A stretch of DNA of 53,000 bases, taken from an uncultured Acidobacteriota bacterium (lineage in GTDB: Bacteria > Acidobacteriota > Thermoanaerobaculia > Multivoradales > SZUA-115). Both the position numbers and the translations under genes were made by a program. Where the stretch lies: contig CALMKX010000377.1 in NCBI GenBank assembly GCA_937867335.1, positions 1 through 53,000 of the forward strand, given 5' to 3'. Below are positions 1 to 53,000 of this stretch, piece after piece (position 1 is the stretch's first letter; every line of letters starts with the position of its first letter). Below the pieces are notes generated by a model. That model was not told the origin of the DNA and did no database searches. It was given only the letters and a program-made list of their open reading frames with translations.

Positions 1-1
1 C

Positions 2-3000
2 GGGGATCTGGACTCGGTTTCGCTCGAGAACGGCAATCTGTCGATCACCCTGCCGTTGGGGATCTCCTACCCGGTGGGCGGTGGCTTCTCCTATTCGTTG
101 TCGCTGGTCTACAACTCGAAGGTGTGGGACTTCGTGGAGCGCTACGACGGCGCGACGGGCGAGACGGCTTCGGAAGCGGTGCCCAACCGCCTTTCGAACG
201 CGGCGCTGGGCTGGAGCGTTTCGCTCGGTCGCTTGCTCGATCCCAACGAACCGGTGAACCAGCACGGCATCACCGATTGGGTCTATCTCTCGCCGGACGG
301 CTCCGAGCACCTCTTCTACGACCAGCTCCACTCCTCCGACACCGAGACCGACCCGGGCAACGCTTTCACCTACACCCGGGACGGCAGCTACCTGCGGATG
401 CACAAGATCACCAGCAACTTGCGAGTGATCGAGTTTCCGAACGGTGAGATCCACAGCTTCCAGCGCTGCGGCACGCCCTGCCCGGCGCCGCTCGGCCGGT
501 GGAACCTCAGCCAGATCCGCGATCGCTTCGGCAACGGTGTGAACGTGAGCTATTCGAGCGACGGCAGCACCTGGACGTTGACCGACACGCTCACCCAGGC
601 CGGCACTTCCACTCCGCTTCGCACGCACAAGATCCTCTTCGAGGCGGATCGTTTCCCGGGCGGGGTCTCGAGTTTCTACAAGAAGCGCTTGAAGTCCATC
701 ACCCTGCAGGGCTTCGCCGGCCAGGCGATGACCTACCGATTCGGCTATGTGGCGGTGACGCTCGACAAGCCCTGCGGTCAGACCCTCGCGACGAATAGGA
801 CGGTGGTGACGTCGCTGCTCGAGAAGGTGACGCTGCCCGACAATACGTTCTACAAGTTCGACTACCAGACCGCAGGCACCGACTACGACACTTGTCACAG
901 CCACGGAATGATCCGCCAGATGAGCTTGCCCACCCTGGGCCGGGTGCACTGGACGTTCGCCGACACGGAGATTCCGGTGGAAGCCTGCAGCTATCGGGAG
1001 TGGTACAAGAAGTCTGCGGGCGTAGTGGAGCGCCAGACGCAGGATGCTGGCGGCAACCTGATCGGCCGGCATCTCTACTCGCGAGCTCCTTCCACTCCCC
1101 CCGCAATTCCGAACGGCCGCTGCGACCAGCCGATGCGCCGTTACCGGGCGCCGTCGGAAGAGCTCAAAGTGACCGTGCAAACACCGCTCAACGATCGCGA
1201 GGTGTATTACTTCTCGATCTACCCGGGAGTGGTGCACGGCACCTACAGCGGGCCGTTCCAGCGGGCGGAGAGCGGTTTGCCGCTCACTCGCAACCAGGCC
1301 GACGCCACGGGCAGCCGATTCCTTTCGAGCGAGATCTACGACTGCGACGCGAGCGGCAACAACTGCCAGCGGGTCCGTTCGCGCTATGTGCGCTACGAGC
1401 GGGACCAGGCAATGGGCGTGTGCAACCTCGAAGAGCTGACCCCGCCCTGCACAGATCTGCTGCGCCGGCAGGCTTCCGAGCGGACAGTCTACGCCGACGA
1501 CGCCAACCACTATGCCGACACCGACCGCAGCGACTTCGACGGTTTCGGCCACTTCCGCAGCGAAGCCACCGGTGGTGATTTCGATGCCGCCAATCAGAGG
1601 ACTTTCACGACTCTCTACAATCCAGGCGTGGCCACCTGGCCCACCAGCTCGGCCTGGGTGCTGAACACCTTCACCGAGAGCCGAGTGATCGAAGGCGGTA
1701 GCACGGTTCTCACGCAAAGCTGCTTCGAGTCGAGCACGGGTTTTCTGTTGCGGCAGCGGCAAGTCAAGAGCCTCGCCGCTATCCTGAGTGCCAAAGACGT
1801 GGTGAACGCATTCAGCCGCGACGCCTCCGGCAACCGGACGCTCGAGCGATCCTTCGGCGGGGACACGCAAACGGTCGGTATGACGGCGGATCTCTGCTCG
1901 CTCTCCCTTCCGGCAACCGACCTCTACCGTACCGCTCACACCTATGAAAACGGTGTCGAGAAAACCCGCCAGTCGCAGAACGCCGACGGTAGCTCGCTGG
2001 GCTTCTTGAGCCTCGATCGCACCGTCGACGCATCCGGCCTGGTAGAAGCGACTCGGGACACGGCTGGCCTTGCCACCCACTATCGTTACGACAACATGGC
2101 CCGTTTGACCTCGATCGAGCCCAGCCAGGACGCCTGGACCACCTACAGCTACTTTCTCGCCGATCCCGATCCGAACACTTTCCATCTGGCCAGCGTCAAG
2201 GTGCTCCGGGCTCCGAACGGCGGCACGGGCACGCCGCTCGCCCGACAGGACTTTCTCTTCGACGCACTCGGCCGGCCGGTGACCGAGGCCCGAGACATGC
2301 CCACAGGGCCCACGGCGGTGCGAGTCACGGCCTACAACGCGGCCGGGCTTAAGGCTTCGGTGTCGGAATGGGAAACGGGCGTGCCGAGCCATCTCACGCT
2401 CTATCAAGACTACGACCCCTTCGGCCGCCCCCGCACCATCGTACCACCCGAAGGCAGCGGCCATGCGGTGAGCCTGAGTTATGAAGGCGTGAGAAAGAAG
2501 ACGCGCACGCTGAAAGTGGGCAACGCTCAGAACGCCGATGGCACTATTTCGGAAGTCGATGCCACCACCACCGAGGTCTACGACCGCCAGGGTCGCCTCT
2601 TTCGGGTGCGCGAGTTCTCGATGCCCGACAACACGGAACTGGTCACCCAATACAGCTACCATCCCCTCGGCTTGCTCGCCTCGGTCACCTACAACAACGT
2701 CACTCCCAGCCAGAGCCGAACCTTCAGCTACGACGGCCGGGGATTTCTCAGCTCCGAACAACATCCCGAGCTGGGATCGAGCGGCAACGGAACGATCTCG
2801 TATTCTTACGATGCCCGAGGCCATGCGGTGCGGCGACTCGAAGGCGCGACGAGCGGTGCGAGAGACCTGACGTTCGAATACGACCGGGCCGAGAGGCTGC
2901 TGAAGGTCCGGGAGACAGCCGGCACGACGCCACGCGTTTACAAGGAATTCACCTACGCCGCGGACAACGACGGCTCGAACCACCGCAAGGGCAAGCTCGA

Positions 3001-4900
3001 AACGGCCGTGCGCCACAACTGGGTGACTAACCCGGCGACCAGCAGCCTGGTGGATGTGACCGTCACCGAAACCTACCGCTACGGCGAGCTCGAGGGGCGG
3101 ATCGCCCAGCGCACCACCACGCTCTCTTCGGGCCCGAGCTTCTTCCAGGCCTTCAGCTACACGCCCCTGGGCGAGCCTTCCGGCTTGCTCTACCCGGGCT
3201 GCACGCACACGGCCTGCTCGGGCACAGGCCCGGCCAGGAGCCTCTCCTTCAGCTACAGCCAGGGCCGGCTCACCAGCGTGGACGATTTCGCCACCCTCGG
3301 CTACCATGCCAATGGAATGGTGAAGACGGTCACTCATGCCAACGGCGTGGTGGACACCTACGCCCTCGACGCGACCGCTCGACCGCGTCCCGCCAGCATC
3401 ACCACCTCCGGTGTCTCGCCCCCGGCTCAGAACTGGTCTTCCGGCACGTACCAATATGACGGCGCCGGCAACGTGGTGAAGGTCGGCTCGGACGTCTTTC
3501 TCTACGACTTGGCGTCTCGGCTGGTAAGAGGATCTCTGCCTTCCGTCTCGGCCAACGCCGTGCAGGAAGCCAAGTTCGACGCCTGGGGCAACATGGTCGA
3601 GCTGAAGACGGCCGGTACTACCCAGACCTTCCAGATCGACAAGCTCACCAACCATCTGAGCGCGGGAGCCAGCTACGACACCGGCGGTAACGTGGTGAGC
3701 TGGGGTACCTTCACCAATACCTTCGACCCGTTCAATCAACGGGTGGCCAGCGGCAACCGCACCTACCTCTACACCGCGGACGACGAGCGCATCTACACCC
3801 TGGAGTGGAACGGCACGTTCACCACCAGCAACGAATGGTGGACGCTGCGAGACCTCTCCGGCCGAGTGCTGCGGGAATACCTCTCCCACGGCAACGTCGC
3901 CGGCCAGTGGAGCTGGACCAAGGACTACGTGTACCGCGGCGGCCAGCCCCTGGCCTCGGTAGCGCCGGGATCCGTGGGCACCCTGCACTACACGCTCGAT
4001 CACCTCGGCTCGCCGCGCCTGATCACCGACGCCACCGCCACCAGAATCGCCCTCCACACCTACTACCCCTTCGGCGGCGAAGCCACCAGCTCCGCTCAAG
4101 ACGCCGAGAAGCTCAAATTCACCGGCCACGAGAGAGACACGAACGGCGCCGGCACGCTCGATGATCTCGACTACATGCATGCCCGGTACTGCTCGCCGGG
4201 GCTGGGGCGGTTTCTGAGTGTGGATCCGGCGAACTCGAGCGGCCCGAGCCAGTCACAGAGCTGGAACCGGTATGCTTACACGCGCAACAATCCCTTGAAG
4301 TTTGTGGATCCGAATGGAGAGGATGTCGTCTGGTTTGCTCGGGATGACTCAGGGAACGACAGGATTACGAACTTTGGGCACAGTGCGCTTCGGGTCGTCG
4401 GTAAGAACTACGACGTGACTTTTGACTTTGGACGCTATGGCAAGACCAGTGGTCTTTTCGGAACCACTGGACAAGGCATTCTGAAAATCTGGCTCGACTT
4501 TTCAGGTTTCCTGAGAAACCAGAACCCAGAGGGCAGCAGTGTCGGAGTTCGCTATGCGACACCCGAGGCATTCGACGCAGCTGTTATCGAGTACTTTGGT
4601 CAACTCACAGCCGAGGGGGTGTTCGAGGACTACGGCGCCGGATTTGAACGTTGGAATCTCGCTCAAGAGTACAACGTCTTCTCTCACAATTGCACAACGA
4701 TCTGCAGCGACGCGCTCACCTTTGCCCTCACCCGGGAAGGCTCTGGTAGGGAGCAGGACCAGCTGCGCAGAGACTTACTGTCATGGTATTCTGTGATCAA
4801 TGATCCGCGCACGATCTACGGTCTCCTCACGAAAGAGCGTGATCTAGGCAATGGTAGAGTCGAAGTGTACTTCAGCTTCCGGGCTGAGCCCAGGAGGTAG
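2..4900 (+). CDS. RHS/YD-repeat toxin protein, 5' end outside window
   Basis: The frame is already open at the left edge, reading DSVSLENGNLSITLP before the first possible start (TTG at 56), so the true start lies upstream. About 1,630 residues are visible. Most form YD-repeat strands (e.g. YDNMARLTSI, YDARGHAVRRL) that in this family build a hollow shell around a toxin. The shell ends with the RHS hallmark YMHARYCSPGLGRFLSVDP and then FVDPNGED, the DPxG-type motif linked to self-cleavage. From about 4321 the last ~190 residues are a variable C-terminal domain with visibly lower GC. It holds FGHSALR and, near 4685-4715, HNCTTICSDAL. A His...Cys layout of this kind resembles papain-like or NlpC/P60-like folds, so a peptidase-type toxin is inferred, not shown. 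The stop overlaps an AGGAGG ribosome site that serves the next gene 2 nt downstream. The RHS identity is firm; the toxin activity is not. Confidence 0.93.
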   Translation, partial: GDLDSVSLENGNLSITLPLGISYPVGGGFSYSLSLVYNSKVWDFVERYDGATGETASEAVPNRLSNAALGWSVSLGRLLDPNEPVNQHGITDWVYLSPDGSEHLFYDQLHSSDTETDPGNAFTYTRDGSYLRMHKITSNLRVIEFPNGEIHSFQRCGTPCPAPLGRWNLSQIRDRFGNGVNVSYSSDGSTWTLTDTLTQAGTSTPLRTHKILFEADRFPGGVSSFYKKRLKSITLQGFAGQAMTYRFGYVAVTLDKPCGQTLATNRTVVTSLLEKVTLPDNTFYKFDYQTAGTDYDTCHSHGMIRQMSLPTLGRVHWTFADTEIPVEACSYREWYKKSAGVVERQTQDAGGNLIGRHLYSRAPSTPPAIPNGRCDQPMRRYRAPSEELKVTVQTPLNDREVYYFSIYPGVVHGTYSGPFQRAESGLPLTRNQADATGSRFLSSEIYDCDASGNNCQRVRSRYVRYERDQAMGVCNLEELTPPCTDLLRRQASERTVYADDANHYADTDRSDFDGFGHFRSEATGGDFDAANQRTFTTLYNPGVATWPTSSAWVLNTFTESRVIEGGSTVLTQSCFESSTGFLLRQRQVKSLAAILSAKDVVNAFSRDASGNRTLERSFGGDTQTVGMTADLCSLSLPATDLYRTAHTYENGVEKTRQSQNADGSSLGFLSLDRTVDASGLVEATRDTAGLATHYRYDNMARLTSIEPSQDAWTTYSYFLADPDPNTFHLASVKVLRAPNGGTGTPLARQDFLFDALGRPVTEARDMPTGPTAVRVTAYNAAGLKASVSEWETGVPSHLTLYQDYDPFGRPRTIVPPEGSGHAVSLSYEGVRKKTRTLKVGNAQNADGTISEVDATTTEVYDRQGRLFRVREFSMPDNTELVTQYSYHPLGLLASVTYNNVTPSQSRTFSYDGRGFLSSEQHPELGSSGNGTISYSYDARGHAVRRLEGATSGARDLTFEYDRAERLLKVRETAGTTPRVYKEFTYAADNDGSNHRKGKLETAVRHNWVTNPATSSLVDVTVTETYRYGELEGRIAQRTTTLSSGPSFFQAFSYTPLGEPSGLLYPGCTHTACSGTGPARSLSFSYSQGRLTSVDDFATLGYHANGMVKTVTHANGVVDTYALDATARPRPASITTSGVSPPAQNWSSGTYQYDGAGNVVKVGSDVFLYDLASRLVRGSLPSVSANAVQEAKFDAWGNMVELKTAGTTQTFQIDKLTNHLSAGASYDTGGNVVSWGTFTNTFDPFNQRVASGNRTYLYTADDERIYTLEWNGTFTTSNEWWTLRDLSGRVLREYLSHGNVAGQWSWTKDYVYRGGQPLASVAPGSVGTLHYTLDHLGSPRLITDATATRIALHTYYPFGGEATSSAQDAEKLKFTGHERDTNGAGTLDDLDYMHARYCSPGLGRFLSVDPANSSGPSQSQSWNRYAYTRNNPLKFVDPNGEDVVWFARDDSGNDRITNFGHSALRVVGKNYDVTFDFGRYGKTSGLFGTTGQGILKIWLDFSGFLRNQNPEGSSVGVRYATPEAFDAAVIEYFGQLTAEGVFEDYGAGFERWNLAQEYNVFSHNCTTICSDALTFALTREGSGREQDQLRRDLLSWYSVINDPRTIYGLLTKERDLGNGRVEVYFSFRAEPRR
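4886..4899 (+). repeat. 14-nt ribosome-site repeat, copy 1
   Basis: The 14 bases GAGCCCAGGAGGTA end the RHS gene and carry the Shine-Dalgarno sequence of copy 1 of the immunity-like gene. The same 14 bases recur at 5953-5966, in front of copy 3. The match suggests that copy 3 was once also preceded by an RHS tail. Confidence 0.55.
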
Positions 4901-4902
4901 CG

Positions 4903-5301
4903 GTGACCAAGACGGCCCTAGCTTTGTTGACTGCGCTTGCTGGCATGGCGATAGGATGGGTTGCTAGAGCGTATTTCGATCGCGAGCTTCTCTACGAAAC
5001 GAAGGGCAACACCGCAGTACTTTGGTTCCCTCACGGCGTAGTAGCTGTGCTGCCGCAAGGTACTCCTGTCGTCGGGAAGACCCGGGTTGGCCTTCATAGC
5101 GACGTTGGGTGGATGGGTTGTGTTCCCATCAACTTCGGAAGTACTCCCATTGAGACCGAGAACCTGATTGTTCCTACACAGGTCAGCACGGGGCCGCCTC
5201 CGCGTGCCTCGCTGGTGGCCCAGCACCCAGAGGAGGCAGGCCTCAAGCCGGATGCTCGCTTCGACATCGAAGGGCCTTCTGTGAAGAAGCCCGGCCAATA
5301 G
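4903..5301 (+). CDS. Small membrane-anchored protein, candidate RHS immunity protein (copy 1)
   Basis: A 132-residue protein starting at GTG, with AGGAGG at 4892-4897 inside the end of the RHS gene and only 2 nt between them, so the two are probably co-translated. Residues 4-24 are hydrophobic (ALALLTALAGMAIGWVARAYF) and form a signal anchor or single membrane helix. A short globular part follows, with the motif GLHSDVGWMGCVP. The C-terminal stretch GLKPDARFDIEGPSVKKPG is nearly identical to that of the gene at 5971. Position directly after a toxin-tipped RHS gene, plus the presence of two further paralogues in the next kilobase, is the classic layout of cognate and orphan immunity genes. I recognise no named family, so the immunity role is inferred from context. 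An alternative is a lipoprotein-like accessory for RHS export. Confidence 0.72.
   Translation: MTKTALALLTALAGMAIGWVARAYFDRELLYETKGNTAVLWFPHGVVAVLPQGTPVVGKTRVGLHSDVGWMGCVPINFGSTPIETENLIVPTQVSTGPPPRASLVAQHPEEAGLKPDARFDIEGPSVKKPGQ
5239..5301 (+). repeat. 63-nt near-identical gene tail, copy A
   Basis: The last 21 codons of copy 1 (GLKPDARFDIEGPSVKKPGQ plus stop) match the last 21 codons of the gene at 5971 (6319-6381) almost base for base, while the rest of the two genes has diverged much more. This fits a recombination or gene-conversion tract at the cassette boundary. Confidence 0.7.
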
Positions 5302-5474
5302 TCCTTGCCAGAATGGCCGCTGGCCCTGATGACGCTGAGCTTCGCCGCGACCTCAGGACCAGGTACGGTGCCATCCGCGATCCGCGAGAACTTTATGGGT
5401 TGCTACTGGAGGACCGCAGGCAAGGGAACCCTCGTGTCGAGGTGTTCTACTCGTTTGGAGGGCCGGCGAAGTGA
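5302..5474 (+). pseudogene. Displaced C-terminal tail of another RHS toxin
   Basis: Directly after the stop of copy 1, the sequence reads, in a frame ending at TGA 5472-5474, ELRRDLRTRYGAIRDPRELYG and then GNPRVEVFYSFGGPAK. This lines up with the end of the intact RHS C-terminal domain (QLRRDLLSWYSVINDPRTIYG, GNGRVEVYFSF). It is therefore the last ~55 codons of a second, related toxin domain, with no RHS shell in front. Such orphan tips arise when a new C-terminal cassette recombines into an RHS gene and pushes the old one downstream. The junction with the preceding gene is abrupt at about 5302. An ATG at 5313 could in principle start a 53-residue peptide, but there is no sign that it is a gene in its own right. 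Confidence 0.75.
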
Positions 5475-5863
5475 AATATTGGACGTACGCGATTGGTCTG
5501 ATGGGCGCGGCAGGTCTAGGAGCTGCTGGCAGTGCTGTCTGGTTGCAACCATCGTATCGGTACATCTATCAGACTAGCTAGCCTGTTGTCGTGCTCCGCG
5601 CTAACGCCGTTGTGGGCGTCCTGCCTCCAGGAACAACAGTACTCGCTCGAGAGCCTATGGGGCGCCACAGCGACCGCTCCTCCTGGGGATGTCTGCCGCT
5701 CCAGGTCGGTGACAGCCCATTTGACACCCAGCAGATGGTAACAGCCTCGCACCTGCCGACCACTGGTCCCTTCCCTTCACCAGGCCTGGCAGCAGTGCTG
5801 CCCGAGGGTGCCGGCTTCAGTTCGGGCAAGGTGCTCGTGGTAGAGGTGACCGAGGCGCCGTGA
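5471..5863 (+). pseudogene. Immunity-like paralogue (copy 2) interrupted by an in-frame TAG
   Basis: A GTG at 5471 overlaps the stop of the displaced RHS tail (GTGA), the same close coupling seen between the intact RHS gene and copy 1. The product starts with a hydrophobic helix (YAIGLMGAAGLGAAGSAVWL) and reads ...YRYIYQTS, then TAG at 5579-5581, then continues in the same frame: PVVVLRANAVVGVLPPG...GRHSDRSSWGCLPLQVGDSP. Both halves align with copies 1 and 3 (YETKGNTAVLWF; GLHSDVGWMGCVPINFGSTP) across the stop. One nonsense codon therefore splits an otherwise collinear gene. A GTG at 5591 could give a 90-residue fragment without the membrane anchor. The simplest reading is a decaying orphan immunity gene. 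Confidence 0.75.
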
Positions 5864-5952
5864 GACAAAAGGCGCCCGAAGCGTAGCTCTTCGGTGTCGG
5901 CTGGAGTCGCTTCGCGCCAGGAGATCTGAGACGGAAGAGCGATGCGCTTCGC

Positions 5953-5966
5953 GAGCCCAGGAGGTA
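5953..5966 (+). repeat. 14-nt ribosome-site repeat, copy 2
   Basis: GAGCCCAGGAGGTA, identical to 4886-4899. It supplies the Shine-Dalgarno for the ATG at 5971. The bases between 5864 and 5952 show no gene and are probably scar sequence between cassettes. Confidence 0.55.
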
Positions 5967-5970
5967 ACGC

Positions 5971-6381
5971 ATGAAGACCAGGACGGTCACTATGGCCCTC
6001 GGTTTCATCGCTGGCCTCGCAAGCGGGTGGGCATTACACGGGTGGGTGGGGAGGCACTACTACTATGAGACGCGAGACCCTCTGGCGGTGCTCAGCTTCC
6101 CCGATGGCATCGTAGCGATACTGCCCAAGGGAACGCCGATCGTTGGTGACCAGAAGGTGGGCCTGCACAGCGACGTCGGATGGGTCGGCTGTGTACCCAT
6201 CGGCTTTGGAAGCACGCCAAACGAGACTGAGCAGCTGGTGACTGCTGCGGCCGACAGCCGACGAGGCGCTAAGGCGAAAGGTGGTCGCTATCTCTCCGCA
6301 GTTCCGCTTGAAGGCGCCGGCCTCAAGCCCGATGCTCGCTTCGACATCGAAGGCCCCTCTGTGAAGAAGCCCGGCTCCTAG
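5971..6381 (+). CDS. Small membrane-anchored protein, candidate RHS immunity protein (copy 3)
   Basis: A 136-residue protein with ATG at 5971 behind an AGGAGG ribosome site. Residues 6-25 are hydrophobic (VTMALGFIAGLASGWALHGW), giving a membrane anchor. The body is a clear paralogue of the gene at 4903: YYYETRDPLAVLSFPDGIVAILP matches YETKGNTAVLWFPHGVVAVLP, GLHSDVGWVGCVPIGFGSTP matches GLHSDVGWMGCVPINFGSTP, and the last 20 residues are the same but for the final one. Unlike copy 1 it has no recognisable toxin gene directly upstream, so it looks like an orphan immunity gene kept after its toxin was displaced. A hairpin 17 nt after the stop may terminate the transcript. The function is inferred only from position and paralogy. 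Confidence 0.7.
   Translation: MKTRTVTMALGFIAGLASGWALHGWVGRHYYYETRDPLAVLSFPDGIVAILPKGTPIVGDQKVGLHSDVGWVGCVPIGFGSTPNETEQLVTAAADSRRGAKAKGGRYLSAVPLEGAGLKPDARFDIEGPSVKKPGS
6319..6381 (+). repeat. 63-nt near-identical gene tail, copy B
   Basis: Second copy of the 21-codon tail described at 5239-5301; it differs at only a handful of bases. Confidence 0.7.
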
Positions 6382-6397
6382 AAACCCGCATAGCGGC

Positions 6398-6421
6398 GGC
6401 AGGTGAGCCACCTCGCCTGCC
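6398..6421 (+). terminator. Hairpin after copy 3, candidate terminator
   Basis: GGCAGGTGAG, loop CCAC, CTCGCCTGCC: a 10-bp stem with one G-T type mismatch, starting 17 nt after the stop at 6381. No T-run follows, so it is either a weak intrinsic terminator or a Rho-assisted 3' end. Confidence 0.45.
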
Positions 6422-6491
6422 CCGCTCGCGAGCTTCGCTGTGCCCAGAGGCTCTCTCGGCTTCTCGCCGTCCAGTCGCCGCCTGAGGGTCT

Positions 6492-6812
6492 GTGCGGACA
6501 AGAGCCTTTGAAGGTGCCACTGTTGGCGGAGCGAAGGTAGTGATCGATTCCTCTGTCTTGAGGTTTCACCCCAGAGATTCGTCAGGTACTGCTACCGCGA
6601 GTCACGAGCTTTACCATGCCACAGATCTGGCGGCTGGCAAGTCGTATGGCGAGGTCAAGCAAGGGAACCTTCCAACCAGCGCTTCGGGCCCAGCCGAGGG
6701 CTTTGGGCTCAGCGTGCTCTCAGAGATGCCTGACATGACACCAGCCGAAGCAAGCGAGATCCTGAATAGATGGTTGGCCGGGTCGCTCACTTCCAGTGCT
6801 GAGCACAAGTAG
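6492..6812 (+). CDS. HExxH zincin-type fragment, probably a displaced RHS toxin domain
   Basis: A 106-residue reading frame from GTG 6492 that reads MRTRAFEGATVGGAKVVIDSS and then TASHELYHATDLAAG. HELYH fits the HExxH zinc-binding signature of zincin metallopeptidases, with the acidic D three residues further on. Similar short metallopeptidase domains occur as C-terminal tips of RHS and other polymorphic toxins, and the surrounding debris here is of that kind. There is no shell, signal peptide or clear Shine-Dalgarno in front, so it may be an orphan tip that is not translated. It ends 19 nt before the lipoprotein gene at 6832, which could be its former partner. The motif is visible; toxin origin is inference, and a third downstream zinc ligand cannot be assigned with confidence. 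Confidence 0.5.
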   Translation: MRTRAFEGATVGGAKVVIDSSVLRFHPRDSSGTATASHELYHATDLAAGKSYGEVKQGNLPTSASGPAEGFGLSVLSEMPDMTPAEASEILNRWLAGSLTSSAEHK

Positions 6813-6831
6813 GTAGGTAGAGGAGATTCAG

Positions 6832-7218
6832 GTGACGACTCCTGTCAAGGCACTTCTAGCCGCTAGTGGCAGCAGCTTGCTCGCACTGGTAGTTGGGTGT
6901 GAGTCCACGTCTGCGAAGTTCGATCATGCTGCGCCGACAGCGGTTCAGTTTATCGTGGCGAGCGCAGCTGATAGCGCTCTACTCACGCAAGTAGAGGTCG
7001 TTGCAGTCGGTCATGAAGGCCAGTTTCAAACCCTGGGGTTCACCGACAGCTCGGGGACTCTGGAAGTGCCGGTGGCCACTCTCGCTCGCGCACGGCCATC
7101 CTTGGTCCTGTTCTGTAGAGACCACTTCTTCTGTGGAGCTCTCAGGGTGACGAATCGCGAGGAGTTTCTCAGATATCGAGAGCACTACGTCCACCTCGCA
7201 GCGTGGGCCTTCCTCTAG
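6832..7218 (+). CDS. Lipoprotein with a small beta-sandwich-like domain
   Basis: A 128-residue protein starting at GTG 6832 with GAGGAG about 8 nt upstream. The N-terminus is a lipoprotein signal peptide: MTTPVKALLAASGSSLLALV followed by VGC, where Cys23 would be lipidated, so the product is likely anchored to a membrane facing the periplasm. The mature part contains VQFIVASAADSALLTQVEVV and GQFQTLGFTDSSGTLEVPVA. That layout (an 'attribute changes with state' strand pair, then T-D-S-x-G-x-L) resembles transthyretin or carboxypeptidase-regulatory-like domains. Two Cys residues (CRDHFFCG) may form a disulphide. It follows the HExxH fragment by 19 nt. An immunity lipoprotein for that toxin is plausible but unproven. 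Confidence 0.6.
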   Translation: MTTPVKALLAASGSSLLALVVGCESTSAKFDHAAPTAVQFIVASAADSALLTQVEVVAVGHEGQFQTLGFTDSSGTLEVPVATLARARPSLVLFCRDHFFCGALRVTNREEFLRYREHYVHLAAWAFL

Positions 7219-7260
7219 CAGTCTCTTGGCTCGCTCCCGGCCGCGGAGCCCGGAGATAGG

Positions 7261-7575
7261 GTGAGCAACCCGTTGACCACTCAGACAGGTCGACGGGCTT
7301 CCTCCCACACCGCCAGTGCGGCGCGCTGGCTCGAGGCTCGAGCAGTGGAGCTGGACCCTCGCTACCGCCGGGCTTGGCTGCGCCTGGTCTGGTGTGATGC
7401 CGAAGCGGCTTCGAACGCTCGGGTTCGGGGGGACTTGGTGGGCGCTGAGTCCGCCCTTCGCCAGGCCGAAGAGAGCCGCAGCGCTCTCGCCCGCGTGGAT
7501 CCCGAGGGAGCCTATGCCCGCGAGGCCGAGCTCGTGCTGGCTCGGGCTCGACAGGGCCTCGAGCGCGTTCCGTAA
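7261..7575 (+). CDS. Short TPR-like fragment
   Basis: A frame of 104 residues from GTG 7261, with GGAGA just upstream. The readable part (RWLEARAVELDPRYRRAWLR, then GDLVGAESALRQAEESRSAL and DPEGAYAREAELVLARARQG) has the helix spacing of TPR or solenoid repeats like those at the C-terminus of bacterial serine/threonine kinases. No kinase or other partner domain is present, so it may be the 3' remnant of a larger gene that was cut when the mobile element to its right arrived. The first ~20 residues look non-coding in composition. It could also be a chance frame in high-GC DNA. Confidence 0.35.
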   Translation: MSNPLTTQTGRRASSHTASAARWLEARAVELDPRYRRAWLRLVWCDAEAASNARVRGDLVGAESALRQAEESRSALARVDPEGAYAREAELVLARARQGLERVP

Positions 7576-7642
7576 GAGGGAGCCTCCGAACGGCCCTCTT
7601 GCGAGCCTCACCAGCTGCGAGCTCGGAAGCTCCCTCGGAGTT

Positions 7643-7664
7643 GATCGCTCAGGCTGCAGCGATC
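7643..7664 (-). terminator. Inverted repeat beyond the end of the replication gene
   Basis: GATCGCT, 8-nt loop, AGCGATC: a 7-bp perfect stem lying 16 nt past the stop of the minus-strand replication gene. The position suits a transcript end. No T-run follows on the minus strand. Confidence 0.35.
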
Positions 7665-7679
7665 GCAAACAGCGACTCC

Positions 7680-9347
7680 TCACCCTTCCTGCCCTCCCAG
7701 TACCTGCCAGACCGTGCGCCCGTGCGGATCCCTTCCGAGGGCGGCTTCGAAGGGGCTGAGGGTTTGGCCGCAGAGGTTTCGGCCCTTCTCGAAGCTGACC
7801 TGGAAGCGAGCGCCTTGGGCGGGCCGGTAGTCGGGGGGCCTTGTGAGATGGAGGGTGGTATCCAGGATGTCTTCCCGCTTGGAGCCGCCTCGTTGAGCGC
7901 CGCTCTTGCCGGAGTGGGCCAGCAGCAGGACGGAGAGGCCTTGGTTGCGCAGCGAGGCGAGCCACTCCTGAGCCGGCTGCCAGGCCTCTGCGGCGTTTTC
8001 CTCGCCGGCGATCAGGCAGGAGAGGTTGTCGAGAACCAACAGATCCACTCCGGCCAGGTGGGGAGCCAGGGCGCGTTGGCCCTCGGGTCGATCGAGCGGC
8101 GGCAAGGGCCCCTTCTGGAGCTCTTGGACCAGGAAGCGCAGGTTCTCCTCTTCGGGTAGCTCGGAGGTGGCCTGAAGCAGGCGAAGGCGGCGCTGGAGTG
8201 CGGCAGCGGGCATTTCGCCGTCGAGGTAGAGGACACGGCGGGGCCGAGGCGCCTCCCAGCCGAGGAACTCCCCACCAGTGGCCACGGCCCAGGCGAGGCC
8301 GAGGGCGAAGAAGGTCTTGCCCACGCCGCGCCAGGCGTGAAGGAGGACCAGCTCGCGAGGGCAGAGCCAGGGAGCCAGCAGGCACTCTCGGGGCGGGATC
8401 TCGAGAGCCAAGAGCTCGCGAGCGGAGAGGAGCTCGAGGGGGAGGAGCGTCGGGCCGGAGCCGGAGGTACTCGGCTCCGGATGGCGCCAGGCCGCCTCGA
8501 GCTTGGCCTGGGCCTGGTGCCAGGGGAAGGGGTTGGCGGGCGGCTGAGTGCAGCGCTTCCAGGCCTGGCGCTGCAAGACCACGGCCTCCTGCCGGGAGAG
8601 CCCCAGGGCCCGTAGCCGACAGGCGTAGCGAAACAGGCCGTCATCCCGCCGCCCGGCCGGCAAGCCGGCGAGGACCTGCGCGGCCAGGGAATCCACGGAC
8701 TCCGGCCCGGCCGTGCCGGTAAGGCTGGCCGGCCGGGGCCTTTCGGCGAAGAGCTCGACGAGCCAGGCGGGAGCCGGAGCCGGCTCGGCGAGCGACTCGC
8801 CCTCGAGCTGGTAGAGAGCCCCCTTGGGATGGCGACTCGGGGGCAGGATGGCGTAGCCCTTACCCCCGACGCGCAGATCCATCCGGACCTGCGGCAGCGA
8901 GCTCCAGGCGGGCTCGCCCAGGTGGAGCTTGGAGGCATCCGTGAGGCAGCCCTGGCGAAGGGTGACACCCGCCGGGAGCCGGTAGAGCAGGTGCCGGCCA
9001 CGCAAGGTGCGCACCGAGAGCGTGGGCGGTAGCGCAAAGCCGGCCTGAGTGAGCCGCTGTGCCGCGTCGCTCTCGTCGAGATCCACCAGGACTTGCCCTT
9101 CGGGCAGGGCATGGCCGAGGTTGGCCTGAGGCCAGCGGCGCCACCAGCGAGCCACGGTTTCAAGCTCGGTGGTGGCCTGGTAGAAGCCGCCGAGAAGAGG
9201 CTTGCCGGGCTCGAGGGGCCAGCCCGCCACTTGGGCCACTTCCCGCGCCGGCCGTGGCGCCTTGCTACCCTCGAGCAAGGGGAGTACGGCAAAGCCGCGC
9301 TGGGCCCACCAGAGAGCGGCGGCAGCGAGCTCGAGCGGAGGCTTCAT
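7680..9347 (-). CDS. Primase-polymerase / RepA-like helicase replication protein
   Basis: A 555-residue protein. The N-terminal ~170 residues (WWAQRGFAVLPLLEGSKAPR ... GQVLVDLDES, Asp89-x-Asp91) match the bifunctional primase/polymerase family, in which the acidic pair binds metal. The second half is a RecA-fold helicase of the RepA/AAA_25 type: Walker A at about residue 340 (WRGVGKTFF), then LYLDGEMP and the Walker-B-like VDLLVLDNLSCL, with LLLAHSGKSG further on. Such fusions start replication or mobilize plasmids, phages and integrative elements. ATG at 9347 is chosen because GGAGGG sits about 9 nt upstream on the minus strand and the family's N-terminus begins there; 46 more open codons upstream read like non-coding sequence. 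It lies downstream of the AlpA-like gene on the same strand and is probably controlled by it. Confidence 0.88.
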   Translation of the reverse strand: MKPPLELAAAALWWAQRGFAVLPLLEGSKAPRPAREVAQVAGWPLEPGKPLLGGFYQATTELETVARWWRRWPQANLGHALPEGQVLVDLDESDAAQRLTQAGFALPPTLSVRTLRGRHLLYRLPAGVTLRQGCLTDASKLHLGEPAWSSLPQVRMDLRVGGKGYAILPPSRHPKGALYQLEGESLAEPAPAPAWLVELFAERPRPASLTGTAGPESVDSLAAQVLAGLPAGRRDDGLFRYACRLRALGLSRQEAVVLQRQAWKRCTQPPANPFPWHQAQAKLEAAWRHPEPSTSGSGPTLLPLELLSARELLALEIPPRECLLAPWLCPRELVLLHAWRGVGKTFFALGLAWAVATGGEFLGWEAPRPRRVLYLDGEMPAAALQRRLRLLQATSELPEEENLRFLVQELQKGPLPPLDRPEGQRALAPHLAGVDLLVLDNLSCLIAGEENAAEAWQPAQEWLASLRNQGLSVLLLAHSGKSGAQRGGSKREDILDTTLHLTRPPDYRPAQGARFQVSFEKGRNLCGQTLSPFEAALGRDPHGRTVWQVLGGQEG

Positions 9348-9734
9348 TGCGAGGGCCCTCCGCCGGAGCCAGGGAGAAACTCGGAGCCGAAACAGGCGAC
9401 GGCCAGTCCCTGGCTCGGGCGCGTCTGATGGCCCGAACAAAGCTCGAGCTCTCCCAGTGCTTCGGCTTCGGCAAGATCGGCACAAGGCCGCTTGGACGAA
9501 GCTACCCGCCAGAGAGTCGCGAGCCGGGGTGGTCTGCCCTGGGGCAACTTCCTGCTGCTGTTTCTGCTGCTGCTGCCCGCCGGCCTCCCCGAGCGCCCGC
9601 CTCCCCCTCCTCCCAGATCTCTAGGGGTGGGTGTCTCTCCCCCACCTCCTTGAAGGAGGTGGGAGAGACACCCCCACAGATCGAGAGAGGGACGGGCGCT
9701 CGAAAGAGCCGGCCGGGAGATTGGAAATATCACT
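9348..9734. other. 387-base gap between replication and AlpA-like genes
   Basis: I see no gene here. The gap contains one long hairpin (separate entry), a CTG/CTT-rich tract near 9550-9570 and no convincing promoter. It is the leader of the replication gene and may hold control or origin elements. Confidence 0.5.
9629..9673. repeat. Long near-perfect hairpin upstream of the replication gene
   Basis: GGGTGTCTCTC...CACCTCCTT / AAGGAGGTG...GAGAGACACCC: arms of 21-23 nt pair around a tiny TTGAA centre, with two extra C in the left arm. It lies about 280 nt before the replication gene start and 60 nt after the AlpA-like stop. It could end AlpA transcription, attenuate the replication mRNA (note the buried AGGAGG), or be an origin structure. 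No T-run flanks it. Confidence 0.75.
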
Positions 9735-9965
9735 TCAACCGACCTCGGAAGTCCCGCCGGGGCCGGGATCGGAAGTGGAGGTACGGCGGCGAGCTCGAAC
9801 GAAGTCCTCGAGATCCTCCAACCGGTACATCACTCGACCGCCCAGCTTGTAGAACACCGGTCCACCGCCCACGGTTCGCCAGCGATCGAGCGTTGCACGC
9901 TTCAAGCCGCCGAGGTACTCGGCAGCGCTCTCGACATCGAGGTAAGTTGGCCGAGCTGGATGCAT
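9735..9965 (-). CDS. AlpA/excisionase-like helix-turn-helix regulator
   Basis: A 76-residue protein. YLDVESAAEYLGG-LKRATLDRW is the MerR-like winged HTH start typical of AlpA, excisionase and HTH_17 proteins, and YKLGGRVMYRLEDLEDFV is the conserved wing and final helix. Members bind DNA at element promoters or recombination sites. ATG at 9965 (MHPARPTYLD) is chosen because the domain starts six residues later, as usual; an extension of 35 codons upstream would add a sequence unlike the family. It is upstream of, and co-directional with, the replication gene, a common pairing in integrative elements where it tunes replication or excision. With no integrase next to it, I favour control of replication or mobilization. 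Confidence 0.82.
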   Translation of the reverse strand: MHPARPTYLDVESAAEYLGGLKRATLDRWRTVGGGPVFYKLGGRVMYRLEDLEDFVRARRRTSTSDPGPGGTSEVG

Positions 9966-10348
9966 CGTGCCGACTCCCACCACCGCGCAAGGTTTCAAAC
10001 GCGCTTCCCTCCGCGCGAGAGAGGGAAGCTTCTGGATCCCTTCTTCCAAGCCGTTTCGAGGCCTCACCATTGTCGCTTGGCTCGGCTCGAGAGCTCGGAA
10101 GTCTCACGGCTCTCCCAAGCTCGGGAGAATCGTTACGCAAGATTTTGTGTCGCGTCAAGTGGCGAGATTTTTCGGACTCGTCGGAGTCGGTCGTTTCTTA
10201 CCGCTTTGTACTGAATTAAACCTGAACGACCCTGAAAGTCGCAGATCCCTTGCGATGAAATCTTTTTGTGCTCAGTACGCCCTCTTGACAACCGGCGGGG
10301 TGTGATCCATCCTCCCCACCGTGGAGACCCGCACTTCCCCCGCGAGCA
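9966..10348. promoter_or_regulatory. Divergent control region of the mobile element (383 bases)
   Basis: No gene is seen between the minus-strand AlpA-like start and the plus-strand mobC. It contains an 8-bp inverted repeat CTTCCCTC/GAGGGAAG at 10004-10028, a 5-bp one GACTC/GAGTC at 10175-10188, an A/T-richer stretch around 10160-10265, and a perfect TTGACA at 10285-10290 that could be the -35 of the mobC-relaxase operon. The matching -10 is poor. Parts of this region are the most AT-rich in the element, which fits promoters or an origin. Confidence 0.45.
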
Positions 10349-10963
10349 ATGTTTCCGGGATACGCCCTTTCGCTGCGCTCCAGGCGTCTCCCGGAAACCC
10401 GCTCGCAAGCTCGCTTCGGCTCGGCCGGGGATACCCCGGCGCCCCGCGAGAAAACGGCTCGGATCGCAGCTCTCACCTTCGCCGGCCGCCGGGCAATTTC
10501 GCGCGCGAAATTCCTCGAGCCCCTTGCTCAGGCCGGCTGTGAAGAGCACGCTGGCGCGATCCGGACCTCCTCACCGGCAACGCCGGGGCAAGGCCGGGGC
10601 AAGGCCGGTCGGCCTGCGATTTGTGAAGAAAAGCGAAGAATCTTCCAGCTCCGGCTGCGCGTCAGCCGCGAAGAGCTCGCCCGCATTCGCCACTTCGCCC
10701 AGCTCTCCGAGGCTTGCCTTTCCGACTACGCCCGCCACCGACTGCTCAAGCTCCCGGCTCCCGCTCGGCCGATGCCTCTGGCCAACGTGCTCCTCTGCCG
10801 CGAGCTCGCTCGCATCGGCAACAATCTGAACCAGGCCGTGGCCCTCGTGCATCGCAACCGTCTCTCGGCAGAGCTCGCTCCCACTCTGGCCGAGTTGCTC
10901 GAACGGATTCGGGCGATCGAAGAGACCTTGCTCGCCCCCGACTCTCGCCGAGGCGAGCGATGA
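10349..10963 (+). CDS. mobC: MobC-like mobilization accessory protein
   Basis: The second half (FQLRLRVSREELARIRHFAQ ... SDYARHRLL ... LARIGNNLNQAVAL) is the MobC/BfmC signature: a ribbon-helix-helix-like strand and helices followed by the L.R.GNNLNQ helix. MobC proteins open oriT DNA for the relaxase. The stop overlaps the relaxase ATG (ATGA at 10960-10963), the usual mob operon coupling. The start is uncertain: 10349 is the only ATG, GTG or TTG in frame, yet the first ~85 residues look non-coding and overlap strong inverted repeats at 10351-10440. The true start may be a rarer codon nearer to GRPAICEEKRRIFQ, where the family normally begins, so the length of 204 residues is an upper limit. 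Confidence 0.8.
   Translation: MFPGYALSLRSRRLPETRSQARFGSAGDTPAPREKTARIAALTFAGRRAISRAKFLEPLAQAGCEEHAGAIRTSSPATPGQGRGKAGRPAICEEKRRIFQLRLRVSREELARIRHFAQLSEACLSDYARHRLLKLPAPARPMPLANVLLCRELARIGNNLNQAVALVHRNRLSAELAPTLAELLERIRAIEETLLAPDSRRGER
10351..10398. other. Candidate oriT inverted repeat
   Basis: GTTTCCGGGATACGCC at 10351-10366 and GGCGTCTCCCGGAAAC at 10383-10398 are 16-nt arms that pair with one mismatch around a 16-nt loop. An imperfect inverted repeat next to the nick site, just before mobC and relaxase genes, is the standard oriT layout. The complementary strand reads GTATCCCGG, loosely like the YATCCTG nick core of MOBP relaxases. Confidence 0.5.
10424..10440. other. Second inverted repeat in the oriT-like region
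   Basis: GCCGGGG-ATA-CCCCGGC, a perfect 7-bp palindrome with a 3-nt centre, 25 nt after the first repeat. It shares GGGATAC with it, so the two may be related relaxase or MobC binding sites. Confidence 0.4.
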
Positions 10964-13875
10964 TCACCACGATTCCCCGCAAGGGAACTTCCGTCGCTGG
11001 CTTGCTCGACTATCTCGGCTCCCCGAAGCGAGAAGGCGCCGAGCTTCTCGTCACCAATCTCGCCGGTGATTCACTCGAAGATTGGGCGAGGCAGATCGAA
11101 GGACTCTCTCGTTGTCATTTCCCCCGACGCAATCATCTCAGCAAGCATCTGATCCTTTCCTTCGCTCCGGGCGAGCAGCTCGAGCGCGACACGCTGGAGG
11201 AGATTACTCGCGTCTATCTCGAAGGGATGGGTTATCAGGACTCGCCCTACGTCGTCTTCCTCCATCGCGACCGGGAGCACTGGCACTTGCACATTGCCAC
11301 CACGCCGACCACCTGGCAGGGCGAGCCCGTCCGCGAGAACTGGGATTGGCCCCGCTCCGAGCGCGTGGCTCGCAAGATCGAGGAGCGCTTCGGCTTGGTG
11401 CGAGTGCCCCTGTCGGAGACTGCCGCCCTACGAGCGCCGAGCTTGGGCGAGGTGCGCGAGCGCAAGAAGACCGGCGAGCCCTCCGCTCGCGAGCGCTTCC
11501 AGCAGGACATCCACCGCGCCGGGGTGGCTTCGAAATCCCTTGCGGACTTTCTCGCCCGCCTGCGGCTGGCCGGCTATCAGGTGCGCTTGCTGGTGGACCG
11601 GCAGCGCCGCATCCGCGGCATCTCCTTCGCCAAGGGGGAGTTCGCCTTCAAGGGCTCCCAGCTCGGCAAGGCCTACCAGGGGGCCCGCTTCCTCGAAACC
11701 TTCGGCCTTTCCTACGACCCGGAGCGGGATTCGGGCACGATCGCCTCTCGAGCGGTGGAAAGGCCCGATCTCGGCGAGCCCCGGCCGGCTCGACGAGTTG
11801 CGCTCCAGGAGTCCGCGCCGAGCGAGAAGCCCCGGAGCTCCCGGGCGGCCGAACCCGCGGCGAGATCCCTGCCTCTGCCCGAGGGCTCCTACCACGTGGC
11901 TGCTTTCAATCCTCGCATCGACTCCGAGCAGCACTTCGGCCGGCGGCCCGAGGGAGCCCGCGCCTGGTTTCATTTCGGCCTCTCAGCCGCCGAGGTGGCG
12001 CGCTCCCGCGAGGCCTGGCAAGAAGCCACGCCCGGACACGATCTGTGGATTCGCTTCACCCAGCACGGCACGGCGATCGCCTTCCAGGGGATCTCCCGCC
12101 AGGCCCTGGACCGCCTTCGAGCCGCCGGCTTCGAGCCGAGCTGGACTGTGGCCATGGGTGAACGCTTCGACGTGCTCTACCGCATCGAGAAGCTCGGCGA
12201 GACCGACCGCTCGGAGGCCGCAGGCCTGCTGCGCGAGCGCTTCGGCCTGCCGCCGGGGCTGAACGTTTGGAGCGATGGAGTGCGCTTGCCGGGAGCTCGA
12301 GTCGTCTCCCTGCCGGAGGCTCCCCGGGCCGAGCTGGTCGCCTCTCGGCCCGGGACCTTGCCTTTGGCCGCCCTGTTGCGCGAAGGCCGAGCCCGCCGCC
12401 AGCAGGCTCGAGAGCTCGAGGTGCTCACCCAGAAGCTTGCGGCCCGCTTGCCTCAGGAGCCCGAGCCCGCCCAGCCGAGAGGGGGAGGCCCGCGGCTCGC
12501 CGTGAAAACCGACGTCGAGATCCTGCGGGGCGCCTACCGCACCGAGAGCCTGAACCGAGCCCTAAGCGCCCACGGCGGAAGCCGCGAGGCCTTGCGCCGA
12601 GGTTTCGAGACCGCCGAGCTCTACGCCGCCGAGATCGAGTACCGGGCCTGGGAGGCCCTCGAAGCCCACCGAGCCGCCCGAGCTCGAGCCCAAGAGGCTG
12701 CAAGCCAGCTCGGGGCCGCCTACGCCCTGGCCGGCCGTGAGCGCTCGGACCAGGCCCTGCTCGCCTACCAGAGCGCCGCCAGCCGCTACGCCCGCCTCGA
12801 GCTCGAGGCCGATCGGCTCGAGGCAAGAGCCCAACGCTGGCCCCTGGCTCAGGCCCGCCTCGAGCGGTGGAAGGCTCTGGTCTCGTGCCGAGAACATCCC
12901 GGCCCGGCCACCTTCTACCCGCTGGTCGAGGCCATCACGAGGGAAGCCCGCGCCTCCGCCCGGGCAGGGCGGCTCGCCTGGCCCCGCTCTTTCGCCTCCG
13001 TGCGCTGCCACCGCTTCGCCTTGGGCGAGGCCTGCAACGAGCTCGGACGGTGGCTGGAGCCACGCTTCTCCTCCTCCCGGGCCTCCCGCGCCGAGCTCGG
13101 CGAGACCGCCCGCGCCGTCAAAGTCCACGCCCTGCTGCGCTTGGCCCTCGAGGACAAGCTCCCGGCTCGAGAACGCCAGCTCCCCGGCTTCGCCGACGCT
13201 ACCCCCTACCGGGCCCTCTGGCGCCAACACGAGGAGCTACGACCCGCCCAGCTCCTCTCCCGGCCCGCGCTCTGGGGAGACCCGCTCGCCCGCGCAGCCG
13301 AGCCCGTGGGCGCTGGAGACCTCCGCCCCCAGGCCCTGAGGCACCTCGCTCTCGCTCTCGTAGCCCAGACCCGCGCCCGCTGGCTCACCCTGCCTCATGA
13401 GTTTGCGCGAGACTCCGCTCCCGAGCGCTACCAACGGCTCGAAGCGCTCGAGAGCTCTCTGGCCCGCGACACCGCCGAGCTCGCCCGGCTCGGCTCCCGG
13501 GCCCCCGAAGGCCTCCAGGCCCGGCTGATCCAGGACGCTTCCGAGGCCGTCGCCCTCCATCGCTTCTTCCAGGCCCAGGAACGAAACGCCCTCGCCTACT
13601 TTCCCCCCGATCCGCCTCCCGGCTTCGTCGACCGAACCCACTGGAACGCCGCCTGGCTCGCCAACGCCGAACGCTACGGACTGCCCCTCAGGGCCGCCCG
13701 CGATCACTGGGAAAACGCCGCCACCGTGCCCTTCCTCGCTCCCGCCACAAACCTCACCGAATCCGCCGCTCAGCTCGCCGCAGACACCGGAAGAAAGCTG
13801 ATCCACTTCCTCCGCCAGGCTCTCGAGGAGGACACTCGGCAGGACCAGGAGGTTCGACTTGGAAGGCGGGTGTGA
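10960..13875 (+). CDS. MOBP-type relaxase, long C-terminal extension
   Basis: A 971-residue protein starting at the ATG that overlaps the mobC stop. The N-terminus has the Relaxase (Pfam VirD2-like) layout: IPRKGTSVAGLLDYLG with a candidate catalytic Tyr18, the helix-rich HLSKHLILSF, and HRDREHWHLHIA at residues 102-113, the three-His metal-binding motif (H102, H109, H111 with D104). It would nick oriT and lead the strand in transfer. The remaining ~700 residues are helical, very Arg/Ala/Glu-rich and without a motif I recognise; I do not see primase or helicase boxes. A segment around residues 300-440 (YHVAAFNPRIDSEQHFGRRP...) looks like a separate folded domain. It is the last gene of the element on this strand. 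Confidence 0.9.
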   Translation: MITTIPRKGTSVAGLLDYLGSPKREGAELLVTNLAGDSLEDWARQIEGLSRCHFPRRNHLSKHLILSFAPGEQLERDTLEEITRVYLEGMGYQDSPYVVFLHRDREHWHLHIATTPTTWQGEPVRENWDWPRSERVARKIEERFGLVRVPLSETAALRAPSLGEVRERKKTGEPSARERFQQDIHRAGVASKSLADFLARLRLAGYQVRLLVDRQRRIRGISFAKGEFAFKGSQLGKAYQGARFLETFGLSYDPERDSGTIASRAVERPDLGEPRPARRVALQESAPSEKPRSSRAAEPAARSLPLPEGSYHVAAFNPRIDSEQHFGRRPEGARAWFHFGLSAAEVARSREAWQEATPGHDLWIRFTQHGTAIAFQGISRQALDRLRAAGFEPSWTVAMGERFDVLYRIEKLGETDRSEAAGLLRERFGLPPGLNVWSDGVRLPGARVVSLPEAPRAELVASRPGTLPLAALLREGRARRQQARELEVLTQKLAARLPQEPEPAQPRGGGPRLAVKTDVEILRGAYRTESLNRALSAHGGSREALRRGFETAELYAAEIEYRAWEALEAHRAARARAQEAASQLGAAYALAGRERSDQALLAYQSAASRYARLELEADRLEARAQRWPLAQARLERWKALVSCREHPGPATFYPLVEAITREARASARAGRLAWPRSFASVRCHRFALGEACNELGRWLEPRFSSSRASRAELGETARAVKVHALLRLALEDKLPARERQLPGFADATPYRALWRQHEELRPAQLLSRPALWGDPLARAAEPVGAGDLRPQALRHLALALVAQTRARWLTLPHEFARDSAPERYQRLEALESSLARDTAELARLGSRAPEGLQARLIQDASEAVALHRFFQAQERNALAYFPPDPPPGFVDRTHWNAAWLANAERYGLPLRAARDHWENAATVPFLAPATNLTESAAQLAADTGRKLIHFLRQALEEDTRQDQEVRLGRRV

Positions 13876-14339
13876 GGGGGGGAGGTCCACCCAGCCAAAC
13901 GCAGCTGAATCGAGGTGTACGACTCTCCCTGTTCCAGCATCAGGATCAGTCGCGCACGGCGCGCAACCGCCGAGACCGCGCCCGTCCCTCAAGCTCCTCG
14001 CGATCTTCAAGGCTTAATACAACTCTTGTCGTCCCCATGACCGAGAGAACAACAGGCTCTCGGTGTCAGTTCCAAGGTTGCGAGCCAGTAGTCACCGCGA
14101 TCTCAGCGTTGCGCGAGCCGAGTGATCTCCGGCCGGGAGGTCCGTGAGCGAGGATCGCTCAACAATTGGACGTGGTCGGTTTCGGTCTGCTTCTCGCGTT
14201 TCTCAACAGGCCAGGAAGCCGTGCCCTCTGCTTCCCTGGAACACGGTCGCTCGATAAGGATCCCGCGGAAGCGATAGAATGATTATGTAGGTCTCTATGC
14301 TTGCTCCTGAGCACGTGGCTATTTTGCGAGGGATTGTCC
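13876..14339. other. 464-base non-coding junction between mobile element and CHAT cluster
   Basis: No convincing gene. A 91-residue frame overlapping the relaxase end has no family resemblance. A perfect small hairpin TGAGCGA-GGA-TCGCTCA lies at 14145-14161. The last ~60 bases (GCGATAGAATGATTATG near 14268-14286) are AT-richer and may hold the promoter of the CHAT gene at 14340. The right edge of the mobile element should be somewhere in this interval. Confidence 0.45.
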
Positions 14340-16562
14340 ATGGCCCAACCAACACTTGCAGCCTCAGCCCGCCAGCCCGATCTGCAAATCCAGATCCGAG
14401 TGGACCGATCGGATAGTGGTGAGGTGCTGGTCTTCCAGGTCCAAGGCTTCAACGACGCCCTGAACATGGCCCCAACCGTGCTAGACCCTGTGTCGCTAAG
14501 AGCATGCGCCGAGAACCGAGCCGGGGACTTCTTCCAGACCATGGAGGAGTTGGCCAAGGGGAGAGGCGGCGCTCTCAGCGAGCAGTTGCTCCAGGCCGAA
14601 GGCGCCACCCTGGCGAACGAGCTTCTCCCAGAAGGGTTGCGCACGCTCCTGGTCTATCATCAGGAGCAGATCCGAACCGTCGTGATCCTCTCGGAAGAAC
14701 CCCACATCCCGTGGGAGCTGGCTTGGCTCCCGGAGTTGCGTGTCGAAGGCCGCGTTGGTAGAGGCGCCTTTCTCTGCGAAGCCTTCGCAGTGGCCCGCTG
14801 GAGTAACAATCGGGACTGGCGGCGGTTTCTCCCGCTATCGCGAATCGGGCTAGTGACCCCGGAAGGCGGAGACCTCGGGAAGGTCGCCCAGGAACGCAAG
14901 GCCATGCTGGAGATCGACGGGCCCTCGCGGAGAGTCCAGACGGTCTCTCCATCGCTCGAGGCGATCCTAGAAGCCTTGCGTCAAGGGGTCTTCGACGGCG
15001 TACATATCGCGGGCCACGGCACCGCTCGGACCCGGAACCCCAACCGCCAGGCCATTCTGGTCGGAAACGCCCTCTTCACTCCCACCCACCTCGAACTCAC
15101 CAGGGAAGGGCTGGCCGCCAGCCAACCGTTCGTGTTCCTGAACGCCTGCCAGACCGGTCGGGCCGGCTTCTCCTGGACTCGGCCCGGAGGCTGGGGCCAG
15201 AAGCTTACGGAACTGGGCGCGGGGGCCTTCCTCGGCACCTACTGGTCCGTACGCGATGGCAAAGCGCAGACTTTCGCAGAGGCCTTCTATCGGCACTTCC
15301 TCGCCGGCGTGCCGATCGCCGAAGCAGTACGGTGGGCACGGCTCGAGCTCGCAAAGCGGTTCCCCGGGGATCCGACCCGGCTGGCCTATGTGCTCTTCGC
15401 CCATCCCCTGGCAGCTTGCACGGAGAATCCTATCGGTTTGCCGGATCCCGCCCGGGAGCTGCTGCGCACGGAGGTCAAGCCGTGGGACCCGGAGGTCTCC
15501 TCCCCCGCGGCCCTGCTACGCGCCGAGTACGGGATCGTGCCCTTCCATGGCCGGGAGAAGGTGCAGCAGGAGCTGGAGGCATGGGCGCAGCAGGACTCCC
15601 GCCTTTCGGTGCGACTCTTCACTGGCCCAGGGGGGATGGGCAAGACCCGATTGGCCCTCGAGACCGCCCTGGCGCTCCAAAAGGAAGGCTGGCAGGCCGG
15701 CTTCGTGCTGGAGACGAGCCCCCTGAGCCCCGAGGAGCTCTGGACCAAGGTCGCCCGGCCTGAGGGCAGGCTGCTGCTGGTCATCGACTACGCCGAGACC
15801 CGCCGCCCCTTCCTGGTGCCCCTCCTCCGGCTTCTGCTCCAGGTCCAGGCCGGACCCGTGCGAGTGATGCTCCTGGCCCGCGCCGCCCTCGACTGGTGGG
15901 ACCAGCTCAAGAGCGAGGGAGACGGCGTTGGCGAGCTGCTGGCCGGCCCGGCCACCCAGCGTATACCCCTCCGGCCGGTGGCCCAGACACTGGAGGACCG
16001 CCGGAAGTCCTACCACCTCGCGGGCCGGGCCTTCGCCGAGAAGCTGCTCAGAGAGCCTCCAGCCCACGAACCGGCGAACCTCGAATCGCCCTACTTCGAG
16101 CGGGTGCTGCTTCTCCACATGGCAGCTCTGGGGGCAGTGGATGGAGTGAACGTGAAGGACGAGGATGGGGTCCTAGACCACATCCTGGCCAGGGAGCGCA
16201 GGTATTGGGATCGCCGGGCCAAGACGCGCTCGATCCCTGACCTCGTCGTCGAAGGCATCGGTCGCTCCCTCGGCGCCATCACCCTGCGTGGAGGTGTAGC
16301 TACTCAGACCGAAGCCACGGAGTTCATCGGCCAACTGGCCTTCTTCCAAGGCCAAGACGCAGCCACGGTACACGCCGTTGCCAGCCTGCTCCACGAGGTT
16401 TACTCCACGAAACAACGCTGGATCGAGCCGCTCCAACCCGATCTGCTGGGCGAACACTTGGTGATGCGGGAGCTGGAGCGCGGGGCGGATGAGTTGCTGA
16501 CCTTGACTCTGGGGCCAGCGGAGACTGCCCCTTCCAAGGATGCCTCAGCGAGCGCCGAGTGA
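14340..16562 (+). CDS. CHAT peptidase - STAND NTPase protein (1)
   Basis: A 740-residue protein; ATG 14340 follows GAGGG by 8 nt, and an upstream ATG (14301) has no ribosome site. Residues ~1-400 form a CHAT domain (caspase HetF-associated with TPRs): IPWELAW, then VHIAGHG with His226, and FLNACQTG with Cys270 as the predicted His/Cys dyad, then GAGAFLGTYW and the end of the fold. A linker ALLRAEYGIVPFHGRE leads into a P-loop NTPase with Walker A GPGGMGKTRLA (Lys435) and a Walker-B-like LLLVIDYAE, followed by a helical C-terminus (RWIEPLQPDLLGEHLVMREL). In STAND proteins, ligand-triggered NTP exchange activates the attached effector, here a protease. It is first of three co-directional genes, 3 nt before the TPR gene. 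A close relative lies at 30158, and the NTPase is reused at 41530. Confidence 0.88.
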   Translation: MAQPTLAASARQPDLQIQIRVDRSDSGEVLVFQVQGFNDALNMAPTVLDPVSLRACAENRAGDFFQTMEELAKGRGGALSEQLLQAEGATLANELLPEGLRTLLVYHQEQIRTVVILSEEPHIPWELAWLPELRVEGRVGRGAFLCEAFAVARWSNNRDWRRFLPLSRIGLVTPEGGDLGKVAQERKAMLEIDGPSRRVQTVSPSLEAILEALRQGVFDGVHIAGHGTARTRNPNRQAILVGNALFTPTHLELTREGLAASQPFVFLNACQTGRAGFSWTRPGGWGQKLTELGAGAFLGTYWSVRDGKAQTFAEAFYRHFLAGVPIAEAVRWARLELAKRFPGDPTRLAYVLFAHPLAACTENPIGLPDPARELLRTEVKPWDPEVSSPAALLRAEYGIVPFHGREKVQQELEAWAQQDSRLSVRLFTGPGGMGKTRLALETALALQKEGWQAGFVLETSPLSPEELWTKVARPEGRLLLVIDYAETRRPFLVPLLRLLLQVQAGPVRVMLLARAALDWWDQLKSEGDGVGELLAGPATQRIPLRPVAQTLEDRRKSYHLAGRAFAEKLLREPPAHEPANLESPYFERVLLLHMAALGAVDGVNVKDEDGVLDHILARERRYWDRRAKTRSIPDLVVEGIGRSLGAITLRGGVATQTEATEFIGQLAFFQGQDAATVHAVASLLHEVYSTKQRWIEPLQPDLLGEHLVMRELERGADELLTLTLGPAETAPSKDASASAE

Positions 16563-16565
16563 ACG

Positions 16566-18941
16566 GTGTCATTTGCTTCCCCAGACCAGGCCACCAGACC
16601 GCTCCGGCTGCTGACGCGAGCCGCCCAGCGTCAGCCTGAGCGAGCTACCTACCTCGCCCAAGCACTGGTGGGCCGACTGCAACGCTTTCCAGCAGCGGTG
16701 CTGGCAGTGGCCGCCGATACCGGTGATCCTCTGGGTCCGCTCGTCGCCGCCCAGCTGCGCGAGACTTCCGACCTGGCTCTACTCGAGGCCGTCCTCCAAG
16801 CCCTCGACCGTCCCCGACTGTCGAGATCCGTGCCTCTGCGCGAGGCGGCCTTGCTGGCCACCGAACGCGTGCTCGAACACCTCTCGACGCAGCCCGGCCT
16901 GCAACGCCGGGCCGACAGAGCGCGACGAGCCCGCCTCTGGCAGCTGCTGGTGGCCCGCCTCGGTGATGTGGGCAGAGAGGAGGAAGCCTTGACAGCGAGC
17001 CGCCGAGCCGTGGCTCTCTACCGACGGCTGGCTCGCTCGGCGCCTCCGCGGTATGAGGTGCAGCTCGCCGAGAGCCTCAACAACCTGGCCTTGCACTTGC
17101 GCAGCAAGGGCTTGATCAAAGCCTCCCTACGAGCCCTCCGCGAGGCTCTAGCGATCTTCCGGGCGCAGCAGCACCCCTCGCCTGGCCTGCCGACGAGCGA
17201 GCTGGTCGCGGTGCTGAACAACTTAGTCTCATCCTTGCGACAGCTGGATCTCGTTGACGAATCCGAAGCAGCCGTCCGCGAGCTCGCCGAGCTCTTCGAC
17301 TCACTGCCCAGAGACTCCAACGCGGATTCCGCTTGGAGCCGCCTGGTCCTCACTTGGGACAACCTCGGCGCTTCCTGGAGCGCCCTCCAGGATCACCGAT
17401 CGGGTCTGGAGCTGGCCGAGCGGGCCGTGGACCTGCACCGCGAGCTGGCCCACGAGCAGGGTGACGTGTACTTGCCTGAACTCGCCCGCAGCCTCGACCA
17501 CCTCGGCCAACGCCTGGCTCAGACCGGTTCGCTCGAACAGGCCGTACTTGCCACCGAGGAAGCGATCTGCATCCGGCGCACCCTGGCAACGGCTCGCCCG
17601 GCTGCGTTCTCCGGCGATCTGGCAGCGAGCCTCCAGAACCTCGGATACCAGCTCCTGGAGCTCGGCGCCTTTCAGGAGTCAGCCGAGGCATCGGCCGAGG
17701 CGATCAGGTTGCTCGAGTCCCTGTTCGCCGCTGATCCCAACCGGTGGCAGCGCCAGCTCGCCCGCGCTCTGACTAACCACAGCAGCCAGCTGGGCCACCG
17801 TGACCTGCACGCTGAGGCCCTAGGGGCGGCACAGCGGTCGGTCGCGCTGCTCGCCGCCGTCAGGTCGCCCTCGGATGTCGGTGCTCGCCGCGAGCTCGCC
17901 CGCTGTCTGCTCAACCTCGGCAATCGGCTGGCGGAAGGCGGCCGGTTTAAGGAGGCGCACCGGGTTCTGCGGCGGGCCCTGCGCCGACTCCAGAACCTGG
18001 CTCGAGAGCACCCGGAGCGCTTCCAAGTGGAGATCTCCTCGGCCCTCCAGAACCTCGGCGCGGTGCTCATCCAGCTCGGGCGGATCGACGAGGCCCTGTC
18101 CTGCCTGGCCCCAGCTGCAGCCTCGCGCCGCTGGTTGGTGGCGCAGTTTCCGCTCGCCCACCGCTCGGACCTCGCTCAGACTCTGAGTACGCTGGCGAGC
18201 CTTTTCCAGAACCTCGGTTGGGCCGAGCAGGCCTTGCGCGCGAGCGGCGAAGCCGTGGAGCTGTACCGGCTGGCGAGCGAGGCGAGGCCGCGGGCTGTGC
18301 CCAGAGCCCTGCTCGCGAGCCTGGAGGAGCACGCCAACCTCCTTCGCGCCGCAGGCGACGCAGGCGCCGCTCTCGAGATGCAGCGAGAAGCCGTGGAGCT
18401 GTGTCGCCAGGAAGTCGGTGGCGGCGCTCTGCTGACGAGCGCCGACCTCGCGAGAAACCTGGTCAACCTGGGTAACGATGCCTTCGAGGACGGTGACGCC
18501 GCCCGTGCCCTGGAGGCTGTCTCGGAGGCGGTCGAGCTGTATCGCCAGCTGGAGATCGAGCAACCCGGTGGCTTTCCGGCCCAGCTCGCGTCCGCGCTGC
18601 ACAACCAGGCGACCTACCTCTCGGCGCGGCTGGAGGGGGCAGCAGCAGACTCCGACGCGGCGGCGCTCGTGAAGCTGGCCACGGAGGCCGTGACCCGTTT
18701 CCGCGCCCTGGAGCCCCAGGGCCCGCAGGCCCTCAGTGGCCTGGCCAGCAGCTTGGAGAGCCTGGGGATCGGGCTCCTGGCCTCGGGGGACCCAGAGCAG
18801 GCCCGAGCTGCCTTTGGTGAAGCGCTCGAACTGCTTGAGGCTTGCGGCCTCGTAGGCGTCGAGATCGAGGAATGGCGAAGCCGGGTCCTGAACCGGTTCG
18901 AAAGCTGCCGAGGGAGCGGAGCGCTGTCTCCCTCGACCTGA
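16566..18941 (+). CDS. TPR scaffold protein with N-terminal TGDP module (1)
   Basis: 791 residues from GTG 16566, only 3 nt after the CHAT-STAND stop, so translation is probably coupled. Residues ~1-110 are the helical module found throughout this cluster (LRLLTRAAQRQPE..., LAVAADTGDPLGPLVAAQL, SVPLREAALLATERVLEHL). From ~120 on there are about a dozen long TPR repeats of ~48 residues with the core L-x-x-S-L-N-N-L ... LG...EAL-x-A...EA-x-x-L-x-R-x-L. The protein has no catalytic motif; it should bind other proteins or peptides. Placed between two CHAT genes, it is the natural partner or sensor for one or both. It is cytoplasmic by sequence (no signal peptide or membrane helix). Confidence 0.85.
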   Translation: MSFASPDQATRPLRLLTRAAQRQPERATYLAQALVGRLQRFPAAVLAVAADTGDPLGPLVAAQLRETSDLALLEAVLQALDRPRLSRSVPLREAALLATERVLEHLSTQPGLQRRADRARRARLWQLLVARLGDVGREEEALTASRRAVALYRRLARSAPPRYEVQLAESLNNLALHLRSKGLIKASLRALREALAIFRAQQHPSPGLPTSELVAVLNNLVSSLRQLDLVDESEAAVRELAELFDSLPRDSNADSAWSRLVLTWDNLGASWSALQDHRSGLELAERAVDLHRELAHEQGDVYLPELARSLDHLGQRLAQTGSLEQAVLATEEAICIRRTLATARPAAFSGDLAASLQNLGYQLLELGAFQESAEASAEAIRLLESLFAADPNRWQRQLARALTNHSSQLGHRDLHAEALGAAQRSVALLAAVRSPSDVGARRELARCLLNLGNRLAEGGRFKEAHRVLRRALRRLQNLAREHPERFQVEISSALQNLGAVLIQLGRIDEALSCLAPAAASRRWLVAQFPLAHRSDLAQTLSTLASLFQNLGWAEQALRASGEAVELYRLASEARPRAVPRALLASLEEHANLLRAAGDAGAALEMQREAVELCRQEVGGGALLTSADLARNLVNLGNDAFEDGDAARALEAVSEAVELYRQLEIEQPGGFPAQLASALHNQATYLSARLEGAAADSDAAALVKLATEAVTRFRALEPQGPQALSGLASSLESLGIGLLASGDPEQARAAFGEALELLEACGLVGVEIEEWRSRVLNRFESCRGSGALSPST

Positions 18942-18954
18942 GAGGAAGGAGAGC

Positions 18955-21900
18955 ATGGACGAGGACGCCCCTCCTGCCGACCTGACCGTACCCTTCAACC
19001 GCGCCTGGACGGGCAGCCGCGAGCACGGCGTGCTCTCGGGTCAGCTCGCAGCTGCGGATCCTGAAGCCTGGGTGCGCCTGGCGCTCCCCCTTGTGCGCGC
19101 CGTCGCTTCAGTGCCAGGTGAGATCCTCTCTGCCTCAGCTTTGACCGCTGTAGCAGATGGGTTCCTGCTCTCCGTCCCTGGGCCTGGACCGCCCTGGTTT
19201 GTCCAGTTTCTCCACTTCGCGGAACCAGGTGACCGGCTCGGCGAGCTCCATCTTGAGGTCTGCCAGGCGAGTGTTAGGAAGCTGACCGAAAGTCGCGTTT
19301 CCGCAAGTCGCTATCTCCTGATTCACAACAGCGACCACCGCAACCCAGCCTTCCGTCAAGGTCTCGAGACTGCCGTCTCTGAGCCCGTCAGGGCCGGCCG
19401 AGTCGAGCGTGCTGAGGTGTGGGATCGCCAGCGGCTGCTTCGCGAGGCATTTAACGCCATGGCCTCCCACGTCCTGGCATCCGCTCGCGCCGGGGCTCTC
19501 TCCGTTGCTTCGGTGGAACAGGCGTTGGTAGGGGAGCCGCTCTCTGAAGTGCCCCTCCAACAGTCTCTGCTCACAGCGAACCAGCACAAGCTCCTCTCCG
19601 AAGCGCCCATGGGGGGCCCTGCCGTCGTGGATCCAGCGGCAGTGATCTTCGACGAGGCCAAGGAGAACATCAGCTTGCTCCTCGGGACCTTCGGCTTCGG
19701 CAAGACCACCGCCATCGCTCGCCGCCTGCGGGATCGGTCTTCGCAAGTACTCTTCGTGCCCGGAGGCCGGCTCACCGGAGACATCCGGAGCACCAAGGAC
19801 TTCGTCTCCCAGTGCATCGCGCTGGACAGTCTCCTCGGGGACGAGAGCCACCTTGATCGGTTGCTGCTCGAGAGAGTGGCTCGTCCGACCGCGCTGTTGC
19901 TGTTCAAGGACGAGAGCTTGCCGCTGGTGCTGGTGCTCGACGCGCTCGACGAGTCCGCGTTCCTGTGCCGTCAGGGGGGTCTCCTGGCGCTGTTCAACAA
20001 CCTGCGGGAGGTGCGCATCCCCGTTGTGCTCGCGATGCGCCAGGAGTTCTGGCTGAGCCGCCGGCTGGAGCTCGAGGAGAGCTTCGGAATGCTGGCGACC
20101 AAGACCCCGGATCGGATCTCCCGGATCCGGGCCGTTGAGCTGCTACCGTGGCAGGACGACCAGATCCTCGCTTGCCTGAGTCGGGCCCGGGAGCTCGTCA
20201 CTGCCGAGGAGGAGAGACAGAGGCTCGCGGACCTCGCCCGCGTGGTAGCGGAAGGCCGACTGGATGGATTCTACGGAGACCTGGCACGCAGACCCCTGTT
20301 TCTCCGCTTCATCGTCGAGAGCGTGGCCGAGGAGGGGCTGCCGGGACAGAAGGTGAGCCGTGCTCAGCTCTATTGCGACTGGATCCGGCGCAAGATCCTG
20401 CGGGACATGTTGGCGCCTCGCCGGGAAGGAGGCGAGAGGCCCGAACTGCTTTTCCCGGGCGAACCTCCCGAGCAAGTCCTCGAGCTCGCGTGGGAAGCTA
20501 TGCTCCAGGCCGCGGCTGCCATGGCATGTGAGCATCACGGCATCCTCGAGCTCGAGGCCGAGGTGGAGCTCGAGAGTGTGCTCGGAGCGAGCCCGCGCCT
20601 CCAGCAGGTGAAAGACGCGCTCGCCCTTGTTCTGCAGAGTCTCTTGCTGCCAAACGGTCCTCGCCGCGGTGAGCGGCCCGCGCGGGTGGCCTTTGCACAC
20701 CGCACCTTCCAGGAGTTCTTCTTCGCTTGGCTTCTGGTCCGGGAAGGCGGCCCACAAGCCCCGCTGCTACTGCCGCCAGAAGTTGAGGAGTGGTGCGAGC
20801 AGCTCGCGCAGGAGAGCCTAGTGGCGAAGCGTTTGGGGGCAAGTGGCTGGCGACCAGAACCCTCGGGCTCCATTCAGAAAGAGCCGCGCAGGGCTTCTCA
20901 TCATCCTGGCCCCAGCGACGCACCGGACCTCGAGCTTCTGATCGATGAGGTTCCAGGGCATCAACACCGTCGATTCCGAGTTCACCTCTCCGCCCGGGAT
21001 ATCAAGCTCGGGCTCAATCACCAATCCTTGGGGGAGATCAACTTCGCGGCCGACCCAGCTCCGTTCTTGACCCGGCACTACCGCGACTTGACAGGGGATT
21101 CGGCCGCCACGAAACCTGTAGGAAGGCTACGATTGGAAATGCTGCGAGTCAAAGGCGCCTACCTGGCAGAGAAGCTCCTGCCTCTCGACCTTCGGCGAAG
21201 GCTAGCATCCCTGATCGGCCGGGCACAGACCCTCCTGATCCAGTCGGACGAGCCCTGGATCCCCTGGGAGCTACTACGGATCGGCCAGACCCCGGAGAGC
21301 GACGCCGCGGACGGCCCCTTTCTCGCGGAGGCTTTCCGTGTAACTCGCTGGCTGAGTTCGATTCCACAAACAGTTTGGTTGCCCGTGTCCAAGCTCGCCC
21401 TGGTGATCCCCCGAGACTCCAGACTCCCTCATGCCACCAGCGAGTGTGAAGAGCTGCTGAAGCTGAGCCAAACCCAAGGCCGGGACGTGGTGCGGCTGTC
21501 AGCGAGCCTCACCCCGTTGCGCCAAGGGTTCCGCGAGGGTCTCTACGACGCCTGGCATTTCACCGGCCATGGTCTAGAGAGCGGCGGCGTGGACCCAGAC
21601 CAGGTAGGTCTCCTCCTCGAGGAGCAGGAGTACTTGACACCCCAAGAGCTCAGCGGCGAGGGCAAGAGGATGGGGCGCAAGCGCCCGCTGGTCTTCTTCA
21701 ATTCCTGTGACTCCGCACGAGCCAGTTGGTCTCTCACCGAAATCGGAGGCTGGGCTCCGGCCTTCCTGGGTGCCGGTGCGGGTGCGTTCCTGGGGTCCTA
21801 TTGGCCCATCCGCGACGCTAGGGCCGGCGCTTTCGCCCAGGAGTTCTACCGGCGGTTTCTGGCGGGTGCCACCATCGCGGATGCGATGCACCAGAGCCGC

Positions 21901-21999
21901 GAGGCGATCCGTTCTGACGACGATCCCACCTGGCTCGCCTACACTCTTTTTGCCCATCCGGGGGCGGTGTGCAGACCACGCCCACCTGGACCCAGCTAA
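18955..21999 (+). CDS. NACHT-type NTPase fused to a C-terminal CHAT peptidase
   Basis: 1,014 residues; ATG 18955 behind AGGAAGG. Three parts are visible. Residues ~40-190 look like a restriction-endonuclease-like or degenerate PD-(D/E)xK fold as found before some NACHT domains (WFVQFLHF ... HLEVCQASVRKL ... YLLIHNSDHR ... EVWDRQRLL), but the expected QxK is QFL, so it is probably inactive. Residues ~235-620 are a NACHT NTPase: Walker A GTFGFGKTT (Lys250), Walker B LVLVLDALDES (Asp329), and a winged-helix-like region with HRTFQEFFFAWLL. Residues ~690-1010 are a CHAT domain: WIPWELLRIG, AWHFTGHG (His872), FFNSCDSA (Cys918), GAFLGSYWPIRD. The order is the reverse of the CHAT-STAND neighbour at 14340. 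A ligand-activated protease is the likely role. The gap to the TPR gene is 13 nt. Confidence 0.85.
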   Translation: MDEDAPPADLTVPFNRAWTGSREHGVLSGQLAAADPEAWVRLALPLVRAVASVPGEILSASALTAVADGFLLSVPGPGPPWFVQFLHFAEPGDRLGELHLEVCQASVRKLTESRVSASRYLLIHNSDHRNPAFRQGLETAVSEPVRAGRVERAEVWDRQRLLREAFNAMASHVLASARAGALSVASVEQALVGEPLSEVPLQQSLLTANQHKLLSEAPMGGPAVVDPAAVIFDEAKENISLLLGTFGFGKTTAIARRLRDRSSQVLFVPGGRLTGDIRSTKDFVSQCIALDSLLGDESHLDRLLLERVARPTALLLFKDESLPLVLVLDALDESAFLCRQGGLLALFNNLREVRIPVVLAMRQEFWLSRRLELEESFGMLATKTPDRISRIRAVELLPWQDDQILACLSRARELVTAEEERQRLADLARVVAEGRLDGFYGDLARRPLFLRFIVESVAEEGLPGQKVSRAQLYCDWIRRKILRDMLAPRREGGERPELLFPGEPPEQVLELAWEAMLQAAAAMACEHHGILELEAEVELESVLGASPRLQQVKDALALVLQSLLLPNGPRRGERPARVAFAHRTFQEFFFAWLLVREGGPQAPLLLPPEVEEWCEQLAQESLVAKRLGASGWRPEPSGSIQKEPRRASHHPGPSDAPDLELLIDEVPGHQHRRFRVHLSARDIKLGLNHQSLGEINFAADPAPFLTRHYRDLTGDSAATKPVGRLRLEMLRVKGAYLAEKLLPLDLRRRLASLIGRAQTLLIQSDEPWIPWELLRIGQTPESDAADGPFLAEAFRVTRWLSSIPQTVWLPVSKLALVIPRDSRLPHATSECEELLKLSQTQGRDVVRLSASLTPLRQGFREGLYDAWHFTGHGLESGGVDPDQVGLLLEEQEYLTPQELSGEGKRMGRKRPLVFFNSCDSARASWSLTEIGGWAPAFLGAGAGAFLGSYWPIRDARAGAFAQEFYRRFLAGATIADAMHQSREAIRSDDDPTWLAYTLFAHPGAVCRPRPPGPS

Positions 22000-22200
22000 C
22001 CCACCTGGTCCACCTGGCTTCGCAACTGCCTCGCCGCCGTTCAGGCTACCGGTCGGGTGCCATCCCGAGCCCGCGCCCCTGGCAACTCCCGCTTCAGCGG
22101 GCGCACCGGCGCCAACCTCCGGAACCGCCCCTCTTGACTCCAGTCTGGAGACGCGAGAATGCGATCTGGCACGCTCCATGCCGGGGAACCGGTCGTGGAC
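22000..22200. other. Convergent intergenic region
   Basis: 201 bases between the ends of the plus-strand NACHT-CHAT gene and a minus-strand TPR gene. It holds two weak hairpins, CCCGC-TTCA-GCGGG near 22086-22100 and CTCCA-GTC-TGGAG near 22137-22150, either of which could help end transcription; neither has a T-run. Confidence 0.35.
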
Positions 22201-24486
22201 CTACTCCTGCTCGACCTCCCCGCTCTCGACCGCCAGCTGTACCTGCCGCTTGGCGAGGGGGCCGATGAGCTGGGCATCCACCTCCCACCCCTCCGCCACA
22301 GCCTGCTCCAGGTAACCGCGGATCATCCGCAGCAGCGTCTGATTGTGCACCCGTGGGTGCTCCATGAAGAAGGGGGCCAGCTGGCGGATCGCCTCGCCGG
22401 TGCGCTCGAAGGCTTCGGCCTTGCGCCCCACAGCCAGCAGCTGTTGCCCCAGGTTGTGGAGGCTCACCGCCAGGTCCGCACCGAAGGCCGCCGGCTCCGT
22501 CGCCGCCAGCTCCTGGCGCAGGGCCAGGCTCTCCTGCGCTACCGCCAGGGCCTCTTCATGCCGCCCAAGGGCCGAGAGACAAAGGCCCAGGTTGTTCAAG
22601 CTGCTCCCGAGCGCAGGACGGAAGGCCTGTGGATGGGCCTCGGTCAGCTCCCGATGCAGGCTCACGGCCGCCGCGAGGTTCGTGGCCGCTCGCTCGGCGC
22701 AGCCCACCTCCAGCTGCGCAAGGCCCAGATTGACTAAGCCAGCCGCCAGATCCCGGTCGAAGACACCCGGCCGTGCCACAGCCACCGACCGGTACGTGCT
22801 CACTCCTTCCTCTAATGCCGCCACGGCGTCGCCAAGCAGGGCTTCTTCTCCGAGCAGGGTTGAGCCGAGGTTCAGGAGGCAGGCAGCCAGCGCCGGAAGA
22901 TGGGCCTCCGGCTCGGCGGTGGCGAGGGTGCGGTAATGGCCCACGGCTTCCTGCGCCAGTGACCGGGCCGCAGGTCTCTCCCCCAAGTCCCGCAACAGCA
23001 GGCTCAGGTTGGTGAGGGAGTCTGCCAGATGCGGCAGGAAGGCGCGCGGCTCCTTCTCCGCCAGTTCGCGGCGCAGGGTCAGGCCCTCCTCGAAGGCAGC
23101 CCGCGCTGGCAACCACCGAGCCTGATCGTGGAGGCGGATGCCGACGTTGTTGAGGGCATCCGCGAGCAGCGGGGGGAAGATCGCCGGCTGGGCCTCGGCC
23201 AGCTGCCGGGCCAAAGCCACGGCCCGCTCGAGGGGCCCCAGAGCTCGCTCTCGTTGGCCGAGCTCGTCCAGCCGCAGGCCGAGGTTGAAGAGCGTGCCGA
23301 TCAAGTGGTGAACGAAGGCCGCGGGCTCGGTGGTTACCAGTTCCTGGTAGGTCTCCACGGCTTCCTCCGCCAGGGCCAGCGCTTCTTCCCGCTGGCCGAG
23401 GTCGGCGAGCAGGTTGCTCGAGTTGGTCAGAGCGGCCCCCAGGCCAGGTAGGAAGGCCTCCCTCCTGGCCTGGGCCAGGGCCCTGCGCACGGCCACGGCC
23501 TCCCGGGCCGCCCCAATGCTCTCGCCGGAGCGTCCTGCCCGTCGCCCGATAGCGGCCAGGTTGCTGAGGGCGGTGGCCAGATAGGGAAGGTAGGCGTCCG
23601 GCCGATCCTCGGCCAGGCGAGCGTAGTGGGCCAGAGCGCCGTGGCTCGCTTCGAGGGCTTCACGGTGCCGGCCGAGGTCGGAAAGGTCGGTGGCGAGATT
23701 GGTCAGGCTCAAAGCCAGGCCCGGCAGGAAGGACACGGGATCCTGCTCCATCAGCTGGCGGCGAATCGTGACCGCCCGCTCGGAGGAGCGCAGGGCCTCC
23801 TCGCTCCGACCCAGGTCCCGCAAGCGCACTCCGTGGTTCGATACCATCGCCGCCAGCTCGGGCAGAAAGGGCTCCGGCGCCAGCTCGGCGAGCTCCTCAC
23901 GCAGGCGCAGGGCGTGCTCGGAAGGAACCAGGGCCTCCGCCCGGTGCCCCACCTCCCCTAGCTCGGTGGCCAGGTTGTCCAGGGCCGTGGCCAGGGTGGG
24001 GAGGTACTCCTCGATATCCTCCTCCACCAGCTGCTGGTAGAGGGCCACCGCTTGGCTAGTGCTCTCGATTGCCTCGTCGAAGCGGCCCAGGTCGCTCAGG
24101 CGCACGCCCAGGTTGTTGAGCAGCCTGGCGCGAGCCCGCGTCTGCTCGGCTTCCGGCAGCGCCGGCAGGCCGCCCAAAGCCCGCCGCCCGGCGGCCACGG
24201 CCACCTCCCAGAGGGGAAAGGAGAGCTGGTAGGTCTCCCTCTCGAGGCGCGAGGCCAGCTCCCAAGCCAGCTCGAACGAGGCTTCGGCTTCGAGCACCCG
24301 GGCCAACGCCTGGCCCACCGGGTCCCCGGTTTCCACCGCCACGTCCAGCGCTGGCAGGGCCAAGCCCTTGAGGTTGCGCTTGAAAGCCTGGCGCAGCCAC
24401 TCCGCGCCCTCTCCCGCATCGAGGTCTTGGGCGATGCGGGTGTAGTGGGTGAGGAGGGGGGTGGGGTCGTCGAAAGCTAAGGTCAT
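22201..24486 (-). CDS. TPR scaffold protein with TGDP module (2), last gene of the minus-strand run
   Basis: 761 residues from ATG 24486. N-terminus FDDPTPLLTHYTRIAQDLDA, then PALDVAVETGDPVGQALA and LSFPLWEVAVAAGRRAL: the same ~120-residue helical module as in its three upstream neighbours. The rest is an array of about a dozen ~48-residue TPRs (e.g. LATALDNLATELGEVGHRAE, LALSLTNLATDLSDLGRHRE), ending in a charged tail (KRQVQLAVESGEVEQE) that differs from the tails of the next two genes. It starts 22 nt after the stop of the TPR gene at 24508. Likely a protein-binding scaffold; no enzyme motif. Confidence 0.85.
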   Translation of the reverse strand: MTLAFDDPTPLLTHYTRIAQDLDAGEGAEWLRQAFKRNLKGLALPALDVAVETGDPVGQALARVLEAEASFELAWELASRLERETYQLSFPLWEVAVAAGRRALGGLPALPEAEQTRARARLLNNLGVRLSDLGRFDEAIESTSQAVALYQQLVEEDIEEYLPTLATALDNLATELGEVGHRAEALVPSEHALRLREELAELAPEPFLPELAAMVSNHGVRLRDLGRSEEALRSSERAVTIRRQLMEQDPVSFLPGLALSLTNLATDLSDLGRHREALEASHGALAHYARLAEDRPDAYLPYLATALSNLAAIGRRAGRSGESIGAAREAVAVRRALAQARREAFLPGLGAALTNSSNLLADLGQREEALALAEEAVETYQELVTTEPAAFVHHLIGTLFNLGLRLDELGQRERALGPLERAVALARQLAEAQPAIFPPLLADALNNVGIRLHDQARWLPARAAFEEGLTLRRELAEKEPRAFLPHLADSLTNLSLLLRDLGERPAARSLAQEAVGHYRTLATAEPEAHLPALAACLLNLGSTLLGEEALLGDAVAALEEGVSTYRSVAVARPGVFDRDLAAGLVNLGLAQLEVGCAERAATNLAAAVSLHRELTEAHPQAFRPALGSSLNNLGLCLSALGRHEEALAVAQESLALRQELAATEPAAFGADLAVSLHNLGQQLLAVGRKAEAFERTGEAIRQLAPFFMEHPRVHNQTLLRMIRGYLEQAVAEGWEVDAQLIGPLAKRQVQLAVESGEVEQE

Positions 24487-24613
24487 GGCGGATCCGGTCC
24501 TGACGCCTCAGGGGCCCAGATTCGGGGTCTCTAAAGCCTCGAGCTCAGCTTCTATGAGGGCGAGGAGGGTGAGGTCGGGATCGCGGCCGGCAGCCTGAGC
24601 GATCCGGCGGTAG
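24419..24613 (-). repeat. 195-nt TPR-gene junction repeat, copy 1
   Basis: Covers the tail codons of the TPR gene at 24508, the 21-nt gap and the first ~23 codons of the gene at 22201. It matches 26306-26500 position by position with no length change, including the gap itself. This points to tandem duplication of whole TPR genes. Confidence 0.75.
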
Positions 24614-26373
24614 TTCTGCGCGAACATGGCCATACGATCTGCCGAGGCCGCCGGCCGGTCCCAGAAGCTGGGAAGCAGGGTCTCCACGGCCTCCCGGCTC
24701 GAAGTCAGGGCCTCGTCGACTCGGCCGAGGCCGCTGAACAAGATGGCTAGGTTGTTCAAGCTCATGGCCAGGTCGGAGGCAAACACTCTGGGATGTCCGC
24801 GGGCCAGGCATTTGCGCAGCTCCACAGCCTCCAGCGTCACGGAGAGTGCCTCGGGGAGCCTTCCCATGTCCCGCAAATCGGCGCCGAGGTTGCTGAGACT
24901 CATCGCCAGGTCGGGCAGGAAGCGGCTCGGCACTCGCCGGGCGAGGTCGCGGCGCAGCTCGACCGCCTGCTCGTTCGCCACCAGGCCTTCGTCCTGCCTC
25001 CCCAGCTCGCTGAGGCAAAGTGCCAGGTTGTTCAGACTCGTGGCCAGCTCGGGCTCGAACACGCCCGGCTGCCGGCTCGCCAGAGCGCGGTAGAGCTCGA
25101 CGGCTTCCGCGCTGATCCTCAAGGCGCCCTGTAGATGACCGAGCTCTGTGAGCCGAAATCCGAGATTGCTGAGGCTCGCTGCGAGCCTGGGCCGGTAGAC
25201 CTCTGGCTGCCCTTGGGCGAGCGAGCGAAAAAGCCGGGTGGCCTCTTCGGCTACGGCGAGCGCCTCCTCCAGGCGACCCAGCTCGCTCAAATCTGCACTC
25301 AAATTGTGCAGGCTCAGGGCCAGAGTCGGTAGGAAGGCGGCGGGGCGTTGCTCGGCGAGAGTCCGGTCCAGCGCGACGGCTTCGGTGCTCGCTCGCAGAG
25401 CATCCTCTTGCCGCCCCAGCGAGCTGAGCAGCAGGGCGAGGTTGCTCAGGCTCCGCGCCAGCTCGGGTTTGAAGGCATCCGGCCGGTCATCGGCCAGCAG
25501 TCGATAGATCTCTGTGGCACTCTCAGCCAGCACGAGGGCTTCATCCTGCCGCCCCAGGTCCGCGAGATCTTGCCCGAGGTTGTTGAGGCTTCGGGCCAAG
25601 GAATGGAGGGAGACGGTGTCCCGCCGAGCCAGCTGCTGATACAGATTCACAGCCTCCTGAGTCGCCGCAAGAGCCTCCGATCGCAGGCCACAGGCGCCGA
25701 GGTGTCGCCCCAGGCTGTTGAGCGATGAGGCCAGACCCTCCCGAAAGCGATCAGGGGTCTGCTTGTCCAGCTTTCGATAGATCGCGATCGCCTCCTCTGC
25801 CGCCGTCAGTGCCTCCTCGGGGCGTCCGACCTCCGCGTACGCCAGGCCCAAATTGCTCAAGCTGCGAGCGAGGTCGGGAGAAAGGGAACCGGGCCAAAGG
25901 TGGACCAGTTGCCGCTTCAGCTCCACGGCCTCCCGAGTGGAATGGAGGGACTGGTCGGGCTGCCCCACGGCGTCGAAGCAGCGGCCGAGGTTGTTCAGCA
26001 GCTGGGCCAGCCTGGCCTTCTGCGTGAGATCGAGCTCTCCATCCCCTCGCCGCACCAGAGCCACCGCCTGGAACGTCACGGCCAACGAGATCTCGCGGAG
26101 AGGCACGGAGTCTCGATAGCCGAGGGCCTCGCATTGATTGAGGATTCGTACCACCTGAACATCGTCCATCCCGGGCCCCACCATCCTCGCCAACACCTTC
26201 CCAACCGGATCCCCGGTCTCCACCGCCACGTCCAAAGCCGGCAGGGCCAGGCCCTCGAGGTTGCGCTCGAAGGCCAGCCGCAGCCACTCGCTACCCTCCG
26301 CCGCGTCGAGATCCTGGGCGATGCGGGCGTAGTGGGTGAGGAGGGGGGTGGGGTCGTCGAAAGCTGAGGCCAT
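24508..26373 (-). CDS. TPR scaffold protein with TGDP module (3)
   Basis: 621 residues from ATG 26373. N-terminus FDDPTPLLTHYARIAQDLDA, PALDVAVETGDPVGKVLA, SVPLREISLAVTFQAVAL. About ten TPRs follow (LARSLSNLGLAYAEVGRPEE and similar). The C-terminus RRIAQAAGRDPDLTLLALI then ELEALETPNLGP is nearly the same as that of the next gene upstream (26395) although the TPR arrays between differ, so ends are conserved and the middle varies. Ribosome site is weak; the conserved N-terminus fixes the start. Sits in a chain of four TPR genes behind CHAT-STAND (2). Confidence 0.85.
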   Translation of the reverse strand: MASAFDDPTPLLTHYARIAQDLDAAEGSEWLRLAFERNLEGLALPALDVAVETGDPVGKVLARMVGPGMDDVQVVRILNQCEALGYRDSVPLREISLAVTFQAVALVRRGDGELDLTQKARLAQLLNNLGRCFDAVGQPDQSLHSTREAVELKRQLVHLWPGSLSPDLARSLSNLGLAYAEVGRPEEALTAAEEAIAIYRKLDKQTPDRFREGLASSLNSLGRHLGACGLRSEALAATQEAVNLYQQLARRDTVSLHSLARSLNNLGQDLADLGRQDEALVLAESATEIYRLLADDRPDAFKPELARSLSNLALLLSSLGRQEDALRASTEAVALDRTLAEQRPAAFLPTLALSLHNLSADLSELGRLEEALAVAEEATRLFRSLAQGQPEVYRPRLAASLSNLGFRLTELGHLQGALRISAEAVELYRALASRQPGVFEPELATSLNNLALCLSELGRQDEGLVANEQAVELRRDLARRVPSRFLPDLAMSLSNLGADLRDMGRLPEALSVTLEAVELRKCLARGHPRVFASDLAMSLNNLAILFSGLGRVDEALTSSREAVETLLPSFWDRPAASADRMAMFAQNYRRIAQAAGRDPDLTLLALIEAELEALETPNLGP

Positions 26374-26500
26374 GGCCGATCCGGTTCTAACACCTCAGGG
26401 GCCCAGATTCGAGGTCTCTAAAGCCTCGAGCTTGGCTTCGATGGGAGCGAGTAGGGTGAGATCAGGATCGCGGCCGGCCGCTTGGGCGATCCGGCGGTAG
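26306..26500 (-). repeat. 195-nt TPR-gene junction repeat, copy 2
   Basis: Second copy of the junction described at 24419-24613, spanning the end of the gene at 26395 and the start of the one at 24508. A shorter, more diverged version of its coding part is seen at the start of the genes at 26395 (near 28560-28665) and 28680 (near 30000-30110). Confidence 0.75.
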
Positions 26501-28683
26501 TTCGCTGCGACCCGCCTCATTCGCTCTCTGAAAGCCTCTGGGTGGCGCTGGAAATACGGGCGTAGGGTCTCAATGGCCTCTCGGCTAACACCGAGGGCTT
26601 CCACAGGCCGCGCGACAGCAGCCAGTGCTTCACTCAGGCCATCTAAGCTGATCGCCAACCCAGGCAGCACAATATCGGGGTTCATCGAGGCCAACTCTCT
26701 GCAGAGCCCGATCGCCTCTTGGGTGGGCTGAAGCGCCTCCTGGTGTCGCCCAAGTGCCCGCAAGGCCATGCTCATGTTGACCAGGCCCATCGCCAGCTCG
26801 AAACCGGAGGCTCCGGGCCGCTCAGCATAGGACTGTCGATACAGGTGGGCTGCCTCCTCGGTGACCTTTAGGGCATCCGCGGGGCAGCCCGCCTCATAGC
26901 GGGCCTGGCCGAGATTCAAGAGTGAGCGGGCCAAGTCATCTCTGAACGCAGCCGGGAGGGTGGAGAACAGCTCGCGAAACAGCCTGACGGCCTCTTCGCT
27001 CATTCCCAGCGCGTCAGCGCTACGACCCAGCTCCGTCAACAGGACGCCCAGACTGCTCAAACTCATCGCCAGTTCGTGCCGGAACGTCGAGGGATGTACA
27101 GAAAACAGCTGCCGATAGAGCTCGATCGCCTCTCGAGTGATTGCCAGTGCTTCTTCGCGGTGCCCCGCTTCCCTGAGAGCCACGGCTTGATTGAGCAGCG
27201 ACGCAGCGAGCCCTTGGCGGAATACACCAGGCCGCTCAGCGAACAGCTGCCTACTGAGCTCGATCGCCTCTCGGTTGGTCTCAATGGCTGCCTCTCGCTG
27301 GCCGAACGTAGATTGGCGAAAGCCCAAGCTGCTCAAGGCGATCGCCAGCCTTTCTCTAAAGGCGGCAGGGCGTGCAGCGAAGAGCTGTCGATAGAACTCA
27401 ACACTCTCGAGGGTCACCTTAATCGCTTCCTCATGACAGCCCAATGTGCTGAGATCTCCACCGAGGTTAGCAAGGCCATCCGCCAAGCGGGACATGAATA
27501 CACCTGGCCGTTCCTTGAACCCCTGACGCTCCAGCTCAACGCTCTGACGGGCGATCGCGACGGCCTCCCTATGGCGGCCCACTGCGCGTAGACATGCACC
27601 CAGGTTGTGCAAGGAGCTGGCCCGCTCAGCATGGAAGGCATCGCGCCGCCTTGTGAACAACTGATTGAAGAGTTCAGTAGCCTCCAACGCCGCGCTCAGT
27701 GCCTGCTCAGGCCGGCCTGCTGCAGCATGGACCCCGCTGAGGTTGATCAGACTCCTCGCCAGGTCGTCTTGGAAGGCGTCGGGGCGTGCGTCGGAGAGCT
27801 GCCGCCTTAGCTCGACAGACTCTAGGCTGGCTGCCAGCGCTTCGTTGAGACGACCAAGATCATTGAGAAAGATGCCGAGGTTGCTCAGAATCGTGGCCAG
27901 TTCCTCACGGAAGGCACTGGGGCTCGTCGCGAACAACTGCCGCCTGAGCTCGAGAGCTTTTTCACAGGCTTTCAGAGCCTCCTCACGGCGGCCCAATTTA
28001 CTAAGAAATATGGAAAGCTGCTCCAGCGTAGTAGCCAGACCCTGGCGACTACCATCGGGGTCGATCGCGAAGAGCCCACGGGCCAATTCGAGAGCTTCTT
28101 GAGTAACCGCTAGGGCTTCCTCTTGGCGACCAACGGCGCCTAGCCGGTTGCCCAGCTTAGTAAGACTCGTGGCCAAACCCCATCGGGCCTGCTCATTGTG
28201 GGGCGCCAGTTGCCGATAAAGGCTTGTGGCCTCTTCAGTCGCCCGCAGAGCTTCCTGCTGGAGATTGAGGGCATTGAAGCGGATACCTAGGTTCAGTATC
28301 TGATCCCGCAAAGCGTCCTCGGCATCCCGGTGCCCTTCACTGGCCAACGCTCGAAGCCTACGAACCACCTCTTGGGTTACTGCCAGAGCCACCTCTCCTA
28401 AAGGGACCGAGCTCTGGTAGTCGGGCTCATTGCATCGCTCGACAATGGTTGCCAACAGACCGAATTCCACCCCTTCGTCGATCAAACCCGCCAACACCTT
28501 CCCCACCGGATCCCCGGTCTCCACCGCCACGTCCAAAGCCGGCAGCGCCAAGCGCTCGAGGTTGCGCTCGAAAGCCTGGCGCAGCCACTCGGCCGCCTCT
28601 TCCTCCTCGAGGTCCTGGGCCATGCGAGTGAAGTGGGTGAGGAACGGCGAGGGGTCGTCAGTCATGGGAGGCACGGCCCTCAT
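26395..28683 (-). CDS. TPR scaffold protein with TGDP module (4)
   Basis: 762 residues if started at ATG 28683, which overlaps the TGA of the upstream gene (ATGA, 28680-28683). A second ATG at 28665 (MTDDPSPFLTHFTRMAQDLE) matches the paralogues' N-terminus better, so either may be used. Module: PALDVAVETGDPVGKVLAGL and SVPLGEVALAVTQEVVRRL. A long TPR array follows, with lower GC and more A/T-ending codons than its neighbours (for example around 27000-28000), suggesting a different age or origin for this array. C-terminal tail RRIAQAAGRDPDLTLLAPI is shared with the gene at 24508. Confidence 0.85.
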   Translation of the reverse strand: MRAVPPMTDDPSPFLTHFTRMAQDLEEEEAAEWLRQAFERNLERLALPALDVAVETGDPVGKVLAGLIDEGVEFGLLATIVERCNEPDYQSSVPLGEVALAVTQEVVRRLRALASEGHRDAEDALRDQILNLGIRFNALNLQQEALRATEEATSLYRQLAPHNEQARWGLATSLTKLGNRLGAVGRQEEALAVTQEALELARGLFAIDPDGSRQGLATTLEQLSIFLSKLGRREEALKACEKALELRRQLFATSPSAFREELATILSNLGIFLNDLGRLNEALAASLESVELRRQLSDARPDAFQDDLARSLINLSGVHAAAGRPEQALSAALEATELFNQLFTRRRDAFHAERASSLHNLGACLRAVGRHREAVAIARQSVELERQGFKERPGVFMSRLADGLANLGGDLSTLGCHEEAIKVTLESVEFYRQLFAARPAAFRERLAIALSSLGFRQSTFGQREAAIETNREAIELSRQLFAERPGVFRQGLAASLLNQAVALREAGHREEALAITREAIELYRQLFSVHPSTFRHELAMSLSSLGVLLTELGRSADALGMSEEAVRLFRELFSTLPAAFRDDLARSLLNLGQARYEAGCPADALKVTEEAAHLYRQSYAERPGASGFELAMGLVNMSMALRALGRHQEALQPTQEAIGLCRELASMNPDIVLPGLAISLDGLSEALAAVARPVEALGVSREAIETLRPYFQRHPEAFRERMRRVAANYRRIAQAAGRDPDLTLLAPIEAKLEALETSNLGP

Positions 28684-30113
28684 CCGCCCAACCGGCTCCT
28701 AACCCGATCCACCTGCTCGGGGTCCGGGGGTCGGCCGGTCTGGTCGGACGTCCTGATGTACAAGCCATAGAGACTGCGCAGGTGATCGGCCATATCTCCC
28801 CACGAGCTGGTAACATGGGGCTCCAGGTCCCGCAGCCCCTCTTCAGCCGCCTCGAAGAGCTCCTCAGGTCGGCCCAGGTCCTTCAGCCAGTAGCAACGAC
28901 GGAAATGCAGCCGGGAGAGCTCGGGAGCGAAGCGCTCTGGCGCCTGGCCCAACACTGCGCGGAACCCGGCGATGGCGTCGGCCGTCGCGGCCAGCGCGTC
29001 CTCCAACCGGCCCACTTCCATCAGCTCGACACCCAGGTTGCGCAGACTGCCGGCCAGCTCGCCCACGAAGGCCGCCGGCCTTGCTCTGGCGAGCTCGCGG
29101 CGAATTCTCACGGCCTCCTCGGTCGGCGGAATCGCCTCCTCCCACCGCTCGAGATCCTCGAGCCAGGCGCCGAGGTTGTGGAGCGCTAACGCTAGCCCGG
29201 GCAGGAAGATTTCTGGTAGCTCAGCCGCCTGGGCTCGGCGCAGGGCAACCGCCTCCTCGAACCTCTCCTTGGCTTCGTCGTGGCGCCCCAGCTCCCGCAG
29301 CCTGCCCGCGAGATTGACCAGGCTGCTCGCCAGCCCGGGCGCAAACACCGAATATTGTCCAGCCACCAGGCCGCGGAAAATCGCCACGGCCTCCCGGTTC
29401 TCGGCGAGCGCCTCTTCCCTGCGCTTGAGCTCGCTGAGCACGATGCCGTTGCGGTTGACCGCGATCGCGAGGGATTCAAGACACTCCGGCGACGGGCTCT
29501 TCGCGAGCCGTCGTAGCATCGGCAGGGCTTCCTGCAATGCGGCGTAACTCTCCGGCCAACGGCCTTGGCGGCCGAGCAGCTCGGCTTGCCGTATCAGGGT
29601 CCTGGCCCAGCCCAAGAGATCCACCGTGGGATCGAGCTTGGAAAGCTCCCGCCAATGATCGGCAGCCTGCTGGCAGAAGAGCAGGGCCTGCTGCCATTCA
29701 CCCAGCTCCATCCAGCGGCCCGCGAGCTGGTCGTAGGCCTCAGCCAGCGCGAGCCACTGGTCCGGCTCCGGGGGAAAAGACAGGCTGCCCTGCAGCCAGA
29801 TCAACTGGGCCTGGGCGACCACAGCCGCCAGCTCCCGCAAGGGTACGGCGTTGCGCACGAAGGGCTGATCGCAACGGGCAGCGAGGCGTTCCACCAGGTG
29901 GGGGAGGGGGCGCTCATGGACCAACCCCGCCAACACCTTCCCCACCGGGTCCCCCGTCTCCACCGCCACGTCCAGCGCCGGCAGGGCCAGGCCCTCGAGA
30001 TCCCGCTCGAAGGCCAGGCGCAGCCACTCCTCTCCTTCCTCGCCATCGAGATCCTGAGCCAGGCGAGTGAAGTGGGTGAGCAGAGGGGTGGGGTCGCCGA
30101 AGACCGGGTCTAT
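28680..30113 (-). CDS. TPR scaffold protein with TGDP module (5), apparent ATA start
   Basis: About 477 residues. The module is complete only if translation begins upstream of the first usual start codon: the frame reads, from 30113, ATA-D-P-V-F-G-D-P-T-P-L-L-T-H-F, exactly where the paralogues have ATG (M-A-S-A-F-D-D-P-T-P-L-L-T-H-Y). GGAAGG sits about 9 nt before this ATA, a good ribosome site. The next usual start (GTG at 29969) would remove 48 residues of the conserved module. PALDVAVETGDPVGKVLAGL and NAVPLRELAAVVAQAQL follow, then a shorter TPR array (~7 repeats) and a tail TGRPPDPEQVDRVRSRLGG. It begins 44 nt after CHAT-STAND (2) and its stop overlaps the next gene's start. Confidence 0.8.
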   Translation of the reverse strand: MDPVFGDPTPLLTHFTRLAQDLDGEEGEEWLRLAFERDLEGLALPALDVAVETGDPVGKVLAGLVHERPLPHLVERLAARCDQPFVRNAVPLRELAAVVAQAQLIWLQGSLSFPPEPDQWLALAEAYDQLAGRWMELGEWQQALLFCQQAADHWRELSKLDPTVDLLGWARTLIRQAELLGRQGRWPESYAALQEALPMLRRLAKSPSPECLESLAIAVNRNGIVLSELKRREEALAENREAVAIFRGLVAGQYSVFAPGLASSLVNLAGRLRELGRHDEAKERFEEAVALRRAQAAELPEIFLPGLALALHNLGAWLEDLERWEEAIPPTEEAVRIRRELARARPAAFVGELAGSLRNLGVELMEVGRLEDALAATADAIAGFRAVLGQAPERFAPELSRLHFRRCYWLKDLGRPEELFEAAEEGLRDLEPHVTSSWGDMADHLRSLYGLYIRTSDQTGRPPDPEQVDRVRSRLGG

Positions 30114-30157
30114 GTCGAGGTCCCTTCCAGGTTGGTCGAGCCTCAGCCAGCAGCTGC

Positions 30158-32383
30158 CTATGCCGGGCCGATGAAATCCAACAGCTCGCCGGGGTCTTTC
30201 TGCATCTCCCGCCGGGTGTGGTGCTCGCCCAGCAGGTCCGGCAGCATGGGCTCGATCCAGCGGTCCCCGGGATAGGTGTCCCGCAGCAGCCGGGCCACCT
30301 GTACTTTCACGGCCCTGGGCTGGTCCTGGAACAGGCGCAAGCGATCCAGCACCGCGATGGCGTGCTCTTCGTCCCGGGCACCGGCCCAGGAGTTGAAGAC
30401 CGCCATAGCGCGGCCGATACCTTCGACCAGGATTGCCGGGATCGCGCGCTCGGCCGCCAGCTTCTGCCAGAAGCGCTGCTCTCGGCGAAGGATGTAGTCC
30501 AGCAGGTCGTCCCGCTCCCGCAGGGGCTTGTCCTCGAGCGCGGCCAGGGCCTGCATGTGGAGGTAGAGAACCCGCTGGTAGAAGCCGGCCGAGAGGTCAG
30601 GTGGTTCCTCCTCGGGCAGAGGCTTGTGAAGATGCCCCGCGAAAGCCGAGAGGGCGGCCAGATACGAGGCCCGGCGCTCCGCCAAGCCATTAGCCAGAGG
30701 CTGAAGGGTCCACCAGCGGCTGGCTGGGCCGCTCAGGAAGTCGCCCACACCGTCTCCCTCGGTCTGGAGGGCGTCCCACCAGCCGTAGGAGCCCCGAGCG
30801 AGCAAGATGAGCCGCACCTTGCCCCGCTCTAGCCGGTCCATCACCCGCACCAGGGGGATGAGCAGGTCCCGCCGCCTCTCGGCGTAGTCCACCACCGCCA
30901 GCACGGGCTTGTCCTTGGCCAGCAGAGCCTGGAGGTGCCTAGCTGCGGAGAGCTCGGCCCCTGGCTCGTCGCTGTAGAGCCCGGTCTCCCAACCCGCATT
31001 GCGCAGGCGCTGGCAAAGCTCGAGAGATAGGCGTGTCTTGCCCATGCCGCCGGCCCCGGTGTAGAGCCGCACGGCGGCGAGCGAGCCGTCGCCGCACCAA
31101 TCCGTGAGGCCGACCAGCTCCTCCTCTCGACCATGGAAGGGCACTACGCCGTACTCCGCCCGCAGCAAGGCGCCCGGCGGGGAGAAGTCCGGCCGCCACC
31201 GGGCCTCGGGAATCGAGAGCGGGCTCGGCCCCAGGCCCAGGCGCAGATGGGCCCCGGGATGGGCATAGACCTGGTAAGCCAGCCAGGCGGTGCTCGAAGG
31301 GTACTTCTCCCGCAGCGCCAGTCGGGCCTGCCGCGCAGCCCGCGCCACGGTAGCCCCGGCCTCCAGGGCGTTGTAGAAGCCAGTGGCGAAGAGAACCGCA
31401 AGGCTGTCGCGCACCTCCCACATCGGCCCCAAGAAGGCACCACAGCCGCAGGTCTGGAGGAAAAGGGGCACCCAGCCACCGAGGCGGGTGAGCCCGAGCG
31501 CCAGCCGGCTGCCCGCGCAGCTGTTGAAGAAGACCAAGGGACGGTCCCTGCGCAGGCGGTTCTCGATCAAGCCGTAGAGATCCCGGGGCCGGAGGTGCCG
31601 GCCCTCGGCCAGCTGGAACAAGGAGGCGTTGGGATCCTCGCCTTCGAAGCTCCCATGCCCCACGAAGTGGAGCACACCGCAGCCTCCTCGCGACAGCAGC
31701 TCCTCGACCTCCTCGAAGCGGGCCGATGCCAGAATCTTGGCTTCGACGCCTCCGTGGCGGCCGGCCAGCTCGGTGAAGAAGCGCCGCTCCCCCTCGGCAC
31801 GCAGCAGCGCGGGTGCCCCGGCCACCGAGCCGGTCTCGATCACACCCAGGCGACTGAGGCCGATCTCGTCGGCGCCGAGGTCCGAGGCCGGGGTGGTGCG
31901 GCCAGCGAGCCAGCGCACCAGCTCGAACTGGCAGCAGAGGAAGTCATCGTCGAAGGTCTCGCCGTAGGGTTTGACCAGTTCCCAGGGAATCCAGGGCTCG
32001 TCCGAGACGATCTGCAGGGTGGTGATCTTGTCGCGGACCTCTTCGTAAGCGCGTTGGAGAGCTTCCGGGAAGACCTCCCGATACAGCTCCCGGCCCAGGC
32101 CAGCGAGCTCTCGCTCGAACCTCCCCGGCGTCGCCTTGGCCACGTGCTCTCGCCCGTCGAGGCCGTGGAACAGCAGCAGCCGGCTCTCGAAGTAGGTCTC
32201 GAGCTTGCCGGGGCCGAGGATCAAATCGCCCTGGAGGCGGTGTCGGGTGTAGGGCACCCTGCCCGTGCCCGAGTGCAGCTCGAAGCGCAGGCGGGTGCCG
32301 CCGGCGACCTCCTCCGACTCGATGCGGAGGGTCAGGTCCGCGGCACCAGCCACTGATCTCGCTCGCTCGATCTCACTCATCAT
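30158..32383 (-). CDS. CHAT peptidase - STAND NTPase protein (2)
   Basis: 741 residues; ATG 32383 behind GAGGG, 9 nt after the stop of the large TPR-CHAT gene. Domain order equals the protein at 14340: an N-terminal beta-rich part, WIPWELV, LHFVGHG (His243), FFNSCAGS (Cys289), GAFLGPMWEVRD, the linker ALLRAEYGVVPFHGRE, Walker A TGAGGMGKTRLS (Lys449), VLAVVDYAE, and the C-terminal RWIEPMLPDLLGEH. Both dyad residues are present, so the peptidase should be competent. Four TPR genes follow immediately, mirroring the CHAT-STAND / TPR pairing at 14340-18941. Likely a ligand-gated protease of the same pathway. Confidence 0.88.
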   Translation of the reverse strand: MMSEIERARSVAGAADLTLRIESEEVAGGTRLRFELHSGTGRVPYTRHRLQGDLILGPGKLETYFESRLLLFHGLDGREHVAKATPGRFERELAGLGRELYREVFPEALQRAYEEVRDKITTLQIVSDEPWIPWELVKPYGETFDDDFLCCQFELVRWLAGRTTPASDLGADEIGLSRLGVIETGSVAGAPALLRAEGERRFFTELAGRHGGVEAKILASARFEEVEELLSRGGCGVLHFVGHGSFEGEDPNASLFQLAEGRHLRPRDLYGLIENRLRRDRPLVFFNSCAGSRLALGLTRLGGWVPLFLQTCGCGAFLGPMWEVRDSLAVLFATGFYNALEAGATVARAARQARLALREKYPSSTAWLAYQVYAHPGAHLRLGLGPSPLSIPEARWRPDFSPPGALLRAEYGVVPFHGREEELVGLTDWCGDGSLAAVRLYTGAGGMGKTRLSLELCQRLRNAGWETGLYSDEPGAELSAARHLQALLAKDKPVLAVVDYAERRRDLLIPLVRVMDRLERGKVRLILLARGSYGWWDALQTEGDGVGDFLSGPASRWWTLQPLANGLAERRASYLAALSAFAGHLHKPLPEEEPPDLSAGFYQRVLYLHMQALAALEDKPLRERDDLLDYILRREQRFWQKLAAERAIPAILVEGIGRAMAVFNSWAGARDEEHAIAVLDRLRLFQDQPRAVKVQVARLLRDTYPGDRWIEPMLPDLLGEHHTRREMQKDPGELLDFIGPA

Positions 32384-32392
32384 CTAGAGCCC

Positions 32393-35300
32393 TCACACCG
32401 CCAATCGCACGGCCGGATCGCCCAGGAGAATGAAGTTACGGGCATCGTTGTGGGTGGTCCACAGGCGGGCGAAGTCGCGGGCCTGGGTGGACTCGTAATG
32501 GAGCTGATCCTCCCAGGCGCCGTTCAGGCGCTTGGCGAGCTGGTTGTAGAGGGTGGCGAGGGCCTGCATGGCCTCGCCCACGGGAAGATCGAGGACCAGC
32601 CCCTTCAAAAGCTGGTGGAGCACGTCGACACCTTCGCCAGCATCTGAGCCGCTGAAGGTGCCAGTGTTGGAGCGGTCAACGTGACCGATCACCGCCAGGG
32701 CTGCCCCTGGCCGGCGGTCGGCGTCGCGGTGCGAAAGCAAGCGCTGGGGGAGGCGTGAAAGCAAGGGTTTTGGGCTGATCCTCTGGGGCCGCTTTAGGGG
32801 GAAGTGGTCGAAGCTGTCTCGTTCTGGAGTGCCGGCGCTGTGGCAGGCGAGGAGCACCCAGATCATCCCGGCAACGTCATCCTCCGGGCGGAGATCACTC
32901 GCTGTGAAGTATTGGTCGCAGGTAAGCCCGCTCGACTGCCCGGGCCCTCGCCAGTCCTGGCAGACCAGCGCTCCTTGGCACTCCTTCATGCGCCCATCCT
33001 CGAGCGGGAAGCCGAGGCCGTGCGTGGCCGTGAGCACTAGGGCCGGCCGCTCGCTGCTCCTCAGCAGCTGCCGAAGCCTCGCCTTGGTAGCAGCCCCTTC
33101 CCCCACCAGCTGTTCCACTCGCCAGCTCTCGCGCGCCCCGAAGGAGCGGCCAGCGAGGTGCGCCACCAGGTAGCCCGCCATCTGCTCGGTAGCCCGATCC
33201 CCTGGGTTACAAGGAGCGAAGTAGGTCACGGTACGATTCCGTCGGCACAGCTTCCTCTCGGCATCGATCACACTCTGGACGTAGCAGCGGTAGTCTTCTT
33301 CGTTCTCGAAGCTCAAGCGCCCCACCGCGTAGTGGAAGCCCAGCTCGCGTTGGAAGCGGAAGGAGATCGACTCCGGCCCCCCCACCAGGAGCAGGTAATA
33401 GGGCATCTTTTCCGGATGCTCCACCATGGCGTCAGGTTGGACGTGGTGGCGGAGCAGGAAGTCCTCCGCGCTTTCACCTTCGCGCAGATCGAAAAACTGT
33501 ACGTAGCGCTCCTTGCCCCCACTCGACAAGACCTGCTCTCGGCGCCAGTCCACCAGCCTGTCGAGAGCCTGCCGCACCATGGGCGAGAGGTTCGGGCCAT
33601 AGACAACTCCCCAGCCCGTGTCACCCAGCTTGCGGGCGTCAAGCCACGGAGCCAGTCGGCGGAAGGGATCCTCTTCGTCCAATCGCGAGATCCAGGTCTC
33701 GAGCCAAGCCCGCTTCCCAGGGTCCTTTTCACAAGCCCAGATGAGCTCCAGCACTTCGAGGGTTGACTTCGCCATCACCAGGTAATCGCCGGTGGTGCCG
33801 TCGACGCCATTGAAGTAGAACCGCGACGCCTCAGCGACTCGCTCTCGAGCCACACGATCCCCAGGCATCGGATCTCCGATTCGACGGGCTGCGGCGGTCC
33901 CCCCCGTGTCCGCCTCCTCGATGTCGTCATCGGGCTTGCGGTCGAAGTCACCCGAGAAGACGAAACCGGCCCAGTGGTAGGGCTCCTGGTACTGCCCGCT
34001 CTCGAGCAGCTCGCGCTGCGCCCGCGCCAAGGCCAGGGCCGTGGGCGAGCCCTCCTCGAAGAGCTGGCGGTAGAACCTCTGCATCAGCTCGGCGGTGCTG
34101 TCGTCGTCCACCTTCCACAGGCTCATCACTACCTGGGAGGCCCCGGCGTGGAAGAAGCCGCGGGCCAGGCTCAAGAGACCCTCACCCCGCTGCTCCGCCC
34201 CCACACCGGTCTCACAGGCGGACAGCACTACAAGGTTGGCACCCAGCTTCAGGTCGTAGATCTCGTGCAGACGCAGGAAGCCGTCCAACGGGTTGCCATC
34301 GCGATCGAAGAGGGAGAGCACCACTCCCGAAAGCTCGGGGTGCAGCGGGTCCACCAGGGTGTGAGTCGCCAAGTGGAGGATGCGAGCTTGGCTCATCTTC
34401 GGGTCGAGCAGCAGAGCTTTGGTAGCGTCGAAACCATAGGCCACTTCTGCCGGTGCCGGGTGCACGGTCTCGACGATGGCCTCCACCTCACGGCGGGCTC
34501 CAGGCAAAGGCGCCAGGCGAGTGAATCCCAGCGACCGAGCTGTGGGCGCCAGGTCCGAGGGCACACTCGTCGAGGGTTCACCGGGCGGGGAGAAGGCAGG
34601 GTCCGCTAGGGCGGCCAGCCTGGGCTGGTGAGATAGAACCTGCCTCGGCACCTGGCCCCGGCGCAGTGCCGGCAGCACCGAGGCCGACGGCAACGTGACG
34701 ATCTCATGCGCGGCCACCAGGTACTGCTCCGGCTCGGCCAGGGCCTCGGTGCCCGGCACCTTGAGAGCCGCGAAGGGCACCCGGTGCAGGGCGCCGTCCG
34801 GCACCACGATTACCATCCGCCGACGGTCCAGCTCCTGGGCTGCAGGGAGGAGCAGCAGGCGGGACAGCTCCCGACCTGCAATCTCGCGCCGATCTTTGGC
34901 GCTCTCCCCAGGCTGGGCGACGGCCTCGGCGAAGGCCCTCGCCAGAGCCTCGAGGTCGGCTCGACCCGGCAAGGCATGGAGCTTGAGGTCGTTGACCGTG
35001 ACCACCCAGAGGAAGCTGCGCTCCTCACCGAGGGAGATCTCGAGCAGCACGTGATTAGGCTCGAGCACACCACGGTCCCGGAGCTGCTGGAGAGACAAAG
35101 GAGCAGGGTGCACGAGTCCGTCGCGGCGAGGAAAAGCCTGCCGGAGCTGACCCTGGGCGCTGTCCAGCAGGGCCAGTCGCTGGCGGATTTCTCGTTCGAG
35201 GCTCGAGGCTTGCTCTGTGCGGCCAGCTTCTTGAGACTCCCGTCGACGGCGGTCTAGAGCATTGATCTGGGCTCTTAGCGCTCGCGTTTTTGCCAGTAGA

Positions 35301-37072
35301 TCCTGAGTGCCACTCGGGGCTACCGTTGACTCGCCGTCGGCGATCTCCTCGAGCAAGGAGCGCGCCCGCCGCCGCTCACTGACATCGAAGGCCCTTCGTT
35401 CATGGCCGGCGTAAGGCTCCTCTTCGTGCAGCCGGAACAGGGCCTCCAGATAGAGTTCCCAGTAGTGTTGCTTGGAAGCGAAGAAGGCAGAGCGTAGGCG
35501 AAGGTTGGGGGAGTTAGCGCGGACATCCTCGAGTGCCGGGAGGCCAACCTCCATCTCTTCAGCGGCCGCGGCCGGATTGCCTTGACTCATGCGCGCTCGG
35601 GCCACGCCATAGTGCGCTTGGGCTACCGCTGCGAGATCTTTGATCTCGGTAAACCAGGTGAGCGCTGCCTGGTACTCGGTAACTGCCTCTTCGGGTCGAC
35701 CGGCTGCCTGGAGGTATCGTCCCAGATTGGTACGGGCGAACGCCTCGTCTGTGCGGTTAGCCTCCTTTTGCGCCAGACTGAGCGCTCGATCAAAGGAGCC
35801 CTTCGCAGCCTCCAGTTGCCCTTCCTCAAGTTGAACGCGACCGAGCGCGCCGAGCGCGGCCACCAGCGGCCGCGTTTGGCTGAGGCCCTCTTGAAGCGAG
35901 ATCGCTCGCTCGAGATGAGCACGGGCAGGGGTGAGAAGCCCTTCGCGGGTCTCCAGGTCTCCGAGCCCCGCCAGCGCCAGCGCCTCGAGCCCTTGATCCT
36001 CGACTTCCTGGGAAATCAGCAGGGCCGCTTCGTAGGCATCACGGGCTTCGGGTCGACGGTCCTGCGCAAGGTAGAGGTCCCCCTGGTTGCACAGTGCGAT
36101 CCCCAGGTCCCGCCGTCGGACGCTGCGCTTGAAGAGTTCGATTGCCTCTTCGTACCGAGCCAGGGCTTCCTGGAGCCGGCCACTGGCCTGATGCACCCGA
36201 GCCTGGTTGTTGAGCGCTGCGCCCTGACCCTCGACATAGCCCTCCGACTTGAAGAGCTCGAAAGCCCGCTCGTGCGGAGCGAGGGCTTGGTCTATCTTCC
36301 CCGAGTCGTAGAGGGCACTTCCCAGCCGGTTGAGGGCTTGGCCTTCCCCGCGAACGTCTCCCAAGGTCTGATAGCGGTCTGCGGCCTCTCGCAGCTCAGC
36401 AATCGCCTCGGGCCACTTCTCCAACTGGTAGTGCACCCACCCGAGTCGATATAGAGCCAGGGCCTCACCCGGTTGATCCCCCAGTTCACGAGTCAGCCTC
36501 AACGCCTCTCGGTAGGGGGTGATGGCGGCCTCCCACTCCCGGGCTCGTCGCTGCACATCGCCTTGGGCTAGGGCCCGCTCGGCTTCGACTTGGCACCGGT
36601 CCGTGGCGGTAGCCCAACGGTGCGCTTCAACTACGAGACGATAGCTCGCGTCTGGAGCCGCGGTGCGCGCGGCCCGGACCTCCAGCCGGTACTCCCCGCC
36701 CGGCTCGGCCACCCAGGAGATGTGCTCGAAACCCCGGTCGCCTGTCGGGCTATCGACCTCGGTCAGCGGTTCGCCGGCCGTCCCGAAGAGGTGGAGCGCC
36801 ACGTCAACTCCTCGCTGCTCCACGCTCACACGGACATACCAGCCTGCCTCGGAGCGGAGCTGATAGCGGTGGATGCCACCACCGGCCAGGGAGCGCTCGA
36901 GCGGTTGGGCAGGATCGAGGGGGGTCGGTTCCAGGTCCTCGGCCATCTCGGGATTCCCTCCGTTCATGGAAACGGGCGTCGCCGGGGACCGGCCTCGCCC
37001 CAACAGACAAAGCAAAGCGAGCCCACCCAGAAGGCAGGCACCGAAGCCGAGCGCTAGCGGGCGGCGGACCAT
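32393..37072 (-). CDS. Membrane-anchored TPR-CHAT protein with a second caspase/C25-like peptidase domain
   Basis: 1,559 residues from ATG 37072. Residues 6-25 form a signal anchor (LALGFGACLLGGLALLCLLG), so the bulk may face the periplasm. Residues ~50-155 look like a PPC-type beta domain (GGIHRYQLRSEAGWYVRVSV). Seven or more classical TPRs follow to ~520, then a coiled segment and a CHAT domain: ILHLATHTL (His904) and VVLSACETG (Cys953), GAS-QVVMSLWKVDD. After a short acidic linker (DDDIEEADTGG) comes another ~500-residue region not found in ordinary TPR-CHAT proteins: LVLTATHGLGFP (His1351) and WVLLACHSAG (Cys1410), again a His/Cys dyad, plus NFILLGDPAVRL at the end, as in gingipain/C25 and CHAT folds. 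Encoded after the sigma-like and membrane genes. Confidence 0.85.
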   Translation of the reverse strand: MVRRPLALGFGACLLGGLALLCLLGRGRSPATPVSMNGGNPEMAEDLEPTPLDPAQPLERSLAGGGIHRYQLRSEAGWYVRVSVEQRGVDVALHLFGTAGEPLTEVDSPTGDRGFEHISWVAEPGGEYRLEVRAARTAAPDASYRLVVEAHRWATATDRCQVEAERALAQGDVQRRAREWEAAITPYREALRLTRELGDQPGEALALYRLGWVHYQLEKWPEAIAELREAADRYQTLGDVRGEGQALNRLGSALYDSGKIDQALAPHERAFELFKSEGYVEGQGAALNNQARVHQASGRLQEALARYEEAIELFKRSVRRRDLGIALCNQGDLYLAQDRRPEARDAYEAALLISQEVEDQGLEALALAGLGDLETREGLLTPARAHLERAISLQEGLSQTRPLVAALGALGRVQLEEGQLEAAKGSFDRALSLAQKEANRTDEAFARTNLGRYLQAAGRPEEAVTEYQAALTWFTEIKDLAAVAQAHYGVARARMSQGNPAAAAEEMEVGLPALEDVRANSPNLRLRSAFFASKQHYWELYLEALFRLHEEEPYAGHERRAFDVSERRRARSLLEEIADGESTVAPSGTQDLLAKTRALRAQINALDRRRRESQEAGRTEQASSLEREIRQRLALLDSAQGQLRQAFPRRDGLVHPAPLSLQQLRDRGVLEPNHVLLEISLGEERSFLWVVTVNDLKLHALPGRADLEALARAFAEAVAQPGESAKDRREIAGRELSRLLLLPAAQELDRRRMVIVVPDGALHRVPFAALKVPGTEALAEPEQYLVAAHEIVTLPSASVLPALRRGQVPRQVLSHQPRLAALADPAFSPPGEPSTSVPSDLAPTARSLGFTRLAPLPGARREVEAIVETVHPAPAEVAYGFDATKALLLDPKMSQARILHLATHTLVDPLHPELSGVVLSLFDRDGNPLDGFLRLHEIYDLKLGANLVVLSACETGVGAEQRGEGLLSLARGFFHAGASQVVMSLWKVDDDSTAELMQRFYRQLFEEGSPTALALARAQRELLESGQYQEPYHWAGFVFSGDFDRKPDDDIEEADTGGTAAARRIGDPMPGDRVARERVAEASRFYFNGVDGTTGDYLVMAKSTLEVLELIWACEKDPGKRAWLETWISRLDEEDPFRRLAPWLDARKLGDTGWGVVYGPNLSPMVRQALDRLVDWRREQVLSSGGKERYVQFFDLREGESAEDFLLRHHVQPDAMVEHPEKMPYYLLLVGGPESISFRFQRELGFHYAVGRLSFENEEDYRCYVQSVIDAERKLCRRNRTVTYFAPCNPGDRATEQMAGYLVAHLAGRSFGARESWRVEQLVGEGAATKARLRQLLRSSERPALVLTATHGLGFPLEDGRMKECQGALVCQDWRGPGQSSGLTCDQYFTASDLRPEDDVAGMIWVLLACHSAGTPERDSFDHFPLKRPQRISPKPLLSRLPQRLLSHRDADRRPGAALAVIGHVDRSNTGTFSGSDAGEGVDVLHQLLKGLVLDLPVGEAMQALATLYNQLAKRLNGAWEDQLHYESTQARDFARLWTTHNDARNFILLGDPAVRLAV

Positions 37073-37156
37073 CGAGAGTGCTCATCCAGCGAGCTCGGGG
37101 CGAGAGCGCGAGCCACTGGTTAAACGCGAGAGAGGAGCCCAAAGAAGCCCACCTGG

Positions 37157-38143
37157 TCAGTCGCCCGCCTCCTTCAGGATCATGATCTCGACCTCGGCTA
37201 GGGGTGAGCTCGAGGCATCGCGATCGCCGAGCAGGCGGAGCAGATAGGCGCCGTCCGGAAAGCGCGCCCGCGGCAAGCTCAGCCAGTGCTCTGCGAGGGG
37301 CGCGAGAGTGATCCCGGAACTGCTCCAGAGTCGCTCCCCCTGGGCGTTGGCGATCTCGACTCGACCACGCCCGACTCTCGTGCTCGGCGCCAGCAACAGC
37401 CGCAGCGAAACCCTGGGCGAGCCCCCCGGCACGCGCACCACGATCTCGGACCGAGGTGTTCCGCCGAGCAGGACTTGTTCTCCCGCCGGGGTAAGGGCGG
37501 GGCCGCTCAGGGACTCGACCTGTTCTTGGAGGCGCAGGGACACCACGCCGAGCCCGATGGAGACGGCCAGCAAAGCCGCAGCGGCGGCCGGCCAAGCCCG
37601 AGCCGACCAACGTAGTGGAACTGGCCTCGACCGACCCGCGGCTAGCCCTTGGGCTCCTAGCAGTTCCCTTCGCGCAGGCACTACGACCTCCTGGATCCAG
37701 TCCTGGTACTCGGGGTCCGTCTCGACCTCTTCACCGAGGGGTGACGAGGCGGCCTCACCCCGGTCCAGCCTTCGCCTCAGCAGGCGGGCCCGCTCGAGGT
37801 CTTCCGGAGCCAGGCTACCCGATCGAGAAGCCCCCACTATCCGACCCGGTTCGACCCGACAGCCGAAAGCGCAGCGCAACACGAGGGGGCCGACCGGCGG
37901 TCCGATCTCGAGATCCGCCCGCCCAACAAGGGGGTTGGTGTCTGCCGGAACTACCAGCCAGCGGCCGCCGCTGGGCTCGATTTCGAGGAGAGCCCACTCG
38001 AGCGCGGCGTCGCCACGGCTTGGCAACACGACCAAGTCTCCCGGGGTGCCCGGCAGGGCGTCCGCGGAGCTCCACGAGGCCGTCCAGCGCCCGTGGGCGG
38101 CACGGAGCAGCTCCTCTCTAGGCTCGGCTTCGTCGCGGCTCAT
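37157..38143 (-). CDS. Single-pass membrane protein, possible anti-sigma-type partner
   Basis: 328 residues; ATG 38143 has a strong AGGAGGG 8 nt upstream that overlaps the end of the sigma-like gene, so the two are co-translated. One membrane helix lies at residues ~183-205 (AWPAAAAALLAVSIGLGVVS). The N-terminal ~180 residues would be on one side (GDLVVLPSRGDAALEWALLE, LRCAFGCRVEPGRIVG, PEYQDWIQEVV) and a beta-rich C-terminal domain (SEIVVRVPGGSPRVSLRLLL) on the other. I recognise no standard anti-sigma zinc motif. Position between a sigma-like factor and a membrane-anchored protease suggests a membrane signal relay that may hold or release the sigma factor. This role is inferred from layout only. 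Confidence 0.6.
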   Translation of the reverse strand: MSRDEAEPREELLRAAHGRWTASWSSADALPGTPGDLVVLPSRGDAALEWALLEIEPSGGRWLVVPADTNPLVGRADLEIGPPVGPLVLRCAFGCRVEPGRIVGASRSGSLAPEDLERARLLRRRLDRGEAASSPLGEEVETDPEYQDWIQEVVVPARRELLGAQGLAAGRSRPVPLRWSARAWPAAAAALLAVSIGLGVVSLRLQEQVESLSGPALTPAGEQVLLGGTPRSEIVVRVPGGSPRVSLRLLLAPSTRVGRGRVEIANAQGERLWSSSGITLAPLAEHWLSLPRARFPDGAYLLRLLGDRDASSSPLAEVEIMILKEAGD

Positions 38144-38155
38144 TCGCCTGCCCTC

Positions 38156-39391
38156 CTATTTGCTAGATACCGGAAGGGCGAGATCCGAGACCAACCCTGA
38201 TCCGGGCCGCCTGCCCGAGTGGAGGGCATGGCAGGCCAGGTAGATCGAACCCAGGTTGCTTAATAGACCCGGGATTCGCTCCCGGGGAATCCCCAGCAGA
38301 TCAGCCAGCCGCCGATGGGAAGGGAGCCCTTCGGTCTCCTCTTCCCTCGGACTTCGCACACTCTGGGCAAGCCGGTCGAGGGAGCCTTGCGGGTTCGCGC
38401 CTGCCACCTGCACGCGCAAGAAGCCCCAGAGCGAGCGCAAGTAGCGACGGGTCCGTTCGGGGGCCTCGAGGCTCTCAAGCCGCTCCTGCACGCAGCCCAG
38501 CACCGCTCGGAGGAATTGGCGCTCTTCGAAAGCGCTCACGGGATCCCGGAGGATTGCGAGTCGGGCAGGTCGCTGCTCGTCTGCCTCGGCCCCTCCGACT
38601 TGACCTTGGTCCCAGAGCGCACCCCATCGAGCTCGCACCTCGGCCTTGAGCGCCTCAGCAAGATCCCGGAAGCGAAACGCCCGCACTCCTTGGCTCGGCA
38701 GGGTCCGGAGCAGCTGGGTCAGGCGGCCGATCAGCTCCTGTAGGTCCCCCCCTCGCGCGGTCACCATATCCGGGAGCAGGACGCCTGCCCACTTGGAGGC
38801 CAGATCAAACCAGACATCGGCGGGCGCAATCGGCGCCGGCGCGGTCAGAGCACTGAGCACCGTGTCGTTGCGGATGCGCTCGTCGCCGTCGAGCACGTTG
38901 AGCTCCCCCGACTCCACGGCGAGCCGAACCGCGTCACGCAACACCTCGAACACCCTCGCCCCCAGGGGATCGTGGTCACGCTGCCGCTCGTGCAGGAATT
39001 GCCGCAGGGCGACGAGAACCAAGCCTTCCACATTCGGCTTTACTAAGAGTTGCGCGCGCAGGCTACGCAGTCGATCGACGAACACAAATACGTAGGCCTC
39101 GGCAGCTAGCTCGTCGAGGGCATCGCCCCTGCCACCGCCGGCCCGGTCCAGCCAGCTGAACGCGCCGAGGACCCCAAGGTAGCGGGGCGGCGCCTGCCAC
39201 AAGCCCCGGCGTCGAAGCTCCCAGATCAGGGTGGTGCGCAGGGCCTGCCAGAGCTGATTTCGTTCTTGCTCGGATACCGGCCCCTCCTCGCCAAGGCGCC
39301 TGAGGTGCTCGGTGAACACCTCAGGCGAAGCTTCACCGTGCTGGCGCTGCTCGCCTCGCCGCTGGAACCACGCCAGCAGGACCCCGATCAC
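38156..39391 (-). CDS. Sigma-70-like (large ECF-type) factor, tentative
   Basis: 411 residues from GTG 39391. GLVLVALRQFLHERQRDHDP followed by LGARVFEVLRDAV is similar to region 2 of sigma-70-like factors in a large ECF-like group, and LPSHRRLADLLGIPRERIPG near the C-terminus is a helix-turn-helix compatible with region 4. The middle (~180-330) is helical and longer than in ordinary ECF factors. It is the first gene of a run that continues with a single-pass membrane protein and the TPR-CHAT protease, and the 145 bases in front of it contain a 9-nt direct repeat that could be its own target promoter. Alternatives are another helical DNA-binding regulator. No -10/-35 can be assigned with confidence. 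Confidence 0.55.
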   Translation of the reverse strand: MIGVLLAWFQRRGEQRQHGEASPEVFTEHLRRLGEEGPVSEQERNQLWQALRTTLIWELRRRGLWQAPPRYLGVLGAFSWLDRAGGGRGDALDELAAEAYVFVFVDRLRSLRAQLLVKPNVEGLVLVALRQFLHERQRDHDPLGARVFEVLRDAVRLAVESGELNVLDGDERIRNDTVLSALTAPAPIAPADVWFDLASKWAGVLLPDMVTARGGDLQELIGRLTQLLRTLPSQGVRAFRFRDLAEALKAEVRARWGALWDQGQVGGAEADEQRPARLAILRDPVSAFEERQFLRAVLGCVQERLESLEAPERTRRYLRSLWGFLRVQVAGANPQGSLDRLAQSVRSPREEETEGLPSHRRLADLLGIPRERIPGLLSNLGSIYLACHALHSGRRPGSGLVSDLALPVSSK

Positions 39392-39536
39392 TTGACCACC
39401 ATTTCCTTACTCAGAAGATTACCACGAGATCAAGGACCGATGTCGCGAGACCTACAAGTCGCGAGATATAGGATACCGCCCCCAGGCCCATTGTGATTGG
39501 CACCACAGAGCATCGTTGTAGCAACCCATTACCACT
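39392..39536 (-). promoter_or_regulatory. Leader of the sigma-like operon
   Basis: 145 bases between the sigma-like gene start and the end of the TPR gene upstream. It is the longest gap in the minus-strand run, so the likeliest place for an internal promoter. It is A/T-richer than its surroundings and contains the direct repeat listed at 39442-39466 (approximate to one base). Confidence 0.5.
39442..39466 (-). repeat. Two 9-nt direct repeats, 16 nt apart
   Basis: On the minus strand TCTCGCGAC appears twice with starts 16 nt apart, separated by TTGTAGG, about 50-75 bases before the sigma-like start. A spacing of 16 nt between repeated half-sites on one face of DNA suits an activator or sigma recognition element. 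Confidence 0.5.
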
Positions 39537-41465
39537 TCACTCGAACGAGGTCCCTAGGTCCTCGGGACCGGGAGCGATTCCGGCTTCGGGGTTGTTGCCG
39601 TCCTCAGACCCAGAATGACCGAGAGCAACCAGGAGTTTCCACAGCGCATACGTCTTCCCTCCGTCTACGCTCCGGCCCGCTGCCCTCGCAGCCCTTTCGT
39701 TCAGGTGTACGACCGCGGCGATCGCGGGCTCCAGCCCCTCGGAATGCTGGTGCCACCGCTGCTCCAGCAGCTCCCGAGCTTCCCGAGCTGCTTCGCACGC
39801 TTCGTCGTTTCGAGCGAGGTCAAGGAGGATGGCGCTCATCGTCGTCAAGCTGGGAATCAGCTGGCCCTGATGCCAGGCCACGCCCGTAGCTGCGAGCTGG
39901 CGCCGGATCGCCAGGGCTTCCCGGGCGGCGTCAAGCGCAGACGGCAGGCGGCCGAGTAACCGCTGGGTCTCCGCGGAGTTGTTGAGGCTAGCGCCCAGCG
40001 CCGCTTGGCGATCGAGTGCCCCGGCGTCCTGCAAGGTGCGAAGGATTGTCACCGCCTGCTCGATGGCGTGAGTCGCCTCCCCAGGCCGGTCGAGGGCCCG
40101 CAGGATCCGGCCGACATTGCTCGAGCTTCTTGCCTGCTCGAGGCGAAAGGGCTCTGGTTGCTGCTCGGCGAGCCGTCGATATAGCTCCAGCGCTTCCTGC
40201 GCCGAGCTGAGGGCCTGATCCAGGTGCCCCAGGCTTCCTTGCACTCCTGACAGGTTGTTCAGAGCCTGCGCCAGGTCAGCATCGCTAGCGGAATCGTCGT
40301 TCAGGCGGGCTTCCCGAAAGCACTCGACGCTCTGCTGGGCCGCCATGAGAGCAGCGTCGAGACTACCGAGGTTCGCAGCCATCAGAGCGAGGTTGCCGAG
40401 ACTCTCACCCAGGCTGGGCAGAAACGCTTCCGGTCGAGAGCGTGCGAGCCGACGCCGCACCTCCACAGCGTCTGACGCCACCTCGAAGGCTTCGCTCTGG
40501 CGATCGAGAGCCCTCAGCAACACGCTCAGGGCGGTCAGGCTACTGCCCAGGAGCGGTGCGGTGGCACCGGCCCGGTCTTCCACAAGATCCCGGGCCAGCG
40601 TCACGGCTTCCTCCAGCAAGGGTAGAGCTTCGCCAAACTGCTCCAACTGGATCCTGATCCGAGCTTCGCCGCTCAGGCCCTTGACTAGCTCCGGTTGATA
40701 CTCAAGGGGTTGCCCTTTGGCCAGCTCGCGGTACAGCCGCAAGGCCCGCTGGGCGTGAGCGAGCGCCTCTTGGGCTCGGCCCTGGTTGTCGAGGATCGTC
40801 GCCAGGTTCGAGATGGCCGCCGCCAGATCTCCCCGCGCCTCCTCGCGCAGGTCTTGTGGCAGGTTGTCGAAGAGTGGAAGTGCTTCTCGCAGGCATGCCT
40901 CTGCCTGTCCGAAGTGATCCAGATCTCCCAGGATCGTGCTCAGGTTGAGCAGGCTGACAGCGAGATCGGCCTCGTTGCGCTCAACGGGGTCAGCTTGTAG
41001 CCGTTCACGGCGGTCTCGAATCACTGCTTCCTGGAGTGACCGCGCCTCGGCCCAACGGCCGAGCTCCCGCAGACGAAGGGCGAGGTTCTGGGTGCGCAAA
41101 GCCAGCTCGGCGCGCTGTTCCAGGGAAGGCTGCGGCCACTCTTGGTGCAGGCCCTCCAGGGCTCGGCGAGATGCAGCCGCGGACAGCTCACGCAGAGAGA
41201 CAGAGCTTCGCGCCACCAAATCAAGGTCGCAGCGCTCGCGGATCCTCTCTGCGAGGTCATAGTCTGCCTTCGCCTCGACGACCTTCGCCAGGAGTGTGCC
41301 GATCGGGTCTCCGGTCTGGAGAGCAACCTCGATCGCCGGCATCGCCGTCGCCTCCGGGCGCTCTGCTAGCGCCCGTTCGAGCCTCTCCCGTACCTCCGGG
41401 TGGTCGGGGCGGTTCCGGGAAAGGCGAGTGAGGGTGGTCAGGGCGGCTTGGTGGGGGAGACTCAT
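39537..41465 (-). CDS. TPR scaffold protein with TGDP module (6)
   Basis: 642 residues from ATG 41465 (MSLPHQAALTTLTRLSRNRP). A longer frame with 33 extra codons would run into the previous gene and has no family support. Module: PAIEVALQTGDPIGTLLAKVV and SVSLRELSAAASRRALEGL. About ten ~48-residue TPRs follow (LAAAISNLATILDNQGRAQE and similar). The C-terminus (AARAAGRSVDGGKTYALWKL) is unlike the other TPR genes. It lies 64 nt after TPR-STAND and before the sigma-like operon; likely the final gene of the upstream transcription unit. Confidence 0.83.
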   Translation of the reverse strand: MSLPHQAALTTLTRLSRNRPDHPEVRERLERALAERPEATAMPAIEVALQTGDPIGTLLAKVVEAKADYDLAERIRERCDLDLVARSSVSLRELSAAASRRALEGLHQEWPQPSLEQRAELALRTQNLALRLRELGRWAEARSLQEAVIRDRRERLQADPVERNEADLAVSLLNLSTILGDLDHFGQAEACLREALPLFDNLPQDLREEARGDLAAAISNLATILDNQGRAQEALAHAQRALRLYRELAKGQPLEYQPELVKGLSGEARIRIQLEQFGEALPLLEEAVTLARDLVEDRAGATAPLLGSSLTALSVLLRALDRQSEAFEVASDAVEVRRRLARSRPEAFLPSLGESLGNLALMAANLGSLDAALMAAQQSVECFREARLNDDSASDADLAQALNNLSGVQGSLGHLDQALSSAQEALELYRRLAEQQPEPFRLEQARSSSNVGRILRALDRPGEATHAIEQAVTILRTLQDAGALDRQAALGASLNNSAETQRLLGRLPSALDAAREALAIRRQLAATGVAWHQGQLIPSLTTMSAILLDLARNDEACEAAREARELLEQRWHQHSEGLEPAIAAVVHLNERAARAAGRSVDGGKTYALWKLLVALGHSGSEDGNNPEAGIAPGPEDLGTSFE

Positions 41466-41529
41466 CGCTCGAGCAGCCTCGTCAGCGTCTGCTTCATGGT
41501 AAAGCCCGGAAGGTATAGCTCCGGGGACC

Positions 41530-43980
41530 TCAGGGCGCCTCCCTAGGCTCGAGCGCAAGGTCAAGGATGTCTTCTGCGCCTCGCTCTAACTCCCTCAGCA
41601 CGAGATGCTCAGCTAGCAGGTCTGGCTGGAGAGGTTCGATCCATCGATCACCTGAATAAAGCTCGTGAAGAACGCGAACGACCATCGCCAGCGTAGCGGT
41701 CGGTTGGCCGGCAAAGAAACCTAGCTGTGCCAGTACCTGGATGGCATCCTCTTCGGACGAGGCACCACCACGCAAGGTGAAGACGCTCATCGCACGCCCG
41801 ATGCCTTCCTGCACGGGCGCGGGGATCCCCCTGGCTGTCGCCGTCCGTTGCCAGTACCTCTGCTCTTTGGCTAGGACATTATCCAGAAGCCCGTCCTCAC
41901 CCTTGACCTCTACAGATTCGGCTGCAACAAGCGCGCCCATGTGGATGAGCAGGACGTGCTCGAAACAGGGTGCGTGGAGACTGCCCGGCGGCTCCTCAGG
42001 CACGTTCGTCCCAAGTTTTTTGGCAAACGCCTGTGCAGCGAGAAGGTAGGAGCGCTCGCGATCCACGGCTGACGCCGCGACCGGTTGCAGTGGTCGTCGA
42101 GTTGTGGCTGGCCCCGACAGCAGCTCCCCGACGCCATCGCCTTCGGCCTTCAACTGGTCCCACCAGTCGTGCGCCGCGCGGGCCAGGAGCAGCAGCCGCA
42201 CTGGCCCGGTCCTAACCGTCAGGAGGAACCGCAACAATGGCACCAGCCTCTGTCGGCGGATCTCAGCGTAGTCAACGATCAAGAGGATGCGGCCCACAGG
42301 CCAGCCCAACGCTGTCCAGAGCTCCTCGGGGTTCACGGGTGTCTGCTCGGGGAGGAAGCCAGCGACCCAACCCTCCTTGCTCAACACGAGGCCAACTTCT
42401 TGAGCTAGCCGCGTTTTCCCCATGCCGCCAGGGCCAGTGAGCAGGGTCACGGCAAAGCGATCGGCACTCCTGGCCCAACGCAGAAGCGACTCCAGCTCCT
42501 GCTCCCGGCCATGAAAAGGCACCACGCCGTACTCCGGCCGAAGCAGGGCGGAAGGCGGCGAGAGCTCTGGAACCCACCGGCGGAAAGCGACTCTCAGAAT
42601 GTCATCAGTCGAGCCCGACGGTGCTGGGTCTTCGTTCGATTGCTTTTTCTCCTTCTCCCTCTCCTGCTTGCGCAGTGCCTCCGCAGACTCTAGTTCTCTC
42701 TCCAAGCTACGAAGCTCAGCTACCTCTGCGCCGTAAACTGCAGGGGCTGCCAAGGATCTCGGCTCAAGCAGCTCCAGCGCCTCCCGGACGCTCTCGATAG
42801 CCTCAGGGTCCCGCCCCAGATTTCGAAGAGTGGCGGCGGTCCGATGCAGCGCAAGCCCCAACTCAGCGGTGTAGATTTCAGGTATAGCTTGCGCAAGATG
42901 CCGGTACCCTGCAACTACTTCACGCTGCACCTCCAGCGCTCGAGAGATCTCTCCTCGCTCCAGGTGCACCATTCCGAGGTTCCCCAGCGCGCGAGCCAGA
43001 CCCGCCCGATCGGAAAGGTGAACCTGGCCGCCTCGACTGTTCAGGAGTGCCAGCGCTTCCTGGCTGGCGGCTTCGGCCTCCGCCACTCGACCGGAAGAGA
43101 CGAGCTGTGCGCCCAAATCAGTCAGCGCATGGCTGAGCGAGTTGGTGTGCGCAATCGGCTCGGCAGCCGCCAAGTCGCGATACAACGCCACAGCCTCCTC
43201 CCCGGCTGAGAGAGCCCCCTCATCCTGACCAAGGACGGCGAGAGACCGGGCCAGTCGAGTCAACGAGTATGCGAGGCGTGCTCGCTGTACTTCCTGGCTC
43301 TCTCCATGGGCTGGCCCACGCCTTTCTTCCAGCACCCTGCGTTGGAGCTCGAGAGCATCCTCGAACCGCCCCTGAGCCGCCAGCAGCTCACTCCGGCTCT
43401 CGAGAGATTCGATCCACTCGAGATGTGCCCAAGGCGTCGCACCCGCTGCGAGGCCCACACGGATCCCGATCGCTTCCTCGACGGTCGCGAGCGCCTCCTC
43501 GCGCCGCCCGGCAGCCGCCTGCGCAGCGCTCAGAGCGCTCAGGGCCCTGGCCAGATCGGGCAGGAACGCCTCTGGCCGATCCGCTGCGAGGCGGCGAAAC
43601 ACTTCGGTCGCCTCCACACCATGATCTATCGCTTCCTCCACCCGCCCCATCCTCTCGAGAATCCTGGAGTGACCAACTAGGCGCGTGGCAAGGCCGGGAA
43701 GGTGGTGCTGGGGGCGTTCCGAGGCAAGGGTTCGCACGATCGCGAGCGCTTCTTCGGCTGCCGCCAGCGCTTCGTCCCGTCGATTCAGCGCCAGGAGGGT
43801 CTCACCGAGCCGGCTCAGGCTCCGAGACAGGCTCGCCTCGTGGGTCCGGGCCCCGGCGGCAACAAGCCTTCGCCATTGCTCGACCGCCCTCATGGCAGGT
43901 GCAAGAGCATCGTGCCAGCGGCTAGCACGACCAAGGGTTACGCTCAGCTCCTCGAAACTCTCTGCCAGCTCAGGCGTCAT
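41530..43980 (-). CDS. TPR - STAND NTPase protein (no CHAT)
   Basis: 816 residues from ATG 43980, which overlaps the upstream TIR gene by 11 nt. Residues ~1-430 are TPRs without the TGDP module at the front; a charged, coiled linker follows (SLERELESAEALRKQEREKE). Then the same NTPase as in the CHAT-STAND proteins: ALLRPEYGVVPFHGRE, Walker A GPGGMGKTRLA (Lys522), ILLIVDYAE, DWWDQLKAEGDGVGELL, and RWIEPLQPDLLAEHLVLREL at the end. Where the other two proteins carry CHAT in front of this core, this one carries TPRs. It may act as a sensor or regulator rather than effector, perhaps forming mixed rings with the CHAT-STAND proteins. Confidence 0.87.
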   Translation of the reverse strand: MTPELAESFEELSVTLGRASRWHDALAPAMRAVEQWRRLVAAGARTHEASLSRSLSRLGETLLALNRRDEALAAAEEALAIVRTLASERPQHHLPGLATRLVGHSRILERMGRVEEAIDHGVEATEVFRRLAADRPEAFLPDLARALSALSAAQAAAGRREEALATVEEAIGIRVGLAAGATPWAHLEWIESLESRSELLAAQGRFEDALELQRRVLEERRGPAHGESQEVQRARLAYSLTRLARSLAVLGQDEGALSAGEEAVALYRDLAAAEPIAHTNSLSHALTDLGAQLVSSGRVAEAEAASQEALALLNSRGGQVHLSDRAGLARALGNLGMVHLERGEISRALEVQREVVAGYRHLAQAIPEIYTAELGLALHRTAATLRNLGRDPEAIESVREALELLEPRSLAAPAVYGAEVAELRSLERELESAEALRKQEREKEKKQSNEDPAPSGSTDDILRVAFRRWVPELSPPSALLRPEYGVVPFHGREQELESLLRWARSADRFAVTLLTGPGGMGKTRLAQEVGLVLSKEGWVAGFLPEQTPVNPEELWTALGWPVGRILLIVDYAEIRRQRLVPLLRFLLTVRTGPVRLLLLARAAHDWWDQLKAEGDGVGELLSGPATTRRPLQPVAASAVDRERSYLLAAQAFAKKLGTNVPEEPPGSLHAPCFEHVLLIHMGALVAAESVEVKGEDGLLDNVLAKEQRYWQRTATARGIPAPVQEGIGRAMSVFTLRGGASSEEDAIQVLAQLGFFAGQPTATLAMVVRVLHELYSGDRWIEPLQPDLLAEHLVLRELERGAEDILDLALEPREAP

Positions 43981-46438
43981 GGCCCTTCACCTCCCGGTCT
44001 AACAGATCGATGACCTCGGCGAGGATCTCCTCCGCATCCCTCACTCTGCCCAGCTCTCGCCGCGATACAGCCAAGTCCAGGAGTGCTCTGCCCAGAGCCG
44101 TGCGGTGCGCCCCTGGTTGCTCCGACTCGAGCCCTCGCAGAATCGAGACAGCCTCCTCCTGCAGCTGGGCTGCCGCCTCCCAGTGGCCGAAGAAGGCCTG
44201 AGTGCTCCCGAGGCGAATCCTCGCATCTGCGACTTCGGCTCGGTGGCGAGCGTGCAGAATGGCGAGCCAACGCTCTTGAACGGTCAGCGCGACTTCCCTC
44301 AAAGGGATGGCAGCATCGAGGGCGCCGTCCATTAGCTGCTTGGCAAGCCCCTCGATCAGAGAGGGTCTCGCGAGCCTGGAGAGCACCTCTGCCAGTACCT
44401 TCCCGATCGGGTCCCCTGTCTCGACGGCCACCTCGAGGGCTGGGCCGGCGAGGTCGTCCAGTCTGTCCTCGAGCACCTGCCTGAGTCGATGCTCTCCCTC
44501 GGGTAGCCGCTGAGCCAGCCTGGTCAGCAGGGTCAGTGCCTGTTTCGCGCCCTTCGCTGAAGAGAACGCATCAGGCTCTTGCAGCGTCTTGTCAGCCAGA
44601 AGACCTTCTCGCTCCTCCGCTTCGCTCTGCCGTTCTCTCTCGCGACAGGCGTTGAGGTAATCGAGTTCGAGCGTACCCAGCTCCAGCTCTCTGCCTCGGT
44701 TTCGTCCCTCGAGCTCGGCCAGCTCGCTCCCCACCTTCAAGCTGCCCAGTGGACGTCCGAGCCTGTCCCACGCCTGGGCGTTGTCCTTCAGCCGGCGGTC
44801 GATCAGAAGGCCTGCCCGATCCTGCTCTATCCAGCCAGCGAGCGTCGTGCCTGGCTGCAGCAAAGCCGCGTGGGCCAAGCTGACCACACCGTTCGCCGCT
44901 CCTGGCCCAACCTCCTCTGCGAGCAACCGCTTCTTCGACAGTGTCTCAATCAGCCCGGCCTGCTGCCAGCTCACCGGTAGATCGCTGCGGCGCACAGGCC
45001 TCGGCAAGCCCGGCATTCCATCTCCACCAACATGCACCAGCGAAAGGAGAAGCCGCTTCGCGGGTTCCCGCAGCGGTTCTGCGAGATCGGCATAGACCTT
45101 CTCCGCATAGCCCGAAAACAAGCCCTGCACTCCGCCGAGCTTGCGGTAGCTCTCCAGAGTCAACCCATTACAGCCAACCTCCTGCCAGAGCTGCCAGAGT
45201 GTGTGCTGTGCGATCGCCATCTGCAGCGAGCGGCCCGCAGGTCCCTCGGAGTCCTCCAAGAGCCGATCGACCAGGGCTTCCTCGATCCTCACACCCACGG
45301 AGTGGGCGGGCTCACGGATTGCGCGGCGAAGATCATCACCACCGAGGGGTGCGACCTCCTTGGCATGCTCTTCGACCCAGGACCCGAGCTTTGGCCATCC
45401 TCTTACAACATCGAGGCACTCGCTCCCAATCGTCATTACGAGCTTCGCGCACTTGTCAGCGCCATCTAGAAGCTCCAAAAGGTTCGAGATGTACTTGGCC
45501 TTGCCCTCGGGGGGCTCAGAGGAGCGAAACAGCTGCTCGAACTGATCGACCAGAAGCAAGACAAATCGGGATCCACCCGACCCACTCACCATGATCTGGA
45601 AGTAGCTCTTCAGGGGCTGATCGCTGGTCCGAAGAGCAGCTTCGACCGAGGCGATCTGGCCGCTGGGATCGGCAGATACCATGGGAAGTTGCCTACACAC
45701 CGATCTCGCTAGCTCCCGGAAGGGGTTATCCCCCGGGACGGTGGTCACTACCGGCCATTGCGAGCTGCCATCGATGCCACCTTGATGGAGACGGTGGATC
45801 AGCCCGGCACGGGCGAGGGAAGACTTCCCAGCACCCGAGGGCCCGATCAGGGCCAGCATCGGGTTGCCCGAGAGATAGGTCAGCAGCTGGTTTATCAGTT
45901 CCTCGCGGCCCTTGAAGAAGCGGTCGTGCTCGACGTCGAAGGCGTACAAGCCTTGGTACGGGCACGTCCCCACTCCGCTCTGGACGGTAGCCGCCGGTCC
46001 TGGCCCCGGGGGCAAGCCCCGAACCGCCGACTTGAGAACGTGAAGGGCCCATTGGTCTTCGAGACCCAAGCGAAAATCCACCCACCCTCGATTCCCAAGG
46101 AAGTGGGGCAACTCGGGCATGCGATCGGGGGGCAGGCCCTTGAGCAGGACGGGAAACACGGGGAAAGAGGCGTCACGCGCTGCCGTATCGAGAGCCCTGC
46201 AAAGCTCCTGGTTCGCCCAGGGTCCAAGCCTGCTGGGCCCCACGAAAACAGCGCAGCTCCGGCTAGCGTCCAGCGCCTCCCCCAGGGCCGGTACCCAGTT
46301 CTGCCCCGGTACCAGGTGCCACTTGTCGAGGAACGCCACGATCCCCTCGGCAAGCAGCCGCCTCGCCAGGTGCTCCACCGCTTCCTTGTCCGCGCTGCTA
46401 TGGCACAAGAAAACGTCGTATTGTTTGCTTGACGACAT
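43970..46438 (-). CDS. TIR - nSTAND1-like NTPase with C-terminal TGDP module and short TPR
   Basis: 822 residues from ATG 46438 (MSSSKQYDVFLCHSSADKEA); an ATG four codons earlier is equally possible. Residues 1-140 are a TIR domain: DVFLCHSSADK, AFLDKWHLVPGQNW, CAVFVGPSRLGPWANQELCRA with Glu78 at the place of the NADase catalytic Glu. Residues ~160-560 resemble the nSTAND1 NTPase: YQGLYAFDVEHDRFFKGREE, Walker A IGPSGAGKSSLARAG (Lys205), FVLLLVDQFEQLF. After a coiled stretch, residues ~640-760 are the same module as in the TPR genes (LTLLTRLAQRLPEGEHRLRQ, PALEVAVETGDPIGKVLA, AIPLREVALTVQERWLAIL), then one or two TPRs. NAD depletion as effector output is likely if Glu78 is catalytic. Confidence 0.87.
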   Translation of the reverse strand: MSSSKQYDVFLCHSSADKEAVEHLARRLLAEGIVAFLDKWHLVPGQNWVPALGEALDASRSCAVFVGPSRLGPWANQELCRALDTAARDASFPVFPVLLKGLPPDRMPELPHFLGNRGWVDFRLGLEDQWALHVLKSAVRGLPPGPGPAATVQSGVGTCPYQGLYAFDVEHDRFFKGREELINQLLTYLSGNPMLALIGPSGAGKSSLARAGLIHRLHQGGIDGSSQWPVVTTVPGDNPFRELARSVCRQLPMVSADPSGQIASVEAALRTSDQPLKSYFQIMVSGSGGSRFVLLLVDQFEQLFRSSEPPEGKAKYISNLLELLDGADKCAKLVMTIGSECLDVVRGWPKLGSWVEEHAKEVAPLGGDDLRRAIREPAHSVGVRIEEALVDRLLEDSEGPAGRSLQMAIAQHTLWQLWQEVGCNGLTLESYRKLGGVQGLFSGYAEKVYADLAEPLREPAKRLLLSLVHVGGDGMPGLPRPVRRSDLPVSWQQAGLIETLSKKRLLAEEVGPGAANGVVSLAHAALLQPGTTLAGWIEQDRAGLLIDRRLKDNAQAWDRLGRPLGSLKVGSELAELEGRNRGRELELGTLELDYLNACRERERQSEAEEREGLLADKTLQEPDAFSSAKGAKQALTLLTRLAQRLPEGEHRLRQVLEDRLDDLAGPALEVAVETGDPIGKVLAEVLSRLARPSLIEGLAKQLMDGALDAAIPLREVALTVQERWLAILHARHRAEVADARIRLGSTQAFFGHWEAAAQLQEEAVSILRGLESEQPGAHRTALGRALLDLAVSRRELGRVRDAEEILAEVIDLLDREVKGHDA

Positions 46439-46531
46439 TGTCAGGAGCATTCTAGAGCAGTCTGACCCGGGGCCTCACGGAGCCCGGGGCAACTCATGCA
46501 GGCGAATTGCATGAACTTCTGACTCCTGGAC

Positions 46532-48877
46532 CTATCTTTCAGCCCTGACCCTGCTCAACCGCCTGGACGGGCGACGGCCAGTCTTTACAACTCGATCGGC
46601 AGCCCGCTGGCGAGCGACAACGAAAACGGCCCCGGCCTCGGGGTTGTGGTCGTTCTGGCGCAGAGCCTCAGCCATGGCGCTACGCACATGGGCGATGCGC
46701 CTTTTCAAGAAAAGCGTCCCCCGGGCGGCCGCTTCGGCAAACGCCTCAGGGGATCGCCGCGCCAGCCCCCGAACGAGAGACTGGGCCGATCGGCTGATCC
46801 GCACCGACTCGCACCAACGACCTGCCAAGAAGCACTGGTTCGCGAGATTGTGCAGGCTATCGACGAGGAGCGGCTCGACGACATCGGGCAGCCCCGGAGC
46901 AAGCTGCGCCAGGAGCTCTACAGCCTCTCTCCCAGCCTTAACGGCTGCCCGCCTACTACCCAGCAACCCCTGGTGGTAGGAGAGGTTGTGCGCTGCTCGA
47001 GAGAGCTCCATGCAGTACGCCTCAGGGGCCTCGGCATGGAGGCTCCGCCAGATCTTCATGGCATGTTTGAGGTGCCGAACCGCAGTCCGCAAACGGCCCA
47101 CCGCTCCGAGAGAAATGGCGAGGTTCTCGTGGTTGCGCGCCACTTGCTCGCGGTAGAGCAAGGGCTGAGCTCGCGACAGCCCGCGTAGCAAGCGATGAAG
47201 CTGCCTCTGCGCCAGGAGCGCTTCGCGCGGCTGCCCGAGTTCCTGTAGCACGATCGCTCGTGCTGCAACGAGCTTGGTGAACGTCGTCTTCGAGTTGCGT
47301 TCCCGAGAGGCCACGAACGGAGCGATGGACTCCATCGCTTCATCCAAGAGCTCCCCTGCCAACGCAAGCTCCCCGAGGCGGATGTGGACATGGGCCAGGT
47401 TCAACAGACCCTGCACCAACTGGGGGGCTGCTGCTCGCGGCTGCTGCAACGTCAGCTGTCTTCGTAGGGTCACGGACTGTTGAAGGAAACGCAGCCCTTC
47501 GCGCAGATCGCCAGCGTTCTTCCGCATGAGACCATGGAGCTCCAAGCTGTCAGCCAGCAATCTATCGGTGCGCTCAATCGACGGATCCGGGTGCGACTCG
47601 AGTCGCAGCTTGAGCGCCTCTGTGGAGGTCTCGAGAGCCTCCCGGTGGCTTCCCATGTCTTCGAGGCGCAGCGCCAGGTTTTGCAGGCACAGCACCAGCT
47701 CTGGGGTGTAGGCAGCAGGGTTGAGCCCCGCAAGCTCTCGATAGAGCTGTGTCGCTTCCCGAGCGAGGGCTAGAGAGGCTTTGGGTTGGCCGATCTCCGC
47801 CATCATCGCGCCTTGATTGGACAGCTTCATCGCGAGGCGGTGACGAAAGGCCGCGGGGTGCCACTCCGCAGCCTTTCTCACAATCTCGGTCGCCTCTTGG
47901 GCGACTTGGTTGGCGCCTTCTACATCGCCGACCAAGTAGAGCTGCTTGGCCAGAACGTTGAGATGCTCGGCCAGCCAGGGTAGAGCGGTCAGCGCCGCGG
48001 CTTCCGCTACGTCACTAGCTACTTGCACCGCCTCGCGGGCAGCCTCGACAGCTTCGGCCCAGCGCCCCAGATCCGAAAGCCGAGCGCTCAGGAGATAGAG
48101 GCTATTACCGCGAACGAGCCGCCCCCGCGATGCCTCCTCCTGGGTAAGCTCGCGACAAAGCTCAGCAGCACGGGAGATCGCCTCGAGCGCTTCAGACGAC
48201 TGACCTGTTGCAGCAAGTTCCGCGCTGAGAAGCTGAAGGCTGATCGCCAGATCGGCGGGCTCCTGATGCTCTGCCGGCTGGGACCTGGAGAGGATCGCCA
48301 CCGCCTCAGAGGCCACCTGTGCTGCTTCGCCGTGCCGGCCCAACGCGGCCAGGCTTCTTACCAGAGCGTTCAGACACAGAGCGAAGGCTCTTTCGAACCG
48401 TGGTGGGTCGCGGAGCGCGAGCTCCTGAGCCCGCGCGATGGCCCGCTGATCGATCGCGAGTGCTTCCTCCAGCCGACCCAGGTTGCGCAGCCGAGCGGAC
48501 AGTTTGCGGGTCAACCACAGCTCACGCAGAGCGAATTGATCTCCAGCCAGAGCTCCCCACGTGGCCAAGTGCTGATCGAAGAGGCGCTGGTTGACGCCCA
48601 CGGCGACCTCAAGCAGAGACGTCGGATCGCCGAAGGGCTGATCCGACAGCCACTCCATTACCCGGTTCAGGAGCCTAGATTCGTTAGTGTCCCTCAGGAT
48701 CTCTGCCAGTACCTCACCGATTGGACCTTCGGTCTCCCCAGCGACATCGAGGGCAGTCTCCAGCAGGGTATCCAGTCGCCGTGCCAGGGCCGTGGCTAAG
48801 CACTGACGCCCGAGCACCTTGCGTTGGCCAAGGCGCACCAGGCAGGTAATCGTCGCTCTGTGGCTCTCTTGGGACAC
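46532..48877 (-). CDS. TPR scaffold protein with diverged module (7), basic C-terminus
   Basis: 781 residues from GTG 48877 (MSQESHRATITCLVRLGQRK); GGGAGG precedes it closely. The module is a variant: TALDVAGETEGPIGEVLAEIL in place of ETGDP, and TSLLEVAVGVNQRLF. The TPR array has looser repeats, then a strongly basic tail (GRRPSRRLSRVRAER) not seen in the others, which may bind nucleic acid or membrane lipid. First gene of the minus-strand run, about 94 nt before the TIR gene, and divergent from the TPR gene at 49023, which carries the same ETEGPI variant. Confidence 0.82.
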   Translation of the reverse strand: MSQESHRATITCLVRLGQRKVLGRQCLATALARRLDTLLETALDVAGETEGPIGEVLAEILRDTNESRLLNRVMEWLSDQPFGDPTSLLEVAVGVNQRLFDQHLATWGALAGDQFALRELWLTRKLSARLRNLGRLEEALAIDQRAIARAQELALRDPPRFERAFALCLNALVRSLAALGRHGEAAQVASEAVAILSRSQPAEHQEPADLAISLQLLSAELAATGQSSEALEAISRAAELCRELTQEEASRGRLVRGNSLYLLSARLSDLGRWAEAVEAAREAVQVASDVAEAAALTALPWLAEHLNVLAKQLYLVGDVEGANQVAQEATEIVRKAAEWHPAAFRHRLAMKLSNQGAMMAEIGQPKASLALAREATQLYRELAGLNPAAYTPELVLCLQNLALRLEDMGSHREALETSTEALKLRLESHPDPSIERTDRLLADSLELHGLMRKNAGDLREGLRFLQQSVTLRRQLTLQQPRAAAPQLVQGLLNLAHVHIRLGELALAGELLDEAMESIAPFVASRERNSKTTFTKLVAARAIVLQELGQPREALLAQRQLHRLLRGLSRAQPLLYREQVARNHENLAISLGAVGRLRTAVRHLKHAMKIWRSLHAEAPEAYCMELSRAAHNLSYHQGLLGSRRAAVKAGREAVELLAQLAPGLPDVVEPLLVDSLHNLANQCFLAGRWCESVRISRSAQSLVRGLARRSPEAFAEAAARGTLFLKRRIAHVRSAMAEALRQNDHNPEAGAVFVVARQRAADRVVKTGRRPSRRLSRVRAER

Positions 48878-49022
48878 GACCTCCCTGGTTGGGCTGGCAT
48901 GGGTCGGCCTGGGTGGTCAGGCTGCGGCTTCCGGCTGAGGACCAGCTCCCTTGTTATCCTATGGGAACAATCGTGATAGCGAGCTATTGCGCGATCGGGG
49001 AGGTACCGGGAGGGAGAAGCTC
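48878..49022. promoter_or_regulatory. Divergent promoter region between two TPR genes
   Basis: 145 bases between starts of the minus-strand gene at 48877 and the plus-strand gene at 49023. It should contain promoters for both. A partial palindrome TTGTT...AACAA at about 48951-48970 could be an operator. Boxes for -35 and -10 are not clear. Confidence 0.45.
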
Positions 49023-50642
49023 ATGAACGATCCGCACCACACCTTGGCCCTGCTCAGCCGGTTGGCGGCGAGGCGGCCGGAGCAGGTACCACATGTCGAA
49101 GCCGCACTGCGGGGGCGGCTGAAGAGGCTCGCCCAGGTCGTTGTCGACACGGCCGTCGAGACAGAAGGGCCCATTGCCCGCGCGGCGGCCAAGCAGTTGG
49201 AGACGAGCAGAAGCCGTGCCCTGTGCGGCCAAGTTGCCTCGCTCTGTGAGGAGGAGCCGCTCTGGCGCTCTGCCAGGCTGCTCGACTTGGCGCTGGTCGC
49301 AACGCGGACATTCATAGAGCTTTGTAGGACGGAGCTTGGCGAGCTCTCGGAAACGCAGCAGCTTGAGCTCGCCAACATCAGCTTGAACCTGAGCACCCGG
49401 CTCAGTAGTCGCGGCCTGCACACCGAGGCGCTGGAGGTGCTCCAACAGGCTGGCGGCGTGTTCCAATTGATAGCAGGGTCAGACTCCCTAGAGAGTCTCG
49501 AACACCGACTCATCTGGCTGAATCAACTGAGTAGCTGCCTCACTGCACTGGGTAGGCGGGAGGAGGCACTCTCGGCGATCGAACTCGTCGCGGAGGGCTA
49601 CCGGCTCCTCTACGAAGAGAACGGGGAGCAGTTCCTGCCAGACCTCGGGATGGGCCTCAACAATCTCTCCGGCTGTTTGAGCGATCTGGGCAGGCATGAA
49701 GAAGCGAATGAAGCTGCCCGAGAGGCCGTCTCAGCCTATCGACGCCTGGCACAGGGCCAGGTCGAGAAATGGGGACCCCACTTGGCTGGGGCGCTCTCCA
49801 ACCTCGGGAGGACACTACGGGATCTGGGCCGTCCGGCTGAAGCCGTCGCTGCATGCGCGGAGGGTGTTGAGCTTCATCGTGAACTCACCAACGTTCGGCC
49901 CGACGTCTACGCTCAGTTCTTGGCTCTCGGGCAGATCAACCTGGCCTCGGCCCTGGTGGAGTGCGGGAGAATCACGCAGGCGGCGGTTTCCGTGGCAGAA
50001 GCTGTAGAGATCTACGAGGGGCTCAACGGGACCGCTGAGGGCGCCTTCGCACAGCAGCTGGGTGCCAGCCTCACGAACCGATGCCTCGTCTTGAGTCAGC
50101 TTGGTAAGTGGCAGGAAGCGATGGACCACGCGAGCCGCTCGGAAGAAGTTCTCCGCGAGCACCAAAGCCGTTTCCCTGGTTCAGTCTCCCCCGATCTCGC
50201 GGAGGCTCTGGATGCCTTGAGCAGGTGCCTGGCCCACCTGGGGAACCCGCAAGGAGCGTTAGCGAAGATCGAAGAAGCCGTCGAGATTCGCCGTCGCCTC
50301 GCTGCTGAGGATCCCGGGTGCTTTGAACCAACACTCGCCGGGACGCTTTGCAACTATAGCTATCGACTGACGGAGCAGCGGCGTTCCCTCGAAGCCTTCC
50401 ATGCCGTGGACGAAGGATTGCGCATGCTGATCCCGCACTTCCAGCGTTTGCCCCAGAGGTACTCTGGGTGGATCAAACAGATGGTCGAGCAGCACCAAGA
50501 GGCCGCGCTGGCAGCCGGGCTCAACCCCCAAGACACCTTCCCTGAGCCACTCGTGACCGTGCTCCACGAGTTGGAGGAAGCGTGGCTAGCGCCTGACGCG
50601 GATCTTCTCACAGCGATCCCCACAGCGCGCCAGAACTCCTGA
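49023..50642 (+). CDS. TPR scaffold protein with diverged module (8)
   Basis: 539 residues from ATG 49023, with GGGAGGGAG 5-13 nt upstream; 24 further open codons upstream lack a ribosome site. N-terminus LALLSRLAARRPEQVPHVEA, then VVDTAVETEGPIARAAAKQLE, the ETEGPI form shared with the divergent neighbour. About seven TPRs follow (LGMGLNNLSGCLSDLGRHEE, LAGALSNLGRTLRDLGRPAE). Ends with LNPQDTFPEPLVTVLHELEE, resembling the closing helix of the other TPR genes. No enzyme motif; a protein-interaction scaffold is likely. Confidence 0.83.
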   Translation: MNDPHHTLALLSRLAARRPEQVPHVEAALRGRLKRLAQVVVDTAVETEGPIARAAAKQLETSRSRALCGQVASLCEEEPLWRSARLLDLALVATRTFIELCRTELGELSETQQLELANISLNLSTRLSSRGLHTEALEVLQQAGGVFQLIAGSDSLESLEHRLIWLNQLSSCLTALGRREEALSAIELVAEGYRLLYEENGEQFLPDLGMGLNNLSGCLSDLGRHEEANEAAREAVSAYRRLAQGQVEKWGPHLAGALSNLGRTLRDLGRPAEAVAACAEGVELHRELTNVRPDVYAQFLALGQINLASALVECGRITQAAVSVAEAVEIYEGLNGTAEGAFAQQLGASLTNRCLVLSQLGKWQEAMDHASRSEEVLREHQSRFPGSVSPDLAEALDALSRCLAHLGNPQGALAKIEEAVEIRRRLAAEDPGCFEPTLAGTLCNYSYRLTEQRRSLEAFHAVDEGLRMLIPHFQRLPQRYSGWIKQMVEQHQEAALAAGLNPQDTFPEPLVTVLHELEEAWLAPDADLLTAIPTARQNS

Positions 50643-50744
50643 GCTGGACCTGGTCGATCAGGAGCCCGCTCGCTTGGCCTGCTTCGCACGGCGTCCTCGC
50701 GTCTTCTGAGTGATTCCGAATAGGCGGGCAGGAGAAAGGTCCAG

Positions 50745-52454
50745 ATGGAAGCGGCAAGGTCCACCCTCACCGTCCTTACCCGGCTCGCCCAGCGCCGGCC
50801 GGACACGCGGCAGTGGCTGGCCGGGGCTCTCGGCGGCCGGCTCGCCGAGCTGGTGGAGGCGGCCCTCGATGTGGCGGCTGCGACCGGCGCTCCTCTCGAC
50901 TCGGCCCTTGCGGACGCGGTCACGCAAGAGGCGGGATCGGAGGTGCTCGAGGTGATCTTTCAGCGGACCGACCGGCATCGAACGGAGAGCGAGTCCGTGC
51001 CCCTCCAAGAAGTGGCCGCAGCAGCAAGTCGCAAGCGGCTGGAGCAACTTCTCGCAGGGGGCGAGCCCACCGATCCGGAGGAGCGGCGCGAGCTGGGCTA
51101 TCGCCTCAACAACCTCGGCGTACGACTCGCTGCTCTTGGCCAACAGCATGAAGGGTTGGAGGCGATAGAGGGAGCGGTGCGGGTTCGTCGTGAGCTAGCC
51201 AATGCCGTGCCGTTCCTCCATCTGCCAGACCTGGCTTCGAGCCTCAACAACCTGGCTGTTCGCCTCGCAGCCGTGGGGCGAGAGGAGCAGGCTCTCGCGA
51301 CGGCCCGGGAAGCGGTCGAGATCCGTCGTAACTTGGTGCCCAGGAACCCCGAGCGTTATCTCGGACAGCTGGCAGCAAGCCTGAATCAGCTCGGCACCCG
51401 GCTCTTCGTGGCGGGCGAGCCGGAGGAGGCCCTGAAGGTAACGAGGGAGTCTGTCGACCTGCGGCGTCAGGAAGCCCGAGCCCAGGGCACAAACTTCTCC
51501 CCTCAACTGGCGTCGAGCCTGATCAACCTGGGCACTCGGCTTGCTGCAGCCGGTCGCCTAGAGGAAAGTGTGAAGGCGAGCCAGGAGGCGGTGGCCATCA
51601 TCCGGGAGCTGGCCGACGACCGGCCGGACGCCTTCCTCGATGACCTCGCCCTACACCTCGATAACTTGGCAGGCGGGCTTGCTGGGCTCGGGCAATTCGA
51701 GCAAGCGCTTGCAGCCACCCAGGAAGCCACCGAGATCCGCCGCCAGCTGGCCAACTCGAAGCCGGGAACTTTCCTGCCCGACCTCGCCTTGAGCCTCACC
51801 AACCTGGGTGTACGCCTCCGCGCCCTCGGCCGACATGAGGAAGCCCTCGCCGCGGTGCTTGGAGCTCTGCCGATTCGAAGACAGCTCGCAGAGGCCGAGC
51901 CCGAAGCCCACCTCCTGGACTTGAGCCACTGCCTCCACAACCTGGGCATCCTTCTCGACGAAGACGACCGGCTCCGAGAGGCAGTCACGGCAACGCTGGA
52001 GGCGGTCGAGATCCGCCGGCGGTTCTCTACGAGGTCGCCGATCCGCTATGGAACGGAGCTGGCCATGAGCTTGACCAGCCTCAGCGGCCAGCTTCTCGCA
52101 AGCGACCGGCCACAGGAAGCCTTGGTGGTGATCCAGGAGGCCGTGACCATTCGGAAGAAGCTGAGCGACGAACGACCCGGGGCTTTCCTCCCCGGCCTCG
52201 CCAGGAGCGTCGGCCATCTCGCCCAGGTACTGCGAACCCTGGGCCGGGGTGAGGAAGCGGTGCACTGCGCCGCTCAGGCCGTGGCAATGCTGGAGCCTCT
52301 CTTCCTGGAGCTTCCGCGAGCTCACTCCGAGTTGATGGGAGGTCTCGTCGTCGAGCTGGAAGCAAGCTGCAACGCCAGCGACTGCGACACGAGGCTAGAC
52401 CGCCTCGATGCCATCCTGAAGGCTCTCGAGCGGGTGTCCTCCACCTCCGAGTGA
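50745..52454 (+). CDS. TPR scaffold protein with diverged module (9)
   Basis: 569 residues from ATG 50745, with AGGAGAAAGG about 6-15 nt upstream. N-terminus LTVLTRLAQRRPDTRQWLAG, then AALDVAAATGAPLDSALADAV and SVPLQEVAAAASRKRLEQL, a further variant of the cluster's module (ATGAP for ETGDP). About nine regular ~48-residue TPRs follow (LASSLNNLAVRLAAVGREEQ, LALSLTNLGVRLRALGRHEE). It lies 102 nt after the preceding TPR gene and may share its promoter. Closing helix RLDRLDAILKALERVSS. The last gene of the cluster in the window. Confidence 0.84.
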   Translation: MEAARSTLTVLTRLAQRRPDTRQWLAGALGGRLAELVEAALDVAAATGAPLDSALADAVTQEAGSEVLEVIFQRTDRHRTESESVPLQEVAAAASRKRLEQLLAGGEPTDPEERRELGYRLNNLGVRLAALGQQHEGLEAIEGAVRVRRELANAVPFLHLPDLASSLNNLAVRLAAVGREEQALATAREAVEIRRNLVPRNPERYLGQLAASLNQLGTRLFVAGEPEEALKVTRESVDLRRQEARAQGTNFSPQLASSLINLGTRLAAAGRLEESVKASQEAVAIIRELADDRPDAFLDDLALHLDNLAGGLAGLGQFEQALAATQEATEIRRQLANSKPGTFLPDLALSLTNLGVRLRALGRHEEALAAVLGALPIRRQLAEAEPEAHLLDLSHCLHNLGILLDEDDRLREAVTATLEAVEIRRRFSTRSPIRYGTELAMSLTSLSGQLLASDRPQEALVVIQEAVTIRKKLSDERPGAFLPGLARSVGHLAQVLRTLGRGEEAVHCAAQAVAMLEPLFLELPRAHSELMGGLVVELEASCNASDCDTRLDRLDAILKALERVSSTSE

Positions 52455-52940
52455 CTCCTACCCTATACAGCGGCAGACCTTGAGCCACCGAGGACCCACA
52501 GCCCCGCCTTGGTCAGCGGGCGCCAGCGAACCAGATCCGACTCGCGGGAGCTCAAGGCGTCTGCAGAGTTCGCTCACTAGCAGTGACTCGACAAGCGGGC
52601 TCATCCGCCAGCAACTCCTGGACCCTAGCAGAGTGACGAAAGCGACAGCTCGGCGGGCGGAGATCCACTACGCGCAATAGCCGGGCTCACGTGGCGACAC
52701 CGGCGGAACCGTGCCACAAGTCGTGAAGTCTGGCCCCTGAAAGACAGACCTGCCTACGGATCCAGAACCACGCAGCCACCAGGTGCGACGACTCGAACGG
52801 GAGGGTGCCACCTCGCAGCGGGACTACCTACGAACTACGTCACCCTAGCCGGCTGCGAGCGCCAGCGCCAAATGTCGGACCCCGGGAGCACCAGCTCCGA
52901 CAGCCAAGAACCGCGAAGCGAGCCACCGCTGTTGGCGGCG
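52455..52940. other. Non-coding right flank
   Basis: About 490 bases with no gene, no tRNA-like fold and no clear terminator. A few short inverted repeats (for example GGAGC-ACCA-GCTCC near 52885-52900) are present. It may be the edge of the cluster. Confidence 0.4.
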
Positions 52941-52945
52941 GGCGC

Positions 52946-52980
52946 AAATTGCACACTTCTGGCGGCTGAAAATTGCACAC
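52946..52980. repeat. Spaced repeats resembling an IS21-family terminus
   Basis: AAATTGCACAC occurs twice with a 24-nt period (52946-52956 and 52970-52980). On the minus strand it reads TGTGCAATTTTCAGCCGCC then TGTGCAATTTGCG, the multiple terminal-repeat pattern of some IS21-family elements. No istA or istB gene lies in the window, so this is a cut-off or solitary end. Confidence 0.5.
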
Positions 52981-53000
52981 GCGGCGCTGTACTGGAGCGG

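Follow-up and report, generated by a model that had tools for sequence, protein, structure and literature searches.

A TPR-CHAT protease fused to a divergent gingipain-fold peptidase beside a putative sigma/anti-sigma pair in an uncultured Acidobacteriota bacterium

The DNA analysed here, referred to below as the window, is a stretch of 53,000 nucleotides from an uncultured Acidobacteriota bacterium (contig CALMKX010000377.1, positions 1 to 53,000). The gene in focus and the parts of its product are as follows:

32393..37072, minus strand: focal gene, encoding a hydrophobic N-terminus, a beta-rich region, a TPR array, a CHAT domain, a linker and a C25-like peptidase
37001..37057, minus strand: hydrophobic segment, residues 6-24 (signal peptide or signal anchor; hydropathy 2.41)
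36623..36910, minus strand: residues ~55-150, a putative PPC-type-like beta region, named from resemblance by eye
35513..36571, minus strand: TPR array, residues ~168-520 (Pfam TPR_12, E 1.6e-35; AlphaFold helices)
33947..34879, minus strand: CHAT peptidase domain, residues 732-1042 (Pfam PF12770, E 1.8e-69)
34361..34363, minus strand: His904, predicted CHAT catalytic His (motif LATHT; alignment)
34214..34216, minus strand: Cys953, predicted CHAT catalytic Cys (motif SACETG; alignment)
33821..33946, minus strand: inter-peptidase linker, residues 1043-1084 (~40 residues)
32396..33820, minus strand: C25-like (gingipain-fold) module, residues 1085-1559 (Pfam C25, model and PDB matches, hhalign)
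33020..33022, minus strand: His1351, predicted catalytic His (motif TATHG; 64/64 sequences)
32843..32845, minus strand: Cys1410, predicted catalytic Cys (motif LLACHSAG; 63/64 sequences)

The open reading frame is intact and encodes 1559 amino acids starting from an ATG, and coding-like GC values at the codon positions persist through to the end of the chain, meaning that the last 500 residues belong to a real frame. Residues 6-24 are the only segment of the chain with a hydropathy above 1.6. Residues 1-165 have phmmer matches in TPR-CHAT relatives, in which the region ~55-150 is conserved, and the Pfam scan returned no match for this beta-rich region. All four catalytic motifs singled out by the first-pass annotation are located at the positions it gave, and both active sites look intact at the sequence level. 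The two loose motifs of the second domain occurred together in 0.055% of shuffles of the last 510 residues, a value to be read with the patterns having been chosen post hoc.

The CHAT domain scores 234.9 bits against PF12770 (cut-off 24), and none of the 26 CHAT domains of this type that were aligned has lost the His904/Cys953 dyad. When residues 160-1050 were modelled with AlphaFold from nine sequences (pLDDT 81), the best Foldseek match was DdvA (E 1e-14), followed by separase and Csx29. The VIA-align scores of this half against Csx29 chains are Z 24-28, with up to 598 residues aligned; on the TPR part alone, however, TPR-only proteins reach the same scores or higher ones. The first half of the chain is probably an exported TPR-CHAT protease with the architecture of DdvA and Csx29. 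DdvA (PDB 8rw5, 8rot) is a transmembrane anti-sigma factor from Myxococcus xanthus and the partner of the ECF sigma factor DdvS, with which it takes part in ECF sigma control (PMC4374960). In contrast with DdvA, which is itself the anti-sigma factor, the focal locus has its anti-sigma-like protein encoded by a separate gene, no anti-sigma domain was found in the focal chain by the Pfam scan, and a C25-like peptidase has been added at the C-terminus. Csx29 of the type III-E Craspase shares the TPR and CHAT architecture, whereas the N-terminal hydrophobic segment and the second peptidase domain distinguish the focal chain from it, and the score for the NCBIfam Csx29 model NF041237 (23.9 bits) lies below the cut-off of 300. 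The protein that Csx29 cleaves, Csx30, inhibits an ECF sigma factor (PMC10028731).

The second domain passes the Pfam Peptidase_C25 cut-off only marginally (24.1 bits against 23). Its AlphaFold model, built from a 64-sequence alignment, is of high confidence (pLDDT 91.3, pTM 0.93), and the top five PDB matches found by Foldseek are all gingipains (E 9e-10 to 4e-8), RgpB having an E of 9e-10. VIA-align gave Z 26.9 for RgpB (313 residues, 3.0 A) and Z 24 for Kgp, then a gap before the Craspase CHAT domain and separase at Z 15; the caspase-like part of DdvA also matches this half, at Z 13. The two-part gingipain catalytic fold is present, residues 61-484 of the model aligning to residues 1-348 of RgpB, and strands 268-274 and 329-333 (model numbering) are followed by His276 and Cys335 respectively, in agreement with the description of clan-CD peptidases, in which the His and the Cys each follow a strand of the sheet (PMC4357240). 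The comparison with gingipain and CHAT folds proposed by the first-pass annotation thus came out in favour of the gingipain fold rather than an unrelated one. Profile comparison with hhalign against 23 canonical C25 domains from the same order gave 97% (E 2e-11, 293 columns) with the His, the Cys and the GDPA motif in register, in contrast with 0.5% for the local CHAT family. These fold and profile matches indicate that the second domain is, by sequence and predicted structure, a divergent branch of the C25 (gingipain) family and not a CHAT duplicate, as the two hhalign values rule out a duplicated CHAT domain; a chance motif or an unrelated fold is in turn ruled out by the Pfam C25 match, the conserved family, the AlphaFold model and the gingipain match. 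The earlier proposal that two clan-CD peptidase domains follow one another in a single chain therefore has support from the fold, the profile matches and the conservation of the dyads.

The gingipains RgpB and Kgp share with this domain the fold (Z 24-27) and the order of His and Cys, and the C-terminal GDPA motif is common to it and canonical C25. The differences from gingipains comprise an identity of ~15%, an extra conserved N-terminal segment and the existence of stand-alone relatives lacking a signal. The Ig-like C-terminal domain of RgpB, a feature of gingipains and not of the whole C25 family, is absent, the focal chain ending at the catalytic fold. Conserved FNGVDGxTGxYL and GDPAxRL motifs mark the start and the end of the module, of which the N-terminal ~60 residues are conserved and yet fall outside the part matched to gingipain. 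In the same genomes, canonical C25 proteins form a separate set scoring ~190-280 bits, as against less than 30 bits for the C25-like copies, and plasmid-borne relatives carry the public annotation 'C25 family cysteine peptidase'.

With residues 1056-1559 as the query, 16 of 59 genomes belonging to the order proved to contain relatives, mostly stand-alone genes of 450-530 codons. Of 29 sequences, all have His1351 and 28 have Cys1410. When 85,000 species genomes were scanned, 193 C25-like places were confirmed and 80 were kept, belonging to Acidobacteriota, Cyanobacteriota, Chloroflexota, Planctomycetota, Myxococcota, Desulfobacteria, Pseudomonadota and others. Across the 64-sequence alignment His1351 is invariant, and the single replacement of Cys1410 (63/64) is a Ser. 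Also invariant (64/64) is Asp1292, which opens a helix that comes after a strand in the model; by topology only, this position would resemble that of Asp163 of RgpB. At 20 of 106 columns the C25-like half of the focal chain deviates from the broader consensus; since its close relatives do so as well and the dyad is kept, we do not claim that this half is decaying. One relative (L087:7736-11989) is a 1418-aa frame with two C25-like domains, the first of which carries Ser instead of the catalytic Cys.

Fusion of the two peptidases is the rarer arrangement. The module occurs in 15 of 72 genomes of the order, with ~42 copies in total that are mostly stand-alone, and five copies are fused to a TPR-CHAT chain (that of the window, G021:C244, G021:C625, G009:C26 and G014:C4); outside the order, in the phylum sample, all nine copies found are unfused. 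The unfused C25-like gene mostly follows a TPR-CHAT gene. Among the matches listed, 28 copies could be placed, and 23 of them have a CHAT domain on the same strand that ends no more than 2 kb upstream. As ~8 further copies and those at contig edges are left out, this proportion may be an overestimate, and it would be 23/36 if all eight lacked a CHAT neighbour. With 450 CHAT domains in ~110 Mb, a CHAT neighbour would be expected by chance for ~0.4% of copies. The sequence and the length of the linker differ in every fused chain, and in the tree three fused copies fall in one clade and that of the window elsewhere, which would call for two fusion events; the fusion may also have had a single origin. 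Genetic linkage and fusion together support a shared pathway, but not an order of action. Searches of freely accessible papers on C25 with CHAT returned no description of both together or of their fusion; the parts are each known, and their arrangement as a fusion appears to be new. No relative was found in IMG/VR with the patterns used, nor in a phage collection, that would point to a viral or phage origin.

Two genes lie directly upstream of the focal gene and one downstream:

37157..38143, minus strand: 328 aa with a single TM segment at residues 185-203; relatives have the TM anti-sigma factor at this position
38156..39391, minus strand: 411 aa, member of a conserved family, located where relatives have the ECF sigma factor; possibly a divergent sigma-like protein
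30158..32383, minus strand: next gene downstream, CHAT with a STAND-type NTPase (9 bp gap)

The downstream gene is probably in the same operon as the focal gene. In relatives, the unfused order is ECF sigma factor, zinc-finger anti-sigma factor, lipoprotein-like TPR-CHAT protein and C25-like protein. At five such loci (L092, L102, L105, L112 and L122) the gene pair before TPR-CHAT is canonical: one member encodes sigma-70 regions 2 and 4 throughout, and the other a TM protein that matches zf-HC2 at four of the loci, in one case below the cut-off; the HxxxCxxC motif is found in the TM proteins of further loci. At the window and at L034, L036 and L046, the sigma and anti-sigma places are held by the 411-aa family and a TM protein. 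The TM protein of the window is related to those of other loci; it has no Pfam match and HxxxCxxC is absent from it. The 411-aa gene likewise has no Pfam match, including to sigma70 regions 2 and 4, and the hhalign match of its family to ECF sigma factors is weak (2.3%) and confined to a region-2 stretch; we call the family sigma-like because of its position and this match. From position and sequence we infer that the two genes form a sigma/anti-sigma pair. In two fused chains (L041 and L042), no sigma-like or anchor match was found within the stretch examined. The family of ~400 aa that occupies the ECF sigma place without a Pfam match, in the window (38159-39391) and at L133-L162, has a consensus with the core KpNIDGLV...HErQrrHDPLG and an HTH-like C-terminal end; at some loci, such as L046, it shares a reading frame with the TM protein. 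At L052:8743-10779 (minus strand), a C25-like domain and part of a TM anti-sigma-like protein, without the TM segment, share one frame. CHAT genes have also been described in the genetic context of ECF54-type sigma factors, for which proteolytic control has been proposed (PMC8999054); in contrast with the focal setting, that context is without an anti-sigma factor.

This arrangement suggests that the two proteases, usually encoded by adjacent genes beside a sigma/anti-sigma pair, would work together in signal-controlled protein cutting. On balance we think that the focal gene is a fusion of these normally adjacent protease genes, forming part of a sigma-linked two-protease signalling module. 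The TPR/CHAT half would sense a signal at the cell envelope and the CHAT domain would cut the adjacent anti-sigma-like membrane protein (37157-38143), its presumed substrate; cleavage would free the sigma-like protein (38156-39391), leading to increased expression of the cluster, and the C25-like half would be switched on in the same event, if the timing is as we suppose, to act as a second protease. A signalling role is thereby inferred, exerted through sigma release and the joint action of both proteases.

The main unexplained point is a mismatch of compartments. Of the signal anchor suggested by the first-pass annotation, the hydrophobic N-terminus is confirmed, but relatives mostly have a lipoprotein-type signal, and as a lipobox-like Cys follows the segment in most of them, 'exported or tethered' fits better than 'anchor'. 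Most stand-alone C25-like proteins begin shortly before the FNGVDG motif and are without an export signal. To judge from these N-termini, both peptidases would lie outside in the fused chain and on two sides of the membrane in the unfused sets; direct activation of a signal-less stand-alone C25-like protein by an exported CHAT protease does not fit the unfused form. The linker of the focal chain holds an ATG (Met1069, 33868) with GGAG 5 bases upstream, a possible internal start that could give a cytosolic C25-like product; this combination is missing from the other four fused chains.

The wider surroundings bring in the main rival explanation, a role in defence. The focal gene lies in an island (14301-21999 on the plus strand, 24508-48877 on the minus strand) in which CHAT-STAND genes, a TIR-nSTAND1 gene (43970-46450) and numerous genes for TPR proteins are densely packed; the window has no fewer than three other CHAT genes (14301-16562, 18955-21999 and 30158-32383), and beside the island are a Prim-Pol/AAA primase (7680-9485, minus strand) and a MobA-type relaxase (10714-13875, plus strand), which hint at a mobile element or plasmid. 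A large part of the wider C25-like family adjoins CHAT-STAND or alpha/beta-hydrolase genes, with no sigma-like match found there, and in other phyla stand-alone C25-like genes often follow an alpha/beta-hydrolase-like gene. The latter, of ~440 codons, is directly upstream at ~20 loci (e.g., L055:90-1409 and L195:4515-5843), and a gene of ~270 aa without a Pfam match is directly downstream at ~20 loci of other phyla (e.g., L055:3395-4198 and L070:6671-7486). One frame (L072:9974-12616) fuses a TIR domain to the C25-like domain. The fusion might accordingly do no more than co-locate two proteases, each with its own substrates, in a conflict island of the anti-phage or cell-suicide type. The richness of the window in CHAT, STAND, TIR and TPR genes, the fusions of the C25-like domain elsewhere to TIR and to CHAT (L043), and the C25-like genes that elsewhere adjoin CHAT-nSTAND1-WD40 or alpha/beta-hydrolase genes all speak for it. 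The pairs with alpha/beta-hydrolase-like genes resemble the caspase/alpha-beta-hydrolase pairs of MoxR-vWA conflict systems described by Kaur (2020; PMC7159879), a paper in which C25 is not named; no alpha/beta-hydrolase gene was found at the window locus. We nevertheless regard independent effectors as doubtful, given that close relatives are tied to sigma/anti-sigma genes and that PADLOC models recognise no known defence system in the window, matching only TPR proteins and, weakly, BovA.

A cascade within one molecule, as envisaged by the first-pass annotation, appears similarly improbable. Here the CHAT initiator would cut the linker or the N-terminal FNGVDG segment and so release the active C25-like protease. 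Gingipains and several other clan-CD enzymes are activated by proteolysis (PMC4357240), the linker parts the two domains, and the N-terminal residues of the module that fall outside the gingipain match are conserved; against this, the linker is variable across all fused chains, the N-terminal segment is also conserved in C25-like genes without a TPR-CHAT neighbour, and the stand-alone proteins are signal-less while their TPR-CHAT neighbours look exported. The corresponding single-chain relay, with TPR-CHAT as sigma-linked initiator and the gingipain-fold peptidase as the executor that it activates, is given little weight. If it were true, one envelope signal would both switch transcription and launch proteolysis, and two different clan-CD families would make up a bacterial counterpart of initiator and executioner caspases. 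A secreted general protease like gingipain (for nutrition or surface processing), with the TPR-CHAT half as a carrier, would fit the gingipain fold and the N-terminal hydrophobic segment of the fused chain, but is very hard to reconcile with stand-alone members that have no signal peptide and with the separate, far higher-scoring canonical C25 set.

In conclusion, the sigma-linked module of two normally adjacent proteases, here fused, is the reading that we prefer. As fused copies provide both proteases in a fixed ratio on one chain, the order in which they act can be read from single Cys mutants. A single CRISPR system is known to employ TPR-CHAT proteases against sigma-factor inhibitors, and a single anti-sigma factor, from a myxobacterium, to have a related fold. 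The present locus and its relatives point to a wider, CRISPR-independent group of such proteases, in which a second clan-CD protease of another family may be a regular partner.
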